A stretch of 64,000 bases of DNA from Aestuariispira ectoiniformans (lineage in GTDB: Bacteria; Pseudomonadota; Alphaproteobacteria; UBA8366; Aestuariispiraceae): the NCBI RefSeq assembly GCF_025136295.1, contig NZ_CP062788.1, positions 2,022,001 through 2,086,000 of the forward strand, written 5' to 3'. This document shows, piece after piece, positions 1 to 64,000 of this stretch (position 1 is the first letter of the stretch; every line of letters begins with the position of its first letter). The position numbers and the translations under genes are program-made. The notes under the pieces were generated by a model. That model was not told the origin of the DNA. It did not search any database and saw only the letters and a program-made list of their open reading frames with translations.

Positions 1-10
1 TCTGCATGGG

Positions 11-253
11 CTATCCGGTGAAGGGGTTCGCGTAAAGCAGCAGCAGGGCAATGACCAGGCAGTAGATCGCCATGGTCTCGATCATCGCCAGGCCAACGAA
101 TAGGGTGCGTGACAGGGTGCCTGCCGATTCCGGCTGGCGCGCAATCGCCTCCATGGCGGCAGCAATGGCCCGGCCCTCGGCAAGTGCGGGACCAATTGCG
201 CCAAAGGAGACGGCGACCATCGCGCCGATGATGCTCCACATTTCAACAGTCAT
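11..253 (-). CDS. atpE: N-ATPase c subunit (rotor ring proteolipid)
   Basis: An 80-residue double-hairpin proteolipid that forms the membrane rotor ring of an F-type ATPase. Helix 1 carries the Gly/Ala-rich stretch, the loop has the conserved ARQPE, and helix 2 carries the ion-binding carboxylate E59 in AMIETMAIY. Aligned by eye with the Na+-dependent Ilyobacter c subunit, the ligand positions Q32, E65, S66 and Y70 correspond to E26, E59, T60 and Y64 here. A second carboxylate in helix 1 plus the E-T-x3-Y pattern is typical of N-type ATPases, which have been proposed to move Na+. The gene follows atpB by 9 bp. atpF, atpA and atpG would be expected beyond the left edge of the window. Confidence 0.93.
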   Translation of the reverse strand: MTVEMWSIIGAMVAVSFGAIGPALAEGRAIAAAMEAIARQPESAGTLSRTLFVGLAMIETMAIYCLVIALLLLYANPFTG

Positions 254-262
254 GGTAAATCC

Positions 263-934
263 TCATATCGCTTCCTCTTTGCTGACGGCCGCGCCGATGA
301 AGACGGCGGCGAGAACGGTGAAAATATAGGCCTGGATGATCCCGATCAGGATGCCCAACAAAAGGAAGGGGATCGGCAGGAAAAGCCCGGCCAGGAACAC
401 CACGATGGCAATCATGAATTCATGGCTCATCATGTTGCCGAACAACCGGATCATCAGGGAAAAGGTGCGGGTTACTTCCGACAGGATATTCAATGGCAAC
501 AAGATCGGGTTGGGTTTGATATAGCGGCCCAGATAAGGCAGAAACCCACGAGATCGGATGCCGAAAAAATGGACGGACAGAAAGACGATTGCGGCCAATG
601 CTGCCGGGGTTTCCAGATGGCCGGTTGGCGGTTTGGTGCCGGGCAAAACAGCCGACAGATTGGCAAAGACCAGGAACAGGAAAAGGGTTCCCAGCAGGGG
701 CAGGTAGGGAGACGGGTCGCGGCGGATGATCTCGCCGACCTGTTTCGACTGGGTCGTTGCAACGATTTCAAGGACGGTCTGTAACGGCCCGGCATTAATC
801 TTCGGGCGGCGCAGCCCGATCCAGCAGATTATCGTCAGCACGGCCATGATCGCCCACGTGGTGAGGACGGCGCGGCTGATCGGGACCGGTCCCACCTGAA
901 AAATGATGTCTATGCTGAGCGGATTTTTTTCCAT
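263..934 (-). CDS. atpB: N-ATPase a subunit
   Basis: Membrane stator subunit a (223 aa), which forms the ion half-channels facing the c ring. It is strongly hydrophobic with about five to six membrane segments. The essential Arg lies in the conserved stretch FSLMIRLFGNMMSHE, and the last helix contains IGIIQAYIFTVL. The start chosen is the ATG that overlaps the atpR stop by one base (TGATG); an upstream alternative in the same frame lies inside atpR and is less likely. The order atpD-C-Q-R-B-E is the hallmark of N-ATPase operons rather than of the housekeeping F1Fo operons. Confidence 0.93.
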   Translation of the reverse strand: MEKNPLSIDIIFQVGPVPISRAVLTTWAIMAVLTIICWIGLRRPKINAGPLQTVLEIVATTQSKQVGEIIRRDPSPYLPLLGTLFLFLVFANLSAVLPGTKPPTGHLETPAALAAIVFLSVHFFGIRSRGFLPYLGRYIKPNPILLPLNILSEVTRTFSLMIRLFGNMMSHEFMIAIVVFLAGLFLPIPFLLLGILIGIIQAYIFTVLAAVFIGAAVSKEEAI

Positions 935-1209
935 CAGGCCTGTACCTTCACCCAATGAGTGACCGCGTAACGTCCCGCGAGAAAGCCGATCAGGGCCGCA
1001 AGCAAAGGTAATGCACCTTGCATGGCAATGCCTAGAAATGTCCCCACTGCCAGCGCCAGACGGCCAAAGTGAAGCAGGATCGCGATAGCGGGCCGGTCGC
1101 CGGAGACATGCATCTGCACGACCCGATAGAGGACGGAGAAATAGACCAGACCGGCGACAAGACCGGCCAGGGCATAGATGATGAATTCCGCGATCTGTTC
1201 CATGCTCAT
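934..1209 (-). CDS. atpR: N-ATPase subunit AtpR
   Basis: A 91-residue membrane protein with three predicted transmembrane segments. It matches the small AtpR protein found only in N-type ATPase operons and sits in its canonical place between atpQ and atpB. Its exact role is not established; it has been proposed to interact with the c subunit during assembly. The call rests on position, size and hydrophobicity, because the family has few invariant residues. It overlaps atpQ by 4 bp (ATGA) and touches atpB, indicating translational coupling. Confidence 0.8.
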   Translation of the reverse strand: MSMEQIAEFIIYALAGLVAGLVYFSVLYRVVQMHVSGDRPAIAILLHFGRLALAVGTFLGIAMQGALPLLAALIGFLAGRYAVTHWVKVQA

Positions 1210-1492
1210 GCCTTGTTGATCCTTTTCCAGACGAGATAGGCCCCGACGGTCACCCCCAGGAAAATCAGCGCCCCGCTGAAAAAAATGCCGGTTTCAAATG
1301 TCCGGTCGAGCCAGCGCCCGGCGGCCACACCCAAAAGGGTGGGTACGACGATCAACCATCCGAACGACCCGATCATCGACAGGTTGGCCCACAGAGACCG
1401 CTCACCTTCCTTGTGCCAGGTCTCACGGCGCTTGCGGCGTAGTTGAACGGCGCGCTGCATCTCGTCCTTGTCGTGGTTGGGGGGTGGTCGTG

Positions 1493-1496
<4 letters not shown>
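1206..1496 (-). CDS. atpQ: N-ATPase AtpI-like subunit AtpQ
   Basis: A 96-residue protein with a charged N-terminal tail (RRKRRETWHKEGERS) and two membrane helices. The motif GVAAGRWLDRTF resembles the G-x2-L/AG-x2-LD-x2-F signature of AtpI/AtpQ proteins, which help Mg2+ uptake or c-ring assembly in related systems. The start is the ATG overlapping the atpC stop as ATGA (1493-1496); a longer in-frame reading would begin inside atpC. It is the third gene of the N-ATPase operon. Confidence 0.82.
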
Positions 1497-3465
<1,969 letters not shown>

Positions 3466-3482
3466 TTACTCGGTCAACAGCA

Positions 3483-3496
3483 TTGATATCGCTCAA
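3483..3496. promoter_or_regulatory. FNR/FixK-like dyad upstream of the N-ATPase operon
   Basis: TTGATATCGCTCAA matches TTGAT-N4-ATCAA at nine of ten arm positions. It lies in the 173-bp gap between the HlyD-family gene and atpD, about 105 bp before the atpD start. It is one of nine such sites in the island (see findings). Confidence 0.6.
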
Positions 3497-3551
3497 TATA
3501 ATTCTACAGCTCACCAGTCGGTTATCCTAGAGGAAGATTGCTCCATGGTGC

Positions 3552-4775
3552 CTAATTGCGGGCGCTGCGGGGTTCCACCGGGCTGCCGTCTTCCACTTCC
3601 TCTCCCGGATAAAGGACGATCTGGTCGCCTTCCTTGAGCCCGGAAAGGACTTCGGCATGGCTTGTGTTGCGGTGGCCGATTTTAACGGGGGTGGCTTCGG
3701 CATGCCCGTCGACCACCTTGAAGACAGCCCATTCACGGTCCAGGCGGAACAGCGCGGATAGCGGCACACGCAGAACGTCGTCGCCGTGCCATATGACGAT
3801 GCGGACCACCACCCGGTAGTTATGGCCCAGCCGTTCCCATCCGGCCTCACCGGGGACCGGATCAATGATGACATTGACCCGCTGTTCATCAATGCCGAGG
3901 GCGGAGACCTTGGTGAAACCCGTCGGTTCCACGCGGCGGACCACGCCGGAAAGCGAAGCACCGCCGCCCCATTCGTCCACCAGAACCTTGTCGCCCGCGC
4001 TGACCTTTACTGCATTATCGGACAGCAGGTCGACAACCACCTCCAGGTCCCGCGGGTCGCCGACCTCCACCAACGGGGTTCCGGCCGTCACAACGGATTC
4101 GCTTTCCTGTAACACGGCCAGGACTTCCCCGCTGACCGGCATGCGCAGGGACAGCACGCCGGTCTGGTTTCCGGCCTCAACAGTGGCAGGCGTCGCCGGG
4201 CCGACGAGAACCGCGCGGGCCGTTTCCAGCTCCGCCTCGCGGCGGGTAACCTCTGCCTTTGCGCTGGCAAGTGCCGCACGGGAGGAGCGGGCCTGTAGCT
4301 GTGCCCGGTCCAAGGCGGATTGTGAGACTGTATCGTTGCGTGCGAGGCGTTTGGCCCGTGTCAGTTCCGCAGCGGCGAAATCCACTTCGGCGGCGGATTT
4401 GGCGACTTCTGCACGGGCCAGTTCAACGGCGGCTTCCGCCGCGCGTATCTTTGCTTCTGCTTCCTTGAGGGCGCGGGCGTCCAGAAAATTGGGTTCGGTT
4501 GGCAGAAGATGCGCCAGGATTGTGTCATTGGCGATGACTTTGTCACCCACATCGGCCTCGATGCGCAGGACGCGGCCGGATACCGGGGCCGACAGGCGAT
4601 AGACGTCGCGGACGCGCGTCTTGCCCTCGTCGTCGATGGTGACTGTCAGAGGCGCCCTGTCGATTTCTGCCATATCGACGGGGACGGGCTGGGGCAGGAA
4701 GGCATAGACCAGAAAGGCAGCAAGCCCCGTTACAAGGCCCGCGCCGATCGTGTTGCGGATGGTCTTGGTTGCCAT
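3552..4775 (-). CDS. HlyD-family periplasmic adaptor of an ABC exporter
   Basis: A 407-residue membrane-fusion (adaptor) protein. There is one N-terminal membrane anchor (residues about 9-28). The first biotinyl-lipoyl half is RLSAPVSGRVLRIEADVGDKV, here only described by its core APVSGRV. A long Ala/Glu/Arg-rich coiled-coil hairpin follows (about residues 100-200), then the second lipoyl half (MPVSGEVLAVLQE) and a beta barrel. It would bridge the inner-membrane ABC complex encoded just upstream to the outer envelope. It starts 16 bp after the permease stop, so the three genes form one operon. The substrate cannot be read from sequence; macrolide- or lipid-type export are both possible. Confidence 0.85.
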   Translation of the reverse strand: MATKTIRNTIGAGLVTGLAAFLVYAFLPQPVPVDMAEIDRAPLTVTIDDEGKTRVRDVYRLSAPVSGRVLRIEADVGDKVIANDTILAHLLPTEPNFLDARALKEAEAKIRAAEAAVELARAEVAKSAAEVDFAAAELTRAKRLARNDTVSQSALDRAQLQARSSRAALASAKAEVTRREAELETARAVLVGPATPATVEAGNQTGVLSLRMPVSGEVLAVLQESESVVTAGTPLVEVGDPRDLEVVVDLLSDNAVKVSAGDKVLVDEWGGGASLSGVVRRVEPTGFTKVSALGIDEQRVNVIIDPVPGEAGWERLGHNYRVVVRIVIWHGDDVLRVPLSALFRLDREWAVFKVVDGHAEATPVKIGHRNTSHAEVLSGLKEGDQIVLYPGEEVEDGSPVEPRSARN

Positions 4776-4791
4776 GGTTGTCAGGTCCCCC

Positions 4792-7173
4792 TCATTCCCG
4801 TGTCTTGAGTACGGCGATCAGATCCAGTGTGCCTATGGCGCGAATGGCCCAGGCACCGGACAGAATAACCGCAATTGTTATGGTTAATGCACCAATGCCG
4901 TATGTGACGACGCTGATTACCGTGGGCATGGTGAAAAGGTCAGAGCTTAACGATGTCATGATGAACCAGGCCAGTCCGTACCCAATGGCAGCCCCCAACG
5001 GCAGGGCGGCAAAGGCAAGCAACGCGACTTCGCCCAGCAGGATGTAGCTGACCTCACCCTTCGTGAAGCCCAGCACCCGAAGGCTGGCAATTTCACGCCC
5101 CCGTTCGGCCAGGGTGACGCGGATACTGTTATAGACGACACCGATTGCAATCAGGCTGGCAAAGACGGTGTTGAAAAAGGTCATCGTGCCCAGGAATTCG
5201 TCCATCTGTTCCTGAAGGGAATTGCGGGCGGCCTGTTGTATGGTGACGGTGGCGACCGTCGGCATATCCGCCAGTTTGTCCACGATTTCATCACGGCGGC
5301 CACGGTCGACCGCCAGATAGGCCCCTGAAACACGCGGGCCTTCCTCCATCAACCGGTCCAGGGCGGAAAGCTCCATGAAGGCGGGCGCGCCGAAATAGGC
5401 GGTGCTGACGGAGGTAACGGGCAGGGTGGCGGTTACCCGTTTGCCTTCGGTTATGGAAACCGTGAGCAGGTCTCCCGGCTTGGCGTTCAGGTCATTCGCC
5501 AGGGCGTCGGACAGGACGATACCGTCCGGCGGTGGCTGGACAATCTCTTCCCGGCCATTCATCAACCTGCTGAGATCGGAATATTCCATGACCCCGATGA
5601 TGCCTTCCTGCCGTTCAATCGCGCCATGGGCGATGCGCGTGGAGGCAACCCGGTAAGGCTCTGCCGCGACAACACCGGGGATCGTACGCAGTTCATACAG
5701 GATACGGGACCCTTGCGGATCGACGAAAGTAACCGTCAGGTCCTGTCGTGTCAGATGGCCATAGGTCACGGCCATGACATGGTCGATGGAATCCCAGCTT
5801 GATTGGGAGGCAACCCGAATTCCCATGGCCAGACCGATACCAAGGCAGGCGATGGCTGCCCGTAACGGCCATCTGCCCAGGTGACGTAAAATCATGCGGG
5901 TCGGCTGGTCGACGCCACGGCTGAGCATCCCGGTAAGGCTTCCGTTCATGCGTTGGTAATCGGTCGGCGGGGCGGGATGCATGGCCTCTGCCGGGCGCAG
6001 GCGTACGACGCGTATCAATGCGGCCAGGACACCCAATATACCGGCCAGCGAGCTGACCAGTGCGGAGGTGACATAGGGGAACAGGCCGGGCTTGAAGATC
6101 AAAAGCGGGAATGTGAAGAAATCGGCATACATCTCTGCAAGCCCGCGCCCCATCCAGGTGCCCGCAAACCAGCCGATGAAAACACCAAGCGCCACAATGC
6201 CCAGGGCTGTTTTCAGATAGTGGAGAAGCAGGTTCAGATTGCTGTAACCGACCGCCTTGAGAAGGCCTATCTGTACGCGTTCGGCTTGGACCATACGCAT
6301 GATCGCCACATTCAACAGGAAAGACGCCACGGCGAGGAAAATCAGGGGAACAATGCGCGATAGCAGCTTTAGCTGGTCGATTTCATTACTGAGGAAACGG
6401 TTCGATATCTGGTCTTTGCGTCGGATGGTTTTCTGACCACCATAGTCGGCAAACAGATTGTCGAGGGCGGTGACGACGGAGTCTTCATTGGCATGCCAGG
6501 ACAGATCGACGACAAGTTCGTTAAATGCCCCCTCGAGGCCATAGGCGTTTTCCAACGCCTTCCTGCCCATCCAGACCACCGCAAAGCGGCTGTTGTCGGG
6601 GACCAGTTCGCCCGGCGGAATAGGATAGACAAATTCCGGAGACAGGGCGAGGCCGACAATATGCAGATCCCGGCGCTTACCCTTCATGGTGACGGACAGG
6701 TAATCTCCGGGTCTCAGGTTATGGGCCAGGGCGAAACCCTGCAGCAGGATGGCGTCATCGGTACGGTCCGGGTCGGGCCAGCGCCCACTGGTCAGGTAAA
6801 GGTCGTTCAGGGCGGGGCGGCTGTGGACCGGGACGGAAAGCACGGTGCCGGACAGGCCGGGCAGGCCCCCGTCCGGCAGGTCCACCAGCAGGCTGCCATG
6901 AATGCGGCTTTCCGCCGTAGCAACACCGTCGAGCAGTGCCGCCTGGTCGGCGAGATAATTTGGTGCGCGGGTCATCGGCACGAAGAGATCCGCAAAGCGA
7001 TAGCGTTCGTAATAGGCATTGCGGGTGAGGTCCAGGGTGTGGACCGCCCCGCGCATCATGACAAAAACAGCAACCCCGCAGGCGATCACCAGGGCAATGG
7101 CGACGACCTGACCGCGAAGCTGCCACAGCCGCCGCAGAATTTTCCGGTCCAATATGGCAAGAAAGCGCATCAT
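4792..7173 (-). CDS. FtsX-like ABC transporter permease, duplicated type
   Basis: A 793-residue permease with two FtsX-like blocks. There is one N-terminal helix (about 20-42) and a large periplasmic domain (about 50-260). A first set of three helices follows (about 275-400), then a second signal-anchor helix, a second periplasmic domain (about 460-660) and a final set of three helices. Motifs such as ERVQIGLLKAVGYS and GREIASLRVLGFTKGE are the conserved cytoplasmic coupling segments of the MacB/LolC/FtsX superfamily. Both halves are in one chain, so one permease could pair with an ATPase dimer. It follows the ATPase gene by 12 bp and precedes the HlyD gene, forming an ATPase-permease-adaptor export operon. 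Confidence 0.87.
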   Translation of the reverse strand: MMRFLAILDRKILRRLWQLRGQVVAIALVIACGVAVFVMMRGAVHTLDLTRNAYYERYRFADLFVPMTRAPNYLADQAALLDGVATAESRIHGSLLVDLPDGGLPGLSGTVLSVPVHSRPALNDLYLTSGRWPDPDRTDDAILLQGFALAHNLRPGDYLSVTMKGKRRDLHIVGLALSPEFVYPIPPGELVPDNSRFAVVWMGRKALENAYGLEGAFNELVVDLSWHANEDSVVTALDNLFADYGGQKTIRRKDQISNRFLSNEIDQLKLLSRIVPLIFLAVASFLLNVAIMRMVQAERVQIGLLKAVGYSNLNLLLHYLKTALGIVALGVFIGWFAGTWMGRGLAEMYADFFTFPLLIFKPGLFPYVTSALVSSLAGILGVLAALIRVVRLRPAEAMHPAPPTDYQRMNGSLTGMLSRGVDQPTRMILRHLGRWPLRAAIACLGIGLAMGIRVASQSSWDSIDHVMAVTYGHLTRQDLTVTFVDPQGSRILYELRTIPGVVAAEPYRVASTRIAHGAIERQEGIIGVMEYSDLSRLMNGREEIVQPPPDGIVLSDALANDLNAKPGDLLTVSITEGKRVTATLPVTSVSTAYFGAPAFMELSALDRLMEEGPRVSGAYLAVDRGRRDEIVDKLADMPTVATVTIQQAARNSLQEQMDEFLGTMTFFNTVFASLIAIGVVYNSIRVTLAERGREIASLRVLGFTKGEVSYILLGEVALLAFAALPLGAAIGYGLAWFIMTSLSSDLFTMPTVISVVTYGIGALTITIAVILSGAWAIRAIGTLDLIAVLKTRE

Positions 7174-7185
7174 TTTGCCTGTGCC

Positions 7186-7899
7186 TTACCACTGAATGTC
7201 AGCGGCATCTGCCTTCCGTTCGTTATGATCGATTTTTGTCACCTGACCGTCGACGAAACGAATGACGCGGTCGGCCATGGCGGCCACGCCTGCATTATGG
7301 GTAACAATCAGGACTGTTGTGCCGACTTCCCGGTTGACCGTTGCCAGTGCTTCCAGAACACCGATACCTGTGTCGCGGTCAAGGGCACCGGTCGGCTCGT
7401 CGCAAAGCAGGACCTGCGGTTGCTTTGCCAGTGCCCTGGCGATGGCGACGCGTTGCTGCTCCCCGCCGGAAAGCTGTGCCGGGAAATGGTCCAGGCGGTG
7501 CGACATGCCCACCAGGCCGAGGGCCTGTTCCGCAGGCATCGGGTCCGGGGCGATTTCCACCACCAGTTCCACGTTTTCCAGCGCCGTCAGGCCCGGCATC
7601 AGATTATAGAACTGAAAGACAAAACCGACATGGTTGCGTCGATAGCGGGTCAGGGCGGGGTCGGCCAGATGGGTAAGGTCCTGGTCTTCGTAGTAGACTG
7701 AGCCGGAAGAGGCGCTGTCCAGGCCGCCAATGATATTCAACAAGGTCGATTTGCCGCTGCCCGACGGGCCAAGCAGGACCAGGAATTCGCCACGCCGGAC
7801 CGTCAGGCTGACCCCGCGAAGTGCGTGAACGGCTGCCCGCCCACTGCCATAGGTCTTGCTCAACTCCTTGATCTCAAAGGCAACAGGTTTGCTGGCCAT
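7186..7899 (-). CDS. LolD/MacB-type ABC ATPase
   Basis: ATP-binding subunit of 237 aa. Walker A is GPSGSGKST, the Q-loop region is [19 protein letters not shown] (typical of MacB/LolD proteins), the signature is [15 protein letters not shown], Walker B is [12 protein letters not shown] and the switch His is in VLIVTHN. The start is the ATG preceded by AAGGAAGGGG; an in-frame ATG-like start 33 bp upstream has no better site. It powers the duplicated FtsX-like permease that follows. It comes about 120 bp after the groEL stop and may be transcribed with groEL. Confidence 0.9.
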
Positions 7900-8021
7900 G
7901 CCCCTTCCTTTTCTGAAATGGCCTGTCAGCATTATAGCCTCGGCCCGGCAAACACCGAACTCTTTTTACGGGAGGCGGTCCATGCCATAGATCAATAAGG
8001 GAACAATGTGGCTGTGGTATA

Positions 8022-9644
8022 TCAGTATGCCTCTGTCATGCCATGGGGCGGATTGTGCTGTGTTTCCGGCATGTCGGCAACCACCACCTCTGTCGTAATC
8101 AGGAGGCCCGCGACAGAGGCCGCGTCCTGCAGCGCCAGTCGCATGACTTTCGTCGGGTCGATGATACCGGTGGTGATCATATTGCCGTAAGTTCCAGACT
8201 GGGCGTCAAAGCCGTAGTTTTCGTCATTCGTCTCCAGCAGACGGCCCACAACAACCGCGCCGTCGTAGCCGCCATTGCTGGCGATTGTTTGGCAGGGAGC
8301 CCTGATGGCGCGGCGGACAATTTCGATCCCGACCTGTTGATCCCGGTTGGCCGGGGCCAATGCACCCAGGGTGTTTATGCCGTAAAGAAGGGCCACGCCG
8401 CCGCCTGCGACGATGCCCTCCTCAACGGCGGCACGGGTTGCATGCATGGCGTCATCGACGCGGTCCTTGCGTTCCTTGACTTCGGTTTCCGTCGCCCCTC
8501 CGACACGAATGATCGCGACACCACCGGACAATTTCGCAAGGCGCTCCTGCAGTTTTTCACGATCATAATCGGAACTGGCCTGGTCAACCTGTGTGCGGAT
8601 CTGTTTACAGCGGGCCTCGATATCCGCGCTGCGCCCGGAGCCGCCGATGATGGTGGTTTCATCCTTGGAGATCACCACCCGCTGGGCGGTGCCCAACATA
8701 TCAATGGTCACATTTTCCAACTTGATACCAAGGTCTTCGGAGATGACTTCACCACCCGTCACGGTGGCGAGGTCCTGCAACATCGCTTTGCGGCGGTCGC
8801 CGAAACCGGGGGCCTTGACCGCAGACACCTTCAGTCCGCCCCGCAACCTGTTTACGACCAGGGTGGCAAGAACCTCAGTGTCGAGGTCTTCCACGATCAT
8901 CAGGATCGGGCGACCGCTTTGGGCAATGGATTCCAGCAAGGGCACAAGGGTTTGTAGGCCGGTTACCTTCTTTTCGTGAAGCAGGATATAAGGTTCGTCC
9001 AGTTCACAAATCATCTTCTCTTCATTGGTCACGAAATAGGGCGACATATAGCCCCGGTCGAATTGCAGTCCCTCGACCACTTCCAGTTCGGTCTCGCGCG
9101 ACTTTGCCTCCTCAATTGTGATAGCCCCTTCGTTGCCAACCTTTTCCATTGCCTCTGCCAGGATTTTACCTATTTCGGCCTCTCCATTGGCCGAAATGGT
9201 TCCCACCTGTGCGATTTCCGCGGATGTGGACACAGGTCGGGACCGACGTTTCAGGTCTTCCACAATCGCATCGACGGCGCTGTCGATCCCGCGTTTCAGG
9301 TCCATGGGGTTCATGCCCGCAACAATCGCCTTGATGCCTTCTTGGACAATAGCCTGGGCCAGGACCGTGGCGGTGGCGGTGCCGTCGCCGGCCAACTGGC
9401 TGGTTTTCACCGCGACCTCGCGCAGCATCTGGGCCCCCATATCTTCTATGATATCGGGCAGTTCGATTGACTTTGCGACCGTTACGCCATCCTTGCTGAT
9501 ACGCGGGCTGCCATAGCTGTGCCGGATCAGGACGTTCCGGCCTTTGGGCCCCAAGGTCGCCTTCACGGCATTCGCCATTATGTTGACACCGTGCAGCAGT
9601 TTTTCACGCGCTGTGCTGCTGAATCTCACGTCTGTTGCTGTCAT
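8022..9644 (-). CDS. groEL: GroEL-type chaperonin paralogue (no groES nearby)
   Basis: A 540-residue 60-kDa chaperonin. [10 protein letters not shown], the ATPase motif [14 protein letters not shown] (normally GDGTTTAT) and the long [13 protein letters not shown] segment identify it. No groES gene precedes it, and the C-terminus ends in [11 protein letters not shown] in place of the Gly-Gly-Met repeats seen in housekeeping GroEL. This suggests a secondary paralogue that either uses a GroES from elsewhere or has a special client set. The start chosen is ATG 9644, behind AAAGGTG; a further in-frame start 69 bp upstream would run through the regulatory dyad. It belongs to the island with FtsH and Hsp20. 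Confidence 0.93.
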
Positions 9645-9712
9645 GGCAACACCTTTGATGGATAGGAAATGCTGGAGACCTGATATTGTTCCGAAACTTG
9701 TGTGGTTGAGCA

Positions 9713-9726
9713 CTAACCTGCATCAA
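9713..9726. promoter_or_regulatory. FNR/FixK-like dyad between groEL and the L,D-transpeptidase gene
   Basis: CTAACCTGCATCAA has one perfect ATCAA arm and a CTAAC arm that differs from TTGAT by transitions only. It lies 68 bp before groEL and 78 bp before the divergent L,D-transpeptidase gene, so one site could serve both. Confidence 0.4.
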
Positions 9727-9804
9727 GATTGCCAGTGTTTTGGCGCTATCCGACTGTCAAAACAGTGTTATTCTGAAGGCGAAGGTATACGGGGACTATG
9801 TAGG

Positions 9805-10758
9805 ATGAGTTTGTTCCTAAAGCCATCGGACGACGTGCCGGCGTTGAAGCAGGGGCTGAGCAGAAGGCGGCTTCTTCAGGCTCTTCTGGTCGGTGGTCTA
9901 TTGGCCCCATCGCCTGCCAGGGCGCAAGTGAGGGACGACATTATAGGGACATTGCGACGGCATACCGCCGTTGACACCGATACCTTTGTCGACCTCGCAC
10001 GCAGGTTTGATCTGGGTTACACGGAGATGGTTGCGGCAAATCCCGACATTGACCCCTGGCTGCCGGAGGCGGGCAGTATCGTCCTGTTGCCGACTGCCCA
10101 TATTCTGCCACATGCACGCAGACAGGGGATCGTCGTCAATCTGGCACAGCAACGCCTGTTTTATTTCACGGGGAATGACGCAAGCCCGGTGATCACCTAT
10201 CCCGTTGGAATTGGCAGGCAGGCGCATGAGACCCTGCTGGGGAGAACGCACGTCGTTTTAAAGCGTCAGGCCCCCACTTGGATACCACCTGATTCAATAC
10301 GTGAAGAAAAACCCTGGCTGCCCAGGGCAATCGGACCCGGCCCGGACAATCCACTGGGTGATTATGCCCTCAGTCTGGGGTGGGCGGGGTATGTGATCCA
10401 TGGCACGAACCGGCCCTACAGCATTGGCCGACGGGTCAGCCATGGCTGTATCCGCCTCTATCCGGAAGATATTGAAAACCTGTTCAAGGCTGTTGATGTT
10501 GGCACATCTGTTGAGGTCGTCAACCAACCCGTTCTTGTCGGCTGGTCAGAGGGCAGGCTCTATCTCGAAGCTCACCCGACACAGGAACAGGCAGATGAAC
10601 TGGCGCTGGGCGGCAAAATGACACCGGAAAAGGCAGACGATATCGCGGTCCTTCTTGCCGACGCGGTTGCAGGCCAGGCCTCCCGCATTGACTGGAACAA
10701 GGTCGATGAAACCATTCGGCAAAGGCGCGGCGTCCCGGTGCCTGTTCTACGGGGCTGA
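9805..10758 (+). CDS. L,D-transpeptidase (YkuD domain) with LysM-like region
   Basis: A 317-residue exported protein. The N-terminus has SRRRLLQALLVGGLL, a twin-arginine-like signal ending near APSPARA. Residues about 50-100 look like a LysM segment (TFVDLARRFDLGYTEMVAANP). The catalytic YkuD domain covers about 110-250, with HGTNRPYSIG and SHGCIRLY, which carries the nucleophilic Cys. It would cross-link peptidoglycan (3-3) or attach proteins to it. The start is ATG 9805 after TAGG; an upstream in-frame start would overlap groEL. Divergent from groEL across a shared regulatory dyad, which suggests envelope strengthening during stress. Confidence 0.88.
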   Translation: MSLFLKPSDDVPALKQGLSRRRLLQALLVGGLLAPSPARAQVRDDIIGTLRRHTAVDTDTFVDLARRFDLGYTEMVAANPDIDPWLPEAGSIVLLPTAHILPHARRQGIVVNLAQQRLFYFTGNDASPVITYPVGIGRQAHETLLGRTHVVLKRQAPTWIPPDSIREEKPWLPRAIGPGPDNPLGDYALSLGWAGYVIHGTNRPYSIGRRVSHGCIRLYPEDIENLFKAVDVGTSVEVVNQPVLVGWSEGRLYLEAHPTQEQADELALGGKMTPEKADDIAVLLADAVAGQASRIDWNKVDETIRQRRGVPVPVLRG

Positions 10759-10804
10759 TAGCAACCGGTTCGCCGCTACAGGAATGTGGCAGCCTGTCTT
10801 ACCA

Positions 10805-11089
10805 CTATTTCATCATCGACTTCTGGAACATACGGTCCATCTTTTCGTTGAGGCGGTCGACTTCCGCTCGCAACTCCTTGATCTGGCGCATGGCTTCATC
10901 GCTTGCCATCATGGCATCGGATGCTTTCTTCTCCGCAGACTTTGCCGTGTCCTGGGCCATGTTGGCCGTTTCCATGCTGGAATCGGATGACATCATGGAG
11001 TCTTCTTTTTGCTGGGAAGCACAGGCCCCCAGGGTCAACGCCAAAGCAAGCGCGCCCCATAGAGGCAACCGGGTCATCGTTTTAAGCAT
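10805..11089 (-). CDS. Small alanine-zipper lipoprotein, Lpp-like
   Basis: A 94-residue lipoprotein. The signal peptide ends in the lipobox LGAC. A Ser/Met-rich linker follows, then a heptad-patterned Ala/Lys/Glu helix (about 45-92) with repeated A-x2-x3-A spacing, like the alanine-zipper trimer of Lpp. The C-terminus ends KSMMK, so a terminal Lys is available for linkage to peptidoglycan. It lies convergent with the L,D-transpeptidase, an enzyme class that attaches Lpp to the wall, which makes a substrate-enzyme relation attractive but unproven. A good GGAAGGAGC site precedes the start. Confidence 0.75.
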   Translation of the reverse strand: MLKTMTRLPLWGALALALTLGACASQQKEDSMMSSDSSMETANMAQDTAKSAEKKASDAMMASDEAMRQIKELRAEVDRLNEKMDRMFQKSMMK

Positions 11090-11232
11090 TGCTCTGCTCC
11101 TTCCTCATAGTATTCACACGCAGCGTGTTTTGCGTGGGCGCAACATTTCTCCACGTTGGAGGAAGTGGTTCTTGCTGAAACCTCCTGAAGTCGCGCTCAC
11201 ATGACTGTAGCGGTGAATGCGTCCCGCCCATA

Positions 11233-11246
11233 CTAACACAGGTTAA
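11233..11246. promoter_or_regulatory. FNR/FixK-like dyad upstream of the Lpp-like gene
   Basis: CTAACACAGGTTAA is a 5-4-5 dyad (on the minus strand TTAAC-CTGT-GTTAG), about 145 bp before the lipoprotein gene. It is a weaker match to the FNR consensus but the same variant as other island sites. Confidence 0.35.
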
Positions 11247-11310
11247 GAAGTTGAATTTCCATTTGATGTTCATTGCTTCGTGATAATGCAGTGATCGGAT
11301 GGATTATTCC

Positions 11311-11415
11311 ATGAGCCGGACATCAGACAAGAATGTCGCCTTTATTGTCGACCATGACATCGATGTTGCTGTTGGCGATGCGGTTGTGAAAGGACGCCTG
11401 AAAGTGCCCCAAGGA
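11311..11415 (+). pseudogene. Possible 5' remnant of a dienelactone-hydrolase-type gene
   Basis: Starting at ATG 11311, the reading frame gives a short peptide ending in VKGRLKVPQGG. This resembles the first strand pair of alpha/beta hydrolases of the dienelactone-hydrolase group (pattern G-x-L-x-V-P-x-G-A). The conserved FAHGSGSSR that should follow is absent in all three frames. The frame then runs antisense through the HPF-type gene. I read it as a decayed gene start. It is a guess based on about 30 residues. Confidence 0.25.
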
Positions 11416-11463
11416 GGTGGCGTTGCCGGGTCAAAGGGTTGCCGGGGAGTGTTACGCCGCCTG

Positions 11464-12039
11464 TCAGTCTGTCAGGTGATGTTTCCCGATGGGGATGACA
11501 GTACTGGCCTGCGGGCCTTCCGCACTTTCGCCCTCGGTGGAAACAAACCTGACGTCATCACCCTGGTGGAGAGCATCGAAGGAACCTTCGGCCACGCTGT
11601 TGCGGTGGAAATAAATCTCGCGGCCATCGCTGGACTGGATGAAGCCGTATCCGCGATCGGGGAAGAGGGTCCGGACATGGCCGTGTTCGGGGGTGTCATG
11701 GGTTTTTACCTTTCCCGCCATGACATTCGATGTGTCCTGCAATTGTCGGGTCGCCGCCTTGAATGCGTCCCGGATGGCGACATAGACATCTTCATGCGCC
11801 TTGTCTTTCCGTCCGGTGTGGGTGACATCCACGTTCCGGCCTTTGGGCAGGGCCATATGTACCGCAACGTGATATTCACGTCCTTTCCGGTGATGCTTGT
11901 GCGGGGCCTCGATCATGACCTGACAGGATTGTATCCGGTCAAAATACCGTTCCAGTCTGTCGACCTCTTCTTCTACACGTGCCCGCACGAAGCTGGAGGG
12001 TTCCATATTTCGAAAAATGATTTCGGTAGGCTGTTCCAT
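11464..12039 (-). CDS. HPF/RaiA-type ribosome hibernation domain fused to a cold-shock domain
   Basis: A 191-residue two-domain protein. Residues 1-110 resemble ribosome hibernation promoting factors: beta-alpha-beta-beta-beta-alpha with KGREYHVAVHMALPKG and a helix DVYVAIRDAFKAATRQL. Residues about 118-185 are a cold-shock domain with RGYGFIQ (RNP1-like) and EIYFHRN (RNP2-like). Such fusions should bind the 30S mRNA channel and RNA at once and so silence or protect ribosomes under stress. It starts 42 bp after the glycine-zipper gene, probably co-transcribed, with GGAGG upstream. Known from some Proteobacteria; function inferred from domains. Confidence 0.85.
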   Translation of the reverse strand: MEQPTEIIFRNMEPSSFVRARVEEEVDRLERYFDRIQSCQVMIEAPHKHHRKGREYHVAVHMALPKGRNVDVTHTGRKDKAHEDVYVAIRDAFKAATRQLQDTSNVMAGKVKTHDTPEHGHVRTLFPDRGYGFIQSSDGREIYFHRNSVAEGSFDALHQGDDVRFVSTEGESAEGPQASTVIPIGKHHLTD

Positions 12040-12080
12040 GTTGAATATCTTTGCCTCCTATTTTTCTGTGGAACACGAGG

Positions 12081-12569
12081 TCACTGACTTTGAGAGACCA
12101 GTTTCCAGGACCCATCCGGCTGCTGACAGGCAATGCCATATCCATCGGCCATGTCGTCCCCGACGTGTATTGTCTGGCGATATTCGCGGCAGTATTGACC
12201 GTTGGTCGCCACGCCATCACGCGTTGGCGTGATGGAGCCGTAATGTCCGCTTTCGGGGTTGTTCCAGGTGATGGTTTCACCAATGTCGGCAACATGGGCC
12301 TTATGCGTGGCCTGATCGGCTTTGATACGGTCCAGCTCGTCCATGGATTTACCGATGTTGCTGCCCATCAGGGAGCCGACAAGAACGCCGATGCCGGTCA
12401 TCGCGAGTTGGCCGCTGCCGCTGCCGAACTGTGCGCCGAGCAGCCCGCCGAGCACGGCGCCCGACAAACCGCCCACGGTCTGCTTGGGGCCATAGTCCGA
12501 CGTGCAACCGGCAAGCGGTACCGCAAAACCGAGTGTGACTGTAAGGGCAATTGCAGGGAGTTTTTTCAT
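12081..12569 (-). CDS. Glycine-zipper lipoprotein, 17-kDa surface-antigen type
   Basis: A 162-residue lipoprotein. Signal peptide with lipobox LAGC, then a glycine-zipper membrane hairpin (about 30-80) with GGLSGAVLGGLLGAQFGSG and GSLMGSNIG, and a C-terminal domain with YCREYRQTI and GIACQQPDGSW, as in the rickettsial 17-kDa antigen and related outer-membrane proteins. The start is the ATG at 12569; an in-frame upstream start would add 20 residues before the signal peptide. A palindromic dyad lies about 95 bp upstream. Confidence 0.82.
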   Translation of the reverse strand: MKKLPAIALTVTLGFAVPLAGCTSDYGPKQTVGGLSGAVLGGLLGAQFGSGSGQLAMTGIGVLVGSLMGSNIGKSMDELDRIKADQATHKAHVADIGETITWNNPESGHYGSITPTRDGVATNGQYCREYRQTIHVGDDMADGYGIACQQPDGSWKLVSQSQ

Positions 12570-12664
12570 GTCGATGTTCCAATACTGATTGCGCAGGAAA
12601 GCGACGTGCCTTTGGGGGAGCCGTTTCATCTCGTTTCACGTTAAGTCCGGATGAGATGCGCGCC

Positions 12665-12678
12665 TTAATCCAAATTAA
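12665..12678. promoter_or_regulatory. Palindromic dyad upstream of the glycine-zipper/HPF operon
   Basis: TTAATCCAAATTAA has perfectly complementary arms TTAAT and ATTAA around four bases. It lies 95 bp before the start of the glycine-zipper gene and has the same arms as the site upstream of hsp20. Confidence 0.5.
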
Positions 12679-12722
12679 GAGAAAGCGGTATTATGTGCGC
12701 AAAGCGCCTATGTGGGGGTGGC

Positions 12723-12736
12723 TTAACCTGCATCAG
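12723..12736. promoter_or_regulatory. FNR/FixK-like dyad upstream of the DUF3775-like gene
   Basis: TTAACCTGCATCAG shares the CTGC centre and ATCA arm with the groEL and hsp20 sites. It lies 129 bp before the start at 12866 and 44 bp from the previous dyad, so the two divergent genes have one site each. Confidence 0.4.
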
Positions 12737-12865
12737 CGCCATGGACATGACGGCACAGGATAAAGGAGGGAGTGCGGCGAGCGACCGAATGGGGCGTATG
12801 CGGTCCGTTGCGGAGGCTATCTGTGCTATCCTAGTAATCGAAAAGATTTCGCTGAGGACTGAAAA

Positions 12866-13264
12866 ATGTCTAGAGAAGAACTGGTACTGGACTTGTCCAA
12901 GATATGCTGGATTGCGGAAAAGGCGCGGGAGCTTGATGCCCAGTCAGAGGTGTCAGAGCCTGACTACGGGTCCAACGCGATTGATGACGGTTTTTTGCAG
13001 GTGCTGGAGGCCTATGAGGGCGATGCCACCTTTGACGAATTGAAATCCATTATTGATGACCTGAATTGGGACGAGCAATGCGAACTGGTGGCGCTGGCAT
13101 GGATCGGGCGGGGGGATTACGGCCAGGACGAATGGTCGGATGCGCTGGACCGGGCGCGTGACGGCCACAATGACCATACCTCGCTGTATCTCCTGGGGAT
13201 GCCGATGTTGAGCGATTTTCTGGATGAAGGGCTTGGGGCGTTTGGGCTGTCCTGCCGGGAATGA
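12866..13264 (+). CDS. DUF3775-like protein
   Basis: A 132-residue soluble, acidic protein. The pattern ELVALAWIGRGD, then EW, then YLLGMPMLSDFLDEGL near the C-terminus resembles DUF3775, a family of unknown function common in Alphaproteobacteria. No signal peptide or membrane segment. TGAGGACTG provides a ribosome binding site 7 bases before the ATG. It stands alone on the plus strand, with a stress-type dyad upstream. A biochemical function cannot be proposed from sequence. Confidence 0.7.
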   Translation: MSREELVLDLSKICWIAEKARELDAQSEVSEPDYGSNAIDDGFLQVLEAYEGDATFDELKSIIDDLNWDEQCELVALAWIGRGDYGQDEWSDALDRARDGHNDHTSLYLLGMPMLSDFLDEGLGAFGLSCRE

Positions 13265-13509
13265 GCCGCAGCCGTCGTGGTGTTTTCGTGGCCACAGTAA
13301 CAGTATGAGACCTGTTTGAGAGAGGACGTAACCGACCGACAAGGAGTGTCGCCATGCCACATATGCCTGACTTGGCGGATGGTGCCGATAAATGCCGCAG
13401 TCTCCCTGTATGAGATGAATATGTTCCAGGCCGATCCGGTCGCTATCGGATAGGCACCTCAGACTATGACCGGCATTCTGGACAAGTATCTTTGATACGG
13501 TTTTGACCG

Positions 13510-14004
13510 TTAGCCGATGATGAAGGGCGACGTTAGCATATCGACCATTTCCGGGACTTCACGGTTTTCCTCATCATGCCTGAGTTGTTCTTCATAATAG
13601 GCAAGAAAGCCCTGCATGACGTCACGCCTGCTGACAATGCCCAGAAATTCTCCTTCGTCGATGACGGGCAGATGGCGGTATCCGTGCTGCAGGAAGATAC
13701 AGGCGATATTCGGCAGGGTTGTCTCGGGGCGGATACAAACAGGGTGAATGCGGGTCACCCGGCGGATCGGCGTGTCCGGTTTGCGATAGAACTCGGCGTT
13801 GAAAAAACACTCGATCACGTCTTTTTCGGACACAAAGCCAATCAGTTCCTTTTTGCCGTTGTTATCCCTCACAACCGGGGCGTTGGACTTCTGCTGTGCG
13901 AGCAGTCTGTTGGCGACTTTCTCCAGACTGTCGTTTTCTTCGATGACAATGCTGTCGGTTGTCATAAGGTCTGCTGCCGTCAGCCGGTTGGCATCCCATT
14001 TCAT
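13510..14004 (-). CDS. CBS-domain pair protein
   Basis: A 164-residue protein made almost wholly of two CBS motifs (about 8-65 and 78-140). TAADLMTTDSIVIEENDSLEKVA opens the first, here cited only by TAADLMTTD, and GFVSEKDVIE and GIVSRRDVMQG end each repeat. Such pairs bind adenine nucleotides or related ligands and act as energy or ionic sensors. No catalytic domain is attached. It starts 46 bp after the ftsH stop, so it is probably the second gene of an ftsH operon. The partner it senses for is unknown. Confidence 0.85.
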   Translation of the reverse strand: MKWDANRLTAADLMTTDSIVIEENDSLEKVANRLLAQQKSNAPVVRDNNGKKELIGFVSEKDVIECFFNAEFYRKPDTPIRRVTRIHPVCIRPETTLPNIACIFLQHGYRHLPVIDEGEFLGIVSRRDVMQGFLAYYEEQLRHDEENREVPEMVDMLTSPFIIG

Positions 14005-14049
14005 GATTTTGTCCTCCGGTCAGGCCCTTGATCGGTAATGCCAGGCCTA

Positions 14050-15903
14050 TCAACGTGTTTTGGGTTTGATGGGGCGGACCTTACCGTCATCGACGGGCGA
14101 GTGCAGGTCCTCGGTCAACTTCTGCAGTTCTTCCGATTCCAGGGTCTCCTTGGAGAGAAGCTCTCTGGCGCAATGCGTCAGCACTTTACGGTTGCCGCGT
14201 AAAATGGTGATTGTGCGCGCGAAAATGCCGTCGATGATATGCCTGACAGCTTCGTCGATTTTTTGGGCGGTGGCGTCGCTATATTGCCGCTGTGTGGGCA
14301 TCTGCTGCTGAAGCTCCAGAAACGTCGGGCGGTCACTGTCATAGCTTACAGACCCGAGGTCGGCATCCATGCCATAACGGGTAACCATACTGCGCGCGAT
14401 TTCCGTCGCCTTGGCAAGGTCGTCTGCCGCCCCCGTCGATAGCTGCTCAAAGACCAGATATTCCGCCGCACGCCCGCCCAGAAGAACCGCGATCTTGTTC
14501 TCCAATTCGTCCCGGCTCATCAGGAAGCGGTCCTCTGTCGGCCTTTGAATGGTGTAGCCGAGCGCCCCGACGCCACGGGGAATAATCGAGACCTTGTGGA
14601 CTTCATCCGTGCCGGGAAGGGCCATTGAAACCAGGGCGTGCCCCATTTCGTGATAGGCAACGACTTCGCGTTCATGTTTGTTCAGCAGACGGTTTTTCTT
14701 TTCAAGGCCGGCGACAATTCGTTCGATGGCACGCGTGAAGTCATCCATGGCGACTGCATTACCGCGTCGGCGGGTCGCCAGCAGGGCCGCCTCGTTTACA
14801 AGGTTGGCAAGGTCGGCGCCGCTGAAACCCGTTGTCAGGGCGGCCACCTGGTCCGGGTCAACATCCGGGGCGAGCGTTACCTTGCGGAGATGGACCTTGA
14901 GAATTTGCGCCCGTCCTTTCCGGTCGGGGCGGTCAACCAGAATCTGCCTGTCAAAACGACCGGCGCGCAGCAGGGCGGGGTCCAGGATTTCCGGCCGGTT
15001 TGTCGCCGCCAGAAGAACCAGGCCCTGACTTGGGTCGAAGCCGTCCAATTCACTAAGCAACTGGTTCAGTGTGTTTTCCCGCTCGTCATGTCCGCCTGAA
15101 ACCGGGGCTATGCCCCTTGCACGACCGACCGCGTCCAGTTCGTCCACGAAGATGATGGCTGGTGCCTTGGCGCGGGCCTGTTCAAACAGGTCGCGCACGC
15201 GTGCCGCGCCGACCCCGACGAACATCTCTACGAATTCCGACCCGGAAATGGAAAAGAAGGGAACATTGGCTTCTCCCGCAACCGCGCGCGCCAGCAGGGT
15301 TTTCCCGGTGCCGGGTGGTCCCACCAACAGTATACCCTTGGGGATATGGGCACCCAGTTTGCCGTAGTCCTGAGGCGATTTCAGGAAGTCGATAATCTCC
15401 TGCAACTCTTCCTTGGCCTCATCGACACCGGCGACATCGTCAAAACCGACCTTTGTATCGGTCTCCACATAAATCTTGGCTTTGCTCTTGCCGATGGCGA
15501 AAAGGCCGCCCCCTTGCTGTGCCAGCATTTTCCGGAAAAAGAAGTACCACAGACCAAAGAAAAGCAGGACCGGCAATACCCAGGACAACAGGTTTGTCAG
15601 CCAGGTGCTTTCCACCGTCCCCCGGAATTCCACGCCGGACGCTTCAAGTCGTTTGGCAAGTTCGGGTTCAACGCGGGTTACGACAAAATCGGTCTTCCCA
15701 TCTTTCGCCGTCACATACTGGCCGCGTATTGTGTCCTTGCTGACCGTCACATTAGCGACCTGACCGTCGTCCAGATATTGCGTGAACTGGCTATAGGGGA
15801 TTTGTTCAACCTGCGCATTCTGGCTAACCAGGTTGTTGATCAGGACCACGATGAACATGGCCATGATGAAATACCAAATCGTCGCTTGTGTTTTACGATC
15901 CAT
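14050..15903 (-). CDS. ftsH: ATP-dependent zinc metalloprotease FtsH
   Basis: A 617-residue membrane AAA+ protease. Two N-terminal membrane helices (about 9-27 and 105-125) flank a periplasmic domain. The AAA module has Walker A GPPGTGKT, Walker [12 protein letters not shown] and the second region of homology [14 protein letters not shown]. The zinc motif is HEMGH (more usually HEAGH), with the third ligand expected in the D of the [13 protein letters not shown] region. It degrades misfolded membrane proteins and short-lived regulators. The start is ATG 15903 (GAAGGG upstream). Because it lies in a stress island away from tilS or pbp genes, it may be a second FtsH rather than the housekeeping copy. 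Confidence 0.95.
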
Positions 15904-15962
15904 GGCACGTATCGCCCTTCTCTTAGGAAGCCTAATATTGGCGCAGACAGGCCATTGTCGCA

Positions 15963-15976
15963 TTGATCTGGGTTAG
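15963..15976. promoter_or_regulatory. FNR/FixK-like dyad upstream of ftsH
   Basis: TTGATCTGGGTTAG combines a perfect TTGAT arm with a GTTAG arm; its reverse complement (CTAACCCAGATCAA) has the same arms as the groEL site. It lies 59 bp before the ftsH start. Confidence 0.5.
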
Positions 15977-16027
15977 ATGTTTCGAGAGGGACGCAAGGAG
16001 GGCGTATCTGAGTGTCCACAAACAATT

Positions 16028-16048
16028 GAGGAGGCGCGATACCTCCTC
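16028..16048 (-). terminator. Hairpin downstream of hsp20
   Basis: GAGGAGG and CCTCCTC form a 7-bp GC-rich stem with a 7-base loop, 30 bp beyond the hsp20 stop. On the minus strand it is followed by AATTGTTT, a weak T-rich run, so it may end hsp20 transcription before ftsH. Confidence 0.5.
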
Positions 16049-16077
16049 CCAGTTGTCAGGGGTGGTGGGGCTACGGG

Positions 16078-16599
16078 CTATTTCTTGCCGGCCTTTACCG
16101 CAATTTTCTGCGGTTTGTCCTTCTCCAGGCTTTCCTTGCTTTTGGGGATGTTGATTATAAGGAGGCCTTTGCTGAGCTTGGCCTCGATATGGTCGCGGTC
16201 AACACCATCCGGCAACGTGAAGCTGCGCTGGAAAGACTGATGGCTGCGTTCGCTCAGGTGATAATGTTTATCTTCTTCCTCTTTTTCTTCCTTGGTTTCT
16301 CCACGGACCGTCAATTGTCCGTTCGCAAGGGAGACTTCAATATCCTTCTCGGCATAGCCGGGCACTTCGATGTCAATTTCATAGCCACCGTTCTTTTCCA
16401 CCAGGTCAGCGGCATGAAATTCCTTCCAGCCCAGCGTTGGCCAGCCGGACTCACGGTCCAGGTTGAACAGGCGCTGTCTCATGGGGGCTAGGGACATGAA
16501 ATCACCAAACAACCGGTCCAGATCGTCCCGCATATGTGCGAAGGGGGATGACGGGGGTTCCGTCGGCTTGTGTACCGGAACAGACGACTGCTTGGGCAT
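16078..16599 (-). CDS. Hsp20 / alpha-crystallin small heat-shock protein
   Basis: A 173-residue holdase. The N-terminal arm precedes the alpha-crystallin domain (about 55-150), which shows DIEVPGYAEKDIEVSLANG, cited here by PGYAEKDIEV, and the end-strand motif FTLPDGVD followed by AKLSKGLLIINIPK (the A-x-x-x-G-L-L signature). A Lys-rich tail closes the protein. The start is ATG 16599 with GGAG nine bases upstream; a TTG 15 bp earlier overlaps that site and is unlikely. A perfect dyad lies 65 bp upstream, just inside the end of the regulator gene. Confidence 0.93.
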   Translation of the reverse strand: MPKQSSVPVHKPTEPPSSPFAHMRDDLDRLFGDFMSLAPMRQRLFNLDRESGWPTLGWKEFHAADLVEKNGGYEIDIEVPGYAEKDIEVSLANGQLTVRGETKEEKEEEDKHYHLSERSHQSFQRSFTLPDGVDRDHIEAKLSKGLLIINIPKSKESLEKDKPQKIAVKAGKK

Positions 16600-16664
16600 T
16601 TTATGAATCTCCAAAGTTGGTTATCTGTTGGGAAACACGATAGCCAAAGCGGAGAGGGCATGGA

Positions 16665-16678
16665 TTAATCTGCATTAA
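16665..16678. promoter_or_regulatory. Perfect palindromic dyad upstream of hsp20
   Basis: TTAATCTGCATTAA has fully complementary 5-base arms around CTGC. It lies 65 bp before the hsp20 start and overlaps the stop codon of the Crp/Fnr gene. Confidence 0.55.
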
Positions 16679-17423
16679 GCCTGACGTTTGACGCGTCCGC
16701 GCAAATGCTCTCATAGGCGTTGATATCAAGATGCGCCATGCGTTGAAGGTCCATGGGCTGTTCAATCGTCAGCCATCCATCCTTGAGTGCCACAACATGC
16801 CTGTCCCGCAATTTTCGAAGCATCCTGTTGACATGGATGGATGTGAGGCCGGTGGATTCACCGATCATCTGCTGCGTGAGAGGCATCCTGATGCGGTCTC
16901 CGCTGCGTGCAGGACGCCTTCGAATGCGCAGGAACAGGTCAAGAACCGTAAAGGCAATGCGTTCCTCTGCGGAAAGGGAGGATATTGCGGTGAGACGCTG
17001 ATGCAGTCTGTGATTTTCCTGCAGAATATAATGGAGAATGCGGTTGATTGCCGTCTGATCCTGCTTCTTTTCCAAATCGTCCAGCCTGCCGTTGTCCACG
17101 AACATCAAGACCGTGTCCGTTATGGCGTGGGCGGTGGAATCATAATGTTCCGACCGTGACATATGGACGCCGACAAGGTCGCCCTGCACCGCGAAGTCGA
17201 CGATTTGCCGCCGCCCGTCCTCATATAAATGGTAGAGGCATATCCAGCCGCTTTCCAGTGAACAGAAACTCTGTGCCCTGTCGTCCTGGCGAAAGATATC
17301 GCTGCCACGCTGCCGGACGGCAACACCGGATGGCTGTGAGTCAAACTGCCTCCAGGGGGCGTTGGAAAAAAACGAACTGACTTGGGGGGAATGCCCCCCG
17401 GCCCGACACGTGGCGTCACCCAT
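16665..17423 (-). CDS. Crp/Fnr-family transcriptional regulator
   Basis: A 252-residue regulator. The cyclic-nucleotide-binding-like beta roll covers about 30-145 (GWICLYHLYEDGRRQIVDF, cited by YEDGRRQIVDF). The dimerisation helix follows, and a C-terminal winged helix has PLTQQMIGESTG and the recognition helix LTSIHVNRMLRKL. The cysteine spacing of oxygen-sensing FNR is absent, and the canonical cAMP contacts are not evident, so the signal is unknown. A perfect FNR box lies 73 bp before the start, which suggests autoregulation. It is the likely controller of the surrounding stress genes. Confidence 0.9.
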   Translation of the reverse strand: MGDATCRAGGHSPQVSSFFSNAPWRQFDSQPSGVAVRQRGSDIFRQDDRAQSFCSLESGWICLYHLYEDGRRQIVDFAVQGDLVGVHMSRSEHYDSTAHAITDTVLMFVDNGRLDDLEKKQDQTAINRILHYILQENHRLHQRLTAISSLSAEERIAFTVLDLFLRIRRRPARSGDRIRMPLTQQMIGESTGLTSIHVNRMLRKLRDRHVVALKDGWLTIEQPMDLQRMAHLDINAYESICADASNVRLNAD

Positions 17424-17744
17424 TTGCTTTAGCCCTGTTAGTTCATTAGTTAGATTGCGATCAGGTTAAATATGCGAGATCGAAATCTTGAAATCATTGA
17501 TGCGTATCAAACGATAAGAAATATTATAAGTTTCCAATTATGTCAGAATTTTGAAATAAATAAAAATCCAAACCGTGAGGGAAACTGTTTGAAAATCAAA
17601 TAATTACTGTATTTTTTGTGATGCCAATTAATATTAGTGTTTTGTGAAGCATATCGCAATCTGCGGACAGATGTCCAGTGATGCCGGAAGGCTGTTCAGG
17701 AAAGCTGGGTGCGGTAAAGGGGCGATTTGTTGAGAACCTCGGTC
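17424..17744. other. AT-rich intergenic region before the Crp/Fnr gene
   Basis: These 321 bp hold the promoter of the Crp/Fnr regulator and the 3' side of the ferritin-like gene. The stretch 17510-17650 is much richer in A and T than its surroundings. Apart from the dyad at 17497-17510 I see no gene or clear terminator. Confidence 0.6.
17497..17510. promoter_or_regulatory. Perfect FNR/FixK box upstream of the Crp/Fnr gene
   Basis: TTGATGCGTATCAA matches TTGAT-N4-ATCAA at all ten arm positions, 73 bp before the regulator's own start codon. It implies autoregulation or control by another FNR-type protein. Confidence 0.7.
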
Positions 17745-18587
17745 TTAGAGCAGGTCGGGATTTGCGGCGTTCTGCAATCGGGAAAGATATTTCAGCCAGG
17801 TAATTACTTCAGGAATGGGGCGGCCCTTTTCAATCTCGCTGATGATTTGGTCGCAGTATTGGTTCACATCGGTAATATGCGCGGCCAGTGCCTGTGAGAC
17901 CGATAGGTCAATGTGTGCTGGTTTTTTGTCGGCTGCTTTGTTCAGGATTGTGCCGACAAGATTTCCCAAGTCCGTTTTCTTTTCAGTTTTCGCGAGGCTG
18001 CAAAGATTTGCGGCGCTTTGCATCAGGTTATCGAACAGGCGAGGCGGGTCGCTGGGTTGATTTGCTTCCACCTTTCCTGCGGCATCGGGCAAGGTCTGTT
18101 GTATAGAGTGGCGTTCCCGTCTGATGAAAGACAAATGCTTCAGTTCCTCTGCGGCAAGTCTTTCGGCGGTGTTGCAAATGGCCGCGTCTTCGCCATGCGC
18201 CGCGATATGGATGAAGAAGGAGAGCGCGCGTTTCTCGTTGTGCACAGCAAGGTCAAAAGCCTCCAGCGGTGTGAGGGTCCGGGGGCTGTGATCCTCGCGT
18301 TCCCATTCCTGAATGCCTCCGGCTTCTCCGGCGAGCGTATGTTTGGATTTTGTCGGTGACTGGCTTTTTCCTGTTTGGAAGCGTTCCACCGTTATGGCGT
18401 GCTTTTCCTCCTCTTCGGCAAGGCTGGAGAAGATTTCTGCCGCCTGCTCGTTGCCATATCGGGCCATTTCCGAGGCGAGATAGCGATATTGGATGGCGGC
18501 GTTATGCTCAATCTCGGCTGCGATGCAAAGCAGCTCATCGGGTGTTTCAAATCCTCTTATGCCTGAACCATTCAAGAAGAGGGGCAT
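17745..18587 (-). CDS. Ferritin-like/rubrerythrin-type diiron protein with extra C-terminal domain
   Basis: A 280-residue protein. Residues about 15-165 form a ferritin-like four-helix bundle with the iron-ligand pattern AAEIEHNAAIQYRY, EEEEKHAI, HNEKRALSFF and AEELKHLSF (two E-x2-H pairs). There is no rubredoxin Cys4 site, so it would be an erythrin-like domain acting on peroxide or iron. The last 100 residues (about 180-280) are helical and unrelated to rubrerythrin as far as I can tell. An FNR-like dyad lies 82 bp upstream. Fits a microaerobic or oxidative stress role. Confidence 0.75.
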   Translation of the reverse strand: MPLFLNGSGIRGFETPDELLCIAAEIEHNAAIQYRYLASEMARYGNEQAAEIFSSLAEEEEKHAITVERFQTGKSQSPTKSKHTLAGEAGGIQEWEREDHSPRTLTPLEAFDLAVHNEKRALSFFIHIAAHGEDAAICNTAERLAAEELKHLSFIRRERHSIQQTLPDAAGKVEANQPSDPPRLFDNLMQSAANLCSLAKTEKKTDLGNLVGTILNKAADKKPAHIDLSVSQALAAHITDVNQYCDQIISEIEKGRPIPEVITWLKYLSRLQNAANPDLL

Positions 18588-18897
18588 GCCACTTAAGTTC
18601 CCATGATAAGGCGTTGTGAAGAAAGAGCACTGATTGCCTGAATAATAGCCACTGCTGCGTGGTTAAAAAATGATCACGATCAACTCGTTCCCCTATCGTT
18701 CAGGCGGCCCTCGCGGTCTCATGGTCGCGGGAAACCCCGATCTTTATTCTGTGAGAAATGGAAAGGGCGGCTAAAAAGGCCGCCGGGCTTTTCATGTCCT
18801 CTAACTATCTTCCAATGCCGATGGTGGGCTTCGTTGACTTCTCAAAGGAATATTCTGATAATTAATCTGGTTGCCTGGGGGGGGATGGGTGGCATCA
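18588..18897. other. Divergent intergenic region with dyad and hairpin
   Basis: These 310 bp separate the ferritin-like gene from the four-gene exported operon. They hold the dyad at 18670-18683 and a GC-rich stem-loop (GGCGGC 18766-18771 with GCCGCC 18779-18784). The hairpin is followed on the plus strand by GGGCTTTT, weak evidence for a terminator of a short transcript. No open reading frame with a credible start is seen. Confidence 0.45.
18670..18683. promoter_or_regulatory. FNR/FixK-like dyad upstream of the ferritin-like gene
   Basis: ATGATCACGATCAA matches TTGAT-N4-ATCAA at nine of ten arm positions, 82 bp before the start of the diiron protein gene. Confidence 0.55.
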
Positions 18898-20289
18898 ATG
18901 CCAAAGGACGGATTTTCGCCCGTTAGCGGGAAATTGCTGATGGGAAGTTTCTGCGCGACCCTGCTTTTTACCGCGCCTGCGATTGCTGAGAGCAACGCCG
19001 ACCTCCTGCTGCCGGACCTGCAGCTTGATCAGCCCGCCGCTTTCGATAGCGATGACCTGCTGATTTTTTACGGTGGTGTGGGCTATTTGAGCAAACAGGC
19101 GCAACCCGCGCTGGCGGCAATTATTGAAAAGCGGGTCGGTGTAACCCCACAAAACCCGCTGGCTGTATCCGCTTTTCGGCAAGTCCGGGGACAAATACAC
19201 AATCTGTCCAGCTATCCGGTCATTACCGGTGATGCGTCACTCAAGGAAGCTCTGGCCGGAAGCCTTGGTGTTTCCCCGGGAGAGATCGGGGCCGACACCA
19301 TCGCCATGCAGCTTCGCGACGAGACGAATCTGGTTCTATCCTTCGTCGGTTCCTTTGAGGCCTATGTCCCCTTGGTCAAGGATACATCGCAGGGGCGCTT
19401 TGCCGACAAGCATTACATCGCGTCGGTGACTGCAACCCTGTCCCAGGCGGGAAGTGGGCGCATTGTTCTGGCCGCCCCAGCGCTTTCCGAGCTGGTTGTG
19501 CGTGAGAAATATACCAAGGCCGGTGAAGGAGAGGCGTTGCGGCTGCGGCGTTTTGCGAAGGTATACGAGGATGCAGTGGGCCAAGCCCACGAAAAGCTGC
19601 GTCATCTGAGCGGCAGGTTGGAGGGCGGCTATCCGGAGATGGATATTGTCACACGGGTGTCTATCAAGGACCCGGCAACGCGGGCGCTGTTCGGGTTTCG
19701 GCAGGTCGCTGACAACGCGCCCGGTGACCTATGCAGTGCTATGTCGCAATGTGCCGCGGATGACCAGACCTGTCATGCCATGACTGGCCTGCTGGCGCAG
19801 GGGGTGACAGAGCAACTGACGAAAGCCGGGCATGCAACCCTGCCTCCGGCCAGTTGGGCCGTCTGGGGCGAGAGCGCGCGCGAGCAGTTGAAAATGAATG
19901 CCAGCGTTTTGCGCATCAACGCCGCAGGGGGGCTGAGCCAGTTGGACAATCAACTGGCGCTGGTTCTGGCGCCTGCGCTGGCAGATCGTAAGGTGGATGT
20001 TACCCTGACCGGAATTTTGCAAAAGGACTTGGGCGGAAAGACAAAATACGTTTCCTATCGCGGCTATAAGGCTTACCTGAAGGCGGATTGGTCTGCGGCC
20101 CCCGGCAGTTGTTCCACCGCGATGCGTGAGGCAAAGGGCAGCTATGCCTATGTGAAGGATGCCGAACCGGTCAGCCAGATGCGCAGCGCAAAAGATAAGG
20201 GCACCGCGCCGACTGCGGACTATCAGCGGGGCTACGGTATTATTGCGGTCATGAATGCGATACAGGCGATGGCGAGACATGTTCACTGA
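18898..20289 (+). CDS. Exported protein of unknown function, operon gene 1
   Basis: A 463-residue protein with an N-terminal signal peptide (cleavage probably after TAPAIA). I do not recognise the family. The mature part is mixed alpha/beta, with DDLLIFYGGVGYL near the front and four Cys in the middle part (LCSAMSQCAADDQTC), which suggests disulfides in the periplasm. No membrane helix follows the signal. The ATG at 18898 is chosen because it starts the signal peptide; a TTG 27 bp upstream is possible. It heads a four-gene operon: its stop overlaps the next gene by 11 bp. Confidence 0.7.
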   Translation: MPKDGFSPVSGKLLMGSFCATLLFTAPAIAESNADLLLPDLQLDQPAAFDSDDLLIFYGGVGYLSKQAQPALAAIIEKRVGVTPQNPLAVSAFRQVRGQIHNLSSYPVITGDASLKEALAGSLGVSPGEIGADTIAMQLRDETNLVLSFVGSFEAYVPLVKDTSQGRFADKHYIASVTATLSQAGSGRIVLAAPALSELVVREKYTKAGEGEALRLRRFAKVYEDAVGQAHEKLRHLSGRLEGGYPEMDIVTRVSIKDPATRALFGFRQVADNAPGDLCSAMSQCAADDQTCHAMTGLLAQGVTEQLTKAGHATLPPASWAVWGESAREQLKMNASVLRINAAGGLSQLDNQLALVLAPALADRKVDVTLTGILQKDLGGKTKYVSYRGYKAYLKADWSAAPGSCSTAMREAKGSYAYVKDAEPVSQMRSAKDKGTAPTADYQRGYGIIAVMNAIQAMARHVH

Positions 20290-21532
20290 GGTAATCAAAT
20301 CCGGCGGCAAAGTCGCATCTGTTCTTTTTGCAGCATGCCTGTGGGCAGTTGCTGCGGACGCCGCTGTCGTGCCAATTGTCGCAACCGGTCTGGCCGATAA
20401 CCGGGGGAATGATCAGCACTGCTATCAGGAAGCCGCACAGGATGCTGTGGCTCAGGCGCTGCGTCAGGCTATGTCGGGCATGACCGGGCGGGCACAGGCA
20501 GAAAGCGCCATTCCGACATTGCTGGCCGATCGAACGGTGCTCAAGTCCATCAAGCTGCGGAAGAAAAGCATGAATGCTTTGGGGCAATGTGAAGTGTCCC
20601 TTCGTGCGGTTATCGACCAAAGCCGACTGCAAGAGGTTGTGGAGGGCAAACTGGCGGCGTCGATCCAGGTTCATGATCGCCAACTGAGCCCGATCGGGGC
20701 GGTTATGCGTTTCCTTGTGGATGGCAAAGTCGCCGAAGATGCCGGTTTTGATACCAAGGAATCGTTAACGGCTCTGGGACAGGCGCTGCGCAAATACAAT
20801 GTGGAACTGGTCAGCCTGGACCCGGTTGCAACGATCTTTGCCCGTCAGGAAATCCCGCAGTGGCAGGCGGTCACCGGTGACGTGCAAAGTGATGGTGCCG
20901 TGACCGGTGATTCCGCGCAGACAGCGCAATATGTACGTGAAGCAGTGCATCAGGCCTTGCAAATGTCCCTGAACGCGTTGGATCAGGCGGAACTGCAAAG
21001 CTTTGACCTGCTGCTCACCGGGCAGTCCGATGTGCGCTATATCGGTCGCGATCCGCAGGGGCCTGGACATGTGGCACAGGTTTCAAGCTATCTGGAACTG
21101 GTCGCGGTGAATGGTATGGGGACCGTTGCGACCACAACCAATACCGGCCTGCAGAAAGGTCCGACCAGAGAGGCAGCCATTCGCAAGGCGATGATCTACA
21201 GCCTTGAGGGCAATGCAACCGCGCTGGCGGCGCAAATCCGTAAAGCCGCTGCAAAGATGCAGGCCGAAGGGCAGATTTATAATGTTGTTGTGACCAATCT
21301 TACCAGCAACCGTAAGCAATTGAGACCTCTGATAAAGGGATTGCAGGTTGGTGGCGCCGTTTTGAAAAAGGGGCGCAGCGACGGGGATGATGTTTCCAAA
21401 TTCAATATCGCTTACCGGGGGGATCTGGCCGGGTTGGAGGATTTGCTCGGTACGGTGCTGGATAGGTTGGCGGCGGATTATCCATCCGTCGACTATAAGA
21501 TTAATGGAAACCTGATACAGGTTACGTTCTAG
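20279..21532 (+). CDS. Exported protein of unknown function, operon gene 2
   Basis: A 417-residue protein with signal peptide (FAACLWAVAADA). The early segment DQHCYQEAAQDAVAQALRQA, cited by AAQDAVAQALRQ, has the alternating Ala pattern seen at the start of LPP20/FlgT-type periplasmic domains. The C-terminal 100 residues (NVVVTNLTSNRKQLRPLIK onward) look like a small alpha/beta repeat of the same general class. Both resemblances are weak. The start is the ATG that overlaps the gene 1 stop by 11 bp. With gene 4 it may share a C-terminal fold. Confidence 0.68.
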   Translation: MFTEVIKSGGKVASVLFAACLWAVAADAAVVPIVATGLADNRGNDQHCYQEAAQDAVAQALRQAMSGMTGRAQAESAIPTLLADRTVLKSIKLRKKSMNALGQCEVSLRAVIDQSRLQEVVEGKLAASIQVHDRQLSPIGAVMRFLVDGKVAEDAGFDTKESLTALGQALRKYNVELVSLDPVATIFARQEIPQWQAVTGDVQSDGAVTGDSAQTAQYVREAVHQALQMSLNALDQAELQSFDLLLTGQSDVRYIGRDPQGPGHVAQVSSYLELVAVNGMGTVATTTNTGLQKGPTREAAIRKAMIYSLEGNATALAAQIRKAAAKMQAEGQIYNVVVTNLTSNRKQLRPLIKGLQVGGAVLKKGRSDGDDVSKFNIAYRGDLAGLEDLLGTVLDRLAADYPSVDYKINGNLIQVTF

Positions 21533-21547
21533 GATGGGGCGGCAGGG

Positions 21548-22303
21548 ATGAAATATAAGGCAAAGATTGCAGTTTTACTGGGGGCTGTGCTGTTGACCAG
21601 CAGTTGTGTCAGCGGCAGGGCTCTGGTTGAGGAAACCCTGAATACAATGTCGGGCCGTGGAACTTTCGCCAATAAGTCCGCGGTGCAGACAGTTGTGGTG
21701 ACCACAGGCCTGGTAAAGTCAGCGACGGCTGAATACCTGGACGGGCTGAAGGTTGCCTATTCTGCCCTGGACCTCAAGGAGGAGGGGGTGGAAAGAAAGC
21801 TGGAAGATCTGCGCCTTGTCGTTGCGGAGTCGGATGGCTTTTCGGGGGCGGCCAATGATTCCGCCCGCGCACTGGAAGAAAGCGACCAATATGCGCGGCG
21901 GCTGCAGGCGAAAATCCGCAACACCCGTATTGATGAATTGACGCCACAGGCCCGGGCCCAACTGGTCAAGGCAGGGGAGAAGTTCCAACTGGCCAATTAC
22001 GTTCAGACCAAAGCCACGGCTGGTGCGGTTAGTCTGGCCTATCGTCTTGCCCAGACATCGGTGCGAGAGAAGACGCTGGCCGCCCTTTCGAGGGGCAATG
22101 TGTATGAAAACATGAATACACTTACCTCCATTCCCAGCACGGTTATGGCCTGGTCCACGAATATCAGCCGGTCGGAAGAAATTGTCGCTGTGATGCGCGA
22201 AACCAAGGATTTTGAAGAGGCTCTGGCGGCAAGGCGGGAGGTGATCAACAGACGGGGATCGCAAATTGTGGCCGTTCAGATGGACAATGATGATCCGTTT
22301 TAA
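21548..22303 (+). CDS. Lipoprotein of unknown function, operon gene 3
   Basis: A 251-residue lipoprotein with lipobox LTSSC after a short hydrophobic signal. The mature part is almost wholly helical and charged (residues about 60-235), with no family I recognise. It lies 15 bp after gene 2 and has a GGCAGGG site. It could act as the outer-membrane anchor of the complex formed by its operon partners, which is inference only. Confidence 0.7.
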   Translation: MKYKAKIAVLLGAVLLTSSCVSGRALVEETLNTMSGRGTFANKSAVQTVVVTTGLVKSATAEYLDGLKVAYSALDLKEEGVERKLEDLRLVVAESDGFSGAANDSARALEESDQYARRLQAKIRNTRIDELTPQARAQLVKAGEKFQLANYVQTKATAGAVSLAYRLAQTSVREKTLAALSRGNVYENMNTLTSIPSTVMAWSTNISRSEEIVAVMRETKDFEEALAARREVINRRGSQIVAVQMDNDDPF

Positions 22304-22373
22304 GGGCTGCTTGCCAAAAAAGGCCCTTTGCCTTTCATTGCGCTGGTAGACGTGGTTTTTCAGGGGGAATTGG

Positions 22374-23348
22374 ATGTTTGCCTTTCGTAATCTTGTCGTT
22401 GCTGCAGGACTTATGGCTGCAGGGCTCGCGGGTGGTTTTAGCAGCCCTGCCATGGCCCGGGCCGGTACCGGAATCCCGGTGATCGTCATGGGCGAGGATT
22501 CCGATCCGGCCAGTGTCAAACGGTCCAGCGATATTTATAAACGTGTTCTTGCCGCCCTCAAGGGCAGCATGCAGCGCTATGATTTTCGGATGGTGGATGA
22601 AGAATTTCTGGCGGCGGACCTGGGATGGAAAGTTCGCGATCGACGTCCGAAAGTCGAATTGGTGCAGGCGGCCAAACTGGCAAATAGTGCAGGGCGCGGA
22701 AATCTTCGTTCGCGGGCAATGGTCCTGTTCCGCATTCATGCAACGATCAAGAACCTCGGTTTCTCAAACAAGATTACGACCCGCGTGGATGGCGAGATTT
22801 ATGACATTGCCAGCAATACCTTCCTCGACACCTTCGAGTTGGCCCCGGCGGCCTATCCGGCACCTGCGGATTGCAATTCCGTCTGCGTGAGCGAGGTCGT
22901 CGGCAAGAAGGCCCGCACCATTGCCATGAATCTGGGTGATGTGCTGGGTAAGAAACTGGCCTATCTGACCGAAGGCGGCCAGCAGCAGGCGTCTGCAGGT
23001 GGGGCCTCGAAATATGATCAGGGGCTGGTTACCGGCTATACTCTGGAAATGAATGCATTCGACACGCGTGAGGCCCTGACGATCGTCAGTGTCATGGCTG
23101 AGGAGTTTCCCGGCTACGTCTCCCATGATCTGCTGGAGAAAGGCTCTGTGGTTCGCAAATACGAATATTTGAGCCGTGCCCCGGCGGTCAAATTGGACGA
23201 ATGGCTGACGATCCTGTTGACGGATATGGGGTTTGATATGGATCGCCAGATCAGTTTGCAGGTCAGTAACGGCAGGATCATTCTGGATAAGATCGTCAAT
23301 ACTGACGAGCGGCCCCGATCAGAGGATGAAACTGCGCGCTATAACTGA
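22374..23348 (+). CDS. Exported protein of unknown function, operon gene 4
   Basis: A 324-residue protein with signal peptide ending near PAMARA. The mature part begins IPVIVMGEDSDP, and then has the alternation of helices and strands (RSRAMVLFRIHATIKN, KITTRVDGEIYD) seen in CsgG/FlgO/TolB-N-like periplasmic domains, a weak resemblance. Two Cys (DCNSVC) are close together. The C-terminal 100 residues (FDTREALTIVSVMAEEFPGY) echo the end of gene 2. It ends 26 bp before a strong terminator. Confidence 0.68.
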   Translation: MFAFRNLVVAAGLMAAGLAGGFSSPAMARAGTGIPVIVMGEDSDPASVKRSSDIYKRVLAALKGSMQRYDFRMVDEEFLAADLGWKVRDRRPKVELVQAAKLANSAGRGNLRSRAMVLFRIHATIKNLGFSNKITTRVDGEIYDIASNTFLDTFELAPAAYPAPADCNSVCVSEVVGKKARTIAMNLGDVLGKKLAYLTEGGQQQASAGGASKYDQGLVTGYTLEMNAFDTREALTIVSVMAEEFPGYVSHDLLEKGSVVRKYEYLSRAPAVKLDEWLTILLTDMGFDMDRQISLQVSNGRIILDKIVNTDERPRSEDETARYN

Positions 23349-23373
23349 TCGGACAGGATATATGTCTGTATCG

Positions 23374-23410
23374 CGGTCGGGACGATTTTTGTCCCGGCCG
23401 TTTGTTTTTT
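23374..23410 (+). terminator. Rho-independent terminator of the exported operon
   Basis: A 10-bp stem with one mismatch or G-U pair (CGGTCGGGAC / GTCCCGGCCG), a 7-base loop and the tract TTTGTTTTTT. It lies 26 bp after operon gene 4. Confidence 0.85.
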
Positions 23411-23485
23411 AAGGGGCTTGGCAGGCAGGGAGCCGGATGTATTGTGGGCGCTGTTATGTGGAGCTGCCAATAGGGAGAAACTGTC

Positions 23486-24148
23486 ATGAGCCGGGAAACT
23501 TTGGGCCTGGGGGAAACCGTTCGGGATTATCTGCTGGACAAGGCCGTTCGGGAGCCGGATATCCTGCGCCGTCTTCGGGAGGAAACCGCAACCTTGTCGG
23601 GCGCGCAGATGCAGATTGCGCCGGAGCAGGGGGCTTTCATGACCATGTTGACCGAACTGCTGGCGCCGCGCCGTGCCGTTGAGATCGGCGTCTTTACCGG
23701 TTACAGCTCGCTCTGTGTCGCCATGGCCATGCCGGACGACGGGGCGCTCTATGCCCTTGACCGGAATGACGAAACTGCGGCGGTTGCACAACGCTATTGG
23801 CAGGAAGCAGGCGTGGCGGATCGTATCAGCCTACGGCTGGGAGATGGCGTAAGCAGCCTCAATGCCCTGATCGAGGAAGAGGGGGAAGGCACATTCGATC
23901 TGGCCTTTATCGATGCGGACAAGGGCAACTACGGGACCTATTTCGACGGATGCCTGCGCCTGTTGCGTCCGGGCGGTCTGATTATGGTGGATAACGTCCT
24001 GTGGAGTGGCCGTGTTGCGGACCCTGCCGATCAGGAAAACCTAACGAAAGCAATCCGGGCCTTCAACGACAAGGTCGCCCGGGATGAGCGCGTTTCCCTA
24101 TGTATGGTTCCCATCGGCGATGGGGTGACCATGGCGCGCAAGCGTTAG
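23486..24148 (+). CDS. Class I SAM-dependent O-methyltransferase, caffeoyl-CoA/catechol type
   Basis: A 220-residue methyltransferase. The SAM site is EIGVFTGYSSL, the acidic loop is YALDRND, and the divalent-metal ligands lie in FIDADKGNY and VDNVLWSGRV. These are the signatures of the cation-dependent COMT/CCoAOMT family, which methylates a hydroxyl of a catechol-like substrate. The natural substrate cannot be deduced. A site TAGGGAG lies 9 bp before the ATG. It is a single gene after the terminator of the exported operon. Confidence 0.9.
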   Translation: MSRETLGLGETVRDYLLDKAVREPDILRRLREETATLSGAQMQIAPEQGAFMTMLTELLAPRRAVEIGVFTGYSSLCVAMAMPDDGALYALDRNDETAAVAQRYWQEAGVADRISLRLGDGVSSLNALIEEEGEGTFDLAFIDADKGNYGTYFDGCLRLLRPGGLIMVDNVLWSGRVADPADQENLTKAIRAFNDKVARDERVSLCMVPIGDGVTMARKR

Positions 24149-24149
24149 A

Positions 24150-24536
24150 TCAGTAAGACGCGTAGGACTTTTCTTCAAAAAACTCTGACTGCATGACCTC
24201 GTTGATGCGCCGCTTCACGGCGGCGCGTCGGTCATTTGTATGATAGACGGACCGGGCCAGCCTGACGAATCTGTCGCCAAATTCCCCGTCGCGTTCGCAA
24301 TCACGGATATCATCTTCAATCGTCCAGAGTGTCTGATTGATATCCAGCAGCTCGGCCGCCAAACCGGAGAGTTCCTCCTGCTGCGATGAGGCCTCGTCCC
24401 GGACGGCGCAAAGGGCCTCATATTCCTTGCGGACGTTGCAAAGCGCGGCCTCGTCCTGAAGCTTTGCAAGCTTGATTTCCAGAATGGTGATCTTGTCGAT
24501 CAATTCCCCCCAGGAGACGGGCACCGTTACAGACAT
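24150..24536 (-). CDS. DUF6165-like protein
   Basis: A 128-residue soluble, helical protein. The opening VSWGELIDKITILEIKL and the later HTNDRRAAVKRRINE match what I recall of DUF6165, a family often found beside glycosyltransferases. The chosen start (ATG 24536) gives the conserved N-terminus. It is divergent from a TPR-glycosyltransferase gene across 110 bp, which supports a functional link to sugar transfer. No enzymatic motif is visible. Confidence 0.65.
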   Translation of the reverse strand: MSVTVPVSWGELIDKITILEIKLAKLQDEAALCNVRKEYEALCAVRDEASSQQEELSGLAAELLDINQTLWTIEDDIRDCERDGEFGDRFVRLARSVYHTNDRRAAVKRRINEVMQSEFFEEKSYASY

Positions 24537-24646
24537 TTGCCTTATTCCAATATGGTTGCGCGCTAGCAACGGCTAGCCTAGCTTGATTGGCGATAGCGCG
24601 CAAAAACTAAGTCGAGGGTATCCGCAATGATGTTTCGAGAGGCAAA

Positions 24647-26230
24647 ATGAGCCAGACGTCGCCAGATGAGGGCATTTTGCGCCGTGTCGAGGCAGAGGCG
24701 GCGCGGTTGCAGGCCGCAGGCGCGGATAAAGAGGTGGCCCAGCTTTGCTTTCAGGGATTGAACCGGTTCGGTGACACGATTGGCTTGTTGACCCCCCTGG
24801 CGCAGACAGTCCTGAAACATGGGGATTTGACGCGGGCAGAGGGCTACCTCCGCCGGTTGCTGGCTTTGCAGCCTGAAAATGTCGATACACTGGCGATCCA
24901 TGCCAATGTCCTGACTGCGCAGGAGCGGAATGAGGAAGCTGTTGCCGCACAATACCGCGTGCTGGACGTTGCCCCCGATCGTCAGGATACGCTGGTGAAC
25001 CTCGGGATGCTGCTGGTCAAGATGCAGCGCGCCGAAGAGGCCCTGCCGTTTCTCCGGAAGGCCGCCGGTCATACGCCCGATGATTGTCTCGTGCATACAT
25101 GGCTGGGCTATGCCTGTTCTGCCTTGGGCCGCCTGGAGGAGGCTATCGGCAGTTACGAGGTGGTCTATAATGATCCGCAACATGGTCCCGCCGTTTCAAT
25201 CCCCCTTGCGATTGCCTATCGGGACAGCAGGCAACTGGACAAAGCCAATTCCGTTTTAGGGGATATTTTGACGCGCGAGCCGGGCAATGCAGTCGCCAGG
25301 TTCTCCCTGGCGCAGAACCAGTTGACGGTGGGGGATTTCAAGCAGGGCTTTGCCAATTATGAAAGCCGTTGGGATCGACCTGATGCCGGACGACCAGCCG
25401 TGCCCGGCCAGCTTTGGACCGGACAGCCGCTGGCGGGTAAGACGATCCTTGTCCATGACGAACAGGGCTTTGGGGATTGCATCCAGTTCAGCCGTTTCCT
25501 GAAGCCGCTTCAGGGGATGGGCGCACGGGTCCTGTTTCAGGTTCGCCCGAAATTGCGCGTTCTGATGCAAGAGGTAGAGGGTATCGACGCCTTTGTCGCG
25601 CCGGGCGAAGGAGAGGCGGACTATCATGTGGCGTTGATGAGCCTTCCTCTGCACCTCGGGGCGGAGGCTGACACAATTGCGGACGGGCCGTATTTGGCGA
25701 TACCACCGGAAGCCCGTGAAAAATGGTCAGAAAGGCTGGGGCCCAAGTCGGGCCTGCGGGTCGGACTGGTCTGGCAGGGCGATCCCAGGTCGCAGGCGGA
25801 GGTCGGACGCTCCATAACGTTCAGTGTGTTGCGGCAGTTATTCGATCTGGACGGCTGTCAGTTTATCCTGCTGCAGAAGTTTCATGGTCGGGACGAGATC
25901 GTCGCAAGTGACCTTCCCGTCAATGTCCTGGACCTGGGGGAGGAAATCGACAATGGACCGGATGCCTTCGTGGATACCGCCGCGGTCATCTCAAACCTGG
26001 ATATAATGGTTTCGTCAGATACCGCAGCGGCGCATTTGGCGGGGGCCATTGGCGTGCCTACATATATATTGTTGAAATATGCACCGGAATGGCGGTGGAT
26101 GCTGGACCAGCCGGATAGTATTTGGTATCGCGACATGACCTTGCTTCGTCAAAATGAACGTGGCAATTGGCAAGACGTAATCGAGCGATTACACCGCATA
26201 TTGCAGCAGAAGTCAGCCGGTGCGGATTAG
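24647..26230 (+). CDS. TPR-repeat protein with glycosyltransferase-9-like domain
   Basis: A 527-residue protein. Residues about 10-245 form five to six tetratricopeptide repeats (for example AEGYLRRLLALQPENVD and ALPFLRKAAGHTPDD). Residues about 260-520 resemble heptosyltransferase-type (GT9/GT41-like) transferases, with VHDEQGFGDCIQF at the front, GLVWQGDP and the sugar-nucleotide motif SSDTAAAHLAGAIGVP near the end. Such proteins are frequently linked to flagellin or surface-glycan modification, and a flagellar operon is in this window, though 18 kb away. Acceptor and sugar are unknown. Confidence 0.83.
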   Translation: MSQTSPDEGILRRVEAEAARLQAAGADKEVAQLCFQGLNRFGDTIGLLTPLAQTVLKHGDLTRAEGYLRRLLALQPENVDTLAIHANVLTAQERNEEAVAAQYRVLDVAPDRQDTLVNLGMLLVKMQRAEEALPFLRKAAGHTPDDCLVHTWLGYACSALGRLEEAIGSYEVVYNDPQHGPAVSIPLAIAYRDSRQLDKANSVLGDILTREPGNAVARFSLAQNQLTVGDFKQGFANYESRWDRPDAGRPAVPGQLWTGQPLAGKTILVHDEQGFGDCIQFSRFLKPLQGMGARVLFQVRPKLRVLMQEVEGIDAFVAPGEGEADYHVALMSLPLHLGAEADTIADGPYLAIPPEAREKWSERLGPKSGLRVGLVWQGDPRSQAEVGRSITFSVLRQLFDLDGCQFILLQKFHGRDEIVASDLPVNVLDLGEEIDNGPDAFVDTAAVISNLDIMVSSDTAAAHLAGAIGVPTYILLKYAPEWRWMLDQPDSIWYRDMTLLRQNERGNWQDVIERLHRILQQKSAGAD

Positions 26231-26334
26231 TCGTTGCCGAGGCTACGTTGATTCGGGTCGAATCGCGATATCTTGTCTGTGACGTTATTGCTCTTGCCAG
26301 TATTTTGCCTTTGTCTGTTCGATAGGAAATTAGA

Positions 26335-27666
26335 TTGAAAACCTCGCCGTACGCACGTCTTAAATCAACTGCGACTGTGACTGCCGCTATTGGTATTCTG
26401 CTGGCCCTGGCTGTTGGTTGCGGCAGTCCGATCCCGCGACCGGGACTTGAAGCCCGCCGTGCGGCAACGGATCTGGCGGCGTCAATTGACCCGAGGGTCG
26501 CATCCCAGGGCGCTGCGGGCCCGGATTTCAATCTGTTTGCAACGGTTTATCAGGTTGTTCAAAGCGACTATGTCCACCCCGTCGAAGGGCGGAGCCTTGT
26601 GCTGGCGGCAACCCAGGGCATTAAAAAGGAATTCCCCAAACCGGTTAAGGTCTCCGGGAAGGATCTGGACATTGCCGCGACCGAGGCAATGCTGTCGTCT
26701 CTGGACCCTTATAGTGTTTATATGAGCCCGGAAGACTTCCGTTCCTTCAATGAAGATACCCGTGGCGCTTTTGGCGGGTTGGGGATTGAAGTGACAAAGC
26801 GCAGTGGCCGTTTGACGGTGATTTCACCGATCGAGGGGACACCGGCGGATAAGGCCGGGCTGAAACCCGGCGATGTGATCACCCATGCCAACGGCGTGGC
26901 GATTGACCCCCTGGAATTGCGGGATGCGGTCCGGATGCTGCGGGGGCGCGTTGGCACCGCCGTTGAATTGCGGATTGAACGTGAAGGCAAGGAGCCGTTC
27001 ACGGTCACGTTGACAAGGGACATTATCAAATCTCATCCGGTCCGTTGGCATCTGGAAGATACCGTCGGTTATATCCGGATCGTCAAATTCCAGGAAGATA
27101 CTGCCGCCCAGGTGCGTGAGGCGGTTGAAGACATCGAGGCGCAACTCGGTGACCGGCTCGACGGCTTTGTCCTGGACCTGCGCAGCAATCCGGGCGGTTA
27201 CCTTCAGGAGGCCGTGGGGGTATCGGATGTGTTTATGAGCGATGGTGTCATCGTATCCACCAAAGGACGCCGTGACAGCGATGTGCAGACGGCATCCGGT
27301 GGCGATCTTGCCCATGGCCTGCCTTTGGTTGTGTTGATCAACGGCGGCAGTGCCTCTGCATCGGAAATCGTCTCCGGCGCGTTGCAGGATAGTGGCCGCG
27401 GCATCCTGATTGGCGAACGCAGCTATGGCAAAGGCTCTGTCCAGCGGATATTTAACCTGAACCATGGCGACGGCCTGAAACTGACTACGGCCCTTTATTT
27501 CACCCCTTCAGGGCGTTCCGTGGAAGGTGGGATTGTACCGGATATGGTTGTTGAGCAGCCGGAAGGCGAGACCAAGGATATGCAGCTTCGCGAGGCGCTC
27601 AGCCTTGTGGTTGAACTGTCCGGCGGCCCGGAAGTCATCTGGGATGCCGGGGCCGCAGCAGAGTAA
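26335..27666 (+). CDS. ctpA: S41-family C-terminal processing peptidase
   Basis: A 443-residue periplasmic serine protease. The N-terminus has a signal peptide ending in AVGCG, perhaps a lipobox. The PDZ domain lies at about 130-205 (GGLGIEVTKRSGRLTVISP, cited by GLGIEVTKRSGRL). The catalytic region has NGGSASASEIVSGALQD (nucleophilic Ser) and GERSYGKGSVQ (general-base Lys). It trims or degrades envelope proteins from the C-terminus. The start is TTG 26335, preceded by AGGA at a good distance; no ATG is suitably placed. Confidence 0.92.
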   Translation: MKTSPYARLKSTATVTAAIGILLALAVGCGSPIPRPGLEARRAATDLAASIDPRVASQGAAGPDFNLFATVYQVVQSDYVHPVEGRSLVLAATQGIKKEFPKPVKVSGKDLDIAATEAMLSSLDPYSVYMSPEDFRSFNEDTRGAFGGLGIEVTKRSGRLTVISPIEGTPADKAGLKPGDVITHANGVAIDPLELRDAVRMLRGRVGTAVELRIEREGKEPFTVTLTRDIIKSHPVRWHLEDTVGYIRIVKFQEDTAAQVREAVEDIEAQLGDRLDGFVLDLRSNPGGYLQEAVGVSDVFMSDGVIVSTKGRRDSDVQTASGGDLAHGLPLVVLINGGSASASEIVSGALQDSGRGILIGERSYGKGSVQRIFNLNHGDGLKLTTALYFTPSGRSVEGGIVPDMVVEQPEGETKDMQLREALSLVVELSGGPEVIWDAGAAAE

Positions 27667-27678
27667 CCGGGGCAGAGC

Positions 27679-28224
27679 ATGACCGACGAGAAGGCCAGCT
27701 TGACGAATGTGAATGTAAGACTTGCTGTGGGGAAGGATTCCACGCTGCTGGCAGGTTATCTGCGCGCATTGGCTGAAGAAGAGCGGTCGGTTGAATTGGC
27801 CGAGGGGGAGGCGGATGAAAGCATCGCGCCTCCTGACGATCTTGTTCAGCGCCTGGAACAGCACGGCCCGGCGGGTGACAGTTATTTCCAGGCAGTGATT
27901 GTGGAAGTCGACGGAAGCCCGAAAGGAATGGCGATGTTCAGCCTGGCCTACGATGGCCTGTTGGCTGCGCCCTGCGTCTTTATGCGCCACATCTTTGTGG
28001 AAAAGGAAGCCCGCCGGAACAAGCTTGGCACCGCCATGATGGTGGCGCTGGCGCGGCTTTGCCTCAATCAGGGCTGGCCGCGGATCGACTGGCAGGTGAG
28101 GCGTCTGGATTTTAACGCCCGTCCATTCTTCGACGGGCTATGTGCGGATGGCTTCAAGCTGCACCGGTTATGTTACCGGGCAGACGGACAGGCCCTGGCG
28201 TCAATCGCAAACCTGCCCGTCTAG
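27679..28224 (+). CDS. GNAT-family N-acetyltransferase
   Basis: A 181-residue GNAT. The acetyl-CoA loop is seen as VEKEARRNKLGTAMM (R/Q-x2-G/K-x-G/A form), followed by DWQVRRLDFNARPFFDGLCADG, cited by NARPFFDGL, the usual motif before the last strand. Related to diamine or aminoglycoside-like acetyltransferases, but the substrate is not determined. It follows ctpA by 12 bp and may share its transcript. Confidence 0.87.
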   Translation: MTDEKASLTNVNVRLAVGKDSTLLAGYLRALAEEERSVELAEGEADESIAPPDDLVQRLEQHGPAGDSYFQAVIVEVDGSPKGMAMFSLAYDGLLAAPCVFMRHIFVEKEARRNKLGTAMMVALARLCLNQGWPRIDWQVRRLDFNARPFFDGLCADGFKLHRLCYRADGQALASIANLPV

Positions 28225-28236
28225 GCCAGGAACAGG

Positions 28237-29160
28237 CTAGGCCAGTTTCTTGATCGCCGGAAGTTGATCCAACTCCCGTGCAACGTCATCTTTACTGGGA
28301 ATCGTATTCTGGCTGCCTTTTGTCCGGCAGGTAATGCCGCTTGTGACTGCGGCCCAGCGCAGGGCTTCGTCGATGGGGCGGCCCTGATCCAGATTGGCGG
28401 CCAGCGTGCCGGCAAAGGCATCGCCCGCACCGGTGCTGTCTACGGGAGAGATCGGCAAGGCCGGAACCGACCAGGCCCCGTCAGGGCCACAGCAGAGTGC
28501 CCCCGCACCGCCCATTGTCAGGATACAGGTCAGGTCATATCGTTCGGACATGGCCCGGGGCAGGCGGGTCGGGGTGGGTTCGTCCATGCCGACATTGCGT
28601 GCGACGGCCTGACCTTCCAACTCGTTGAACAGCAGGATATCGACCTTTTCCAGGATATTCTCCGGAACGATACCCGCCGGGGCGACGCTGAGCATGGTCT
28701 TGGTGCCCCTTGCATGGGCGCGCTCGATCAGGGCCCAGTTCTGCTTGGGGTCGATCTCCATTTGCAGCAGCAGATAATGATCTTTGGTCAGGGCGCTGTC
28801 CGGCACATCCCTGGCATTGACCTGCATATTCGCGCCGGACGCCACCACGATTTCATTCTCGCCACTGGCATCGACCCAAATGGTCGCGCAACCGGTGGGG
28901 TGCTCCCCATGCACGACGCCTGACAAGTCTACGCCGTTTTCGTCCAGAAGGCGCAGGGCCTCTGTTGCGAAACCGTCATCGCCGACCTGGCCAAACATAT
29001 GGGTTTGTGATCCCGCCAGAGCGGTGGCACAGGCCTGGTTGGCCCCTTTGCCGCCGGGGATCATCAGGTAGTCGTGCCCAAGCACCGTTTCTCCCGGTTC
29101 AGGCAACGTGTCCACGGGCATGACAATGTCGAGGTTGATGGAGCCGAATACCGTAATCAT
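28237..29160 (-). CDS. rbsK: Ribokinase-like PfkB sugar kinase
   Basis: A 307-residue carbohydrate kinase. Residues near the front show the PfkB signature 1 (GGKGANQACATALAG) and near the end signature 2 with the anion hole (DSTGAGDAFAGTL). MITVFGSINLDIVM and NGVDLSGV fit ribokinases specifically. It phosphorylates D-ribose at O5, or a similar sugar. The start is ATG 29160 with GGGGAA upstream; an in-frame upstream start would add 40 residues of low-complexity sequence not found in the family. Convergent with the GNAT gene. Confidence 0.87.
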   Translation of the reverse strand: MITVFGSINLDIVMPVDTLPEPGETVLGHDYLMIPGGKGANQACATALAGSQTHMFGQVGDDGFATEALRLLDENGVDLSGVVHGEHPTGCATIWVDASGENEIVVASGANMQVNARDVPDSALTKDHYLLLQMEIDPKQNWALIERAHARGTKTMLSVAPAGIVPENILEKVDILLFNELEGQAVARNVGMDEPTPTRLPRAMSERYDLTCILTMGGAGALCCGPDGAWSVPALPISPVDSTGAGDAFAGTLAANLDQGRPIDEALRWAAVTSGITCRTKGSQNTIPSKDDVARELDQLPAIKKLA

Positions 29161-29312
29161 GATGTTCCCCACAGACTGGTGTCGCGATTTTATTTTGCCG
29201 GGGATAGTAGGCCGGATTCGGGGCAGGGGAAAGAAAAGAGGCTTTCCGGTGAAAAAATATCGCGATTGCGGGTTGCGCAAAAAGCGACGTTGAAGCCGGT
29301 CTCATGTTGAAA

Positions 29313-29322
29313 TGTGATCACA
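29313..29322. promoter_or_regulatory. Palindromic operator-like site
   Basis: TGTGATCACA is a perfect 10-bp palindrome in the 275-bp divergent region between the ribokinase and aminotransferase genes. It could bind a GntR- or CRP-type protein; no more can be said. Confidence 0.3.
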
Positions 29323-29435
29323 AGTCTTGTCGGCACTTCACAGCCTGTATAGAGTGGGAAACGGTTCCGGGAGAGCCTCAAGCCTGCCGGAGAAAAACTA
29401 TAACTCATATTTCATTCTAGTCTGGGAGACCGGAT

Positions 29436-30827
29436 ATGTCGGACGTCGGAAATTCACCTGCCAGCCGTGACATCGCTTATGTGATGCACCCCTATACGAA
29501 CCAGGAAAAGCATAAGGAAGTCGGCCCTTTGATCCTTGAAAAGGGCGAAGGCGTCTGGGTGACGGATGATAGCGGCAAACGCTATATCGAAGGCATGGCC
29601 GGTCTGTGGTGCACGTCTTTGGGCTATGGCGAGCAGCGCCTGATTGATGCGGCGGTCAAACAGTTTCATGACCTGCCTTATTCGCATCTCTTCGCGCATA
29701 AAAGCACGCATCCCGCCATCGATCTGGCGGAACGTCTTGTGAAGATGGCACCGGGCGACATGGCCCAGGCCTTTTTCAACAACTCCGGTTCCGAGGCCAA
29801 CGACACGGTCGTCAAGATCGTCTGGTACTACAATAATGCGCTGGGCCGTCCGAATAAGAAGAAGATCATTGCCCGCACCAAAGGCTATCACGGTGTGACG
29901 GTTGCTGCGGCCAGCATGACGGGGTTGCCGGCGAACCATATCGACTTCGATCTGCCGATTGACGGTATCCTGCATACGGATTGTCCGCATTACTACCGGT
30001 TCGGCCGGAAGGAGGAAAGCGAAGAGGCGTTCGCAACCCGCATGGTGGAAAGCCTCGAACAGATGATCCTGGACGAGGGTCCGGATACGGTCGCGGCCTT
30101 CATTGCAGAGCCGATCATGGGGGCTGGTGGCGTGATTGTGCCGCCCAAGACCTATTTCGAAAAAGTCCTGGCGGTCCTGAAGAAATACGACATCCTGATG
30201 GTTGCCGATGAAGTGATCTGCGGCTTTGGCCGTACCGGAAAGATGTTCGGCTGTGAGCAGTTCGGTATTGAACCGGACATCATGTCAGTGGCAAAGGCCT
30301 TGTCTTCGGCATATCTGCCCATTTCCGCGACGCTGGTGAACAGCAAGGTTGCCGATGTCGTGACGAAAAATTCCGGCAAGATCGGCACCTTCGGCCACGG
30401 CTACACCTATTCCGGCCATCCCGTCGCCGCGGCCGTTGCGGTGGAAACCCTCAAGATCTATGAGGAACGCGATATCCTGTCGCATGTGAATGCCGTTGCA
30501 CCGCATCTGCAGGACGGCCTGCGCAAACTGGCGGATCACCCGTTGGTCGGCGAAGTTCGGGGGATGGGGCTGATCGGCGCGGTCGAACTGGTTGCCAATA
30601 AAGACACGCGTGAAAACTTCGATCCGAAACTGGGCGTTGCCGCACAGCTTGTCGCCCGGGCGCAGGAACATGGCGTAATCCTGCGGGCCATGATGGGAGA
30701 TGCCATTGCATTCTCTCCCCCGCTGGTGATTACCGGCGAGGAATTGGATATGGTCGTGGACGGCTTTACCAAGGCCCTGGAAGAAACCGCCGAGTGGCTG
30801 AAGACGGAAGGCCACTGGAAAGGTTGA
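29436..30827 (+). CDS. Class III PLP aminotransferase (putrescine/omega-amino acid-pyruvate type)
   Basis: A 463-residue aminotransferase. GMAGLWCTSLGYG, FFNNSGSEANDT, the Asp-containing stretch DILMVADEVICGFGRTG and the PLP-Lys region DIMSVAKALSSAYLP are typical of the class, and YSGHPVAAAVAVE is characteristic of the subgroup that includes putrescine-pyruvate and beta-alanine-pyruvate enzymes. The polyamine-type transporter 2 kb downstream supports an amine substrate, though the two are separate transcription units. The assignment to one substrate is not secure. Confidence 0.88.
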   Translation: MSDVGNSPASRDIAYVMHPYTNQEKHKEVGPLILEKGEGVWVTDDSGKRYIEGMAGLWCTSLGYGEQRLIDAAVKQFHDLPYSHLFAHKSTHPAIDLAERLVKMAPGDMAQAFFNNSGSEANDTVVKIVWYYNNALGRPNKKKIIARTKGYHGVTVAAASMTGLPANHIDFDLPIDGILHTDCPHYYRFGRKEESEEAFATRMVESLEQMILDEGPDTVAAFIAEPIMGAGGVIVPPKTYFEKVLAVLKKYDILMVADEVICGFGRTGKMFGCEQFGIEPDIMSVAKALSSAYLPISATLVNSKVADVVTKNSGKIGTFGHGYTYSGHPVAAAVAVETLKIYEERDILSHVNAVAPHLQDGLRKLADHPLVGEVRGMGLIGAVELVANKDTRENFDPKLGVAAQLVARAQEHGVILRAMMGDAIAFSPPLVITGEELDMVVDGFTKALEETAEWLKTEGHWKG

Positions 30828-30854
30828 GCCTGACAGTCAGGTTTGGGGGGTTAA

Positions 30855-30885
30855 GGGGGCGCGTCAATGCGCCTCCTTGCTTTTT
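30855..30885 (+). terminator. Terminator after the aminotransferase gene
   Basis: The stem GGGGGCGC / GCGCCTCC around GTCAAT is followed by TTGCTTTTT. It lies 28 bp after the aminotransferase stop. Confidence 0.7.
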
Positions 30886-31063
30886 GAGTGCCCGTGGGAA
30901 TATTGACATGGAACAAGGATCAAGACCAAGCGGGTCTGTTAGGCTCTGCCCGCTCGGATGAAATGAGGGCCTAGAGCATAAAGTCTGTTGATTGTCGCGA
31001 TGTTGCGGTAAAATTCCGGCAAAGAACAGGCTGACAGGTCGATTAATTGGATGGGATTGCCCG

Positions 31064-32284
31064 ATGGACTACGATAATTTCTTTGCTGATCGACTGGGTG
31101 CGATCAAGGATGAAGGACGGTACCGTATCTTTGCGGAGCTGGAGCGTAGCGTCGGCGCATTCCCGATGGCGAACTGGTATCCCGAGCCGGAAGCGCCCGC
31201 AATCGAGGGGATCACCGTCTGGTGTTCCAATGACTATCTCGGAATGGGTCAGAATCCCCGGGTGATCGAGGCGATGAAAACGGCGCTGGACACATGCGGC
31301 GCGGGGGCGGGCGGTACCCGGAATATCTCTGGCACCAACCATTACCATGTCCTCCTGGAGCGTGAACTGGCCGACCTTCATAACAAGGAAGCGGCGCTTA
31401 TCTTCACATCCGGCTATGTTGCGAACCTGACCACCCTGATGACCCTGGGCCGGGAAATCGACAACTGCATTCTCTATTCCGATGAGCTGAACCACAACTC
31501 GATGATCGAGGGGATTCGCCAGTCCCGCGCGCAAAAGCGCATCTGGAAGCATAATGACGTGGCAGACCTGGAACGCCTGTTGAGCCAGGATGACCCGGAA
31601 GTTCCAAAGATCGTGATTTTTGAATCCGTCTATTCGATGGATGGCGATATCGCGCCTCTGGCCGATATCATTGCCGTTGCCAAGAAATACAACGCCATGA
31701 CCTTCCTGGATGAAGTTCACGCGGTAGGGATGTATGGCGAACACGGCGCCGGTGTGGCCGAACGCGACGGTGTCATGGACGATATCGACATTATCCAGGG
31801 AACCCTGGGCAAGGCATTTGGCGTTATCGGCGGCTATATCGCGGCCAAGAAGGATGTCGTTGATTTTATCCGTTCCTTCGGTGCGGGCTTTATCTTTACG
31901 ACAGCCCTGCCGCCGACCGTTGCTGCCGGGGCATTGGAAAGTGTCCGGATTTTGAAGGATGATGATCTGATCCGTCAGCGCCATCAGCAGCGCGCGGCAA
32001 CCCTGAAACGCAAGTTGAAGGCGGCGGGCTTCCCCGTGATGCCCAGTGTCTGCCACATCGTGCCGCTTCTGGTTGGTGATCCGGTGGCCTGCAAGCAGGT
32101 GACGGATTTGCTGATGGACCGCCATAAAATCTATGTGCAACCGATCAACTATCCGACCGTTCCAAGAGGGACGGAGCGGATTCGTCTGACACCGTCGCCT
32201 ATTCATGACGATGAAAAGATGGATGTTCTGGTGGATGCGCTTTGTGACGTCTGGGATGTGTTGAGCCTGAAACGCGCGGCCTGA
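31064..32284 (+). CDS. hemA: 5-aminolevulinate synthase
   Basis: A 406-residue PLP enzyme that condenses glycine with succinyl-CoA to make 5-aminolevulinate, the first step of tetrapyrrole synthesis in Alphaproteobacteria. [16 protein letters not shown], the Asp-containing stretch [13 protein letters not shown] and the PLP-lysine motif GTLGKAFG identify it. [19 protein letters not shown] is the conserved C-terminal segment. The start is ATG 31064, which gives the family N-terminus MDYDNFF. It is a single-gene unit between two terminators. Confidence 0.95.
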
Positions 32285-32318
32285 TCTTCCAGTACTTCGC
32301 ATCAACCCCAAATCCAAA

Positions 32319-32352
32319 AGAGCTTTGCCTGACGGGCGAAGCTCTTTTTTTT
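32319..32352 (+). terminator. Terminator of hemA
   Basis: AGAGCTT (32319-32325) pairs with AAGCTCT (32339-32345), partly extended by inner GCC/GGC pairing, and is followed by eight T. Confidence 0.85.
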
Positions 32353-32478
32353 GTTCGGGCCGAAGGTTCATTTCCTGTCAAATGCTAGTTATAGAATTTT
32401 TTGCTGAAAAAACTATTTGCTGTCGAATTTTTTTCGGCAAAAGCTGTCTAAAATGTTGAGAAATAAAATTCTGCCCGG

Positions 32479-32506
32479 TTGACCCAAAGAGACCGAAACT
32501 TATACT
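32479..32506 (+). promoter_or_regulatory. Sigma-70-like promoter candidate
   Basis: TTGACC (32479-32484) and TATACT (32501-32506) are separated by 16 bp. It would give a leader of about 310 bases before the ATPase gene at 32826. Confidence 0.4.
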
Positions 32507-32825
32507 AAACATCGGTGTTGGCGCATTTGCCGCTGTGGGATGACGCAAAGACTTAAGCGCTTGTCGCATTTTTGTCGAAATATGTCGTCCCAAGTTACAA
32601 GTGTGTTGCCGGAATGATAAAAATAACAGAATGAGCCTTCACATCGTTTTTGACGTGCGGTAGGCTGAAAAAACAAAAAAAAGAAAACGGGGCGGTAAAA
32701 AATTGCCCCAACACAGGGAGCTAGCAGTGTTAGGTCGGGTGCGATTCACGAACCACCAGTTTCTTCAATTAAAAATTAGTTTATTGCTAACTAATATCCT
32801 GCCGAACAGGGGTAAATAAGAGTTC

Positions 32826-33920
32826 ATGTCTGATTCATCTGAAAATATTGTTGTATTTGATGGCGTCCAAAAGAGCTACGACGGCGAAAACTTGGTGGTC
32901 AAGGATCTGAACCTCGATGTGCGCCGGGGTGAATTCCTGACTATGCTTGGCCCGTCGGGTTCCGGCAAAACGACCGTGCTGATGATGTTGGCCGGCTTCG
33001 AGGTCCCAACCTACGGTCAGATTTTGCTGAACGGCGACCCCATCAATACAGTGCCGCCGCACAAACGCGGTATCGGGATGGTTTTCCAGAACTATGCCTT
33101 GTTCCCCCATATGACTGTTGCGGAAAACCTCGCTTTTCCGTTGACGGTGCGTGGGTTCTCAAAGGCCGATGCGGGAGACAAGGTCAAGAAGGCGCTGGAA
33201 ATGGTGCGCTTGCCGGAATTCGGCAATCGTCGTCCTGCGCAGCTTTCCGGTGGTCAGCAGCAGCGTGTCGCCGTGGCGCGCGCGCTGGTGTTCGAACCGG
33301 ACCTGGTCCTCATGGACGAACCGCTTGGCGCGCTGGATAAAAACCTGCGCGAGGAAATGCAGTACGAGATCAAGCATATTCATGAATCGCTCGGGGTCAG
33401 CATGGTCTATGTGACCCATGACCAGTCCGAAGCCCTGACCATGTCCAGCCGTATTGCAGTCTTTGAGGATGGCATTATTCAGCAGCTCGCCGCACCGGAT
33501 GAGTTGTATGAGCGTCCGGAAAATGCGTTTGTCGCCGCCTTTATCGGTGAAAACAACCGCCTGACGGGTGAAGTCAAAGAGGAAAACGACGACTTCTGCA
33601 TGGTCAACCTCGATGGCGGTGGCGGTGTCGTCAAAGCCCTGAAGGTCAATGTGGATGGCGTTGGTTCCCGCACGACCCTGTCGCTGCGTCCGGAGCGTGT
33701 GACGGTCAACCCTGGTGAGGGTGTGGCGCCGAACCGCTGCCCAGCCAAGGTTCAGGAACTGATCTATCTGGGCGACCATATTCGGACCCGCGTATCGGTT
33801 TCGGGCAATGATGATTTCGTTGTGAAAATCCCGAATGCTTCCGGTCACGCGAGCCTGAAGGTCGGCGAAGAAGTTACCCTTGGCTGGGAAGCCGAGGATT
33901 GTCGAGCACTGGACGCATAA
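32826..33920 (+). CDS. potA: Polyamine-type ABC transporter ATPase (PotA-like)
   Basis: A 364-residue ABC ATPase for import. Walker A GPSGSGKTT, signature LSGGQQQRVAVARAL, Walker B LVLMDEPLGALD and the switch MVYVTHDQSEAL are intact. Residues about 235-360 form the TOBE regulatory domain typical of Fe3+/spermidine/putrescine importers. First gene of the operon potA-binding protein-potB-potC. The substrate is likely a polyamine or related cation; the family also includes transporters of other amines. Confidence 0.88.
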   Translation: MSDSSENIVVFDGVQKSYDGENLVVKDLNLDVRRGEFLTMLGPSGSGKTTVLMMLAGFEVPTYGQILLNGDPINTVPPHKRGIGMVFQNYALFPHMTVAENLAFPLTVRGFSKADAGDKVKKALEMVRLPEFGNRRPAQLSGGQQQRVAVARALVFEPDLVLMDEPLGALDKNLREEMQYEIKHIHESLGVSMVYVTHDQSEALTMSSRIAVFEDGIIQQLAAPDELYERPENAFVAAFIGENNRLTGEVKEENDDFCMVNLDGGGGVVKALKVNVDGVGSRTTLSLRPERVTVNPGEGVAPNRCPAKVQELIYLGDHIRTRVSVSGNDDFVVKIPNASGHASLKVGEEVTLGWEAEDCRALDA

Positions 33921-33943
33921 GCATCCGGTGCTGCACGAATTGC

Positions 33944-34009
33944 CGCAAAGCAGTTTCCTGGCGGAAAAAAAATATCAAGCCGTGAGGAAGGGTAACCAAC
34001 TGCTTTGCG
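33944..34009 (+). promoter_or_regulatory. Long-range inverted repeat in the potA-binding protein gap
   Basis: CGCAAAGCAGTT (33944-33955) and AACTGCTTTGCG (33998-34009) are perfect 12-bp complements with 42 bases between them. A separate palindrome GGATCGCGATCC follows at 34016-34027. In mRNA they would fold before the binding-protein gene and may set its higher expression. Confidence 0.6.
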
Positions 34010-34074
34010 ATTGAAGGATCGCGATCCTCTGCGGGAGGACGTGAAGAACTAAACTTACTAGGAGAGGCTTACGA

Positions 34075-35169
34075 ATGAAAAAGGCAATTTTGAAGTCCGC
34101 ACTGACTGCCGGTGTTGCGCTGTCCGTTATGGGTAGTGTCGCCGCGCAGGCAGAGGACCTGGTCGTGGTTTCCTGGGGTGGCGCATATGAAATGAGTCAG
34201 AAACGCGCTTACTCCGAGCCATATATGAAAGAGCATCCGGGCACGAACATCATCTTCGAAAACAAGGCACAGACCGCTCTGTCCGGTCTGCGTGCTCAGG
34301 TCGAAGCTGGCAACGTTGTTTGGGATCTGGTCGACATGCTGCCGTCCGAAGCGATCATCGCTTGTGACGAAGGCCTGATCGAGCCGCTGGATCACGACAA
34401 CCTCTTTGCCAAATCCCCGGACGGCAAAATGCCGAGCGAAGACTTCATCAAAGGCTCTCTGAGCGAGTGCTTTGTTCCGGAAATCGTCTATTCCACGCTG
34501 ATCGGTTACAACACCGAAATGTTCGACGGTAAAATGCCGTCCACCATGGCCGACGTTTTCGACGTGAAGAACTTCCCGGGCAAACGCGCCCTGCAGAAAA
34601 AGCCGATCAACAACCTGGAATGGGCTCTGGTCGCAGACGGTGTTGATCCGAAGAAGGTCTATGACGTTCTGTCCACGCCGGAAGGTGTTGACCGTGCTTT
34701 CGCCAAACTGGACACGATCAAGAACGATGTGATCTGGTGGGAAGAAGGCGCACAGGCTCCGCAGCTTCTGGCCGACAAGGAAGTGGCTTTCGCTTCCGGC
34801 TATAACGGTCGTATGTTCAACGCCATGGTCGTTGAAAAACAGCCGTTCAAGCTGATCTGGGACGGGCAGGTCTTCGAACTGGACGGTTGGGTTGTGCCGA
34901 AAGGCAAGCTGGACAAGATCAAGGACTTCCTGGTCTATGCCACCGACACCCAGCGTCTGGCTGACCAGGCCAAATACATCTCCTATGGTCCGGCTCGCGC
35001 CAGCTCCGCGGCAATGGTTTCCACGCATGCCGATACCGGCATCGACATGAAACCGCATATGCCGACCTACGGCCCGAACTTTGCTCACGCCATTCCGAAG
35101 AATGACGAGTTCTGGGCAGACCACCTGGACGAACTGACCGAGCGTTTCAACGCTTGGTTGGCTAGCTAA
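34075..35169 (+). CDS. potD: Polyamine-type periplasmic binding protein
   Basis: A 364-residue extracellular solute-binding protein. The signal peptide ends at AAQAED, and VVVSWGGAYEMSQKRAY opens the mature protein, as in PotD/PotF-type proteins. SSAAMVSTHAD near the end and the overall length fit the group. Codon use is visibly more uniform than in neighbours (CTG, GAC, AAC, GGT), as expected for a highly expressed protein. A strong GGAGAGG site precedes the ATG. RNA hairpins lie on both sides. Confidence 0.85.
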   Translation: MKKAILKSALTAGVALSVMGSVAAQAEDLVVVSWGGAYEMSQKRAYSEPYMKEHPGTNIIFENKAQTALSGLRAQVEAGNVVWDLVDMLPSEAIIACDEGLIEPLDHDNLFAKSPDGKMPSEDFIKGSLSECFVPEIVYSTLIGYNTEMFDGKMPSTMADVFDVKNFPGKRALQKKPINNLEWALVADGVDPKKVYDVLSTPEGVDRAFAKLDTIKNDVIWWEEGAQAPQLLADKEVAFASGYNGRMFNAMVVEKQPFKLIWDGQVFELDGWVVPKGKLDKIKDFLVYATDTQRLADQAKYISYGPARASSAAMVSTHADTGIDMKPHMPTYGPNFAHAIPKNDEFWADHLDELTERFNAWLAS

Positions 35170-35183
35170 GGTCAGAATTGGAT

Positions 35184-35209
35184 TGCGGGGCACTATTATG
35201 TGCCCCGCA
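35184..35209 (+). terminator. Hairpin after the binding-protein gene
   Basis: TGCGGGGCAC and GTGCCCCGCA form a perfect 10-bp stem around TATTAT, with no T run. More likely a 3'-stabilising element or partial attenuator than a full terminator, because the permease genes continue the operon. Confidence 0.7.
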
Positions 35210-35283
35210 CTACCATTTATTCTTTCGTAAATTTTTACGTATTCTGACCAATATCCAGGTCTTGTATTAGAAGGAGAGCGCCC

Positions 35284-36546
35284 GTGGCCCAAGTGGACAC
35301 TGTGGATAGCCCGATGACGACGGCGGATGGAATGCCGCTCAAGGCGAGCCTTCGTCGTGCTGAAAGGCGTAACCAGATCAAAGCTGTGACGCTTGTTCTG
35401 CCTCTTTTCGTCTTTCTCGTGGTGAGCTTCCTGCTTCCCATTGGGGATATGCTGTTCCGGAGTGTCGAGAACAGCGAAGTTGTTGAATATTTGCCGAACA
35501 CCATTGAGGCTATTCAGGAGTGGGACGGTGAAGGCGTGCCTTCCGAGCCTGTTTATGCTGCAATGTTCGAAGACCTCAAAGCGGGACGCGAAGCCCATAC
35601 GATTGGCCGCGTTGGCTCCCGGTTGAACTATGAAATGGGCGGCGCACGCAGCTTGATCACGCGCTCGGCCCGTAAGGTGAAACGTCTTGAAGGACCTCCT
35701 TATAAGGACGGTCTTATCGGCTTGGACAAGCGTTGGGGTGACCAGGAAATCTGGCGGGTCATCAAACGCGAATCCGGTGCCTATACGTTGAGCTATTTCC
35801 TTTCTGCGCTTGATATGACCTACAACGATGCAGGGGATATCATCTCGAAACCGGACGAACAGAGCATTTACGTTGATCTGTTCTACCGGACATTCTGGAT
35901 GAGTGGCGCAATTACGCTGCTATGCCTCTTGTTTGGATACCCGGTATCGTTTCTGCTGGCGACGTTGCCGTTGCGGCATTCCAACCTGCTGATGATCCTG
36001 GTGCTGCTGCCGTTCTGGACGTCCCTCTTGGTTCGTACCACTACCTGGATTGCCATCCTGCAATCGCAGGGCGTGTTGAACGATATCTTCGTGGCCATTG
36101 GCCTGATCGATGACGACAACCGTCTCCAGATGATCCATAACCAGACCGGTACGTTGATCGCGATGACGCATATTCTGCTGCCATTCATGATCTTGCCGCT
36201 TTACAGTGTGATGAAAACGATTCCGCCGTCGTATATGCGTGCGGCCCGTTCTCTCGGCGCTACGCCATGGACAGCCTTCTGGAAGGTTTATGTACCGCAG
36301 ACCCTGTCCGGTATCGGGGCAGGTGGCATCCTGGTCTTCATCCTGTCCATCGGTTACTACATCACGCCGGCGTTGGTTGGCGGTCAGACCGGTCGCTTCA
36401 TTACCAACTTCATCGCCTACCACATGAATGTCTCCCTGAACTGGGGCCTGGCGGCCGCGATCGGGTCCATTCTGCTGGGGATCGTGTTGGTCTTCTACCT
36501 CCTGTACAACCGTGTCGTCGGCATCGACAATATGAAGTTGGGATAA
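35284..36546 (+). CDS. potB: Polyamine-type ABC permease 1 (PotB-like) with large inserted loop
   Basis: A 420-residue permease, much longer than typical PotB (about 280). Membrane helix 1 (about 22-50) is followed by a hydrophilic segment of about 150 residues (about 55-205) before the standard core of five helices. The cytoplasmic EAA-type loop is RAARSLGATPWTAFWKVYVPQ. The insertion would lie in the periplasm and could contact the binding protein. The start is GTG 35284 behind AAGGAGAG. Such long loops occur in some alphaproteobacterial permeases of this family. Confidence 0.85.
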   Translation: MAQVDTVDSPMTTADGMPLKASLRRAERRNQIKAVTLVLPLFVFLVVSFLLPIGDMLFRSVENSEVVEYLPNTIEAIQEWDGEGVPSEPVYAAMFEDLKAGREAHTIGRVGSRLNYEMGGARSLITRSARKVKRLEGPPYKDGLIGLDKRWGDQEIWRVIKRESGAYTLSYFLSALDMTYNDAGDIISKPDEQSIYVDLFYRTFWMSGAITLLCLLFGYPVSFLLATLPLRHSNLLMILVLLPFWTSLLVRTTTWIAILQSQGVLNDIFVAIGLIDDDNRLQMIHNQTGTLIAMTHILLPFMILPLYSVMKTIPPSYMRAARSLGATPWTAFWKVYVPQTLSGIGAGGILVFILSIGYYITPALVGGQTGRFITNFIAYHMNVSLNWGLAAAIGSILLGIVLVFYLLYNRVVGIDNMKLG

Positions 36547-36550
36547 GACA

Positions 36551-37402
36551 ATGGCAGTACCTGTTCATGCATCACCGCTGGAACGTGTATGGTATTACAC
36601 CTTCCGCGTCATCTGTGCCCTTATCTTCCTGTTCCTTGTCGGGCCGTTGCTGGTGATTATTCCTCTGTCCTTCAATGCAGAGCCGTATTTCACCTTCACG
36701 TCGGGCATGCTGCATCTGGATCCCGCAGCCTATTCCCTTCGGTGGTATAATGATTTCCTGGAGTCGACACGCTGGATGTCGTCGATTGAGAATAGTTTTA
36801 TCATCGCAATCGCTTCGACGATCCTGTCGACCACGTTGGGTACTGTTGCCGCGCTTGGCCTTTCCAGTCGGTTCATGCCCTTCAAGAACCTGATTATGGG
36901 CTTGCTCATCTCGCCGATGATCGTGCCGCTGATTATTTCTGCGGCTGGCATGTTCTTCTTCTATTCGAAGATCGGCCTGGCGCAAACCTACGCAGGCGTG
37001 ATCCTGGCGCATACGGCTCTGGGCCTTCCCTTTGTGATCATCACGGTGACGGCGACGCTGACCGGCTTTGACCAGAGCCTGACGCGGGCCGCGGCCAGCC
37101 TGGGGTCTCACCCGACGAACACATTTTTCAAAGTTATCCTGCCGTTGGTAACGCCCGGTGTTGTCTCCGGTGCTCTGTTTGCCTTCATCACAAGCTTTGA
37201 CGAAGTTGTCGTGATCCTGTTCCTGTCCGGTCCGCAACAGCGTACGGTGCCGATCCAGATGTGGTCGGGTATTCGCGAATCGATCAGCCCGACCATCTTG
37301 GCGGTGGCGACTTTGCTGGTTCTGATTTCCGTGTGCCTGCTGACCACGCTGGAACTGCTGCGTCGACGTAGTGAGCGTATTCGTGGCATGTCACCGGGCT
37401 AA
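36551..37402 (+). CDS. potC: Polyamine-type ABC permease 2 (PotC-like)
   Basis: A 283-residue permease of normal length with six membrane segments. The EAA loop reads TRAAASLGSHPTNTFFKVILP, cited by AAASLGSHPTNTFFKV. It starts 4 bp after potB and completes the transporter. Two hairpins and a terminator follow. Confidence 0.87.
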   Translation: MAVPVHASPLERVWYYTFRVICALIFLFLVGPLLVIIPLSFNAEPYFTFTSGMLHLDPAAYSLRWYNDFLESTRWMSSIENSFIIAIASTILSTTLGTVAALGLSSRFMPFKNLIMGLLISPMIVPLIISAAGMFFFYSKIGLAQTYAGVILAHTALGLPFVIITVTATLTGFDQSLTRAAASLGSHPTNTFFKVILPLVTPGVVSGALFAFITSFDEVVVILFLSGPQQRTVPIQMWSGIRESISPTILAVATLLVLISVCLLTTLELLRRRSERIRGMSPG

Positions 37403-37429
37403 GCCTGGTGCAGATAAACCAGAGATGAA

Positions 37430-37448
37430 GGCGGGCCATTGGCCCGCC
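37430..37448. repeat. Hairpin repeat, copy 1
   Basis: GGCGGGCCATTGGCCCGCC is an 8-bp perfect stem with a 3-base loop, 27 bp after the potC stop. An identical copy lies at 37601-37619. Confidence 0.75.
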
Positions 37449-37559
37449 TCAGACTGCTGACAAAGGTCAGGCGTCAAAAAATCAAGCAAGATTCCCTGAA
37501 CGTTCCAGAGTCAGAGGGTGAACAAACAGGAATCAAATGCCCAATTTCCACCATGAGAA

Positions 37560-37589
37560 AACCCCCTGCTCAAAAAACAGGGGGTTTTT
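37560..37589 (+). terminator. Terminator hairpin between the two repeats
   Basis: AACCCCCTG pairs with CAGGGGGTT around CTCAAAAAA and is followed by a short T run. It sits midway in the gap after potC. Confidence 0.75.
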
Positions 37590-37600
37590 CATCAATCTGA

Positions 37601-37619
37601 GGCGGGCCATTGGCCCGCC
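37601..37619. repeat. Hairpin repeat, copy 2
   Basis: Identical to the hairpin at 37430-37448, here followed by TTTTCTTGTTTT, so this copy can serve as a terminator. The 355-bp gap (37403-37757) holds the three hairpins and no gene. Confidence 0.75.
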
Positions 37620-37757
37620 TTTTCTTGTTTTGGGGTGGGGATTTGAAATGAAATTCTATTTTGTTGCGAATGGATCGCAATAGGTCTTTTATCCTCGGGC
37701 AACTCGTCCTATATTTTTGCAGGTCGACTTCACTTCCGGCGAAGAGGAAAGGTTTCC

Positions 37758-38303
37758 ATGTATCAGGATAAGTCATTGGTCTCGACAGAGGCTGTGCGCC
37801 TTGCGGCGCTGGGACGCCTGGCGGCAGGTGCGATGACTTACGCGGATCTTGCCCAGGATATCCGGCATTTCGTGACGCGCATTGTCGGCCCGTCCTTGGA
37901 CTTGCTCGGCTCGTCCCTTGAAATTCTGCGGCTTGAAGGGCTGATCGCCCCGGCGGAAGGCTCCTCCGTTGCTGACGATACGGAGATGGTGATTACCGAA
38001 AGCGGGCGGCAGGACTTTCTGGACCTTATGGACGCCAGCCTCCGCGCGCCGCTTGATGATACGGGACGTCTGGTCATGGCGCTCAAGCTGCGCTTTCTCT
38101 TTGAAGTTCCGAAGGAACAGCAACTGGACCAGATCGATCTGCTGCGGGAATTGGCGCAATCGGAACTGGCGAGACTGGAAGCGTTGCAAAAATCCCATGC
38201 CGAGGGAGCCCTGGCCGGTTCGCTTGCCTTGGATATCGATCAGGTCAACGCGCGGATTGCCTGGCTGAATGACCTTGAGGCACAGTTGGAAAACGCGGCC
38301 TGA
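37758..38303 (+). CDS. PadR-like winged-helix protein
   Basis: A 181-residue protein. Residues about 12-90 look like a winged helix of the PadR type (AALGRLAAGAMTYADLAQDI, then EILRLEGLIAP and ITESGRQDF, the usual wing followed by T/S-E-x-G-R). Residues about 105-180 are a helical C-terminal part like the PadR dimerisation region. Direct operon partners are not evident. Resemblance is moderate. Confidence 0.55.
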   Translation: MYQDKSLVSTEAVRLAALGRLAAGAMTYADLAQDIRHFVTRIVGPSLDLLGSSLEILRLEGLIAPAEGSSVADDTEMVITESGRQDFLDLMDASLRAPLDDTGRLVMALKLRFLFEVPKEQQLDQIDLLRELAQSELARLEALQKSHAEGALAGSLALDIDQVNARIAWLNDLEAQLENAA

Positions 38304-38383
38304 CAGCCGGCCTTATCCTTTGGAAGGAATGCCGTACCGATACCTGCCTTGGGTGCCGTGTACCGGTACGGTGAAACATACCG

Positions 38384-39139
38384 TCAGTAGACGTGCTGTC
38401 CGCCCGTCACGAATACTTCCGTGCCAGTGACATAGTTGAAGTCACTGTTGCAAAGTTGGTAGACGCAAGCCGCGACCTCTTCCGGCGTTCCCATACGTTT
38501 CATCGGGATGCGGTTGATCAGCGGTTCATATTCCGGACCAATCATTTCCGTTGCGATCTCACCGGGGGCGACAGCATTGACACGTACACCCAGTTCCGCA
38601 AATTCGACTGCGAGTTCACGCGTCAAAGCCGACAAGGCGGCCTTGGATGTGGAATAGGCCGACCCGGCAAAGGGGTGGATGGCGTGGCCCGCGATGGAGG
38701 TAATATTCACCACCCCGGCACCCCCGGCCTTGGCGCCGCGCCCCAGGGCGGCTGCAAAACCGCGGCACAGGGTCAGCGGGGTAAAGAAGTTCAACTCGAA
38801 GACTTCACGCCAGCGGTCGGCGTCGCCATTCAGGCACCCCAATCGTTCCTTGTAAGGTGTTTTCGGAGATATAGCGGCATTGTTGACCAGCGCATGCAAC
38901 GGTGCACCGTGCAGAATCTCGTTGGCCTGGTCGATGAAGGCCTGAACCGACGCCGGGTCCGCAAGATTGGTCGGAATATGATGGGTCCAGTTCGGATCGG
39001 CCTTGCAATGAGGCGGAATGTCATCGCGGGAGCAGGTAATGATCCGCCAGCCTTCGTCGGAAAACCGTTTGACGGTGGAGTGGCCAATACCCCGGCTGGC
39101 CCCGGTAAGGATAACGGATTTCCGCATATCTTCGGTCAT
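38384..39139 (-). CDS. SDR-family oxidoreductase
   Basis: A 251-residue short-chain dehydrogenase. The cofactor site is TGASRGIGH, followed by NNAAIS and the catalytic set in SIAGHAIHPFAGSAYSTSK (Ser, Tyr and Lys). C-terminal NAVAPGEIATEM and VTGTEVFVTGGQH are classical. The substrate is unknown. It lies upstream of no obvious partner; pdxH is 38 bp away in the same direction and could share a transcript. Confidence 0.87.
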   Translation of the reverse strand: MTEDMRKSVILTGASRGIGHSTVKRFSDEGWRIITCSRDDIPPHCKADPNWTHHIPTNLADPASVQAFIDQANEILHGAPLHALVNNAAISPKTPYKERLGCLNGDADRWREVFELNFFTPLTLCRGFAAALGRGAKAGGAGVVNITSIAGHAIHPFAGSAYSTSKAALSALTRELAVEFAELGVRVNAVAPGEIATEMIGPEYEPLINRIPMKRMGTPEEVAACVYQLCNSDFNYVTGTEVFVTGGQHVY

Positions 39140-39177
39140 GAGAGGACTATCCCAGTCTATATGTGTGCCAATGCGTG

Positions 39178-39771
39178 TTACGGATAAAGGCGGTCAATCT
39201 GCCAGGGGCTTTGGCTGTCTTCGCGCGTGAAAACAAAACGATCATGCAGGCGGAACTTTCCATCCTGCCAGAATTCGATGTACTGCGGGACAATCCGGAA
39301 GCCGGACCAATGTTCGGGGCGCGGTACGGTGCCGATGCCGAATTGGGCGGCATATTTGGCAACCCGCTTCTCAAGGGCGAATTTGCTTTCCAGTGGGCGG
39401 GACTGGTCACTTGCCCAGGCCCCGATCTGGCTGCCTCTTGCGCGGGAGGCGAAATAGGCGTCAGCCTCTTCCGGAGAGACGGCCTCAACCAAACCTTTCA
39501 CGCGGACCTGACGGCGTTTGCTTTTCCAATGGAATAGCAGGCCGGCCTTCGGGTTTTCCGCCAGGTCGTGCCCTTTGTTGCTTTCCAGGTTGGTATAGAA
39601 GACAAAACCGCGTTCATCCACATCCTTCAGCAGGACCATGCGCACAGAAGGCTGTCCTGTTGAGTCCGCCGTTGCCAAAGCCATGGCATTGGGATCGTTC
39701 GGCTCGCTTTCCTTCGCTTCGTCCAACCACTGTTCGAAAAGCTGGAATGGGTTTTCTGTTTTCAGTTCCAT
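39178..39771 (-). CDS. pdxH: Pyridoxamine 5'-phosphate oxidase
   Basis: A 197-residue FMN enzyme that makes pyridoxal 5'-phosphate from the pyridoxine or pyridoxamine phosphate. [20 protein letters not shown], cited by [29 protein letters not shown] and the C-terminal [12 protein letters not shown] and RLHDRFVF are the family motifs. Its length is typical. PLP is the cofactor of the two nearby enzymes (aminotransferase, HemA), probably coincidental. Confidence 0.95.
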
Positions 39772-40025
39772 GTCGCGCTATTGGCCCTATCAATGAAAGC
39801 TATATTTAGGAATAGGGTGGATCCGATTCCAGTTCTTCCGCTCATACTATACGCCTGTTAAGGCGGCTCAAGGCCCATATTTGCCGCATGTTGAACCCCA
39901 AATGGTCCCATATCACCGAAACAACAAGAAAATTAGAGAGAATTAATGTAGTGACGGGCTTGGAACTTGCATGACTTTTTCTTATCTAGAAATTGGCGGA
40001 TGGGACAAATCGCTTTAATGTGGGC

Positions 40026-40044
40026 GGGCGGCCGATGTGGCCGC
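40026..40044 (+). other. GC-rich hairpin before the DnaJ-class gene
   Basis: GCGGCC and GGCCGC form a stem around GATGT in the 315-bp divergent region before the DnaJ-class gene. It may be part of the 5' leader. Confidence 0.35.
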
Positions 40045-40086
40045 GACTGTAAGTGATGGATAAATAAGGTGGCTTACGCGAGCACG

Positions 40087-40998
40087 ATGAAAGATCCGTA
40101 TGACGTCCTGGGTGTGGCGAGAGATTCCACGGAGGCCGATATCAAGAAGGCCTATCGCACATTGGCGAAGGAATTGCACCCCGATCTGAACCCTAATGAC
40201 CCTATTGTTGAGCAGCGTTTCAAGGAAGTTTCGCAGGCCTATAACCTGTTGTCCGACAAGGAAAAGCGCGCGCAGTTCGATCGTGGCGAAATCAACGCGG
40301 ACGGTTCACCCCGGGCTGACTTCGGCTATGGCGGAGGCGGCTTCGGCGGTGGCGGGTTTGGCGGCGGCGGTTTTGGCGGGGCGGAGGATATCTTTTCCGA
40401 CCTGTTCGGACGTGGGCGTGCCCAGCAGGGACGCGGTGGCCGCCGTGTCCGGATGAAAGGCCAGGACGTCAACTATACCGTTCGCGTTCCCTTCCTGGAG
40501 GCCGCGCGCGGTGGGAAACGCCGTTTAAAAATGCACGACGGCAGCTTTGTCGAGGTCAATATCCCGCCCGGAACAACCGACGGACAGACCCTGCGCCTGC
40601 GCGAAAAGGGGACGCCGGGCTTTGGCGGCGGGCCTGCAGGGGATGCCTATGTGGAAATCCATGTAGACACTCATGACCATTTTGAACGGGACGGAAACGA
40701 CATCTTTCTGGATGTTCCCGTCACCCTGTCAGAGGCCGTTCTTGGCGGGAAAATCACGGTCCCGACAATTTGGGGCAAGGTCTCCGTGACCGTGCCCACA
40801 GGGGCCAATACCGGCACGACGTTACGCCTGCGCGGCAAGGGCATTAACCCTTCGAAGGGCAATGCCGGTGACCAATATGTCCGGCTGAAAGTGATGCTGC
40901 CGGAGAAACCGGACAAGGAACTCGTCGAGTTCGTGAAATCATGGTCCAAGGACTATGATTATGACGTCCGCAAGAAACTGGGCATGGATGGGGACTAA
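40087..40998 (+). CDS. DnaJ-class chaperone, CbpA type (no zinc finger)
   Basis: A 303-residue J protein. The J domain (residues 1-67) includes the HPD motif in KELHPDLNP. A Gly/Phe-rich linker (GGGGFGGGGFGG, about 78-105) is followed by the C-terminal substrate-binding domains, without the four Cys-rich zinc modules of DnaJ. This is the CbpA/DjlA-independent class that works with DnaK. A GTG 18 bp upstream is an alternative start with a poor site. Confidence 0.9.
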   Translation: MKDPYDVLGVARDSTEADIKKAYRTLAKELHPDLNPNDPIVEQRFKEVSQAYNLLSDKEKRAQFDRGEINADGSPRADFGYGGGGFGGGGFGGGGFGGAEDIFSDLFGRGRAQQGRGGRRVRMKGQDVNYTVRVPFLEAARGGKRRLKMHDGSFVEVNIPPGTTDGQTLRLREKGTPGFGGGPAGDAYVEIHVDTHDHFERDGNDIFLDVPVTLSEAVLGGKITVPTIWGKVSVTVPTGANTGTTLRLRGKGINPSKGNAGDQYVRLKVMLPEKPDKELVEFVKSWSKDYDYDVRKKLGMDGD

Positions 40999-41030
40999 CC
41001 CCGTCCTTCCGAATGACCGGCCCGTTGTCA

Positions 41031-42491
41031 CTACTGGGTGCTGCTGAGTGCACCCAGTGTGATGAGGGCGACGATGCGTTTCCAGGTTGTTGATTTCTGT
41101 GCCGGTTCCGGCGCCGCTACCTGAACCGGGGCGGTTTCGGGGAAATCCTCATGCGGTTGCTTGTTGGCAAGCAACTGTTTCAGGGAAATGTCCATCAGGT
41201 CCTTTTCGTCCTCCCGCAGAACCGTGAGCTGCGCGCGGAGGCGATGTGCCCAAGGGTGATGCGCCTGGGCCGGGGAAAGATTAGGTAACAGGGTTACCCC
41301 TAACTCGTCCGCCAGGGCGCGCAGGCTGCGCTGGTCCAGGTCCCGCGACAGATGCCAGCGGCCATTGTCGCCCTTTATCACATACTTCCTGTCTTCCAGC
41401 GTGTTGAGCGCCCAGGTCATTATACTGGGCCCGAGGCGGCATTGGGTGGACAGCCGTTTGGCCCCTATGCCGGTTCCCATCTTTGACGCCTGGTTTAGCT
41501 GATCGAGAACGGCTAGTGCCGCCTCCAGTTTGGCAATCGGAGACAGGTTGCGGACATTAAGCTGTCGTCCTCCGGACCGCCATTCCGGCAGGGCCGCTGT
41601 TAATTCGGCGCTGAACAGGACGACATTCCATGAGAAATAAACCCACATCAGGAAAATCGGGATGGTCGCCATCGCGCCATAGATCGTCTGATAGGTCGGG
41701 AAGCTGGTGACATAGAGGCCGAAGGCCCTCTTGAGAAGTTCCAGCAGGGTGCTGGCGATTATGCCGCCGATGACGGCATCCATACGGCTGACGGGGAAAT
41801 TCGGGACGACAAGAAACAGGATTGTGAAACCGCAGGCCTGCAACAGGAAAGGAAGAACCCCGGCGAGACGGGCAAGCTCGCCCGTATAGCTCTCGACACC
41901 GCTGGCCTGGGCCAATGTGAAGAGATAACTGCTGATCGACAGGCTGGCACCGAAGAACAACGGGGCGAGGGTCAGCAGGGCCCAGAAGACGAGCAGACGG
42001 GAAACAACGCCGCGTTGGCGTTTCGCGCGCCAGATTTCGTTGAACGTATTGCTGATGGTCATGAGCAGCATGATGGCAGTCACACCGAGGAAGATTACCC
42101 CGATGGCGGTCAGGCTGCCGGTCTTTGCGGTGAAGGATTCCAGATGCTGTTGGACGGTGCTGCCGACTTCGGGAATGAAATTCTGAAACAGAAAGCTGTG
42201 GACCTGTCCCTTGATTCGCTCGAAGGCCGGGAAGGCTGCGAAAATGGCAAAGCTGATCGCCAGCAACGGCACAAGGGCCAACAGCGAGGTGAAGGTCAGG
42301 GCGGCGGCCTTCTGTTGCATGCCATCCTGGGCGAATCGCTGGAACACATAACTTGTGAAGCCGACTATATCGCGTAGAAAGCCGGACCGTTCCGAAGGCG
42401 TCTTCTGGGGGCGCTTCGGGGCCGGTTCCGGCTGTTGGGCCACCGTTTTTACCATTGTGACCGTTTCCTGTTGTTTTTTGGCTTCAGACAT
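41031..42491 (-). CDS. YihY/BrkB-family inner membrane protein
   Basis: A 486-residue protein. Residues about 50-310 hold six membrane segments of the YihY type (QRFAQDGMQQKAAALTFTSLLALVPLL, cited by AAALTFTSLLALVPLL, is the family signature). A soluble C-terminal part (about 320-486) looks like a winged-helix-like region followed by a Pro-rich tail. The family was once called RNase BN, which was wrong; its role remains unclear. Convergent with the DnaJ-class gene, 33 bp apart. Confidence 0.88.
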   Translation of the reverse strand: MSEAKKQQETVTMVKTVAQQPEPAPKRPQKTPSERSGFLRDIVGFTSYVFQRFAQDGMQQKAAALTFTSLLALVPLLAISFAIFAAFPAFERIKGQVHSFLFQNFIPEVGSTVQQHLESFTAKTGSLTAIGVIFLGVTAIMLLMTISNTFNEIWRAKRQRGVVSRLLVFWALLTLAPLFFGASLSISSYLFTLAQASGVESYTGELARLAGVLPFLLQACGFTILFLVVPNFPVSRMDAVIGGIIASTLLELLKRAFGLYVTSFPTYQTIYGAMATIPIFLMWVYFSWNVVLFSAELTAALPEWRSGGRQLNVRNLSPIAKLEAALAVLDQLNQASKMGTGIGAKRLSTQCRLGPSIMTWALNTLEDRKYVIKGDNGRWHLSRDLDQRSLRALADELGVTLLPNLSPAQAHHPWAHRLRAQLTVLREDEKDLMDISLKQLLANKQPHEDFPETAPVQVAAPEPAQKSTTWKRIVALITLGALSSTQ

Positions 42492-42635
42492 CTCATAACC
42501 CGTTCAATTCCTTGCACCTATTGTAGCGTGCATTCCCGGAATACATAAGACCTGTTCGGCATCCTTTGACGAATCTGTGAAACAGCGTATGATGCTGAAC
42601 CTTTTTGTCCCGCAGTACATAATCTAGGGGTTAGA

Positions 42636-43475
42636 ATGAATAATTCTGCGCGTCTGATGGCCGGAAAACGCGGCATCATTCTTGGGGTGGCAAACGATAA
42701 ATCCATCGCCTGGGGCATCGCGAAAGCCGTGCATGAACAAGGCGCGGAGTTGGCCTTCACTTTTCAGGGTGAAGCGTTGGAAAAACGCGTCCGCCCGTTG
42801 GCTGAACAGGTTGGCTCCAACCTGGTTATGCCGTGTGACGTAACCGACGAAACCAGCATGGATGCCGTCTTCAAGACCATTGAAGAGGAATGGGGCAGCC
42901 TGGATTTCATGGTCCATGCCATTGCCTATTCCGACAAGGATGAACTGAAAGGCCAGTATCTTGCGACTTCCCGGGATAACTTCCTGAAGTCCATGGATAT
43001 TTCCTGCTATTCCCTGACGGCCCTGGCACAGCGTGCGGCCCCGTTGATGAATGAAGGCGGCTCGATCGTAACGCTCACCTATTATGGTGCGGAACGCGTT
43101 ATGCCGCATTATAACGTTATGGGCGTGGCCAAGGCGGCGCTGGAAGCAAGCGTGCGTTACCTGGCGGTTGACCTGGGCAACAAGGGCGTCCGCGTGAATG
43201 CGATTTCCGCAGGTCCGATCAAGACCCTTGCGGCCAGCGGCATTGGCGACTTCCGCTATATCCTGAAATGGAACGAACTGAACGCACCGCTGAAACGCAA
43301 TGTGACGATCGACGAGGTTGGCGGCGCTGGCCTGTATCTGCTGTCCGATCTGGGCGCCGGTGTTACCGGTGAGGTTCATCACGTGGACTGTGGTTATCAC
43401 ACGGTCGGCATGGTCGGCATTGACGCGGCGGAAGAAGCGTCTGAACTGCTCGCCAGTTTGAAAGGGAAAGGGTAG
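42636..43475 (+). CDS. fabI: Enoyl-[acyl-carrier-protein] reductase, NADH-dependent
   Basis: A 279-residue SDR-type enzyme that reduces enoyl-ACP in the last step of each fatty-acid elongation cycle. GVANDKSIAWGIAKA is the cofactor-binding front, and the active site includes the Tyr and Lys of YNVMGVAKAAL. SAGPIKTLAASGI and the C-terminal DCGYHTVGM are typical. Length is normal. Its neighbour on the same strand is aroC. Confidence 0.95.
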   Translation: MNNSARLMAGKRGIILGVANDKSIAWGIAKAVHEQGAELAFTFQGEALEKRVRPLAEQVGSNLVMPCDVTDETSMDAVFKTIEEEWGSLDFMVHAIAYSDKDELKGQYLATSRDNFLKSMDISCYSLTALAQRAAPLMNEGGSIVTLTYYGAERVMPHYNVMGVAKAALEASVRYLAVDLGNKGVRVNAISAGPIKTLAASGIGDFRYILKWNELNAPLKRNVTIDEVGGAGLYLLSDLGAGVTGEVHHVDCGYHTVGMVGIDAAEEASELLASLKGKG

Positions 43476-43550
43476 GCCTCGGGCTTACCCCTGACCGTCC
43501 AGCCCTAACGCGCCGCAGACCTCGCAACAGGTCCAGTAAAGGATTGCCCC

Positions 43551-44648
43551 ATGTCCGGTAACGGTTTTGGACATAGTTTCCGTTTCACCACTTTCGGCGA
43601 AAGCCATGGCCCGGCCATCGGCTGTGTGATTGACGGTGTGCCGCCGTTGGTGCCGCTGTCCGAAGAGGATATCCAGACATATCTGGATCAGCGGAAACCG
43701 GGGCAGTCGCGCTTTACGACACAGCGTCGTGAGCCGGATCAGGTTAAAATCCTCTCCGGTGTATTTGAAGGGGTGACGACGGGGACGCCGATCGGACTTT
43801 TGATCGAAAACACCGATCAACGCTCCAAGGACTATGGGGATATCAAGGACAAGTTCCGCCCCGGTCACGCAGATTATACCTATTGGCGGAAATACGGCAT
43901 CCGCGACTATCGCGGTGGCGGACGGTCCTCTGCACGTGAAACCGCAATGCGGGTTGCCGCGGGTGCTGTTGCACGCCGGGTGCTTGATTGTCTGGTGGAT
44001 GGCGGTGTTCAGATTCGTGGTGCGCTTGTGCAGGTAGGTCCGCACAAGTTGAACCGGGATAACTGGGATTGGTCCGAAATCCACAATAACCCCTTCTGGT
44101 GCCCGGATGCGAAAGCTGCCGAAGACTGGACGGAATATCTGGATTCCGTACGCAAGGCGGGGTCGAGTTGTGGGGCCGTGATCGAAGTCCACGCCTCCCG
44201 TGTCCCGGTAGGACTGGGGGCGCCTGTCTATGACAAGCTGGACGCCGATATCGCCAAGGCCCTCATGTCCATCAATGCCGTGAAGGCGGTTGAGATCGGT
44301 GCCGGTTTTGACGCAGCGGCGTTGTCCGGCGAGGAAAATGCCGATCAGATGCGGGCCGGCAATGACGAAGACCCGAATTTCCTGTCCAACAAGGCAGGCG
44401 GAATTCTGGGCGGGATTTCAACTGGCCAGGATATCGTGGCACGCTTTGCTGTGAAGCCGACCAGTTCCATCCTGACGCCGCGCCAGACCGTGGATGTTGA
44501 CGGGAATGAGACGGAAATCCTGACCAAGGGCCGCCACGACCCTTGCGTTGGAATCCGTGGGGTTCCGGTAGGCGAGGCGATGATGGCCTGTGTCCTGCTG
44601 GACCATCTGCTGCGTCACCGTGCGCAATGTGGCGAAGACTGGGAGTAA
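43551..44648 (+). CDS. aroC: Chorismate synthase
   Basis: A 365-residue FMN-dependent enzyme converting 5-enolpyruvylshikimate 3-phosphate to chorismate. Signature 1 is TFGESHG, signature 2 [14 protein letters not shown], and signature 3 lies in [11 protein letters not shown]. Length is normal. It follows fabI by 75 bp, and a terminator lies 45 bp after its stop. Confidence 0.96.
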
Positions 44649-44693
44649 TCCCGTAACGACCTCATTGTCGCGATCATTGATTTTCTGGTCACA

Positions 44694-44727
44694 AAAAAGG
44701 CCTGGCCGCTTCGGCACAGGCCTTTTT
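44694..44727. terminator. Bidirectional terminator between aroC and the flagellar operon
   Basis: AAAAAGGCCTG and CAGGCCTTTTT frame a GC-rich loop, so both strands have a stem followed by a T run. It ends both aroC and the minus-strand QueF-like gene. Confidence 0.85.
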
Positions 44728-44746
44728 ATATGCCGTGTTCCTGTCT

Positions 44747-45172
44747 TCAGAAAAGCTCCACACGGGCGAGCAGGGCCTTGTTATCCCAGCGCGGCTGGCG
44801 GTCTTCGATCAACGTGCGGTGACCGCGATCCAGGCTTTTCTCGTCCGCATCCACACGAATCTGGACCCATCGGGGGACAACCTCATTGTTGATGTCGTCC
44901 AGGATGGTCAAAGCCAGTTCCTCCAGTGAGGTTTCTGCCGCAAGGTGCAAATCGTGCAGGTATTGGCCAAAGGATTGGGTCGGCAGCAAAAGTTTATCTG
45001 GTACATAGCGGATATGGATGATTGCACGGTCGTCCTGCGCGTGGGCGCTCAGGCTGCAAAGATAATCAATACCGGCATTGGGGTTGGCGACTGTCTCCAG
45101 TTTAGACCGTCTGGTGAATTTGTCCGGATCATCCAGATGTTCCGCCTCACCGCCGTTCGTCGTCTCGATCAT
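44747..45172 (-). CDS. Divergent QueF-like (T-fold) protein
   Basis: A 141-residue protein that resembles type I QueF (7-cyano-7-deazaguanine reductase): LETVANPNAGIDYLCSLSA and IIHIRYVPDKLLLPTQSFGQYL echo LExFPNP...DYxxxxxCP and RYIPDKxCVExKSxKLYL, while ILDDI and PRWVQI echo the end of the family. The Cys lies in YLCSLS, but the GQPD that follows it in QueF reads AHAQDD. It lies two bases after the fliK-like stop, in the flagellar operon. It may have lost nitrile reduction or changed substrate. Confidence 0.6.
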   Translation of the reverse strand: MIETTNGGEAEHLDDPDKFTRRSKLETVANPNAGIDYLCSLSAHAQDDRAIIHIRYVPDKLLLPTQSFGQYLHDLHLAAETSLEELALTILDDINNEVVPRWVQIRVDADEKSLDRGHRTLIEDRQPRWDNKALLARVELF

Positions 45173-45174
45173 GG

Positions 45175-47514
45175 CTAAACCGTTACTCCCCCTCTATGGC
45201 TGTCGGCCAGTTCTTCTACGGAAATTTCAAACTTTTCAGTCACATGAAAGCCGACTGTGCCGGAAATGCCAAGAGCGGAAACAACATTGGCGAATAATTG
45301 ACGGATCTCGTCACGCATGCCGTCGGGGAGGGCGTCATGGGTGCGGATCATGAGATCAAACTGTTTTTTGCGGCTGTAACCATCCAGTTGGATAGGGCCA
45401 AGGCGGGAGAAATTCGCTTCTATGACAAATCGTTTGTCGTCGCCTTCCTGCTTGTCTTTCTTCCGGTCTTCCTCTTCTTTGTCGCGAAGATACAGGCGCA
45501 ATTCGTCCAGCTCGCTGTCCGACATGAAAGGCATATGGAAAATCTTCCAGTCCTGCCCGGACGAATCGATTGCGCGTGTCTGCGCAGCGTGGATGCTGTC
45601 GCTTAACTTGGTGCTGCTGCCCGCGCGAATATGTTCCAGTGAACGCAGGATATCCTTGCCGGTCCATTTTTCGACCGATCCGATACGCAGGGCGCTGAAC
45701 AGGAAGAGAAGGGCGCTGCCCAGTTGGGGTGTGTTTTGCGGGATAAGCTGGGCCAGATTTTGGGCCGCGCCGGGATTTCCGGATTGCAGCAACGACATGG
45801 CCTCACTCAACGCCTGCCAGCGTTCGGGAGAGATCAGCCCCGACAGGCCCGGCAGGTCGGGCAGCGGTGTTGCCTCTCCCAGTGCCGCCAGTTGCAGGCT
45901 AGTGCCCACCGGCAGGTTTTGGGCGGTCGGCAGAGATATTGTGCCTTGGGCCGTCTGAACCGTTGTCTGGCCATTGGCGGATGCGGTTACGGTGCCGGAA
46001 AGGACCGTCTGCCCTATGGGCATGCTTTCTGACAGGGTTATCGGTGTTGTGCCCGGCAACTGTATGCCGATCAGGCGGACAGGCAGGCTGTGCCCTGGTG
46101 GTAACTGTGGTGCCTGCGACCCGGCTTGCGGTTGGACGGTTTGAACCGGCTGCCCCGCCTGCGCTGATGGTGCCACCGACGGCGTGGCGGCAGGTGCAGG
46201 CGTTGTGCCTTGTGCCACTGGCGGCGTTTGCTGTGCCGCTGCATTCGTGGCGGGGTTGGGCGCCGTTGAAGGGGCGGTTCCGCTTGCTCCCGATTGGGCG
46301 GCAAAAAACTTTCCGGCCTGCGGGGTCAGGATCGTCGCGGAAAACTTTGTGCCAAGGGTAAATTTTGTCAGCACCGTTGCTGCATCGCCTGCCAGCGGCG
46401 GTGATGCTTCCGGTTGAAGATACAGGGTTGTTGTTGTGCCGTTGGTGGCGGCCAGACTGATGGTGACCGTTGTTCCCGTTGCCAGGCTTTGGGGGGATGT
46501 GACGGTGATTTGCCCCTGCGGCGTTTGCAGGGTTATCTGTCCCTGAGGTGTTTTCCCGATTACCTGCGCCTGAATGCTCTGGCCTGTTGAAAGAACCGCT
46601 GATGCCTGTGTTGGCAATTGTGTCGTGGTAGCGGTTTGTGCCCCTGTCGTTGGTGCGTTTGACGAACTGCTGGGCTGTGCAGGTGTTTGTGGCTGAATGG
46701 TAACCACCGGTTTTGATCCTCCGCCGGTTTGCGTCACGACGACTGGTGTGCCTTTCGGCAGGCTGAGTTGGGTATCTAACGTGATATCGCCTTGGGCTGT
46801 TTGCAAGACAGTCTGGCTTGCGGAATTCGGGCCACTGACCTGTGCCTGCACCGCCTGACCGCTGGACAGGCTCGTGCTGACCTGCGGTGGAAGCTGGATC
46901 GGTTTGGCCGTTACGCTGGGCGGCGGTGAGGGCGGTGCAGATGTTGGTTGTGCGGCAGGCGGATGCGGTTGCACGCGGATTTGTGCCGAGGCTCCTTCGC
47001 CGGATTGCGTCAGGGTGACGGTCGTGCCTTTGGGCAGCGGGGCCTGCGTTTCAAGGATGAGGGGGCGACCTTCCGGGGTCTGTAATGTGACTTGCCCCTG
47101 AATGTTCGTTCTAACAACCTGTGCCTGCACAGCCTGACCGCTGGATAGGCTCCTGCTGACCTGTGGCGGAAGCTGGACCGGTTTGGCCGTTGTTGCAGGC
47201 GGCAGTGGTGGGGGAGCCTTTGGGGTGACGCGAACCTGATCCGTCACGCCGTTGCCCTTGGCTGCGACGGTGATCGTCGCCCCTTTTTGTAAGGGGACTT
47301 TGGTTTCTACTGTGACCTTACCTTGTGCGGTTTCAACTGTGACGCGGCCCTGTTGGGGCTGTTCGGTCACGCGGCCTTCCAACGTCTTGCCCGATTGCAG
47401 GGCCCGCGCCGCATCCTCCGATGCCTGTACAACAGTGCCGTTGCCTCCTCCGGGGAGGGGCGCTCTTGAACCAGCCTGTGTTTTCCCCGACGGGGACGGA
47501 TGCAGTGTTTCCAT
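45175..47514 (-). CDS. fliK: FliK-like flagellar hook-length control protein with tandem modules
   Basis: A 779-residue protein with a low-complexity Pro/Thr/Gln-rich N-terminal part made of about four tandem modules of 80-95 residues. Each has LSSGQAVQAQV, a Q-G-x-V/I-T-L-Q-T strand, LPKGT and a Pro-rich linker. Another related unit lies near residues 490-565. The C-terminal 90 residues (RLGPIQLDGYSRKKQFDLMI onwards) resemble the FliK C-terminal domain that contacts FlhB to stop hook export. Its size is at the upper end for FliK. The start is ATG 47514. Confidence 0.8.
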   Translation of the reverse strand: METLHPSPSGKTQAGSRAPLPGGGNGTVVQASEDAARALQSGKTLEGRVTEQPQQGRVTVETAQGKVTVETKVPLQKGATITVAAKGNGVTDQVRVTPKAPPPLPPATTAKPVQLPPQVSRSLSSGQAVQAQVVRTNIQGQVTLQTPEGRPLILETQAPLPKGTTVTLTQSGEGASAQIRVQPHPPAAQPTSAPPSPPPSVTAKPIQLPPQVSTSLSSGQAVQAQVSGPNSASQTVLQTAQGDITLDTQLSLPKGTPVVVTQTGGGSKPVVTIQPQTPAQPSSSSNAPTTGAQTATTTQLPTQASAVLSTGQSIQAQVIGKTPQGQITLQTPQGQITVTSPQSLATGTTVTISLAATNGTTTTLYLQPEASPPLAGDAATVLTKFTLGTKFSATILTPQAGKFFAAQSGASGTAPSTAPNPATNAAAQQTPPVAQGTTPAPAATPSVAPSAQAGQPVQTVQPQAGSQAPQLPPGHSLPVRLIGIQLPGTTPITLSESMPIGQTVLSGTVTASANGQTTVQTAQGTISLPTAQNLPVGTSLQLAALGEATPLPDLPGLSGLISPERWQALSEAMSLLQSGNPGAAQNLAQLIPQNTPQLGSALLFLFSALRIGSVEKWTGKDILRSLEHIRAGSSTKLSDSIHAAQTRAIDSSGQDWKIFHMPFMSDSELDELRLYLRDKEEEDRKKDKQEGDDKRFVIEANFSRLGPIQLDGYSRKKQFDLMIRTHDALPDGMRDEIRQLFANVVSALGISGTVGFHVTEKFEISVEELADSHRGGVTV
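46841..46914. repeat. Direct repeat in fliK, copy B
   Basis: About 74 bp that match 47120-47193 with few differences (for example TGTGCCTGCA, then CCTGACCGCTGGA and GGTTTGGCCGTT). It encodes the linker and the start of one of the tandem modules. Confidence 0.7.
47120..47193. repeat. Direct repeat in fliK, copy A
   Basis: Near-identical to 46841-46914, 279 bp apart (93 codons, so in frame). The modules probably arose by recent duplication. Confidence 0.7.
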
Positions 47515-47584
47515 ATCCCACAACAATCAAGAATCGTGCCGTTGCGGGATTGTATCACAGAAAAGCTTGCAGAAATCGGCGACT

Positions 47585-48355
47585 TTATACCTTCAATGCC
47601 CGCGCGATTTCATCGACGTCATCGGCGGCTTCGGCATTAGGCGATCGCGTTAGCAACGGGATTTGTGACCGGATGGCATCCCGCACCTTGCGGTCCTGGC
47701 GCACAACGCCCAAAAGCGGCGGTTCGAATTTGAGAAAGTTCCGACAAACCTTGGCCAGGGTTTCGTACGTCCGGCGGCCTGCCTCTTTGCTTTCAGCGGC
47801 ATTAACGACAATCTGGACCTCACTGTCCGGATGCTGTTTGCGGGTAAGCTTGATGAAGGCATAGGCATCGGTCAGGGAGGTTGGTTCATCCGTTACGATC
47901 AGAAGGCTTTGACTGGCCTGTGCCGCCAGTGTCTGCACGGTGCTGTCTACCCCGGCGCCCAGGTCCATGATCACGGCATCATAGTCTTTTGACAGGTCGG
48001 ACAGTTGCGTCATCAGTCGCATCAGGCGCGGCGTGGGCAGGCGTGCGAGCGAACCTGTGCCGGAACGGCCTGCAATAATATCAAACCGGCCATCCTTGTA
48101 GGATGTAACCGCCTGATGCAGGGTGATCTGGCCGGTCAGAACGGCCCCAAGATCACGGTCCGGCATCAGGCCGAGTTGGATATCCACGTTAGCCAGTCCC
48201 AGGTCGCCGTCAAAAAGCAGGACCTTCTTGCCACTCATCGCCAGCGCCTGGGCCAGGGTGATGGCAAACCAGGTCTTGCCGACGCCGCCTTTACCGGAGG
48301 CGACGGCCACAAATTTCCGTCCGTCGATCTTGTAAGTCTGTTCAGTAGCAGCCAT
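47585..48355 (-). CDS. flhG: MinD-type ATPase FlhG (FleN)
   Basis: A 256-residue ParA/MinD-family ATPase that limits flagellar number and place. The deviant Walker A is SGKGGVGKTW, with DGDLGLANVD as the switch, and IMDLGAGVD as Walker B. It follows flhF by 5 bp. It works with FlhF to set the position of the flagellum, and often restrains the flagellar master regulator. Confidence 0.9.
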   Translation of the reverse strand: MAATEQTYKIDGRKFVAVASGKGGVGKTWFAITLAQALAMSGKKVLLFDGDLGLANVDIQLGLMPDRDLGAVLTGQITLHQAVTSYKDGRFDIIAGRSGTGSLARLPTPRLMRLMTQLSDLSKDYDAVIMDLGAGVDSTVQTLAAQASQSLLIVTDEPTSLTDAYAFIKLTRKQHPDSEVQIVVNAAESKEAGRRTYETLAKVCRNFLKFEPPLLGVVRQDRKVRDAIRSQIPLLTRSPNAEAADDVDEIARALKV

Positions 48356-48360
48356 AGGGA

Positions 48361-49347
48361 TTATGCCTCGCTATCATCGCTCAGGGATAGAGGCTTCGCC
48401 TCCTCCAGGGTATTGCCCAAGGCAATCAAACGTTGTGCCAGATGGTCGGATGTCGTTGCTGTCAGCCCATTGGCGATATTCGGGGTCGCGCTGTGATCGC
48501 AAAAAGCCAGTTCTGCTCCATAGGCTACAGACAGTAACGACCCAAGCCGGTGTGTGATATCCAGCCCCGTCGACAAGAGGTGTTTCGGACCCACAGGGCG
48601 AAAGGCTCTGGCGATATCTATGGTTTCGTCTGCGTCACGACCCGCATTGAGGACCAGAACGGGGGCGGCACGACTGGCTTCGGCTATCTCAACCAGATAG
48701 GCAAGTTCTTCCAGATTGAAAGGGTTGGTGCCCGGCGTATCAATGAAAACGGCTTCCTGGTCGTGACATCGGCTCAGCGCGTCGCGCAGGGCTTCCGCCG
48801 TTGGCGCTTCAAACATTGGCACGCCCAGCCGTTCGGCATAGGCGGCCAATTGATCGGTTGCTGTCAGCCGCACCGGGTCGGCTGCGATCAGAACGGCTTT
48901 TTTCCCGTCCAGGATTTGCCGGGCGGCCAGCTTGGCACAGGTTACGGTTTTTCCCGTGCCCGGCGGGCCGATCAGCATGATCGGACGTTTGCCCTTGCCC
49001 AAGGGAAGCGGGGAGAAGGAAAACAACTGGTCCAGCGCACGCTTCAACGCCTCCTCGACCGTTTCATCGGGACCGCCGCTTGCGGTTTCCACGATCCTGT
49101 CACCCAGCCAGCGAGGGACACCATGCCGGTCGAGGTAAATGGTAAGCTGTTCCTGCTTTTCCAGCGGGAGGTCACCCCCCTGCTCGGGCAGGTCGTGCTC
49201 CTCTTCATCGATGGCGGCGGTGACGCGGGCACCGGCGGCGCCATCTGCCTCCTGTGTGGCGACAATAATGGCATCCGGGCCCAGTTGCTCACGGACCTGG
49301 GCCATTGCCTCGGACAGGGTTTGTCCATGAAAGGATTTCAGCCGCAT
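48361..49347 (-). CDS. flhF: SRP-type GTPase FlhF
   Basis: A 328-residue SRP-family GTPase that places flagella at the pole. The N-terminal basic region (residues 1-95) includes MRLKSFHGQTLSEAMAQV. GTPase motifs are [17 protein letters not shown] (G1), the DPVRLTATDQL segment and FIDTPGTNPF (G3, D-T-x-G). Length is a little shorter than some FlhF. It is translationally close to flhG. Confidence 0.9.
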   Translation of the reverse strand: MRLKSFHGQTLSEAMAQVREQLGPDAIIVATQEADGAAGARVTAAIDEEEHDLPEQGGDLPLEKQEQLTIYLDRHGVPRWLGDRIVETASGGPDETVEEALKRALDQLFSFSPLPLGKGKRPIMLIGPPGTGKTVTCAKLAARQILDGKKAVLIAADPVRLTATDQLAAYAERLGVPMFEAPTAEALRDALSRCHDQEAVFIDTPGTNPFNLEELAYLVEIAEASRAAPVLVLNAGRDADETIDIARAFRPVGPKHLLSTGLDITHRLGSLLSVAYGAELAFCDHSATPNIANGLTATTSDHLAQRLIALGNTLEEAKPLSLSDDSEA

Positions 49348-49390
49348 GAACGTGATCCCTTGTTATGTGTCTCCATTCGCGGCGTCACGG

Positions 49391-51511
49391 TCAGACCTGC
49401 TCCACGGTTTTGATCCGTGCCTTCGGGTGAATTTCATTTTGTGACATGACCACCGTCACCGGACGGAAACGTTCAATCACAGACCGGACGAATGGGCGGA
49501 TGGTGGGGCCGACCAGCAGGACCGGCGTTTCTCCGGCCATGGCCTGACGTTCGAAAACTGCCCGGACTTTCGTGATAAAGTCCTGAAGCTGGCTGGGAGC
49601 CATAGCAAGCTGGCGTTCCTCGCCATCTCCGACAATTGATTCCATGAAGGACTGCTCCCACTCCGGCGTCAGCGTGACCAGCGGAATGATGCCCTCGTCG
49701 TTGGTATTGGCATCTGATAGCTGCCGGGCAAGTCGGCCACGCACATGCTCTGTAATCTGCGTCAGGTTCCGGGTATAGCCGGTGGCTTCGGCCATGCCTT
49801 CCAGGATCGTCGGCAGGTCACGGATAGAGACACGTTCTGACAACAGGTTTTGCAGAACACGCTGCAAAGAACCCAGGCCAACCTGATTGGGGACGATATC
49901 TTCCACCAGCTTCTGTTGGGATTGTGGCAACTCATCCAGCAATTTCTGGCATTCCGCATAGGACAGAAGCTCGGACATATTGTCCTTGATGATTTCTGTC
50001 AGATGAGTGGTGATGATCGTGGACGGGTCAACAACGGTATAACCGCGGAAGGTCGCCTCTTCACGTTGCGATTCCTGAATCCAGACGGCTGGCAGCCCGA
50101 AAGTCGGCTCGACGGTGGCTTCGCCGGGCAGGGTGATCTGTTCCCCGCGCGGGTCCATCACCATAAGCATATTGGGCCGCAAATCCCCGCGGCCTGCCTC
50201 GATTTCCTTGATACGAAGGACGTAGGTATTGGCGGGAAGCTGCAGGTTGTCCTGAATGCGAACGGCAGGCATGACAAAGCCCATGTCGCCTGCAAGCTGT
50301 CGGCGGAGTGCCTTGATCTGGTCCGTCAGGCGATGTTCCTGGCCCGCATTCAACAGCGGTAGCAGACCATAGCCAAGCTCCAGACGGACAAGGTCTATCT
50401 GCAAAGCCGATGAAATCGGCTCTTCCGTCGGGGCCTCGGGGCCTTCTTCTTCTGCCTGTGCCGCCAATTGCGACGCCAGTTCCTCAGCCGCCGTCCTGCG
50501 GCGGATATAGTAAGCGCCGCCACCGCAACCGGCCGCCATCAGCAGGAACGGCCAGGCTGGCAGGTTCGGGATGACGGCCATCAGTGTTAACAGGCCAGCC
50601 GCAACGATCAGGGCGCCGGGATAGCCGCTCAACTGGCCGAAGACGGCCTTGTCGGTGGCGCCAGGAACACCGGCTTTGGTGACCAGAAGGCCCGCCCCCG
50701 TTGAGACGACAAGGGCCGGAATCTGACTGACCAGACCATCCCCGACAGTCAGCAGGGTATAGTTCTGGGCCGCTTCAGAAATGGGCATGCCGCGTTGTGC
50801 CACGCCGATGATAATGCCGCCGATGACGTTGATGAAAGTGATCATCAGGCCCGCGACAGCATCGCCGCGAACGAATTTGGAGGCACCGTCCATGGCCCCG
50901 TAGAAGGAGCTTTCCAGGTTGAGGTCTGCGCGTCTGGTCCGGGCCTCGTCCTCGGTGATCAGGCCCGATGACATATCTGCGTCGATCGCCATCTGCTTAC
51001 CGGGCATGGCGTCCAGGGTGAAACGGGCGGCGACTTCTGCGATACGGCCCGCACCTTTTGTAATCACGACGAAGTTGATGATGACCAGAATGCCGAAGAC
51101 GATGATACCGATGACATAGTTACCGGCAACGATGAAGGTGCCGAAGGCCTCAATCACACGACCGGCTGCCTCCGTCCCCGTATGCCCCTGCGACAGGATC
51201 AGCCGGGTGGAGGCTACGTTCAGCGCCAGTCGCAACATTGTCGCAATCAGCAGGATCGTCGGGAAAGACGTCAGTTCCAGCGGCGATTGGACGAAAATAA
51301 CCGTCATCAGGATGATGACCGAGAATGTGATGGAGATGGACAGCGAGAAGTCCAACAGCCAGGTCGGCATGGGGATCAGCAGAACTGCCATGATCAGCAC
51401 AATGCCGATCGGCAGCAGAAAATCCTTCTGCTTCAACAGACCGCGCAGGCGGTCCATCGGGCTCGTGCCCGTACCTGCATCTGTTGTCTGGGCTGGTCCT
51501 GTATCTGCCAT
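49391..51511 (-). CDS. flhA: Flagellar export gate protein FlhA
   Basis: A 706-residue membrane protein of the flagellar type III export gate. Eight predicted helices lie in about residues 30-330, with LTSFPTILLIATMLRLALNV, cited by FPTILLIATMLRL, and DAMPGKQMAIDADMSSGLI, cited by MPGKQMAIDADM, the two best-known conserved sites. The cytoplasmic C-terminal part (about 360-706) binds chaperones and FliJ. Length is standard. Confidence 0.95.
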   Translation of the reverse strand: MADTGPAQTTDAGTGTSPMDRLRGLLKQKDFLLPIGIVLIMAVLLIPMPTWLLDFSLSISITFSVIILMTVIFVQSPLELTSFPTILLIATMLRLALNVASTRLILSQGHTGTEAAGRVIEAFGTFIVAGNYVIGIIVFGILVIINFVVITKGAGRIAEVAARFTLDAMPGKQMAIDADMSSGLITEDEARTRRADLNLESSFYGAMDGASKFVRGDAVAGLMITFINVIGGIIIGVAQRGMPISEAAQNYTLLTVGDGLVSQIPALVVSTGAGLLVTKAGVPGATDKAVFGQLSGYPGALIVAAGLLTLMAVIPNLPAWPFLLMAAGCGGGAYYIRRRTAAEELASQLAAQAEEEGPEAPTEEPISSALQIDLVRLELGYGLLPLLNAGQEHRLTDQIKALRRQLAGDMGFVMPAVRIQDNLQLPANTYVLRIKEIEAGRGDLRPNMLMVMDPRGEQITLPGEATVEPTFGLPAVWIQESQREEATFRGYTVVDPSTIITTHLTEIIKDNMSELLSYAECQKLLDELPQSQQKLVEDIVPNQVGLGSLQRVLQNLLSERVSIRDLPTILEGMAEATGYTRNLTQITEHVRGRLARQLSDANTNDEGIIPLVTLTPEWEQSFMESIVGDGEERQLAMAPSQLQDFITKVRAVFERQAMAGETPVLLVGPTIRPFVRSVIERFRPVTVVMSQNEIHPKARIKTVEQV

Positions 51512-51569
51512 TCAGGTCCGCTTTCCTACTGTACTTGGTAACGACGGCACGCGACGTTTGAGGTAAAGG

Positions 51570-52973
51570 TCACTGTCCGGCTCCGGGTTCCGGAATGGCG
51601 AAACCGTCGTCCGAATATTGTTTCAGCTTGTTGCGCAGGGTCCGGATCGAAATACCGAGAATATTGGCGGCATGTGTCCGGTTGCCGAAACAATGGTCGA
51701 GCGTGTCAATAATGAGCTGCCGTTCCACATCGGCCACGGTGCGGCCAACGAAGTTCTGATCATCTTCCTCACCGGCATCATCCACATGACCTACGCTGCC
51801 GGCATCGGCTGTTGCCGGTTGCGGAACAGAGGTCTCGGCAGGGGGGGCGGACTGGCTGCTGGCCGTCGTCGGCGCACCGGTCAGCAGGATTGCCTCCTCA
51901 CCGATTTCGTCGCCATGGGCCAACAGGATCGCACGATGCATCGTGTTCTCCAGTTCACGGACGTTCCCAGGCCAGGGATGCGTCTCCAGTTTGGCAATGG
52001 CCGCCTTGGTCAGGGGGCGCTCCGCCACGCCATTCAATTCTGCATATTTCTTGGTAAAATGATCAGCCAGAAGGGCAATATCCTGCGGACGCTCCTTGAG
52101 CGACGGTAATTGGATGTTGACCACATTCAGACGGAAATACAGGTCTTCGCGGAACTTACCGTCCTTGATCGCCTCGTCCATATTCCGGTTGGAGGTGGCG
52201 AGGATGCGGACATTGACCTTCACCGGCTTGCTGCCGCCGACCCGATCGATTTCCCGTTCCTGAATGGCGCGCAGCAGTTTGGCCTGCAGGCGCAGGTCCA
52301 TCTCGCTGATCTCGTCCAGCAGCAACGTGCCTTCATTGGCCTCTTCGAACTTACCGATACGGCGCGCGATGGCACCGGAGAAGGCACCTTTCTCATGGCC
52401 GAAAAGTTCCGATTCCAGAAGGTTTTCGGGGATCGCCGCACAGTTCACCGCGACAAAGGGCCCTGTTGCCCGTCGGCTCTTCATATGAAGATAACGGGCC
52501 ATGACCTCCTTACCGGTCCCGGATTCCCCGGTGATAAGGACGGAGGCATCGGATGGTGCGATCTGGTCCGCCAGGCTGAGAACCTGCTTTGTCGCCGGAT
52601 CGCGATGGATAATGGCATTGTCTTCCTGGACAACTGCTTCCAGAACCGCAGCAATCAGGTCCGGGTCCGGCGGCAGCGGGATATATTCCTGCGCGCCTTC
52701 CTTGATGGCTTTGGCGGCTGCGTCGGCGGAGGTTCCTTCGATCCCGCAGGCCACAACAGGCACGTGAATCCGTTCCTGTTCCAACTGGGCGACCAATGTG
52801 CCGATATTCATCCTGACATCAATCATGATCAGGTCTGCCCCCTGGCCGGAGCGCAGGTTGGTCAGGGCGGCATCCAGGCTGTCAGCACTGGCGACCTTTG
52901 CCCCTCGTTTGAGCGCAATTTGCCCGGCCGCGGTCATATGGCCTTCCAGTGTTCCGATGATCAACAGTCGCAT
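51570..52973 (-). CDS. flbD: Sigma-54-dependent flagellar regulator FlbD
   Basis: A 467-residue NtrC-family activator. The first 115 residues are receiver-like: IMIDVRM has an Asp at the usual phosphorylation site, but the acidic pair expected near residue 10 is missing (LLIIGTLEGH), so phosphorylation is doubtful. The AAA+ part has GESGTGKE, GAFSGA (GAFTGA in most) and LLLDEISEMD. A Fis-type helix-turn-helix ends the protein. It should activate middle and late flagellar promoters with sigma-54. Confidence 0.9.
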   Translation of the reverse strand: MRLLIIGTLEGHMTAAGQIALKRGAKVASADSLDAALTNLRSGQGADLIMIDVRMNIGTLVAQLEQERIHVPVVACGIEGTSADAAAKAIKEGAQEYIPLPPDPDLIAAVLEAVVQEDNAIIHRDPATKQVLSLADQIAPSDASVLITGESGTGKEVMARYLHMKSRRATGPFVAVNCAAIPENLLESELFGHEKGAFSGAIARRIGKFEEANEGTLLLDEISEMDLRLQAKLLRAIQEREIDRVGGSKPVKVNVRILATSNRNMDEAIKDGKFREDLYFRLNVVNIQLPSLKERPQDIALLADHFTKKYAELNGVAERPLTKAAIAKLETHPWPGNVRELENTMHRAILLAHGDEIGEEAILLTGAPTTASSQSAPPAETSVPQPATADAGSVGHVDDAGEEDDQNFVGRTVADVERQLIIDTLDHCFGNRTHAANILGISIRTLRNKLKQYSDDGFAIPEPGAGQ

Positions 52974-53017
52974 TTCTTATTCCCTTAAGACGATTAACCG
53001 AACCCTTCAGGTCTCGA

Positions 53018-53851
53018 TTAACCGAAGTAATCCACCCGGAAGGCAGGTGGTAAGACGGTATTCAACAACATTTCCAGGCGGCGGGGATTTTCCTGTCGCC
53101 CGATGGAAGAGGAGGACATCACGTAGAGATGGTTCAACAGCATCTCTTCGGAGGCCATGCGCTCCATTTTTGATGCCAATGGTGTGAACACTACATTGGC
53201 AAGAATGGCACCGTAGAAGGTCGTCAGCAGCGCAACAGCCATGCTGGGGCCGATTGTGGACGGATCTTCCAGGTTGCCCAGCATCTGCACAAGGCCGACA
53301 AGCGTCCCGATTAATCCCATTGCCGGGGCAATATCGGCGGCCTTGCGCAAAACACTGACGGATCGGCTGTGCCGCTCTGCGGTGGCCTGCACTTCACGCT
53401 GTAGAATTCGTTCGATTTCGTCACCGGTTGCGCCATCCACGGCCATGTTCAGCCCCTGTGCCAGCATCGGCTGTTTTTCCACGGCTGTAATGTAGTTCTG
53501 AAGGGACAGCACCCCGCGATAGCGGGCAATTTGTGCCAGCTGCAGCAGTTGCAGGGCGGCCTGCTGAGGGTTCTTCTGGCTGCGGAACACGGTGCGCCCG
53601 ACAGTCGATGCTGCCGTCATCATATCCCCCAGCGAAAAACAGGCGGTTGTAACGCCAAAGGTGCCGCCAATCACAATCAGCACGGAGGGCATGTCGAAAA
53701 ATGCTCCCGGCGATCCGCCAAGAAAAATGGCCGTCATGATAAGCAGGGCCGCGCCGCTGATACCCAGAACCGTCGCCAAGTCGAACGAATAGCGCGTCCT
53801 TGGCTGCGTCAGCGGTTTTTGTTCTTCGCCGGTTTCGGTATCTGTTGCCAT
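53018..53851 (-). CDS. motA: Flagellar stator protein MotA, PomA-like
   Basis: A 277-residue stator subunit with four membrane helices. GGTFGVTTACFSLGD and DIAPAMGLIGTLVGLVQMLGNL, cited by APAMGLIGTLVGLVQML, and AVALLTTFYGAILANVVF follow PomA of Na+-driven motors more closely than the H+-type MotA of enteric bacteria. That is a reading of short motifs only. No motB/pomB lies in the window. The start is ATG 53851 behind GGAG; the longer in-frame reading has no site. Confidence 0.85.
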   Translation of the reverse strand: MATDTETGEEQKPLTQPRTRYSFDLATVLGISGAALLIMTAIFLGGSPGAFFDMPSVLIVIGGTFGVTTACFSLGDMMTAASTVGRTVFRSQKNPQQAALQLLQLAQIARYRGVLSLQNYITAVEKQPMLAQGLNMAVDGATGDEIERILQREVQATAERHSRSVSVLRKAADIAPAMGLIGTLVGLVQMLGNLEDPSTIGPSMAVALLTTFYGAILANVVFTPLASKMERMASEEMLLNHLYVMSSSSIGRQENPRRLEMLLNTVLPPAFRVDYFG

Positions 53852-53918
53852 TCCCCTGCTCCGTTGCCTCGCTATGGCCGTGGGAAATATCTCCCTCTGG
53901 CCCATTGCCCCCAAACCG

Positions 53919-54314
53919 TTAGGTCGTTGATTTATCCGACTTGATGATTTCCGTCATCGTCACGCCCAGCTTGTCGTCCACGACGACGACCTCGCCGCGT
54001 GCCACCAGGCGGTTGTTGACATAGATATCAATAGCCTCGCCGACCTTCCGGTCCAGCTCGACAACTGCGCCGCGTCCGAGCTTCAAAAGCTGGCTGACCT
54101 GCATGTGGGATTTGCCCAATACCGCCGCCACCTGGACCGGAATTTCATAGACGGCCTCAAGGTCTCGTGCGCCGGTGGGAACGACCAGTTCGGCTGCGCG
54201 CGGGTCCAGGGGCTCTCCGCCAATGTCACCGGTTTCCAGTTCCTCAAGGGAGAAGTTTTCGTCCTGGGCGTCTTCGCCTTCAGTCACTTCGCCGTTTTCG
54301 TCGTCTTGTGCCAT
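53919..54314 (-). CDS. fliN: Flagellar motor switch protein FliN
   Basis: A 131-residue C-ring protein. The last 80 residues form the SpoA domain: YEIPVQVAAVLGKSHMQVSQLLKLGRGAVVEL, cited by LGKSHMQVSQLLKLGRGAVV, and GEVVVVDDKLGVTMTEII. The N-terminal 45 residues are acidic and probably flexible. It lies 15 bp after the fliH gene. Confidence 0.93.
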   Translation of the reverse strand: MAQDDENGEVTEGEDAQDENFSLEELETGDIGGEPLDPRAAELVVPTGARDLEAVYEIPVQVAAVLGKSHMQVSQLLKLGRGAVVELDRKVGEAIDIYVNNRLVARGEVVVVDDKLGVTMTEIIKSDKSTT

Positions 54315-54329
54315 CGACGTCTCCTAAAC

Positions 54330-55142
54330 TCACTCTTGTTCCGGTGCCTGAAGATCATCGTCTTCCGGCGACGGCTCCAATTCATTGTCCTGTGCCCCGG
54401 CTGTCGGCAAGGTGTTTGCCTGCATATCCGGGGCAGGGGGGGCGGCCAATTCGCCAGCATGGGCGTCACCCTGCGACAGCGCGTGGCCGACAGCCTCGTC
54501 TATATACCGCCAGGTCTTTTCAGTATTGCGTTCTGCGCCGCCCTGGCCCCAGTCAATCTGGACATCGGCCGGGCCCAGCGATGCATCGGCGAGGACGACA
54601 AGTTCGCCACGAAAGCCGGATTCCACCTTGGCCTGTTCAAGACGGGGCTTCATGGCTTCCTGAATGTCGGGGCTCACCTTGATTGTTACACGACCTGTAT
54701 CTTCAAGAGGTTCCAGGCAGGTTTTGACCAGGGAAGCGATTTCATCTGCGCCGTGTTTTTCCGTGTAATAAGGCAGCAGTTTGGCAATCATCTCGCGTGT
54801 GATTTTTGCCAGTTCCGCAGCGGTCACCTCATTTGCCAGGGCCTGCCGGTCGTGCAGCACCGCCAACTGGCCTGTGATCGTGTGAAGAGCCGCCACAACG
54901 TGGTTTTCAAGTTCCTGCTTCGCCTGGGACAGGCCTGCGGCATGTCCCTCTTCGAAGGCAATTGCCTTTGCCGCCTGCAATTCTTCTTCGCTGAATGTGG
55001 GCGGTGGGGGAGGCAGTTCCTCCTCCAGTGCGGCTTCTGCCTGGCGCTGCAGTTCTGCTTCGGTTTCCTTATCCTTACGACGCTGTGTCGCCGCGGAATC
55101 CGTGTCGAAGGATCGCTCGAACTTGAAGGGTTTATATTTCAT
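54330..55142 (-). CDS. fliH: Flagellar assembly protein FliH-like
   Basis: A 270-residue cytoplasmic protein between fliG and fliN. The N-terminal part is charged, with KYKPFKFERSFD as the first segment, and is followed by a long Glu/Ala/Gln-rich coiled coil (about 30-125). The middle GHAAGLSQAKQELE and LLPYYTEKHGADEI resemble FliH/YscL. It would regulate the FliI ATPase. Starts at 55142, 55157 and 55166 are all possible. Confidence 0.75.
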   Translation of the reverse strand: MKYKPFKFERSFDTDSAATQRRKDKETEAELQRQAEAALEEELPPPPPTFSEEELQAAKAIAFEEGHAAGLSQAKQELENHVVAALHTITGQLAVLHDRQALANEVTAAELAKITREMIAKLLPYYTEKHGADEIASLVKTCLEPLEDTGRVTIKVSPDIQEAMKPRLEQAKVESGFRGELVVLADASLGPADVQIDWGQGGAERNTEKTWRYIDEAVGHALSQGDAHAGELAAPPAPDMQANTLPTAGAQDNELEPSPEDDDLQAPEQE

Positions 55143-55210
55143 GGCGCCAGTTGCCATTTCGGTCACATTTTTCCAATCGTTTTTGGGTCACGCAGATACG
55201 TAGTCCCAGC

Positions 55211-56227
55211 CTAGTAAATCAGTTCGTCTTCGGCGCTGCCCTCGGAGATGACAATTTCACCCTTGGCGGCGAGGTCCTTGGCCTGGTTGACCATTTCCAT
55301 CTGCGCGTCGTCCACATCACGCAAACGAACAGGGCCCAGTGCCGCCATGTCTTCCTTGAGGATTTTCGCCGCACGTTCGGACATATTGCCGAAGAACAGT
55401 TCCTTGATTTGTTCCGACGCCCCTTTGAGCGCAATGCCCAATTTGTCTTTGTCGACGGCCCGCAACAGTGTCTGGACGCCGCTGGGGTCCAGTTTCTGGA
55501 GGTCTTCGAAGGTAAACATCAGGGCCTTGATCCGTTCGGCGGAATCCCTGTTTCGTTCCTCCAGAAGGGTCATGAAGCGGTTTTCTGTGTTGCGGTCCAG
55601 ACTGTTGAAGATTTCGGCCATCATTTCATGCGCATCGCGGCGGGCCGTGCGCGCAAGGTTGGTCATGAACTCATTGCGCAACGTCCGTTCAACATCGTCC
55701 AGAACCTCTTTTTGAACGGCCTCCATACGAAGCATTCGCATGATCACTTCCATGGCGAAGCTTTCAGGCAGCGAGGCCAGAACGCGGGACGCATGATCAC
55801 CTTTGATCTTCGACAGCACGACAGCCACGGTCTGCGGGTATTCGTTCTTGAGATAGTTGGCCAGAACCACCTCGTTCACATTGGCCAGCTTGTCCCACAT
55901 GGTACGCCCGGCGGGACCACGGATTTCCTCCATGATCTGCCCGACGCGATCCGGGTCGAGCACCTTGTTGAGCAGGCGTTCTGTGCTTTCATAGGAGCCG
56001 ACCAGACTGCCGGTGGAAGAGAGCTGTTCAGCGAATTCCACGAACAGGCGTTCGACAAGGTTGGAGCTGATCGTGCCAAGGTTCGCCATGGTCTGGGACA
56101 GTTCACGGATCTCTTCATCATCCATGACACTGAACAGCTTGATGGCGTTTTCCTCGCCCATCGCGAGTACCATGATGGCGGCCTTTTCCGGGCCGGTCAG
56201 GCTGCGAAAATCCTCCCTAACACGCAT
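55211..56227 (-). CDS. fliG: Flagellar motor switch protein FliG
   Basis: A 338-residue rotor protein that binds FliF by its N-terminal domain and the stator by its C-terminal domain. [19 protein letters not shown] opens it, and [18 protein letters not shown], followed by ALKGA, marks the torque-generating helix. Length is typical. It is followed by fliH and lies after fliF, in the standard order. Confidence 0.94.
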
Positions 56228-56315
56228 GGATCACTCACAACTACCTAGAATTGAACGACAAAACAAAACTTTACATATCCCAATAGGGCCCGATTCCTGC
56301 AATCCAGGCAAGCTG

Positions 56316-57971
56316 TTACGATACATCCTGGTACATCCAGTTTCGAATGATGGAAACGGCTTCTTCCGGATGTTTGTCAATGATCTCGCCGATCTTGCGC
56401 ATCGTGGAGGCCTTCACCTTGCCTTCGATCTGGGCAATGTCGATCATTGATTCTTCTTCTTCGCCTTCCTCAACCCGGGCGACTGCCGTGCCGGGCGCAC
56501 CGGCCAATGCGGCGGTTGCCCCCATGCTCTGGTCGGTCAGCAGGGCCAGTTCTTCCTCGCCTTCCGGTGACGGCGTCCCTGCTTCCATGAAGCGGTTCAG
56601 CAGCGGGCGAATGATGAGAAGGACGATGAGAACCGCCAGCAGGAGCAGCATCAGGTATTTCGCCAGTTCCTTGATGTCCTGGGCACTGAGGCCAAAGTAG
56701 GTCTTCTCTTCCTCGACATCGGCCAGAAGAGGTTCGGCAAACTGCATGTTTACGATTTCAACCTGGTCACCACGCTGGGAGTCATAGCCGATCGCGGATT
56801 TCACCAGGGCCTCGATCTGCTGCATCTCTTCGTCGGAACGTGCCTCGTAGACCAACTCGCCCTTGCCCTCGCCATCGGCCGGGGGAGTGCGGTTGTAACG
56901 GCCATCCACCAGGACGGCGACGGATAGTTTTGTTACTTCACCCGGGGCACGAACGATATTCGTACGGGTGCGGGAAATCTCGAAATTGCTGCGTTCTTCG
57001 GTGCGTGCGGTGCTTTCCTGAGTGCCGCCGGCGGTGTCTGCGCCGGGGGCGTTTGGCAGGTTGTTGGATACCGATACCGTTGAATCGCCTGCTTCGTTGG
57101 AGGCGCTGCTCTCTTCGATGGATTCAGACGAGCGGAGAACCTGACCGTCGGGGTCAAAGGTCTCTTCGTTGATGACGCGCTGGGTAAAGTCCATTTCTGC
57201 GCGGACTTCGACACGGACCTTGCCAAAGCCAAGAGTGCGTTCCAGCAGGTCCTGAACGTCGCGCTGGACACGTTGTTCGTACTGGTTGCGCATATCTGCA
57301 GTTTCGACGCCGGCCTGACCGTCCTCACCACCCTTGTGCAGCAATGTGCCACGGTCATCGACGATGGATATATTGGTTGGTTTCAGCCGGGGCACGGCGG
57401 TGGCCACCAGATGCTGGATCGCCAGAACCTGGGAGCGGTCGAGACGGCTTGTTCCGCGCATCTTCAAAATGATCGACGCGCTGGGCTCCTGGACATCGCG
57501 GCTGAAAAGTTCCCGGCGTGGCATGACCAGATGCACGCGGGCTGCCTTGACCGATTTGATCGAGGAGATCGTCCGCGACAATTCCCCTTCCAGGGCGCGC
57601 GTCTTGTTGACCTCCTGAAGGAAGCTGGACGTTCCAAGCGTTTCTTCCTTGTCGAAGATTTCGTAACCGACAACGGAGCCGCTCAACCCCTGTTCAGCCA
57701 GCTTTAGGCGCGCCGCGCCGACCTGTTCGTCGGGCACCAGGATTTCTTTGCCGTTGTTGCGGATTTCAAAGGGGATGCCGTCAATGGCAAGCTGGTTGGA
57801 AATCTGATTGGAATCTGCAGGCTCGAGATTGGAGTAGAGCAGGGACATGTTCGGTGCCCCGACCTGGGTCGTCATGAAAATAACGAAACCAAGAACAAGG
57901 ACGGTAACCCCGCCAATTACACCGAGACGCGCCGGCCCCAAATCCCGAACGAACTGTGTCAAGCCTTCCAC
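56316..57971 (-). CDS. fliF: Flagellar MS-ring protein FliF
   Basis: A 551-residue MS-ring protein with an N-terminal membrane helix (about 15-35) and a C-terminal one (about 430-452). The periplasmic region has LYSNLEPADSNQISNQL, and the ring-building motifs ALEGELSRTISSIKSVKAARVHLVMP, cited by ELSRTISSIKSVKAARVHLV, are typical. The C-terminal tail carries the FliG-binding segment. The start is GTG 57971 behind GAGG. First gene of the long flagellar operon. Confidence 0.93.
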   Translation of the reverse strand: MEGLTQFVRDLGPARLGVIGGVTVLVLGFVIFMTTQVGAPNMSLLYSNLEPADSNQISNQLAIDGIPFEIRNNGKEILVPDEQVGAARLKLAEQGLSGSVVGYEIFDKEETLGTSSFLQEVNKTRALEGELSRTISSIKSVKAARVHLVMPRRELFSRDVQEPSASIILKMRGTSRLDRSQVLAIQHLVATAVPRLKPTNISIVDDRGTLLHKGGEDGQAGVETADMRNQYEQRVQRDVQDLLERTLGFGKVRVEVRAEMDFTQRVINEETFDPDGQVLRSSESIEESSASNEAGDSTVSVSNNLPNAPGADTAGGTQESTARTEERSNFEISRTRTNIVRAPGEVTKLSVAVLVDGRYNRTPPADGEGKGELVYEARSDEEMQQIEALVKSAIGYDSQRGDQVEIVNMQFAEPLLADVEEEKTYFGLSAQDIKELAKYLMLLLLAVLIVLLIIRPLLNRFMEAGTPSPEGEEELALLTDQSMGATAALAGAPGTAVARVEEGEEEESMIDIAQIEGKVKASTMRKIGEIIDKHPEEAVSIIRNWMYQDVS

Positions 57972-58432
57972 GGTTCTGCCTCTCTCACCATAATCTTCGA
58001 AACGGCCCGGCCGCTTGGCAATACTGCCTGCGACATCTCCCCTTGATCGCCAGTTTCAAAGTGCCAGGGTTGTATTCCGTACTCCAACCGATTCGGCTGG
58101 AATCCAGTTTTATCCATTATTTCACGAGCGCAGTATAAACTGGATTCGAGTAATAATGAAGAGAAAACTGGGCAAATTTTGCCTAGCCTATGCAAAAAAC
58201 TAGAAAAAGTACAGCTTTTGCCTTTCCTGACGATCAGGATATTAAATAAAATCCAATACAATTAAGAAAAATGGCGCTTTGGGAATGTAAAACCCGGACA
58301 GTAGAACATCCAAGGCCAAAGGGCCATTTCGCTGCGCTTCTGCGGGGCCCGTTCTAAGCCCTTGAGGGATATGGAGAATAGCTGCTGATCTCTGCCAATT
58401 CTGGCCGTCTGTATTTACAGACCGAATTTCTG
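57972..58432. other. Intergenic region before the flagellar operon
   Basis: These 461 bp lie between fliF and the IS5-family element. The part around 58130-58290 is AT-rich and may hold the operon promoter. A small dyad (GTCTGT 58407-58412 and ACAGAC 58417-58422) lies just outside the IS. A sigma-54 site was sought but not convincingly found. Confidence 0.5.
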
Positions 58433-58861
58433 CTAGGCCGCAGACTCATAACTTCTGATCCAGATGCGGCATGAAGCGAGCTTGACGGCAGCCAGGAAAT
58501 TCTCTGGGTTACGGTCGTATCGCGTGGCGATGCCCCGGAATTGCTTGAGCTTGTTGAAGAAGCGCTCGACGAGGTTGCGCTGGCGATAGACCCAGCTTGA
58601 GAAGGCGAAGGTCTTTTTGCGGTTCCGTTTTGGCGGAATATTGGCCCAGGCCTTGCGCGCGTCGGCAAGGGCGCGGATGGCGTCACTGTCATAGGCCCGG
58701 TCGGCCAGCAGGATGGCCCCCTCCTTCAAGTCTTTGAGCAGGCCCTCCGCTGATCGGCCGTCATGAGCTTGCCCCGGCGTGAGGGCCAGTTTCACCGGCC
58801 GACCTTCAGCGTCGACAAGGGCATGGATCTTGGTCGTCAGTCCACCCCGGGAACGGCCCAT
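58433..58861 (-). CDS. IS5-family transposase, C-terminal frame (orfB)
   Basis: A 142-residue frame with the second half of the DDE catalytic domain: LLADRAYDSD supplies Asp, and NLVERFFNKLK supplies Glu. It is probably expressed as a fusion with orfA by frameshifting at the run AAAAAGGGGG in the overlap. Its stop codon TAG is formed by the CTAG border of the element. Confidence 0.85.
   Translation of the reverse strand: MGRSRGGLTTKIHALVDAEGRPVKLALTPGQAHDGRSAEGLLKDLKEGAILLADRAYDSDAIRALADARKAWANIPPKRNRKKTFAFSSWVYRQRNLVERFFNKLKQFRGIATRYDRNPENFLAAVKLASCRIWIRSYESAA
58437..58451. repeat. IS left inverted repeat
   Basis: GCCGCAGACTCATAA, matched by the right end at 59272-59286 with 2 differences. 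Confidence 0.8.
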
Positions 58862-59208
58862 GCAGCCATCGTCAGATCCCCCTTTTTACCGGTCGCACCA
58901 TGCTGATGGACCCGGACGCAACTACTGTCGATCATGACGATGTCGCTGTCGTAAGCCGCTGAGATTGCCTCCAAAAGCCGATCCCATACCCCGGCCTTGC
59001 GCCAGCGGACGAAGCGATTGTAGCAGGTCGTATGGGGGCCGTAACGCTCCGGTATCTCCGCCCAAGGCGTGCCTGCCCGGAACCGCCACAGAATGCCGTT
59101 CAGCACCCGCCGGTCATCGACACGTGGTACCCCGCGCGGCTTGTTCGGCAGCAAAGGTGCGATAATCGACCATTCGAAATCTGTCAGTTCGTAGCGGCGG
59201 CGGCTCAT
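58837..59208 (-). CDS. IS5-family transposase, N-terminal frame (orfA)
   Basis: A 123-residue frame with the N-terminal DUF4096-like segment (YELTDFEWSIIAPLLP, GVPRVDDRRVLNGILWR) and the first catalytic Asp in IVMIDSSCVRVH. It ends shortly after GKKGDLTM, where the frame shifts to orfB. The start is ATG 59208. Confidence 0.87.
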   Translation of the reverse strand: MSRRRYELTDFEWSIIAPLLPNKPRGVPRVDDRRVLNGILWRFRAGTPWAEIPERYGPHTTCYNRFVRWRKAGVWDRLLEAISAAYDSDIVMIDSSCVRVHQHGATGKKGDLTMAAWAVPGVD

Positions 59209-59271
59209 GAAAACTCCCTCGTTCGGCAACAAGAGACATGAATCACATCAAGACCGAAAGGGGAATCCTGT

Positions 59272-59286
59272 TTATGAGTTTACGGC
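59272..59286. repeat. IS right inverted repeat
   Basis: TTATGAGTTTACGGC on the plus strand. The same end occurs again at 63908-63922 in the truncated IS copy. Confidence 0.8.
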
Positions 59287-59484
59287 CTAGGGAACCTCGA
59301 CTTTCAGGTTTATTGGGGAAGTGCAAAGCGGACGGCTCCGAAGGAGGTCGGCTGTTGCAATGGCGCAGGCTGCGACCATCGGGACAAAAAAAGCCTGCAA
59401 AGAGGTCGACCCTCAACCATTGAGGCACAATATTATTGATTTTACTCGGAACAAGAAAATCGACGACCCGCCAAGTCGAAAACA

Positions 59485-59883
59485 CTATTTCGAATGTTGA
59501 ACCATCCCTTCGTTTTCTGCGCGCTCGATTGCTCGGCGGTTTGCGCCCGTATCGTCAACCAGAACAAGTTTATTAAATCGTTGCCTGAAATTCGCGTGTT
59601 CAAATGCAGCATTGCTGCTTGCCTTGTCTCGCTCCCAGGCTGCTATCAATTCATCAGGATCAATTACCAAAATCCTTGTGAAACCGCGATGCGCAGGCGT
59701 CTCATGGAGACGAATTAGCGCCATCAGCTTCCTACTTTTCCTTCCCGTGGGATTTGCTGCACTTTGCTCCGGGCTGGCGTCGACTTCAATGGTATAGGTC
59801 CCAGCAGGCAGAACCTCATCGCAATCACCGATCATGAACGGATTCAGAAACGTAATTGTCCTTGTACTTGAACGAATTGTCAT
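59485..59883 (-). CDS. Hypothetical protein
   Basis: A 132-residue soluble protein I do not recognise. The N-terminal part is beta-rich (FLNPFMIGDCDEVLPAGTYTIEVD, cited by LPAGTYTIEVD), a pattern seen in small proteins of rhizobial plasmids. A helical C-terminal part follows. GGAGG lies 8 bp before ATG 59883, so translation is plausible. It lies in the IS-bordered segment. Confidence 0.6.
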   Translation of the reverse strand: MTIRSSTRTITFLNPFMIGDCDEVLPAGTYTIEVDASPEQSAANPTGRKSRKLMALIRLHETPAHRGFTRILVIDPDELIAAWERDKASSNAAFEHANFRQRFNKLVLVDDTGANRRAIERAENEGMVQHSK

Positions 59884-59886
59884 CAA

Positions 59887-60197
59887 AGGCCTCCAGTGAG
59901 ATTCAGGTCAGGAGGAGGAGCCTCACCCCGAATAGTTCCCTTTTCTCGTCTCAAAATTGTTAAAGTAAAAATGCAGGAGATAAGTTTCACATTATTTATA
60001 TAGGTTGCTATTTTTATTTTACAATATCAAAAATAGTAATTAGCTTTAAAAAAAAATACATTGTTTAAAAATATATACGTTCGACGAAACAAAAAGGTAC
60101 TGAAGCTCCAGTATGCGCAATGCATAACAATCGCATTGAAACATGCAGGGGGAGAGAACAAGGGCCTGATCGCTGCCCGCTTGCGTCAAATTAAGAG
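59887..60197. other. AT-rich intergenic region
   Basis: These 311 bp between the hypothetical gene and nhaA are strongly AT-rich at 59950-60090. No reading frame with a ribosome site and no strong hairpin is seen. It probably holds the promoter of the hypothetical gene. Confidence 0.5.
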
Positions 60198-61532
60198 CTA
60201 TTTTTTGGTGCTCCGCGGGCCAAGCCATATTCCGCTCTGCCGGAACAGCACGGAAATTCCAACCAACGCCGAAATGCACGATCCGGCAAGTATCCCTAGC
60301 TTGGCTTCATCGAGCGACGCCGCATCAAATGCAAGGTCGGCAATGAATAGGGACATGGTAAAGCCGATGCCTGTCAGGAAAGCACCGGCCACCATGAACG
60401 ACCATGTGAGCCCTGGGCTCAGAACCGCCCACCCCAATCGCACAGCAACCCATGAAAATCCCAACACACCGATAGGTTTCCCAAAGACCAGCCCCACAAA
60501 AATTGCGATCGAGATTTCATTCCCAAAGTCCACATTGGTTATCAAAACCCCGGTATTGGCGAGGGCGAAGATCGGCATGACCGCAAACCCTACCCATGGG
60601 TGCAGCATCATTTCCAGTCGTTCAACCGGCGAAAGAGATTCGTCGACCGCCTTGCCTGCTTGCCTTAGGTCGCGTCGAACTGCCGTGTCTCCGCTCCAAT
60701 GGTCGCCTTCCGGATAGGCGAGTACGCGCCCAAGGATCGCCCTTAAACGCAAATCGTTCACCCACACGCGTGTCGGTGTCATTAGACCAAGCATTACGCC
60801 GGCAATAGTCGGGTGAATTCCGGAAGCATCCAGACACAGCCAGACCAGGCCTCCAAGAAGAAAGTAGATTGGAATATTTCTGACCCCGAGGCCCGCGAAG
60901 ACTGCGACAACAACAAGCCCGAAAACCCCGAAGCCTGCTGCTGTCCAGTCCAACGGCCCACCATATCCGATTGCAACGACCAGGATGGCTCCAACGTCAT
61001 CGAATATGGCAAGCGAGAGCAAAAACAGTCGAAGGGGCGAAGGAATGCGCGAACCGAATATCGCCAGGCAACCAATCACGAAGGCGGTATCGGTTGCCAT
61101 CACGGTTCCCCAAGCATGCGCTCCCGGCTTGCCGAACATTACCAGCAGGTAGACGGAAGCCGGAATCAGCATGCCGCCCACGGCCGCAGCCAGCGGAAGT
61201 GCCGCGGCTCTTACATTCCGCAACTCACCAAGAACCAACTCCCGTTTTAGTTCCAGAGAGATCACGAAAAAGAAGAATGTCATAAGTCCGTCGTTGATCC
61301 AGTGACGCAGGGATCGAACGAATTCCAGTGGTCCTATACGAAATCCAACTGGCATTTCCCAGAACGCCAAGAAACCAATGGACCAGGCCGAATTGGCCAG
61401 GATCAAAGCCATGACTGCGGAAACAAACAGCAATCCGCCCGCCGCAGCCTCAACCTTCAGAAAGCGACCAATTGGCTTGGTGACATAGTCGGCTATTTCC
61501 TGAGGAAGATGAGCGTCTCTTTGATTATCCAT
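60198..61532 (-). CDS. nhaA: Na+/H+ antiporter NhaA
   Basis: A 444-residue antiporter that exports Na+ in exchange for H+ at high pH or salinity. The two-Asp ion site is AIFDDVGAILVVA, and VMATDTAFVIGCLAIFGSRIPS, cited by MATDTAFVIGCLAIFG, carries the TM4 region. FFFFVISLELKRELVLGEL is the TM2 motif. About 11-12 helices are predicted. Length is close to other long NhaA forms. It lies in the IS-bordered segment, divergent from the SLC13-type gene. Confidence 0.93.
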   Translation of the reverse strand: MDNQRDAHLPQEIADYVTKPIGRFLKVEAAAGGLLFVSAVMALILANSAWSIGFLAFWEMPVGFRIGPLEFVRSLRHWINDGLMTFFFFVISLELKRELVLGELRNVRAAALPLAAAVGGMLIPASVYLLVMFGKPGAHAWGTVMATDTAFVIGCLAIFGSRIPSPLRLFLLSLAIFDDVGAILVVAIGYGGPLDWTAAGFGVFGLVVVAVFAGLGVRNIPIYFLLGGLVWLCLDASGIHPTIAGVMLGLMTPTRVWVNDLRLRAILGRVLAYPEGDHWSGDTAVRRDLRQAGKAVDESLSPVERLEMMLHPWVGFAVMPIFALANTGVLITNVDFGNEISIAIFVGLVFGKPIGVLGFSWVAVRLGWAVLSPGLTWSFMVAGAFLTGIGFTMSLFIADLAFDAASLDEAKLGILAGSCISALVGISVLFRQSGIWLGPRSTKK

Positions 61533-61786
61533 AGCTGGCGTTTGTCCATTTCAGCTTTGTGACTGGCATTGGGCAGCAACATATGACTAGATAACTAATG
61601 ATGCAGTTATACAACCGGCATTCTAAGCTGGTCAGAATACCCTTAAGGCAATTCACAATCGCCGCATTTTCACAATGCGGACGATGGCAAAGGTAGCATC
61701 TGCAATGCTGACTTGCGGTCTATGCATCCCATCAATCCTGCCCTGCACCGCCGACGAGCATCAATCGAAGCAAGGAAAGATGGCCG

Positions 61787-63643
61787 ATGCCTGAAGTTTC
61801 AACGATGACTTTTCATATCTGGGCAACATACGCCCTGGTAATAGCTGCCATTGTTGGTTTTGCCTCTGAGAGAATACGGGTCGAAATCACCTCGCTTCTG
61901 ATCATGGCGGCATTGCTCATGCTCTTCGAATTCTTTCCCCTAACCGGTCCCAACGGCGAGAATCTACTGAATGCTCACAACCTGCTGGCCGGGTTTGCAA
62001 ATCCCGCGTTAATTGCCGTCGTGGCTTTGCTAATTCTCGGCAATGGCCTTTGGCGTTCCGGGGCGCTTGATTGGACTTTGGGGCGGTTCCTCAGTCTCAT
62101 CGGCAAACGTCGCTTTTTTGCCTTAGGCATTTGTTTCGCGACGGTGTTTGTGGCGAGCCCCTTTGTCAATAATACGCCTGTAGTCGTGATTTTCATACCG
62201 ATCCTGGAAACGATCGTGCGGCGTTTCTCCATGGCGCCGAGCAAAGTGATGATGCCGCTATCGTTTGTCGCCATACTTGCTGGGATGCTGACTCTTATCG
62301 GATCATCCACAAATCTATTGGTATCTGGCGCCCTCAGCCAATTGGGCAGAGAGCCACTTGGCTTTTTCGATTTCACCATTCCCGGCCTCATACTGGCGGC
62401 TGTCGGTGTCATATACATCATTTTGGTCGGGCCCCGCCTTCTACACCGTCGCAATTCTCCCATAGAACGTTTCATAGCCGGCGATCACCGGCGATTCATC
62501 ACACAATTCACGGTGGGAGACGAGCCGAAATTATTGGGATTACAGGTTCAGTTTAACCTTTTGCGCATACAAGGAGCCCGCCTCATACTCCTGCAACGTG
62601 GCGAGCGTGCCTTAAGTCCACCCTACGGCCAAAACTTGACGATACAAAAGGGCGATGTGCTGGTCGTTATGGCCACACATGATGCATTGACGGAAGCCCA
62701 GACTAAGTTCCCAAACCTTATGTTCAGTATGTCGGGAGAGGATGATATTCCGTCCGGCGAGGAAGAACGCAGAGCGCTATTGTCTCGCAACCAGGTCGTG
62801 GCGGAAGTCATGATCGCTCCAGGGTCTCGTCTTGCCGGCTACACACTTGAAGATGTGGGCTTTCGTACCCGGTACGGCTGTTTGGTCCTGGGTATCGAGA
62901 GGCGGTCTCAGGTCATCCGGCGCCTCATTGGCAACTCCCTTCGGGAAGGTGATGTCCTTGTGGTACAGGGCGATCGACAGGCGCTGGACAGCATGCGAGA
63001 GCATCGCGGGATCATTGTCCTGGACGGTACCGAGCGACCTCTACCAGTTCCACGGTCGGCGAAACTCGCCGGTGCCATCTTCTTTGGCACAATAGTTGTC
63101 GCATCCACCGGCACTCTGCCAATTGCTGCAGCAGCCGTAGTCGGCAGTACTTTGATGCTTATAAGCGGTGTGCTGACTTTAAACCAAGCGACCAACGCCA
63201 TGGATCGAAGAATATTTTTAATGGTGGGGGCATCCCTAGCGCTTGGCGCGGCAATGCTGAAGACGGGGGCAGCAGCCTATCTTGCGCAAAGCCTGCTTGG
63301 GTTGCTTGGCTAAGCCGGACCGGCCGTTGTCCTGTCTGCCCTTTTTTTGATGGTCGCTTTGATGACGAACATCCTATCTAATAACGCAACCGCCGTTCTT
63401 TTTACGCCGATAGCCCTCGAGTTGGCATTCGGCTTACAGGCCGACCCGATGCCTTTCGCACTCGCGGTCCTCTTCGGCGCCAATTGTTCCTTTGCTACAC
63501 CTGTCGGCTATCAGACCAACCTCCTGGTAATGGGCCCCGGTTACTATCGATTCAGGGACTTTCTTTACGTCGGCACGCCACTGGTCGTCCTGTTATGGGG
63601 CGCCTTCAGTCTATTCATGCCCTGGTATTATGATTTATTGTAA
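61787..63643 (+). pseudogene. SLC13/DASS-type transporter with RCK_C (TrkA-C) domains, interrupted by one stop codon
   Basis: Residues 1-180 and 410-618 of the conceptual protein are membrane parts of an SLC13-like (citrate/sulfate-type) transporter, and two TrkA-C domains lie between them (about 210-300 and 320-400). The motif SSTNLLVSG lies in the first half. A TAA at 63311-63313 breaks the frame after 508 codons; the same frame continues without other stops to 63643, and contains the second signature SNNATAVLFTPIA. So a single nonsense mutation separates two parts of an otherwise complete gene. The shortened protein would lack about 110 residues, including one ion-binding signature. Confidence 0.8.
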
Positions 63644-63673
63644 AGTCGCAATAATCGACCGATGGCGTTTAGC

Positions 63674-63926
63674 GGCCGTGACGCTCTGGTATTTCCGCCC
63701 AGTGCGTGTCTGCCCAGAACCCCTCAGGATGCCTGTTCAGCACCCGCCGGTCATCGACACCTGGTGCCCCGCGTGGCTTGTTAGGGCAGTAAAGGTGCGA
63801 TGATCGACCATATCGAAATCCGTCAGTTCCTAGCGGCGGCTCATAAAAACTCTCTCGTTCGGCAACGAGAGACATGAACCACATCGCACTCGAAATGGAA
63901 ATCCTGTTTATGAGTTTACGGCCTAG
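63674..63926 (-). mobile_element. Truncated copy of the IS5-family element
   Basis: About 253 bp that match the right (orfA) end of the IS at 58433-59290 with many substitutions and small indels (for example GTGACGCTCTGG against GTAACGCTCCGG). It keeps the right inverted repeat and CTAG border (63907-63926). The left part is missing. The transposase start is degraded, so it is not functional. Confidence 0.8.
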
Positions 63927-64000
63927 TTCCAATGACACTTCTGCAAGTGTTTAGTCTAGCGACCAATCCTTGCCAAAAAGTAAAAAGCGTAAAATTTTAG

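Follow-up and report, generated by a model that had tools for sequence, protein, structure and literature searches.

What might be built by four exported proteins that no curated family describes? The question is raised by a locus of Aestuariispira ectoiniformans, in a stretch of 64,000 nucleotides that was analysed as a whole (hereafter, the window). A preliminary description had proposed that the proteins, one of them a lipoprotein, form a complex associated with the outer membrane. Our own reading, favoured tentatively and put at somewhat less than an even chance, is that the operon encodes a lineage-specific periplasmic collar or scaffold anchored to the outer membrane.

A four-gene operon with export-type N-termini

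Between 18898 and 23348 on the forward strand lie four real, co-directional genes that overlap or are closely spaced. Gene 1 (P0001; 18898..20289, +; 463 aa) shares 11 bases with gene 2 (P0002; 20279..21532, +; 417 aa); gaps of 15 and 70 bases separate gene 2 from gene 3 (P0003; 21548..22303, +; 251 aa) and gene 3 from gene 4 (P0004; 22374..23348, +; 324 aa). In codon usage the sense frame is the best of six for each of the four genes, and the chance of a run staying open from the given start, computed at the base composition of the window, lies between P 8e-5 (gene 3) and P 3e-8 (gene 1). By a crude signal-peptide rule, all four proteins (4/4) qualify as exported, compared with 5 of 50 other ORFs picked mechanically from the window; the products of genes 1, 2 and 4 are predicted to be exported, and that of gene 3 is a predicted lipoprotein. 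The four-gene exported operon initially placed at 18898-23410 is therefore correct in its coordinates, in the reality of its genes and in the export-type N-termini of all four.

A sigma70-like promoter match (TTGACT-17-GATAAT; 18834..18862, +; 10/12 matches) lies ahead of gene 1, in a region with 6 promoter-like sites where 2.7 are expected. At the other end, the single strong terminator described earlier is borne out by an intrinsic terminator (23373..23411, +) that consists of a 13-pair stem (23373-23401) and a T run. It is the longest of 6 terminator-like matches, and since shuffled sequences give 5.6 such matches, only the quality of the operon terminator is unusual. No sigma54-type site was found upstream of the operon with up to 2 mismatches allowed, and the whole window holds 33 such sites (37 expected). 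Horizontal transfer of the operon was considered and set aside: its GC content is ordinary for the window, so composition lends no support.

Relatives and predicted folds

No curated family in Pfam, NCBIfam or PHROGs significantly covers any of the four proteins, PADLOC gave no usable match for genes 1, 2 and 4, and the weak curated-family matches (such as Germane, SymE, SepF and TrbC) are far below cut-offs. Neither a known secretion partner nor an flgO/flgP-type family match was recognised among the four in the curated-family search. Pfam holds FlgT domain models, but with E values of up to 10 allowed it lists no match to them for either gene 2 or gene 4, in a search whose HMMER filters drop most matches above E 0.1, and so the two genes are not filed as FlgT; for gene 4 it also lists no match to its CsgG model. 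The earlier remark that none of the proteins belongs to a nameable family is accurate for curated families, but gene 4 sits in a real, unnamed family.

Searches of 97 other kin genomes and of 397 others of the phylum brought up no convincing relative of genes 1-3, and none of the three was found in the 13 other family members searched. In the phylum sample gene 3 matched one other genome, with 33% across residues 117-238 and within a 1380-codon frame (E 1.6e-4, and 7.6e-5 in another search); this is probably a chance match of helical sequence. Strictly, the lack of synteny in relatives that was to count against the preliminary description is what these searches show, as they found genes 1-3 in no other genome; a similar order of possibly homologous genes occurs in MAGs. 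Searches of PDB sequences returned nothing useful for genes 1-4 taken singly (gene 2 alone gave two matches, E 1.5 and 1.9), and the gene 4 profiles found nothing better than designed and ribosomal proteins (E 0.16 and 0.27). Among plasmid sequences, genes 1, 2 and 3 are without a match and gene 4 has one; among phage sequences, gene 4 has none.

The single lipoprotein of the preliminary description is likely to be gene 3, residues 16-20 of which read LTSSC, an arrangement that we take to be lipobox-like. Its end, TSSC, lies at 21596..21607 (+), and Cys20 is the candidate lipidation site, as read from the sequence.

Gene 4 belongs to its unnamed family, which has three copies in the genome, by full-length similarity (nearest other copy, E 4.4e-142) and by the presence of C-x3-C (C167-x3-C171; 22872..22886, +), both cysteines being invariant in 27/27 rows of the family alignment. 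The relatives occur mostly in alpha- and gammaproteobacterial genomes and include a “hypothetical protein” on the Methylobacterium plasmid pMaq22A_2p. Several do carry a lipobox-like Cys, whereas the signal region of the window gene 4 has none for N-terminal lipidation. Its predicted model (pLDDT 79) combines an N-domain (residues 31-203; 22464..22982, +) of the FlgT-middle/HpaA/CsgG/PelC/TolB-N fold with a C-domain (residues 220-306; 23031..23291, +) of order b-a-b-b-a-b-b, most of which lies in blocks of pLDDT 85-93. Top PDB matches include HpaA, an LPHT-ring chain, CsgG, FlgT, GNA1162 and PelC; VIA aligned the model to FlgT with Z 10.5 and rmsd 3.6 over 146 residues, and Foldseek matched the CsgG fold at E 2e-5. 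The FlgT middle-domain fold is present in the model, but is common to many other families and so is not diagnostic.

In the family tree, the bootstrap of which had not settled, gene 4 groups with its own paralogue a (90/88), inside a clade (100/100) that also takes in the copy of Aestuariispira insulae, and has a branch of 0.39 compared with 0.10. With moderate support, it appears to have arisen by duplication of a copy 1.16 Mb away and to have evolved fast since, and its placement as a recent duplicate argues against an old module inherited as a whole. A paralogue elsewhere in the genome adjoins genes for an SLT lytic transglycosylase and a single-TM protein.

The predicted model of gene 2 is poor (mean pLDDT 43). 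Foldseek nevertheless returned 2 of 831 matches at E<=0.001 for this low-confidence model, to FlgT (3w1e; E 1.6e-5, 333 columns) and to LPHT-ring chain 8z5n_0 (E 1.6e-4), the latter probably also FlgT; MAG proteins were part of the alignment behind the model, so that the match to FlgT cannot count as evidence apart from them. VIA placed DUF330, CsgG and RAD52 (Z 8.1) on top, Z ~8 being the level of common arrangements, and FlgT is absent among the 50 VIA-align matches listed, unlike in Foldseek. On this low-confidence model we tentatively distinguish an N-domain (residues 30-121; 20366..20641, +; b-a-b-b-a) that may resemble LPP20, FlgP and the N-terminal part of FlgT, a middle region (residues 142-329; 20702..21265, +) that may resemble CsgG, DUF330 and the FlgT middle domain, and a C-domain (residues 334-416; 21278..21526, +; b-a-b-a-b-b) similar in order to that of gene 4. 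A profile of gene 2 and four MAG proteins, searched against PDB sequences, found at the top a 171-aa “Lipoprotein, putative” chain of 9HMF, probably FlgP (E 0.021, aligned to the N-domain; next came an unrelated endonuclease at 0.064), and the match was seen neither with the MAG proteins alone nor with gene 2 alone. A passage in PMC12222027 describes 9HMF as a C. jejuni periplasmic scaffold and an SHS2-like fold as common to FlgP, Lpp20 and FlgT. Of the FlgT/LPP20/CsgG features suggested earlier, the CsgG/FlgT-type domain of gene 4 stands, and those of gene 2 (FlgT-like, LPP20/FlgP-like) are weakly supported. The C-terminal fold that the two proteins were thought to share is reflected in a similar strand and helix order in the two models only; sequence tests gave nothing, with 674/1000 shuffles scoring as high.

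A proposed collar and its alternatives

If the operon does encode a collar, gene 4 would be its ring-type subunit, made of the FlgT-middle/CsgG-like domain and the second alpha/beta domain, and gene 2 a larger scaffold with a FlgT-like layout; the gene 3 lipoprotein would anchor the assembly to the outer membrane, and gene 1 would add a further soluble component. CsgG and PelC work as rings, and PDB entry titles read “PelC dodecamer” and “LPHT ring”. Gene 4 may have been copied within the lineage from the family member beside the SLT lytic transglycosylase and single-TM protein, and may have diverged fast once joined to genes 1-3. The client machine would most likely be the envelope system in which the gene 4 family otherwise occurs. 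The fold matches of genes 2 and 4 and the similar gene order at the MAG loci described below speak for this reading; the low confidence of the gene 2 model and the failure of the MAG profiles to find genes 1 and 2 speak against it.

That client could instead be the polar flagellum, with genes 2, 4 and 3 corresponding to FlgT, FlgO and FlgP in an H-ring-like collar. The window does contain a flagellar cluster (47.6-58.0 kb) with FlhA, FlbD, FliG and FliF above NCBIfam cut-offs and with FlhF- and MinD/FlhG-like genes, the predicted folds of gene 4 and, weakly, gene 2 match FlgT, and the stator gene of the cluster has its best NCBIfam match in PomA of the Na+ type, at 222.9 bits (cut-off 341, not reached); a passage in PMC6375700 associates H-ring proteins with Na+ PomAB motors in gammaproteobacteria. 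However, 24 kb and many unrelated genes separate the operon from this cluster downstream, the upstream region is without a sigma54-type site, genes 1-3 were not found in the 13 family members, and no flagellar gene was recognised near other gene 4 homologues among the neighbours annotated at the loci covered; we consider a flagellar role decidedly unlikely. The genes annotated near those homologues include proteases, OmpA and SLT. We think it very improbable that the genes form an adhesin or a secretion pore of the HpaA or CsgG kind in place of a collar: these two proteins rank high among the fold matches of gene 4, but its likeness to them is no better than to FlgT, its signal region lacks a Cys, and none of the four proteins was recognised as a known secretion partner.

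The parallel gene order in MAGs suggests a further origin, which we rate as unlikely. A ~412-aa gene, a ~405-aa gene and a gene 4 homologue follow one another at four loci in three related genomes, with serine protease and lytic transglycosylase genes after the trio in 3/4, and the operon could be a displaced descendant of the head module of this long MAG operon (long exported protein, small lipoprotein, ~412-aa gene, ~405-aa gene, family 4), with genes 1-3 as unrecognisable true orthologues. Order and sizes are alike, the ~412-/~405-aa genes overlap by 4 bases in one locus (L076) as genes 1 and 2 do by 11, and the SLT, TM and c2 genes of the MAG operon have relatives elsewhere in the genome. 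For gene 2 and the ~405-aa family, 3/200 shuffles reached the local score, but hhalign ranks gene 2 only fourth for that family; gene 1 is outside the top six window proteins for the ~412-aa family, and its score is matched by 76/200 shuffles. Gene 3 fares better against the long exported (CC) family, its score being reached by 1/200 shuffles; it ranks second of the window proteins in hhalign (score 21.1) and is the best non-member in hmmsearch, bar one MAG frame (E 1.3). Yet first in hhalign is gene 1, the wrong family, too, gives gene 3 a good score (8/200 shuffles), and shuffling destroys helical periodicity. A semi-global shuffle test, loosely built, gave nothing for genes 1 and 2. The MAG profiles also miss both: at E<=5, genes 2 and 1 are missing from the matches listed for the ~405-aa and the ~412-aa profiles, and the ~405-aa profile has its best place in the genome elsewhere (E 0.43) and, among 98 kin genomes, reaches 10 at E<=1 (best 0.0022), all in short stretches. 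Across 29 loci scanned (some of them the same place twice), genes 1-3 had no match at E<=1 beside gene 4 relatives, and gene 4 itself groups apart from the MAG operon copies in the tree.

Wider meaning and comparison with known systems

To return to the collar that we favour, the locus suggests that, within one lineage, a ring-type gene was copied and recruited beside three orphans. Should scaffolds like FlgT and subunits of the CsgG type also form collars for a second envelope machine, this would reveal the origin of such rings and would point to a protease-linked system, on which we found no paper. H-ring and basal-disk proteins are known flagellar parts. A broader and quite doubtful proposal is that the gene 4 family is the signature of a so far undescribed machine spanning the envelope, of which the window operon would be a lineage-specific collar and flagellum-independent relative of the H-ring. 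The parts of such a machine would be FlgT/CsgG-type ring proteins, OmpA, a lytic transglycosylase, a MotA/ZorA-like membrane protein and a trypsin-like protease, with a caspase-like protease in some hosts; in one case it would be plasmid-borne.

Compared with what is known, the unnamed gene 4 family offers clear sequence relatives, but none of the scanned loci match genes 1-3. The SHS2-like LPP20/FlgP proteins may correspond to the gene 2 N-domain (E 0.021, in the mixed profile only), but no Pfam LPP20 match is listed for gene 2. The CsgG/GNA1162/PelC/HpaA/TolB-N group shares the N-domain fold of gene 4, which differs in its extra C-terminal alpha/beta domain and invariant C-x3-C, and in having neither a signal-region Cys nor a listed Pfam CsgG match. 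FlgT, the Vibrio H-ring protein (3w1e; 8z5n, LPHT ring), has only 8-12% identity to genes 2 and 4, with no Pfam FlgT match listed, the gene 4 C-domain outside the match and no flgO/flgP family match beside; yet its middle-domain fold is matched by gene 4 and its layout resembles that of gene 2 (Foldseek E 1.6e-5 over 333 columns, on a poor model). FlgT is exported without a lipid anchor, and the window copies are predicted to be exported likewise.

An operon of four exported-type proteins

The 4.36-Mb single contig of the Aestuariispira ectoiniformans genome, which contains the window, carries at 18898-23348 four genes on the same (plus) strand, encoding proteins of 463, 417, 251 and 324 aa (genes 1 to 4), with gene-to-gene spacings of -11, +15 and +70 bases. 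For each, the coding score is best in its own frame, and all four products pass a crude signal-peptide rule that is passed by only 5 of 50 other ORFs in the window. Gene 3 also contains a lipobox-like sequence, and a 13-pair terminator lies 3' of the four genes. The operon is flanked on the other strand by rubrerythrin/ferritin-like and Crp-like regulator genes, with an O-methyltransferase gene downstream, and has no evident link to these flanking genes. Elsewhere in the window, genes on the minus strand at 263-3387 encode ATP synthase a and beta subunits; both have matches to the NCBIfam alternate F1F0 ATPase models that fall short of the cut-off, and the general atpD model is additionally passed by the beta subunit.

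The gene 4 family and its neighborhoods

Gene 4 belongs to an unnamed family found at 18 places in 12 of 98 related genomes (own genome included); the own genome accounts for three of these places, the window copy and copies a and b. Sixteen loci came from a scan of the GTDB species collection; by their labels as deposited, almost all are alpha- or gammaproteobacterial, one is Binatia and one Mesoflavibacter. The closest named relative, at 67% in the best segment, is the Aestuariispira insulae copy. A tree of 27 rows pairs the window copy with copy a (G000:C1:3208125; support 90/88, with the bootstrap not settled) within a 100/100 clade that includes the A. insulae copy; the branch length of the window copy is 0.39 versus 0.10. 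Given this grouping and the long branch, the window gene looks like a duplicate that arose in its own lineage and then evolved rapidly. A Defluviicoccus MAG has three homologues in tandem (L050, 9965-13097).

At four loci from three genomes (L045, L051, L054 and L076, the first two from one genome), a parallel operon places the gene 4 homologue after a long exported-looking protein (CC; ORFs of 443-516 aa) that by eye may be coiled-coil-like, a lipoprotein-like ORF of 82-92 aa, a 410-412-aa protein and then a 401-414-aa protein. This last, the ~405-aa family, was found in 3 genomes from a set of 287 that surround and include G489, with two further marginal matches, and has no convincing match in any of the 98 genomes related to the window's. 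The head of the operon lies on two contigs of one MAG (G488; L045 and L051), with ~405-aa proteins 91% identical, and this bin may hold two strains. Downstream of the homologue, L051, L054 and L076 carry genes for a trypsin-like protease, a small lipoprotein, a single-TM protein and an SLT lytic transglycosylase, as well as further unnamed genes (Pfam annotation was for L051). Among the unnamed products, c3 (L076, 15114-16616; L051, 16217-17641) presumably resembles a Lon-type domain with an altered catalytic motif plus a TM segment, the sole support for the Lon-type reading being a PADLOC CARF_LON match of the L076 protein at E 0.006.

In the own genome, copies a and b lie amid exported and envelope genes (L004, G000:C1:3205000-3222000). 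Relatives of the TM, SLT and c2 genes of the parallel operon stand beside copy a, and downstream of copy b lie OmpA and a gene whose product matches DUF4384 below threshold. A short ZorA/MotA-like membrane protein of this locus matches PADLOC ZorA2 models in the two members tested (E 1.7e-4 and 7.1e-4); Pfam MotA_ExbB gives E 8.7 in one member and no match in the other. On Methylobacterium aquaticum plasmid pMaq22A_2p, a gene 4 homologue occurs alongside genes for a caspase, a serine protease and OmpA and alongside relatives of c2, c9 and c3. These form one co-directional run (L077, 2627-12849) on a mobilizable plasmid, annotated as hypothetical except for the caspase, protease and OmpA. At three more loci (L040, L043 and L047), gene 4 family members have a confirmed caspase domain no more than about 8 kb away. 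Among the papers listed in literature searches on FlgT/CsgG/LPP20-type paralogues, caspase/OmpA/DUF4384 loci and alphaproteobacterial FlgT-like proteins, subscription papers being mostly outside coverage, none deals with the operon or the gene 4 family.

Genes 1 to 3 and the parallel operon

None of genes 1 to 3 has a relative at E<=0.001 among the 97 other related genomes, which include all 13 other members of the taxonomic family, and a second search of those 13 found none for gene 2. Among 398 genomes sampled from the phylum, counting the own genome, genes 1 and 2 have no match outside the own genome and gene 3 has a single weak one. With phmmer, genes 1 to 3 are unmatched at E<=1 across 29 loci with gene 4 family members, at least four places being represented twice.

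Profile comparison of the window proteins with the parallel-operon families by hhalign ranked gene 2 fourth against the ~405-aa family, left gene 1 outside the top six against the ~412-aa family, and placed gene 1 first and gene 3 second against CC; single pairwise comparisons were not significant. The MAG family profiles do not list genes 1 and 2 at E<=5, and that of CC lists gene 3 at E 1.3. Scores were reached by 3 of 200 shuffles for gene 2 and the ~405-aa family, 1 of 200 for gene 3 and CC and 76 of 200 for gene 1 and the ~412-aa family, and by 8 of 200 for the mismatched pair of gene 3 and the ~405-aa family. The gene 4 tree does not favor shared descent of the whole module, and homology of genes 1 to 3 to these neighbors is not shown by the sequence comparisons.

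Predicted folds and candidate machines

The gene 4 model (18 alignment rows; pLDDT 79, pTM 0.54) has two confident domains, and its predicted N-domain matches FlgT-middle, HpaA, CsgG, PelC, GNA1162 and TolB-N. Foldseek gave E<=0.001 for 53 of 1103 matches, and VIA gave Z 8.6-10.5 among the best 50 matches listed. Because tRNA-synthetase anticodon-binding domains are interspersed in the VIA list at comparable Z, the predicted likeness places the superfold and not the family. For gene 2 the model is poor (5 alignment rows; pLDDT 43): with it, just FlgT (3w1e) and an LPHT-ring chain (8z5n_0) score better than E 0.001 in Foldseek, and VIA prefers DUF330, CsgG and RAD52 (Z 8.1). Combining gene 2 and four MAG proteins in one profile recovers a 171-aa lipoprotein of 9HMF (E 0.021, with an unrelated match following at E 0.064); the profile of the four MAG proteins without gene 2 does not recover it. 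One paper describes 9HMF as the Campylobacter periplasmic scaffold and an SHS2-like fold as common to FlgP, Lpp20 and FlgT (PMC12222027).

Since gene 4 would supply a FlgT-M/CsgG-type subunit, gene 2 a possible FlgT-like scaffold, gene 3 a lipoprotein and gene 1 one more exported protein, the simplest reading is a periplasmic collar or scaffold tethered to the outer membrane. A possible alternative is an H-ring role in the flagellum, because H-rings go together with Na+ stators (PMC6375700) and a PomA-like stator is encoded in the same window, in a minus-strand flagellar cluster (47585-57971) with MinD/FlhG-like, FlhF-like, FlhA, FlbD, FliG and FliF genes; however, no sigma54 site was found upstream of the operon, which leaves flagellar control unsupported. 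For the collar or scaffold, a candidate client machine is an envelope system linked to proteases and peptidoglycan, to which the other loci of the gene 4 family point.
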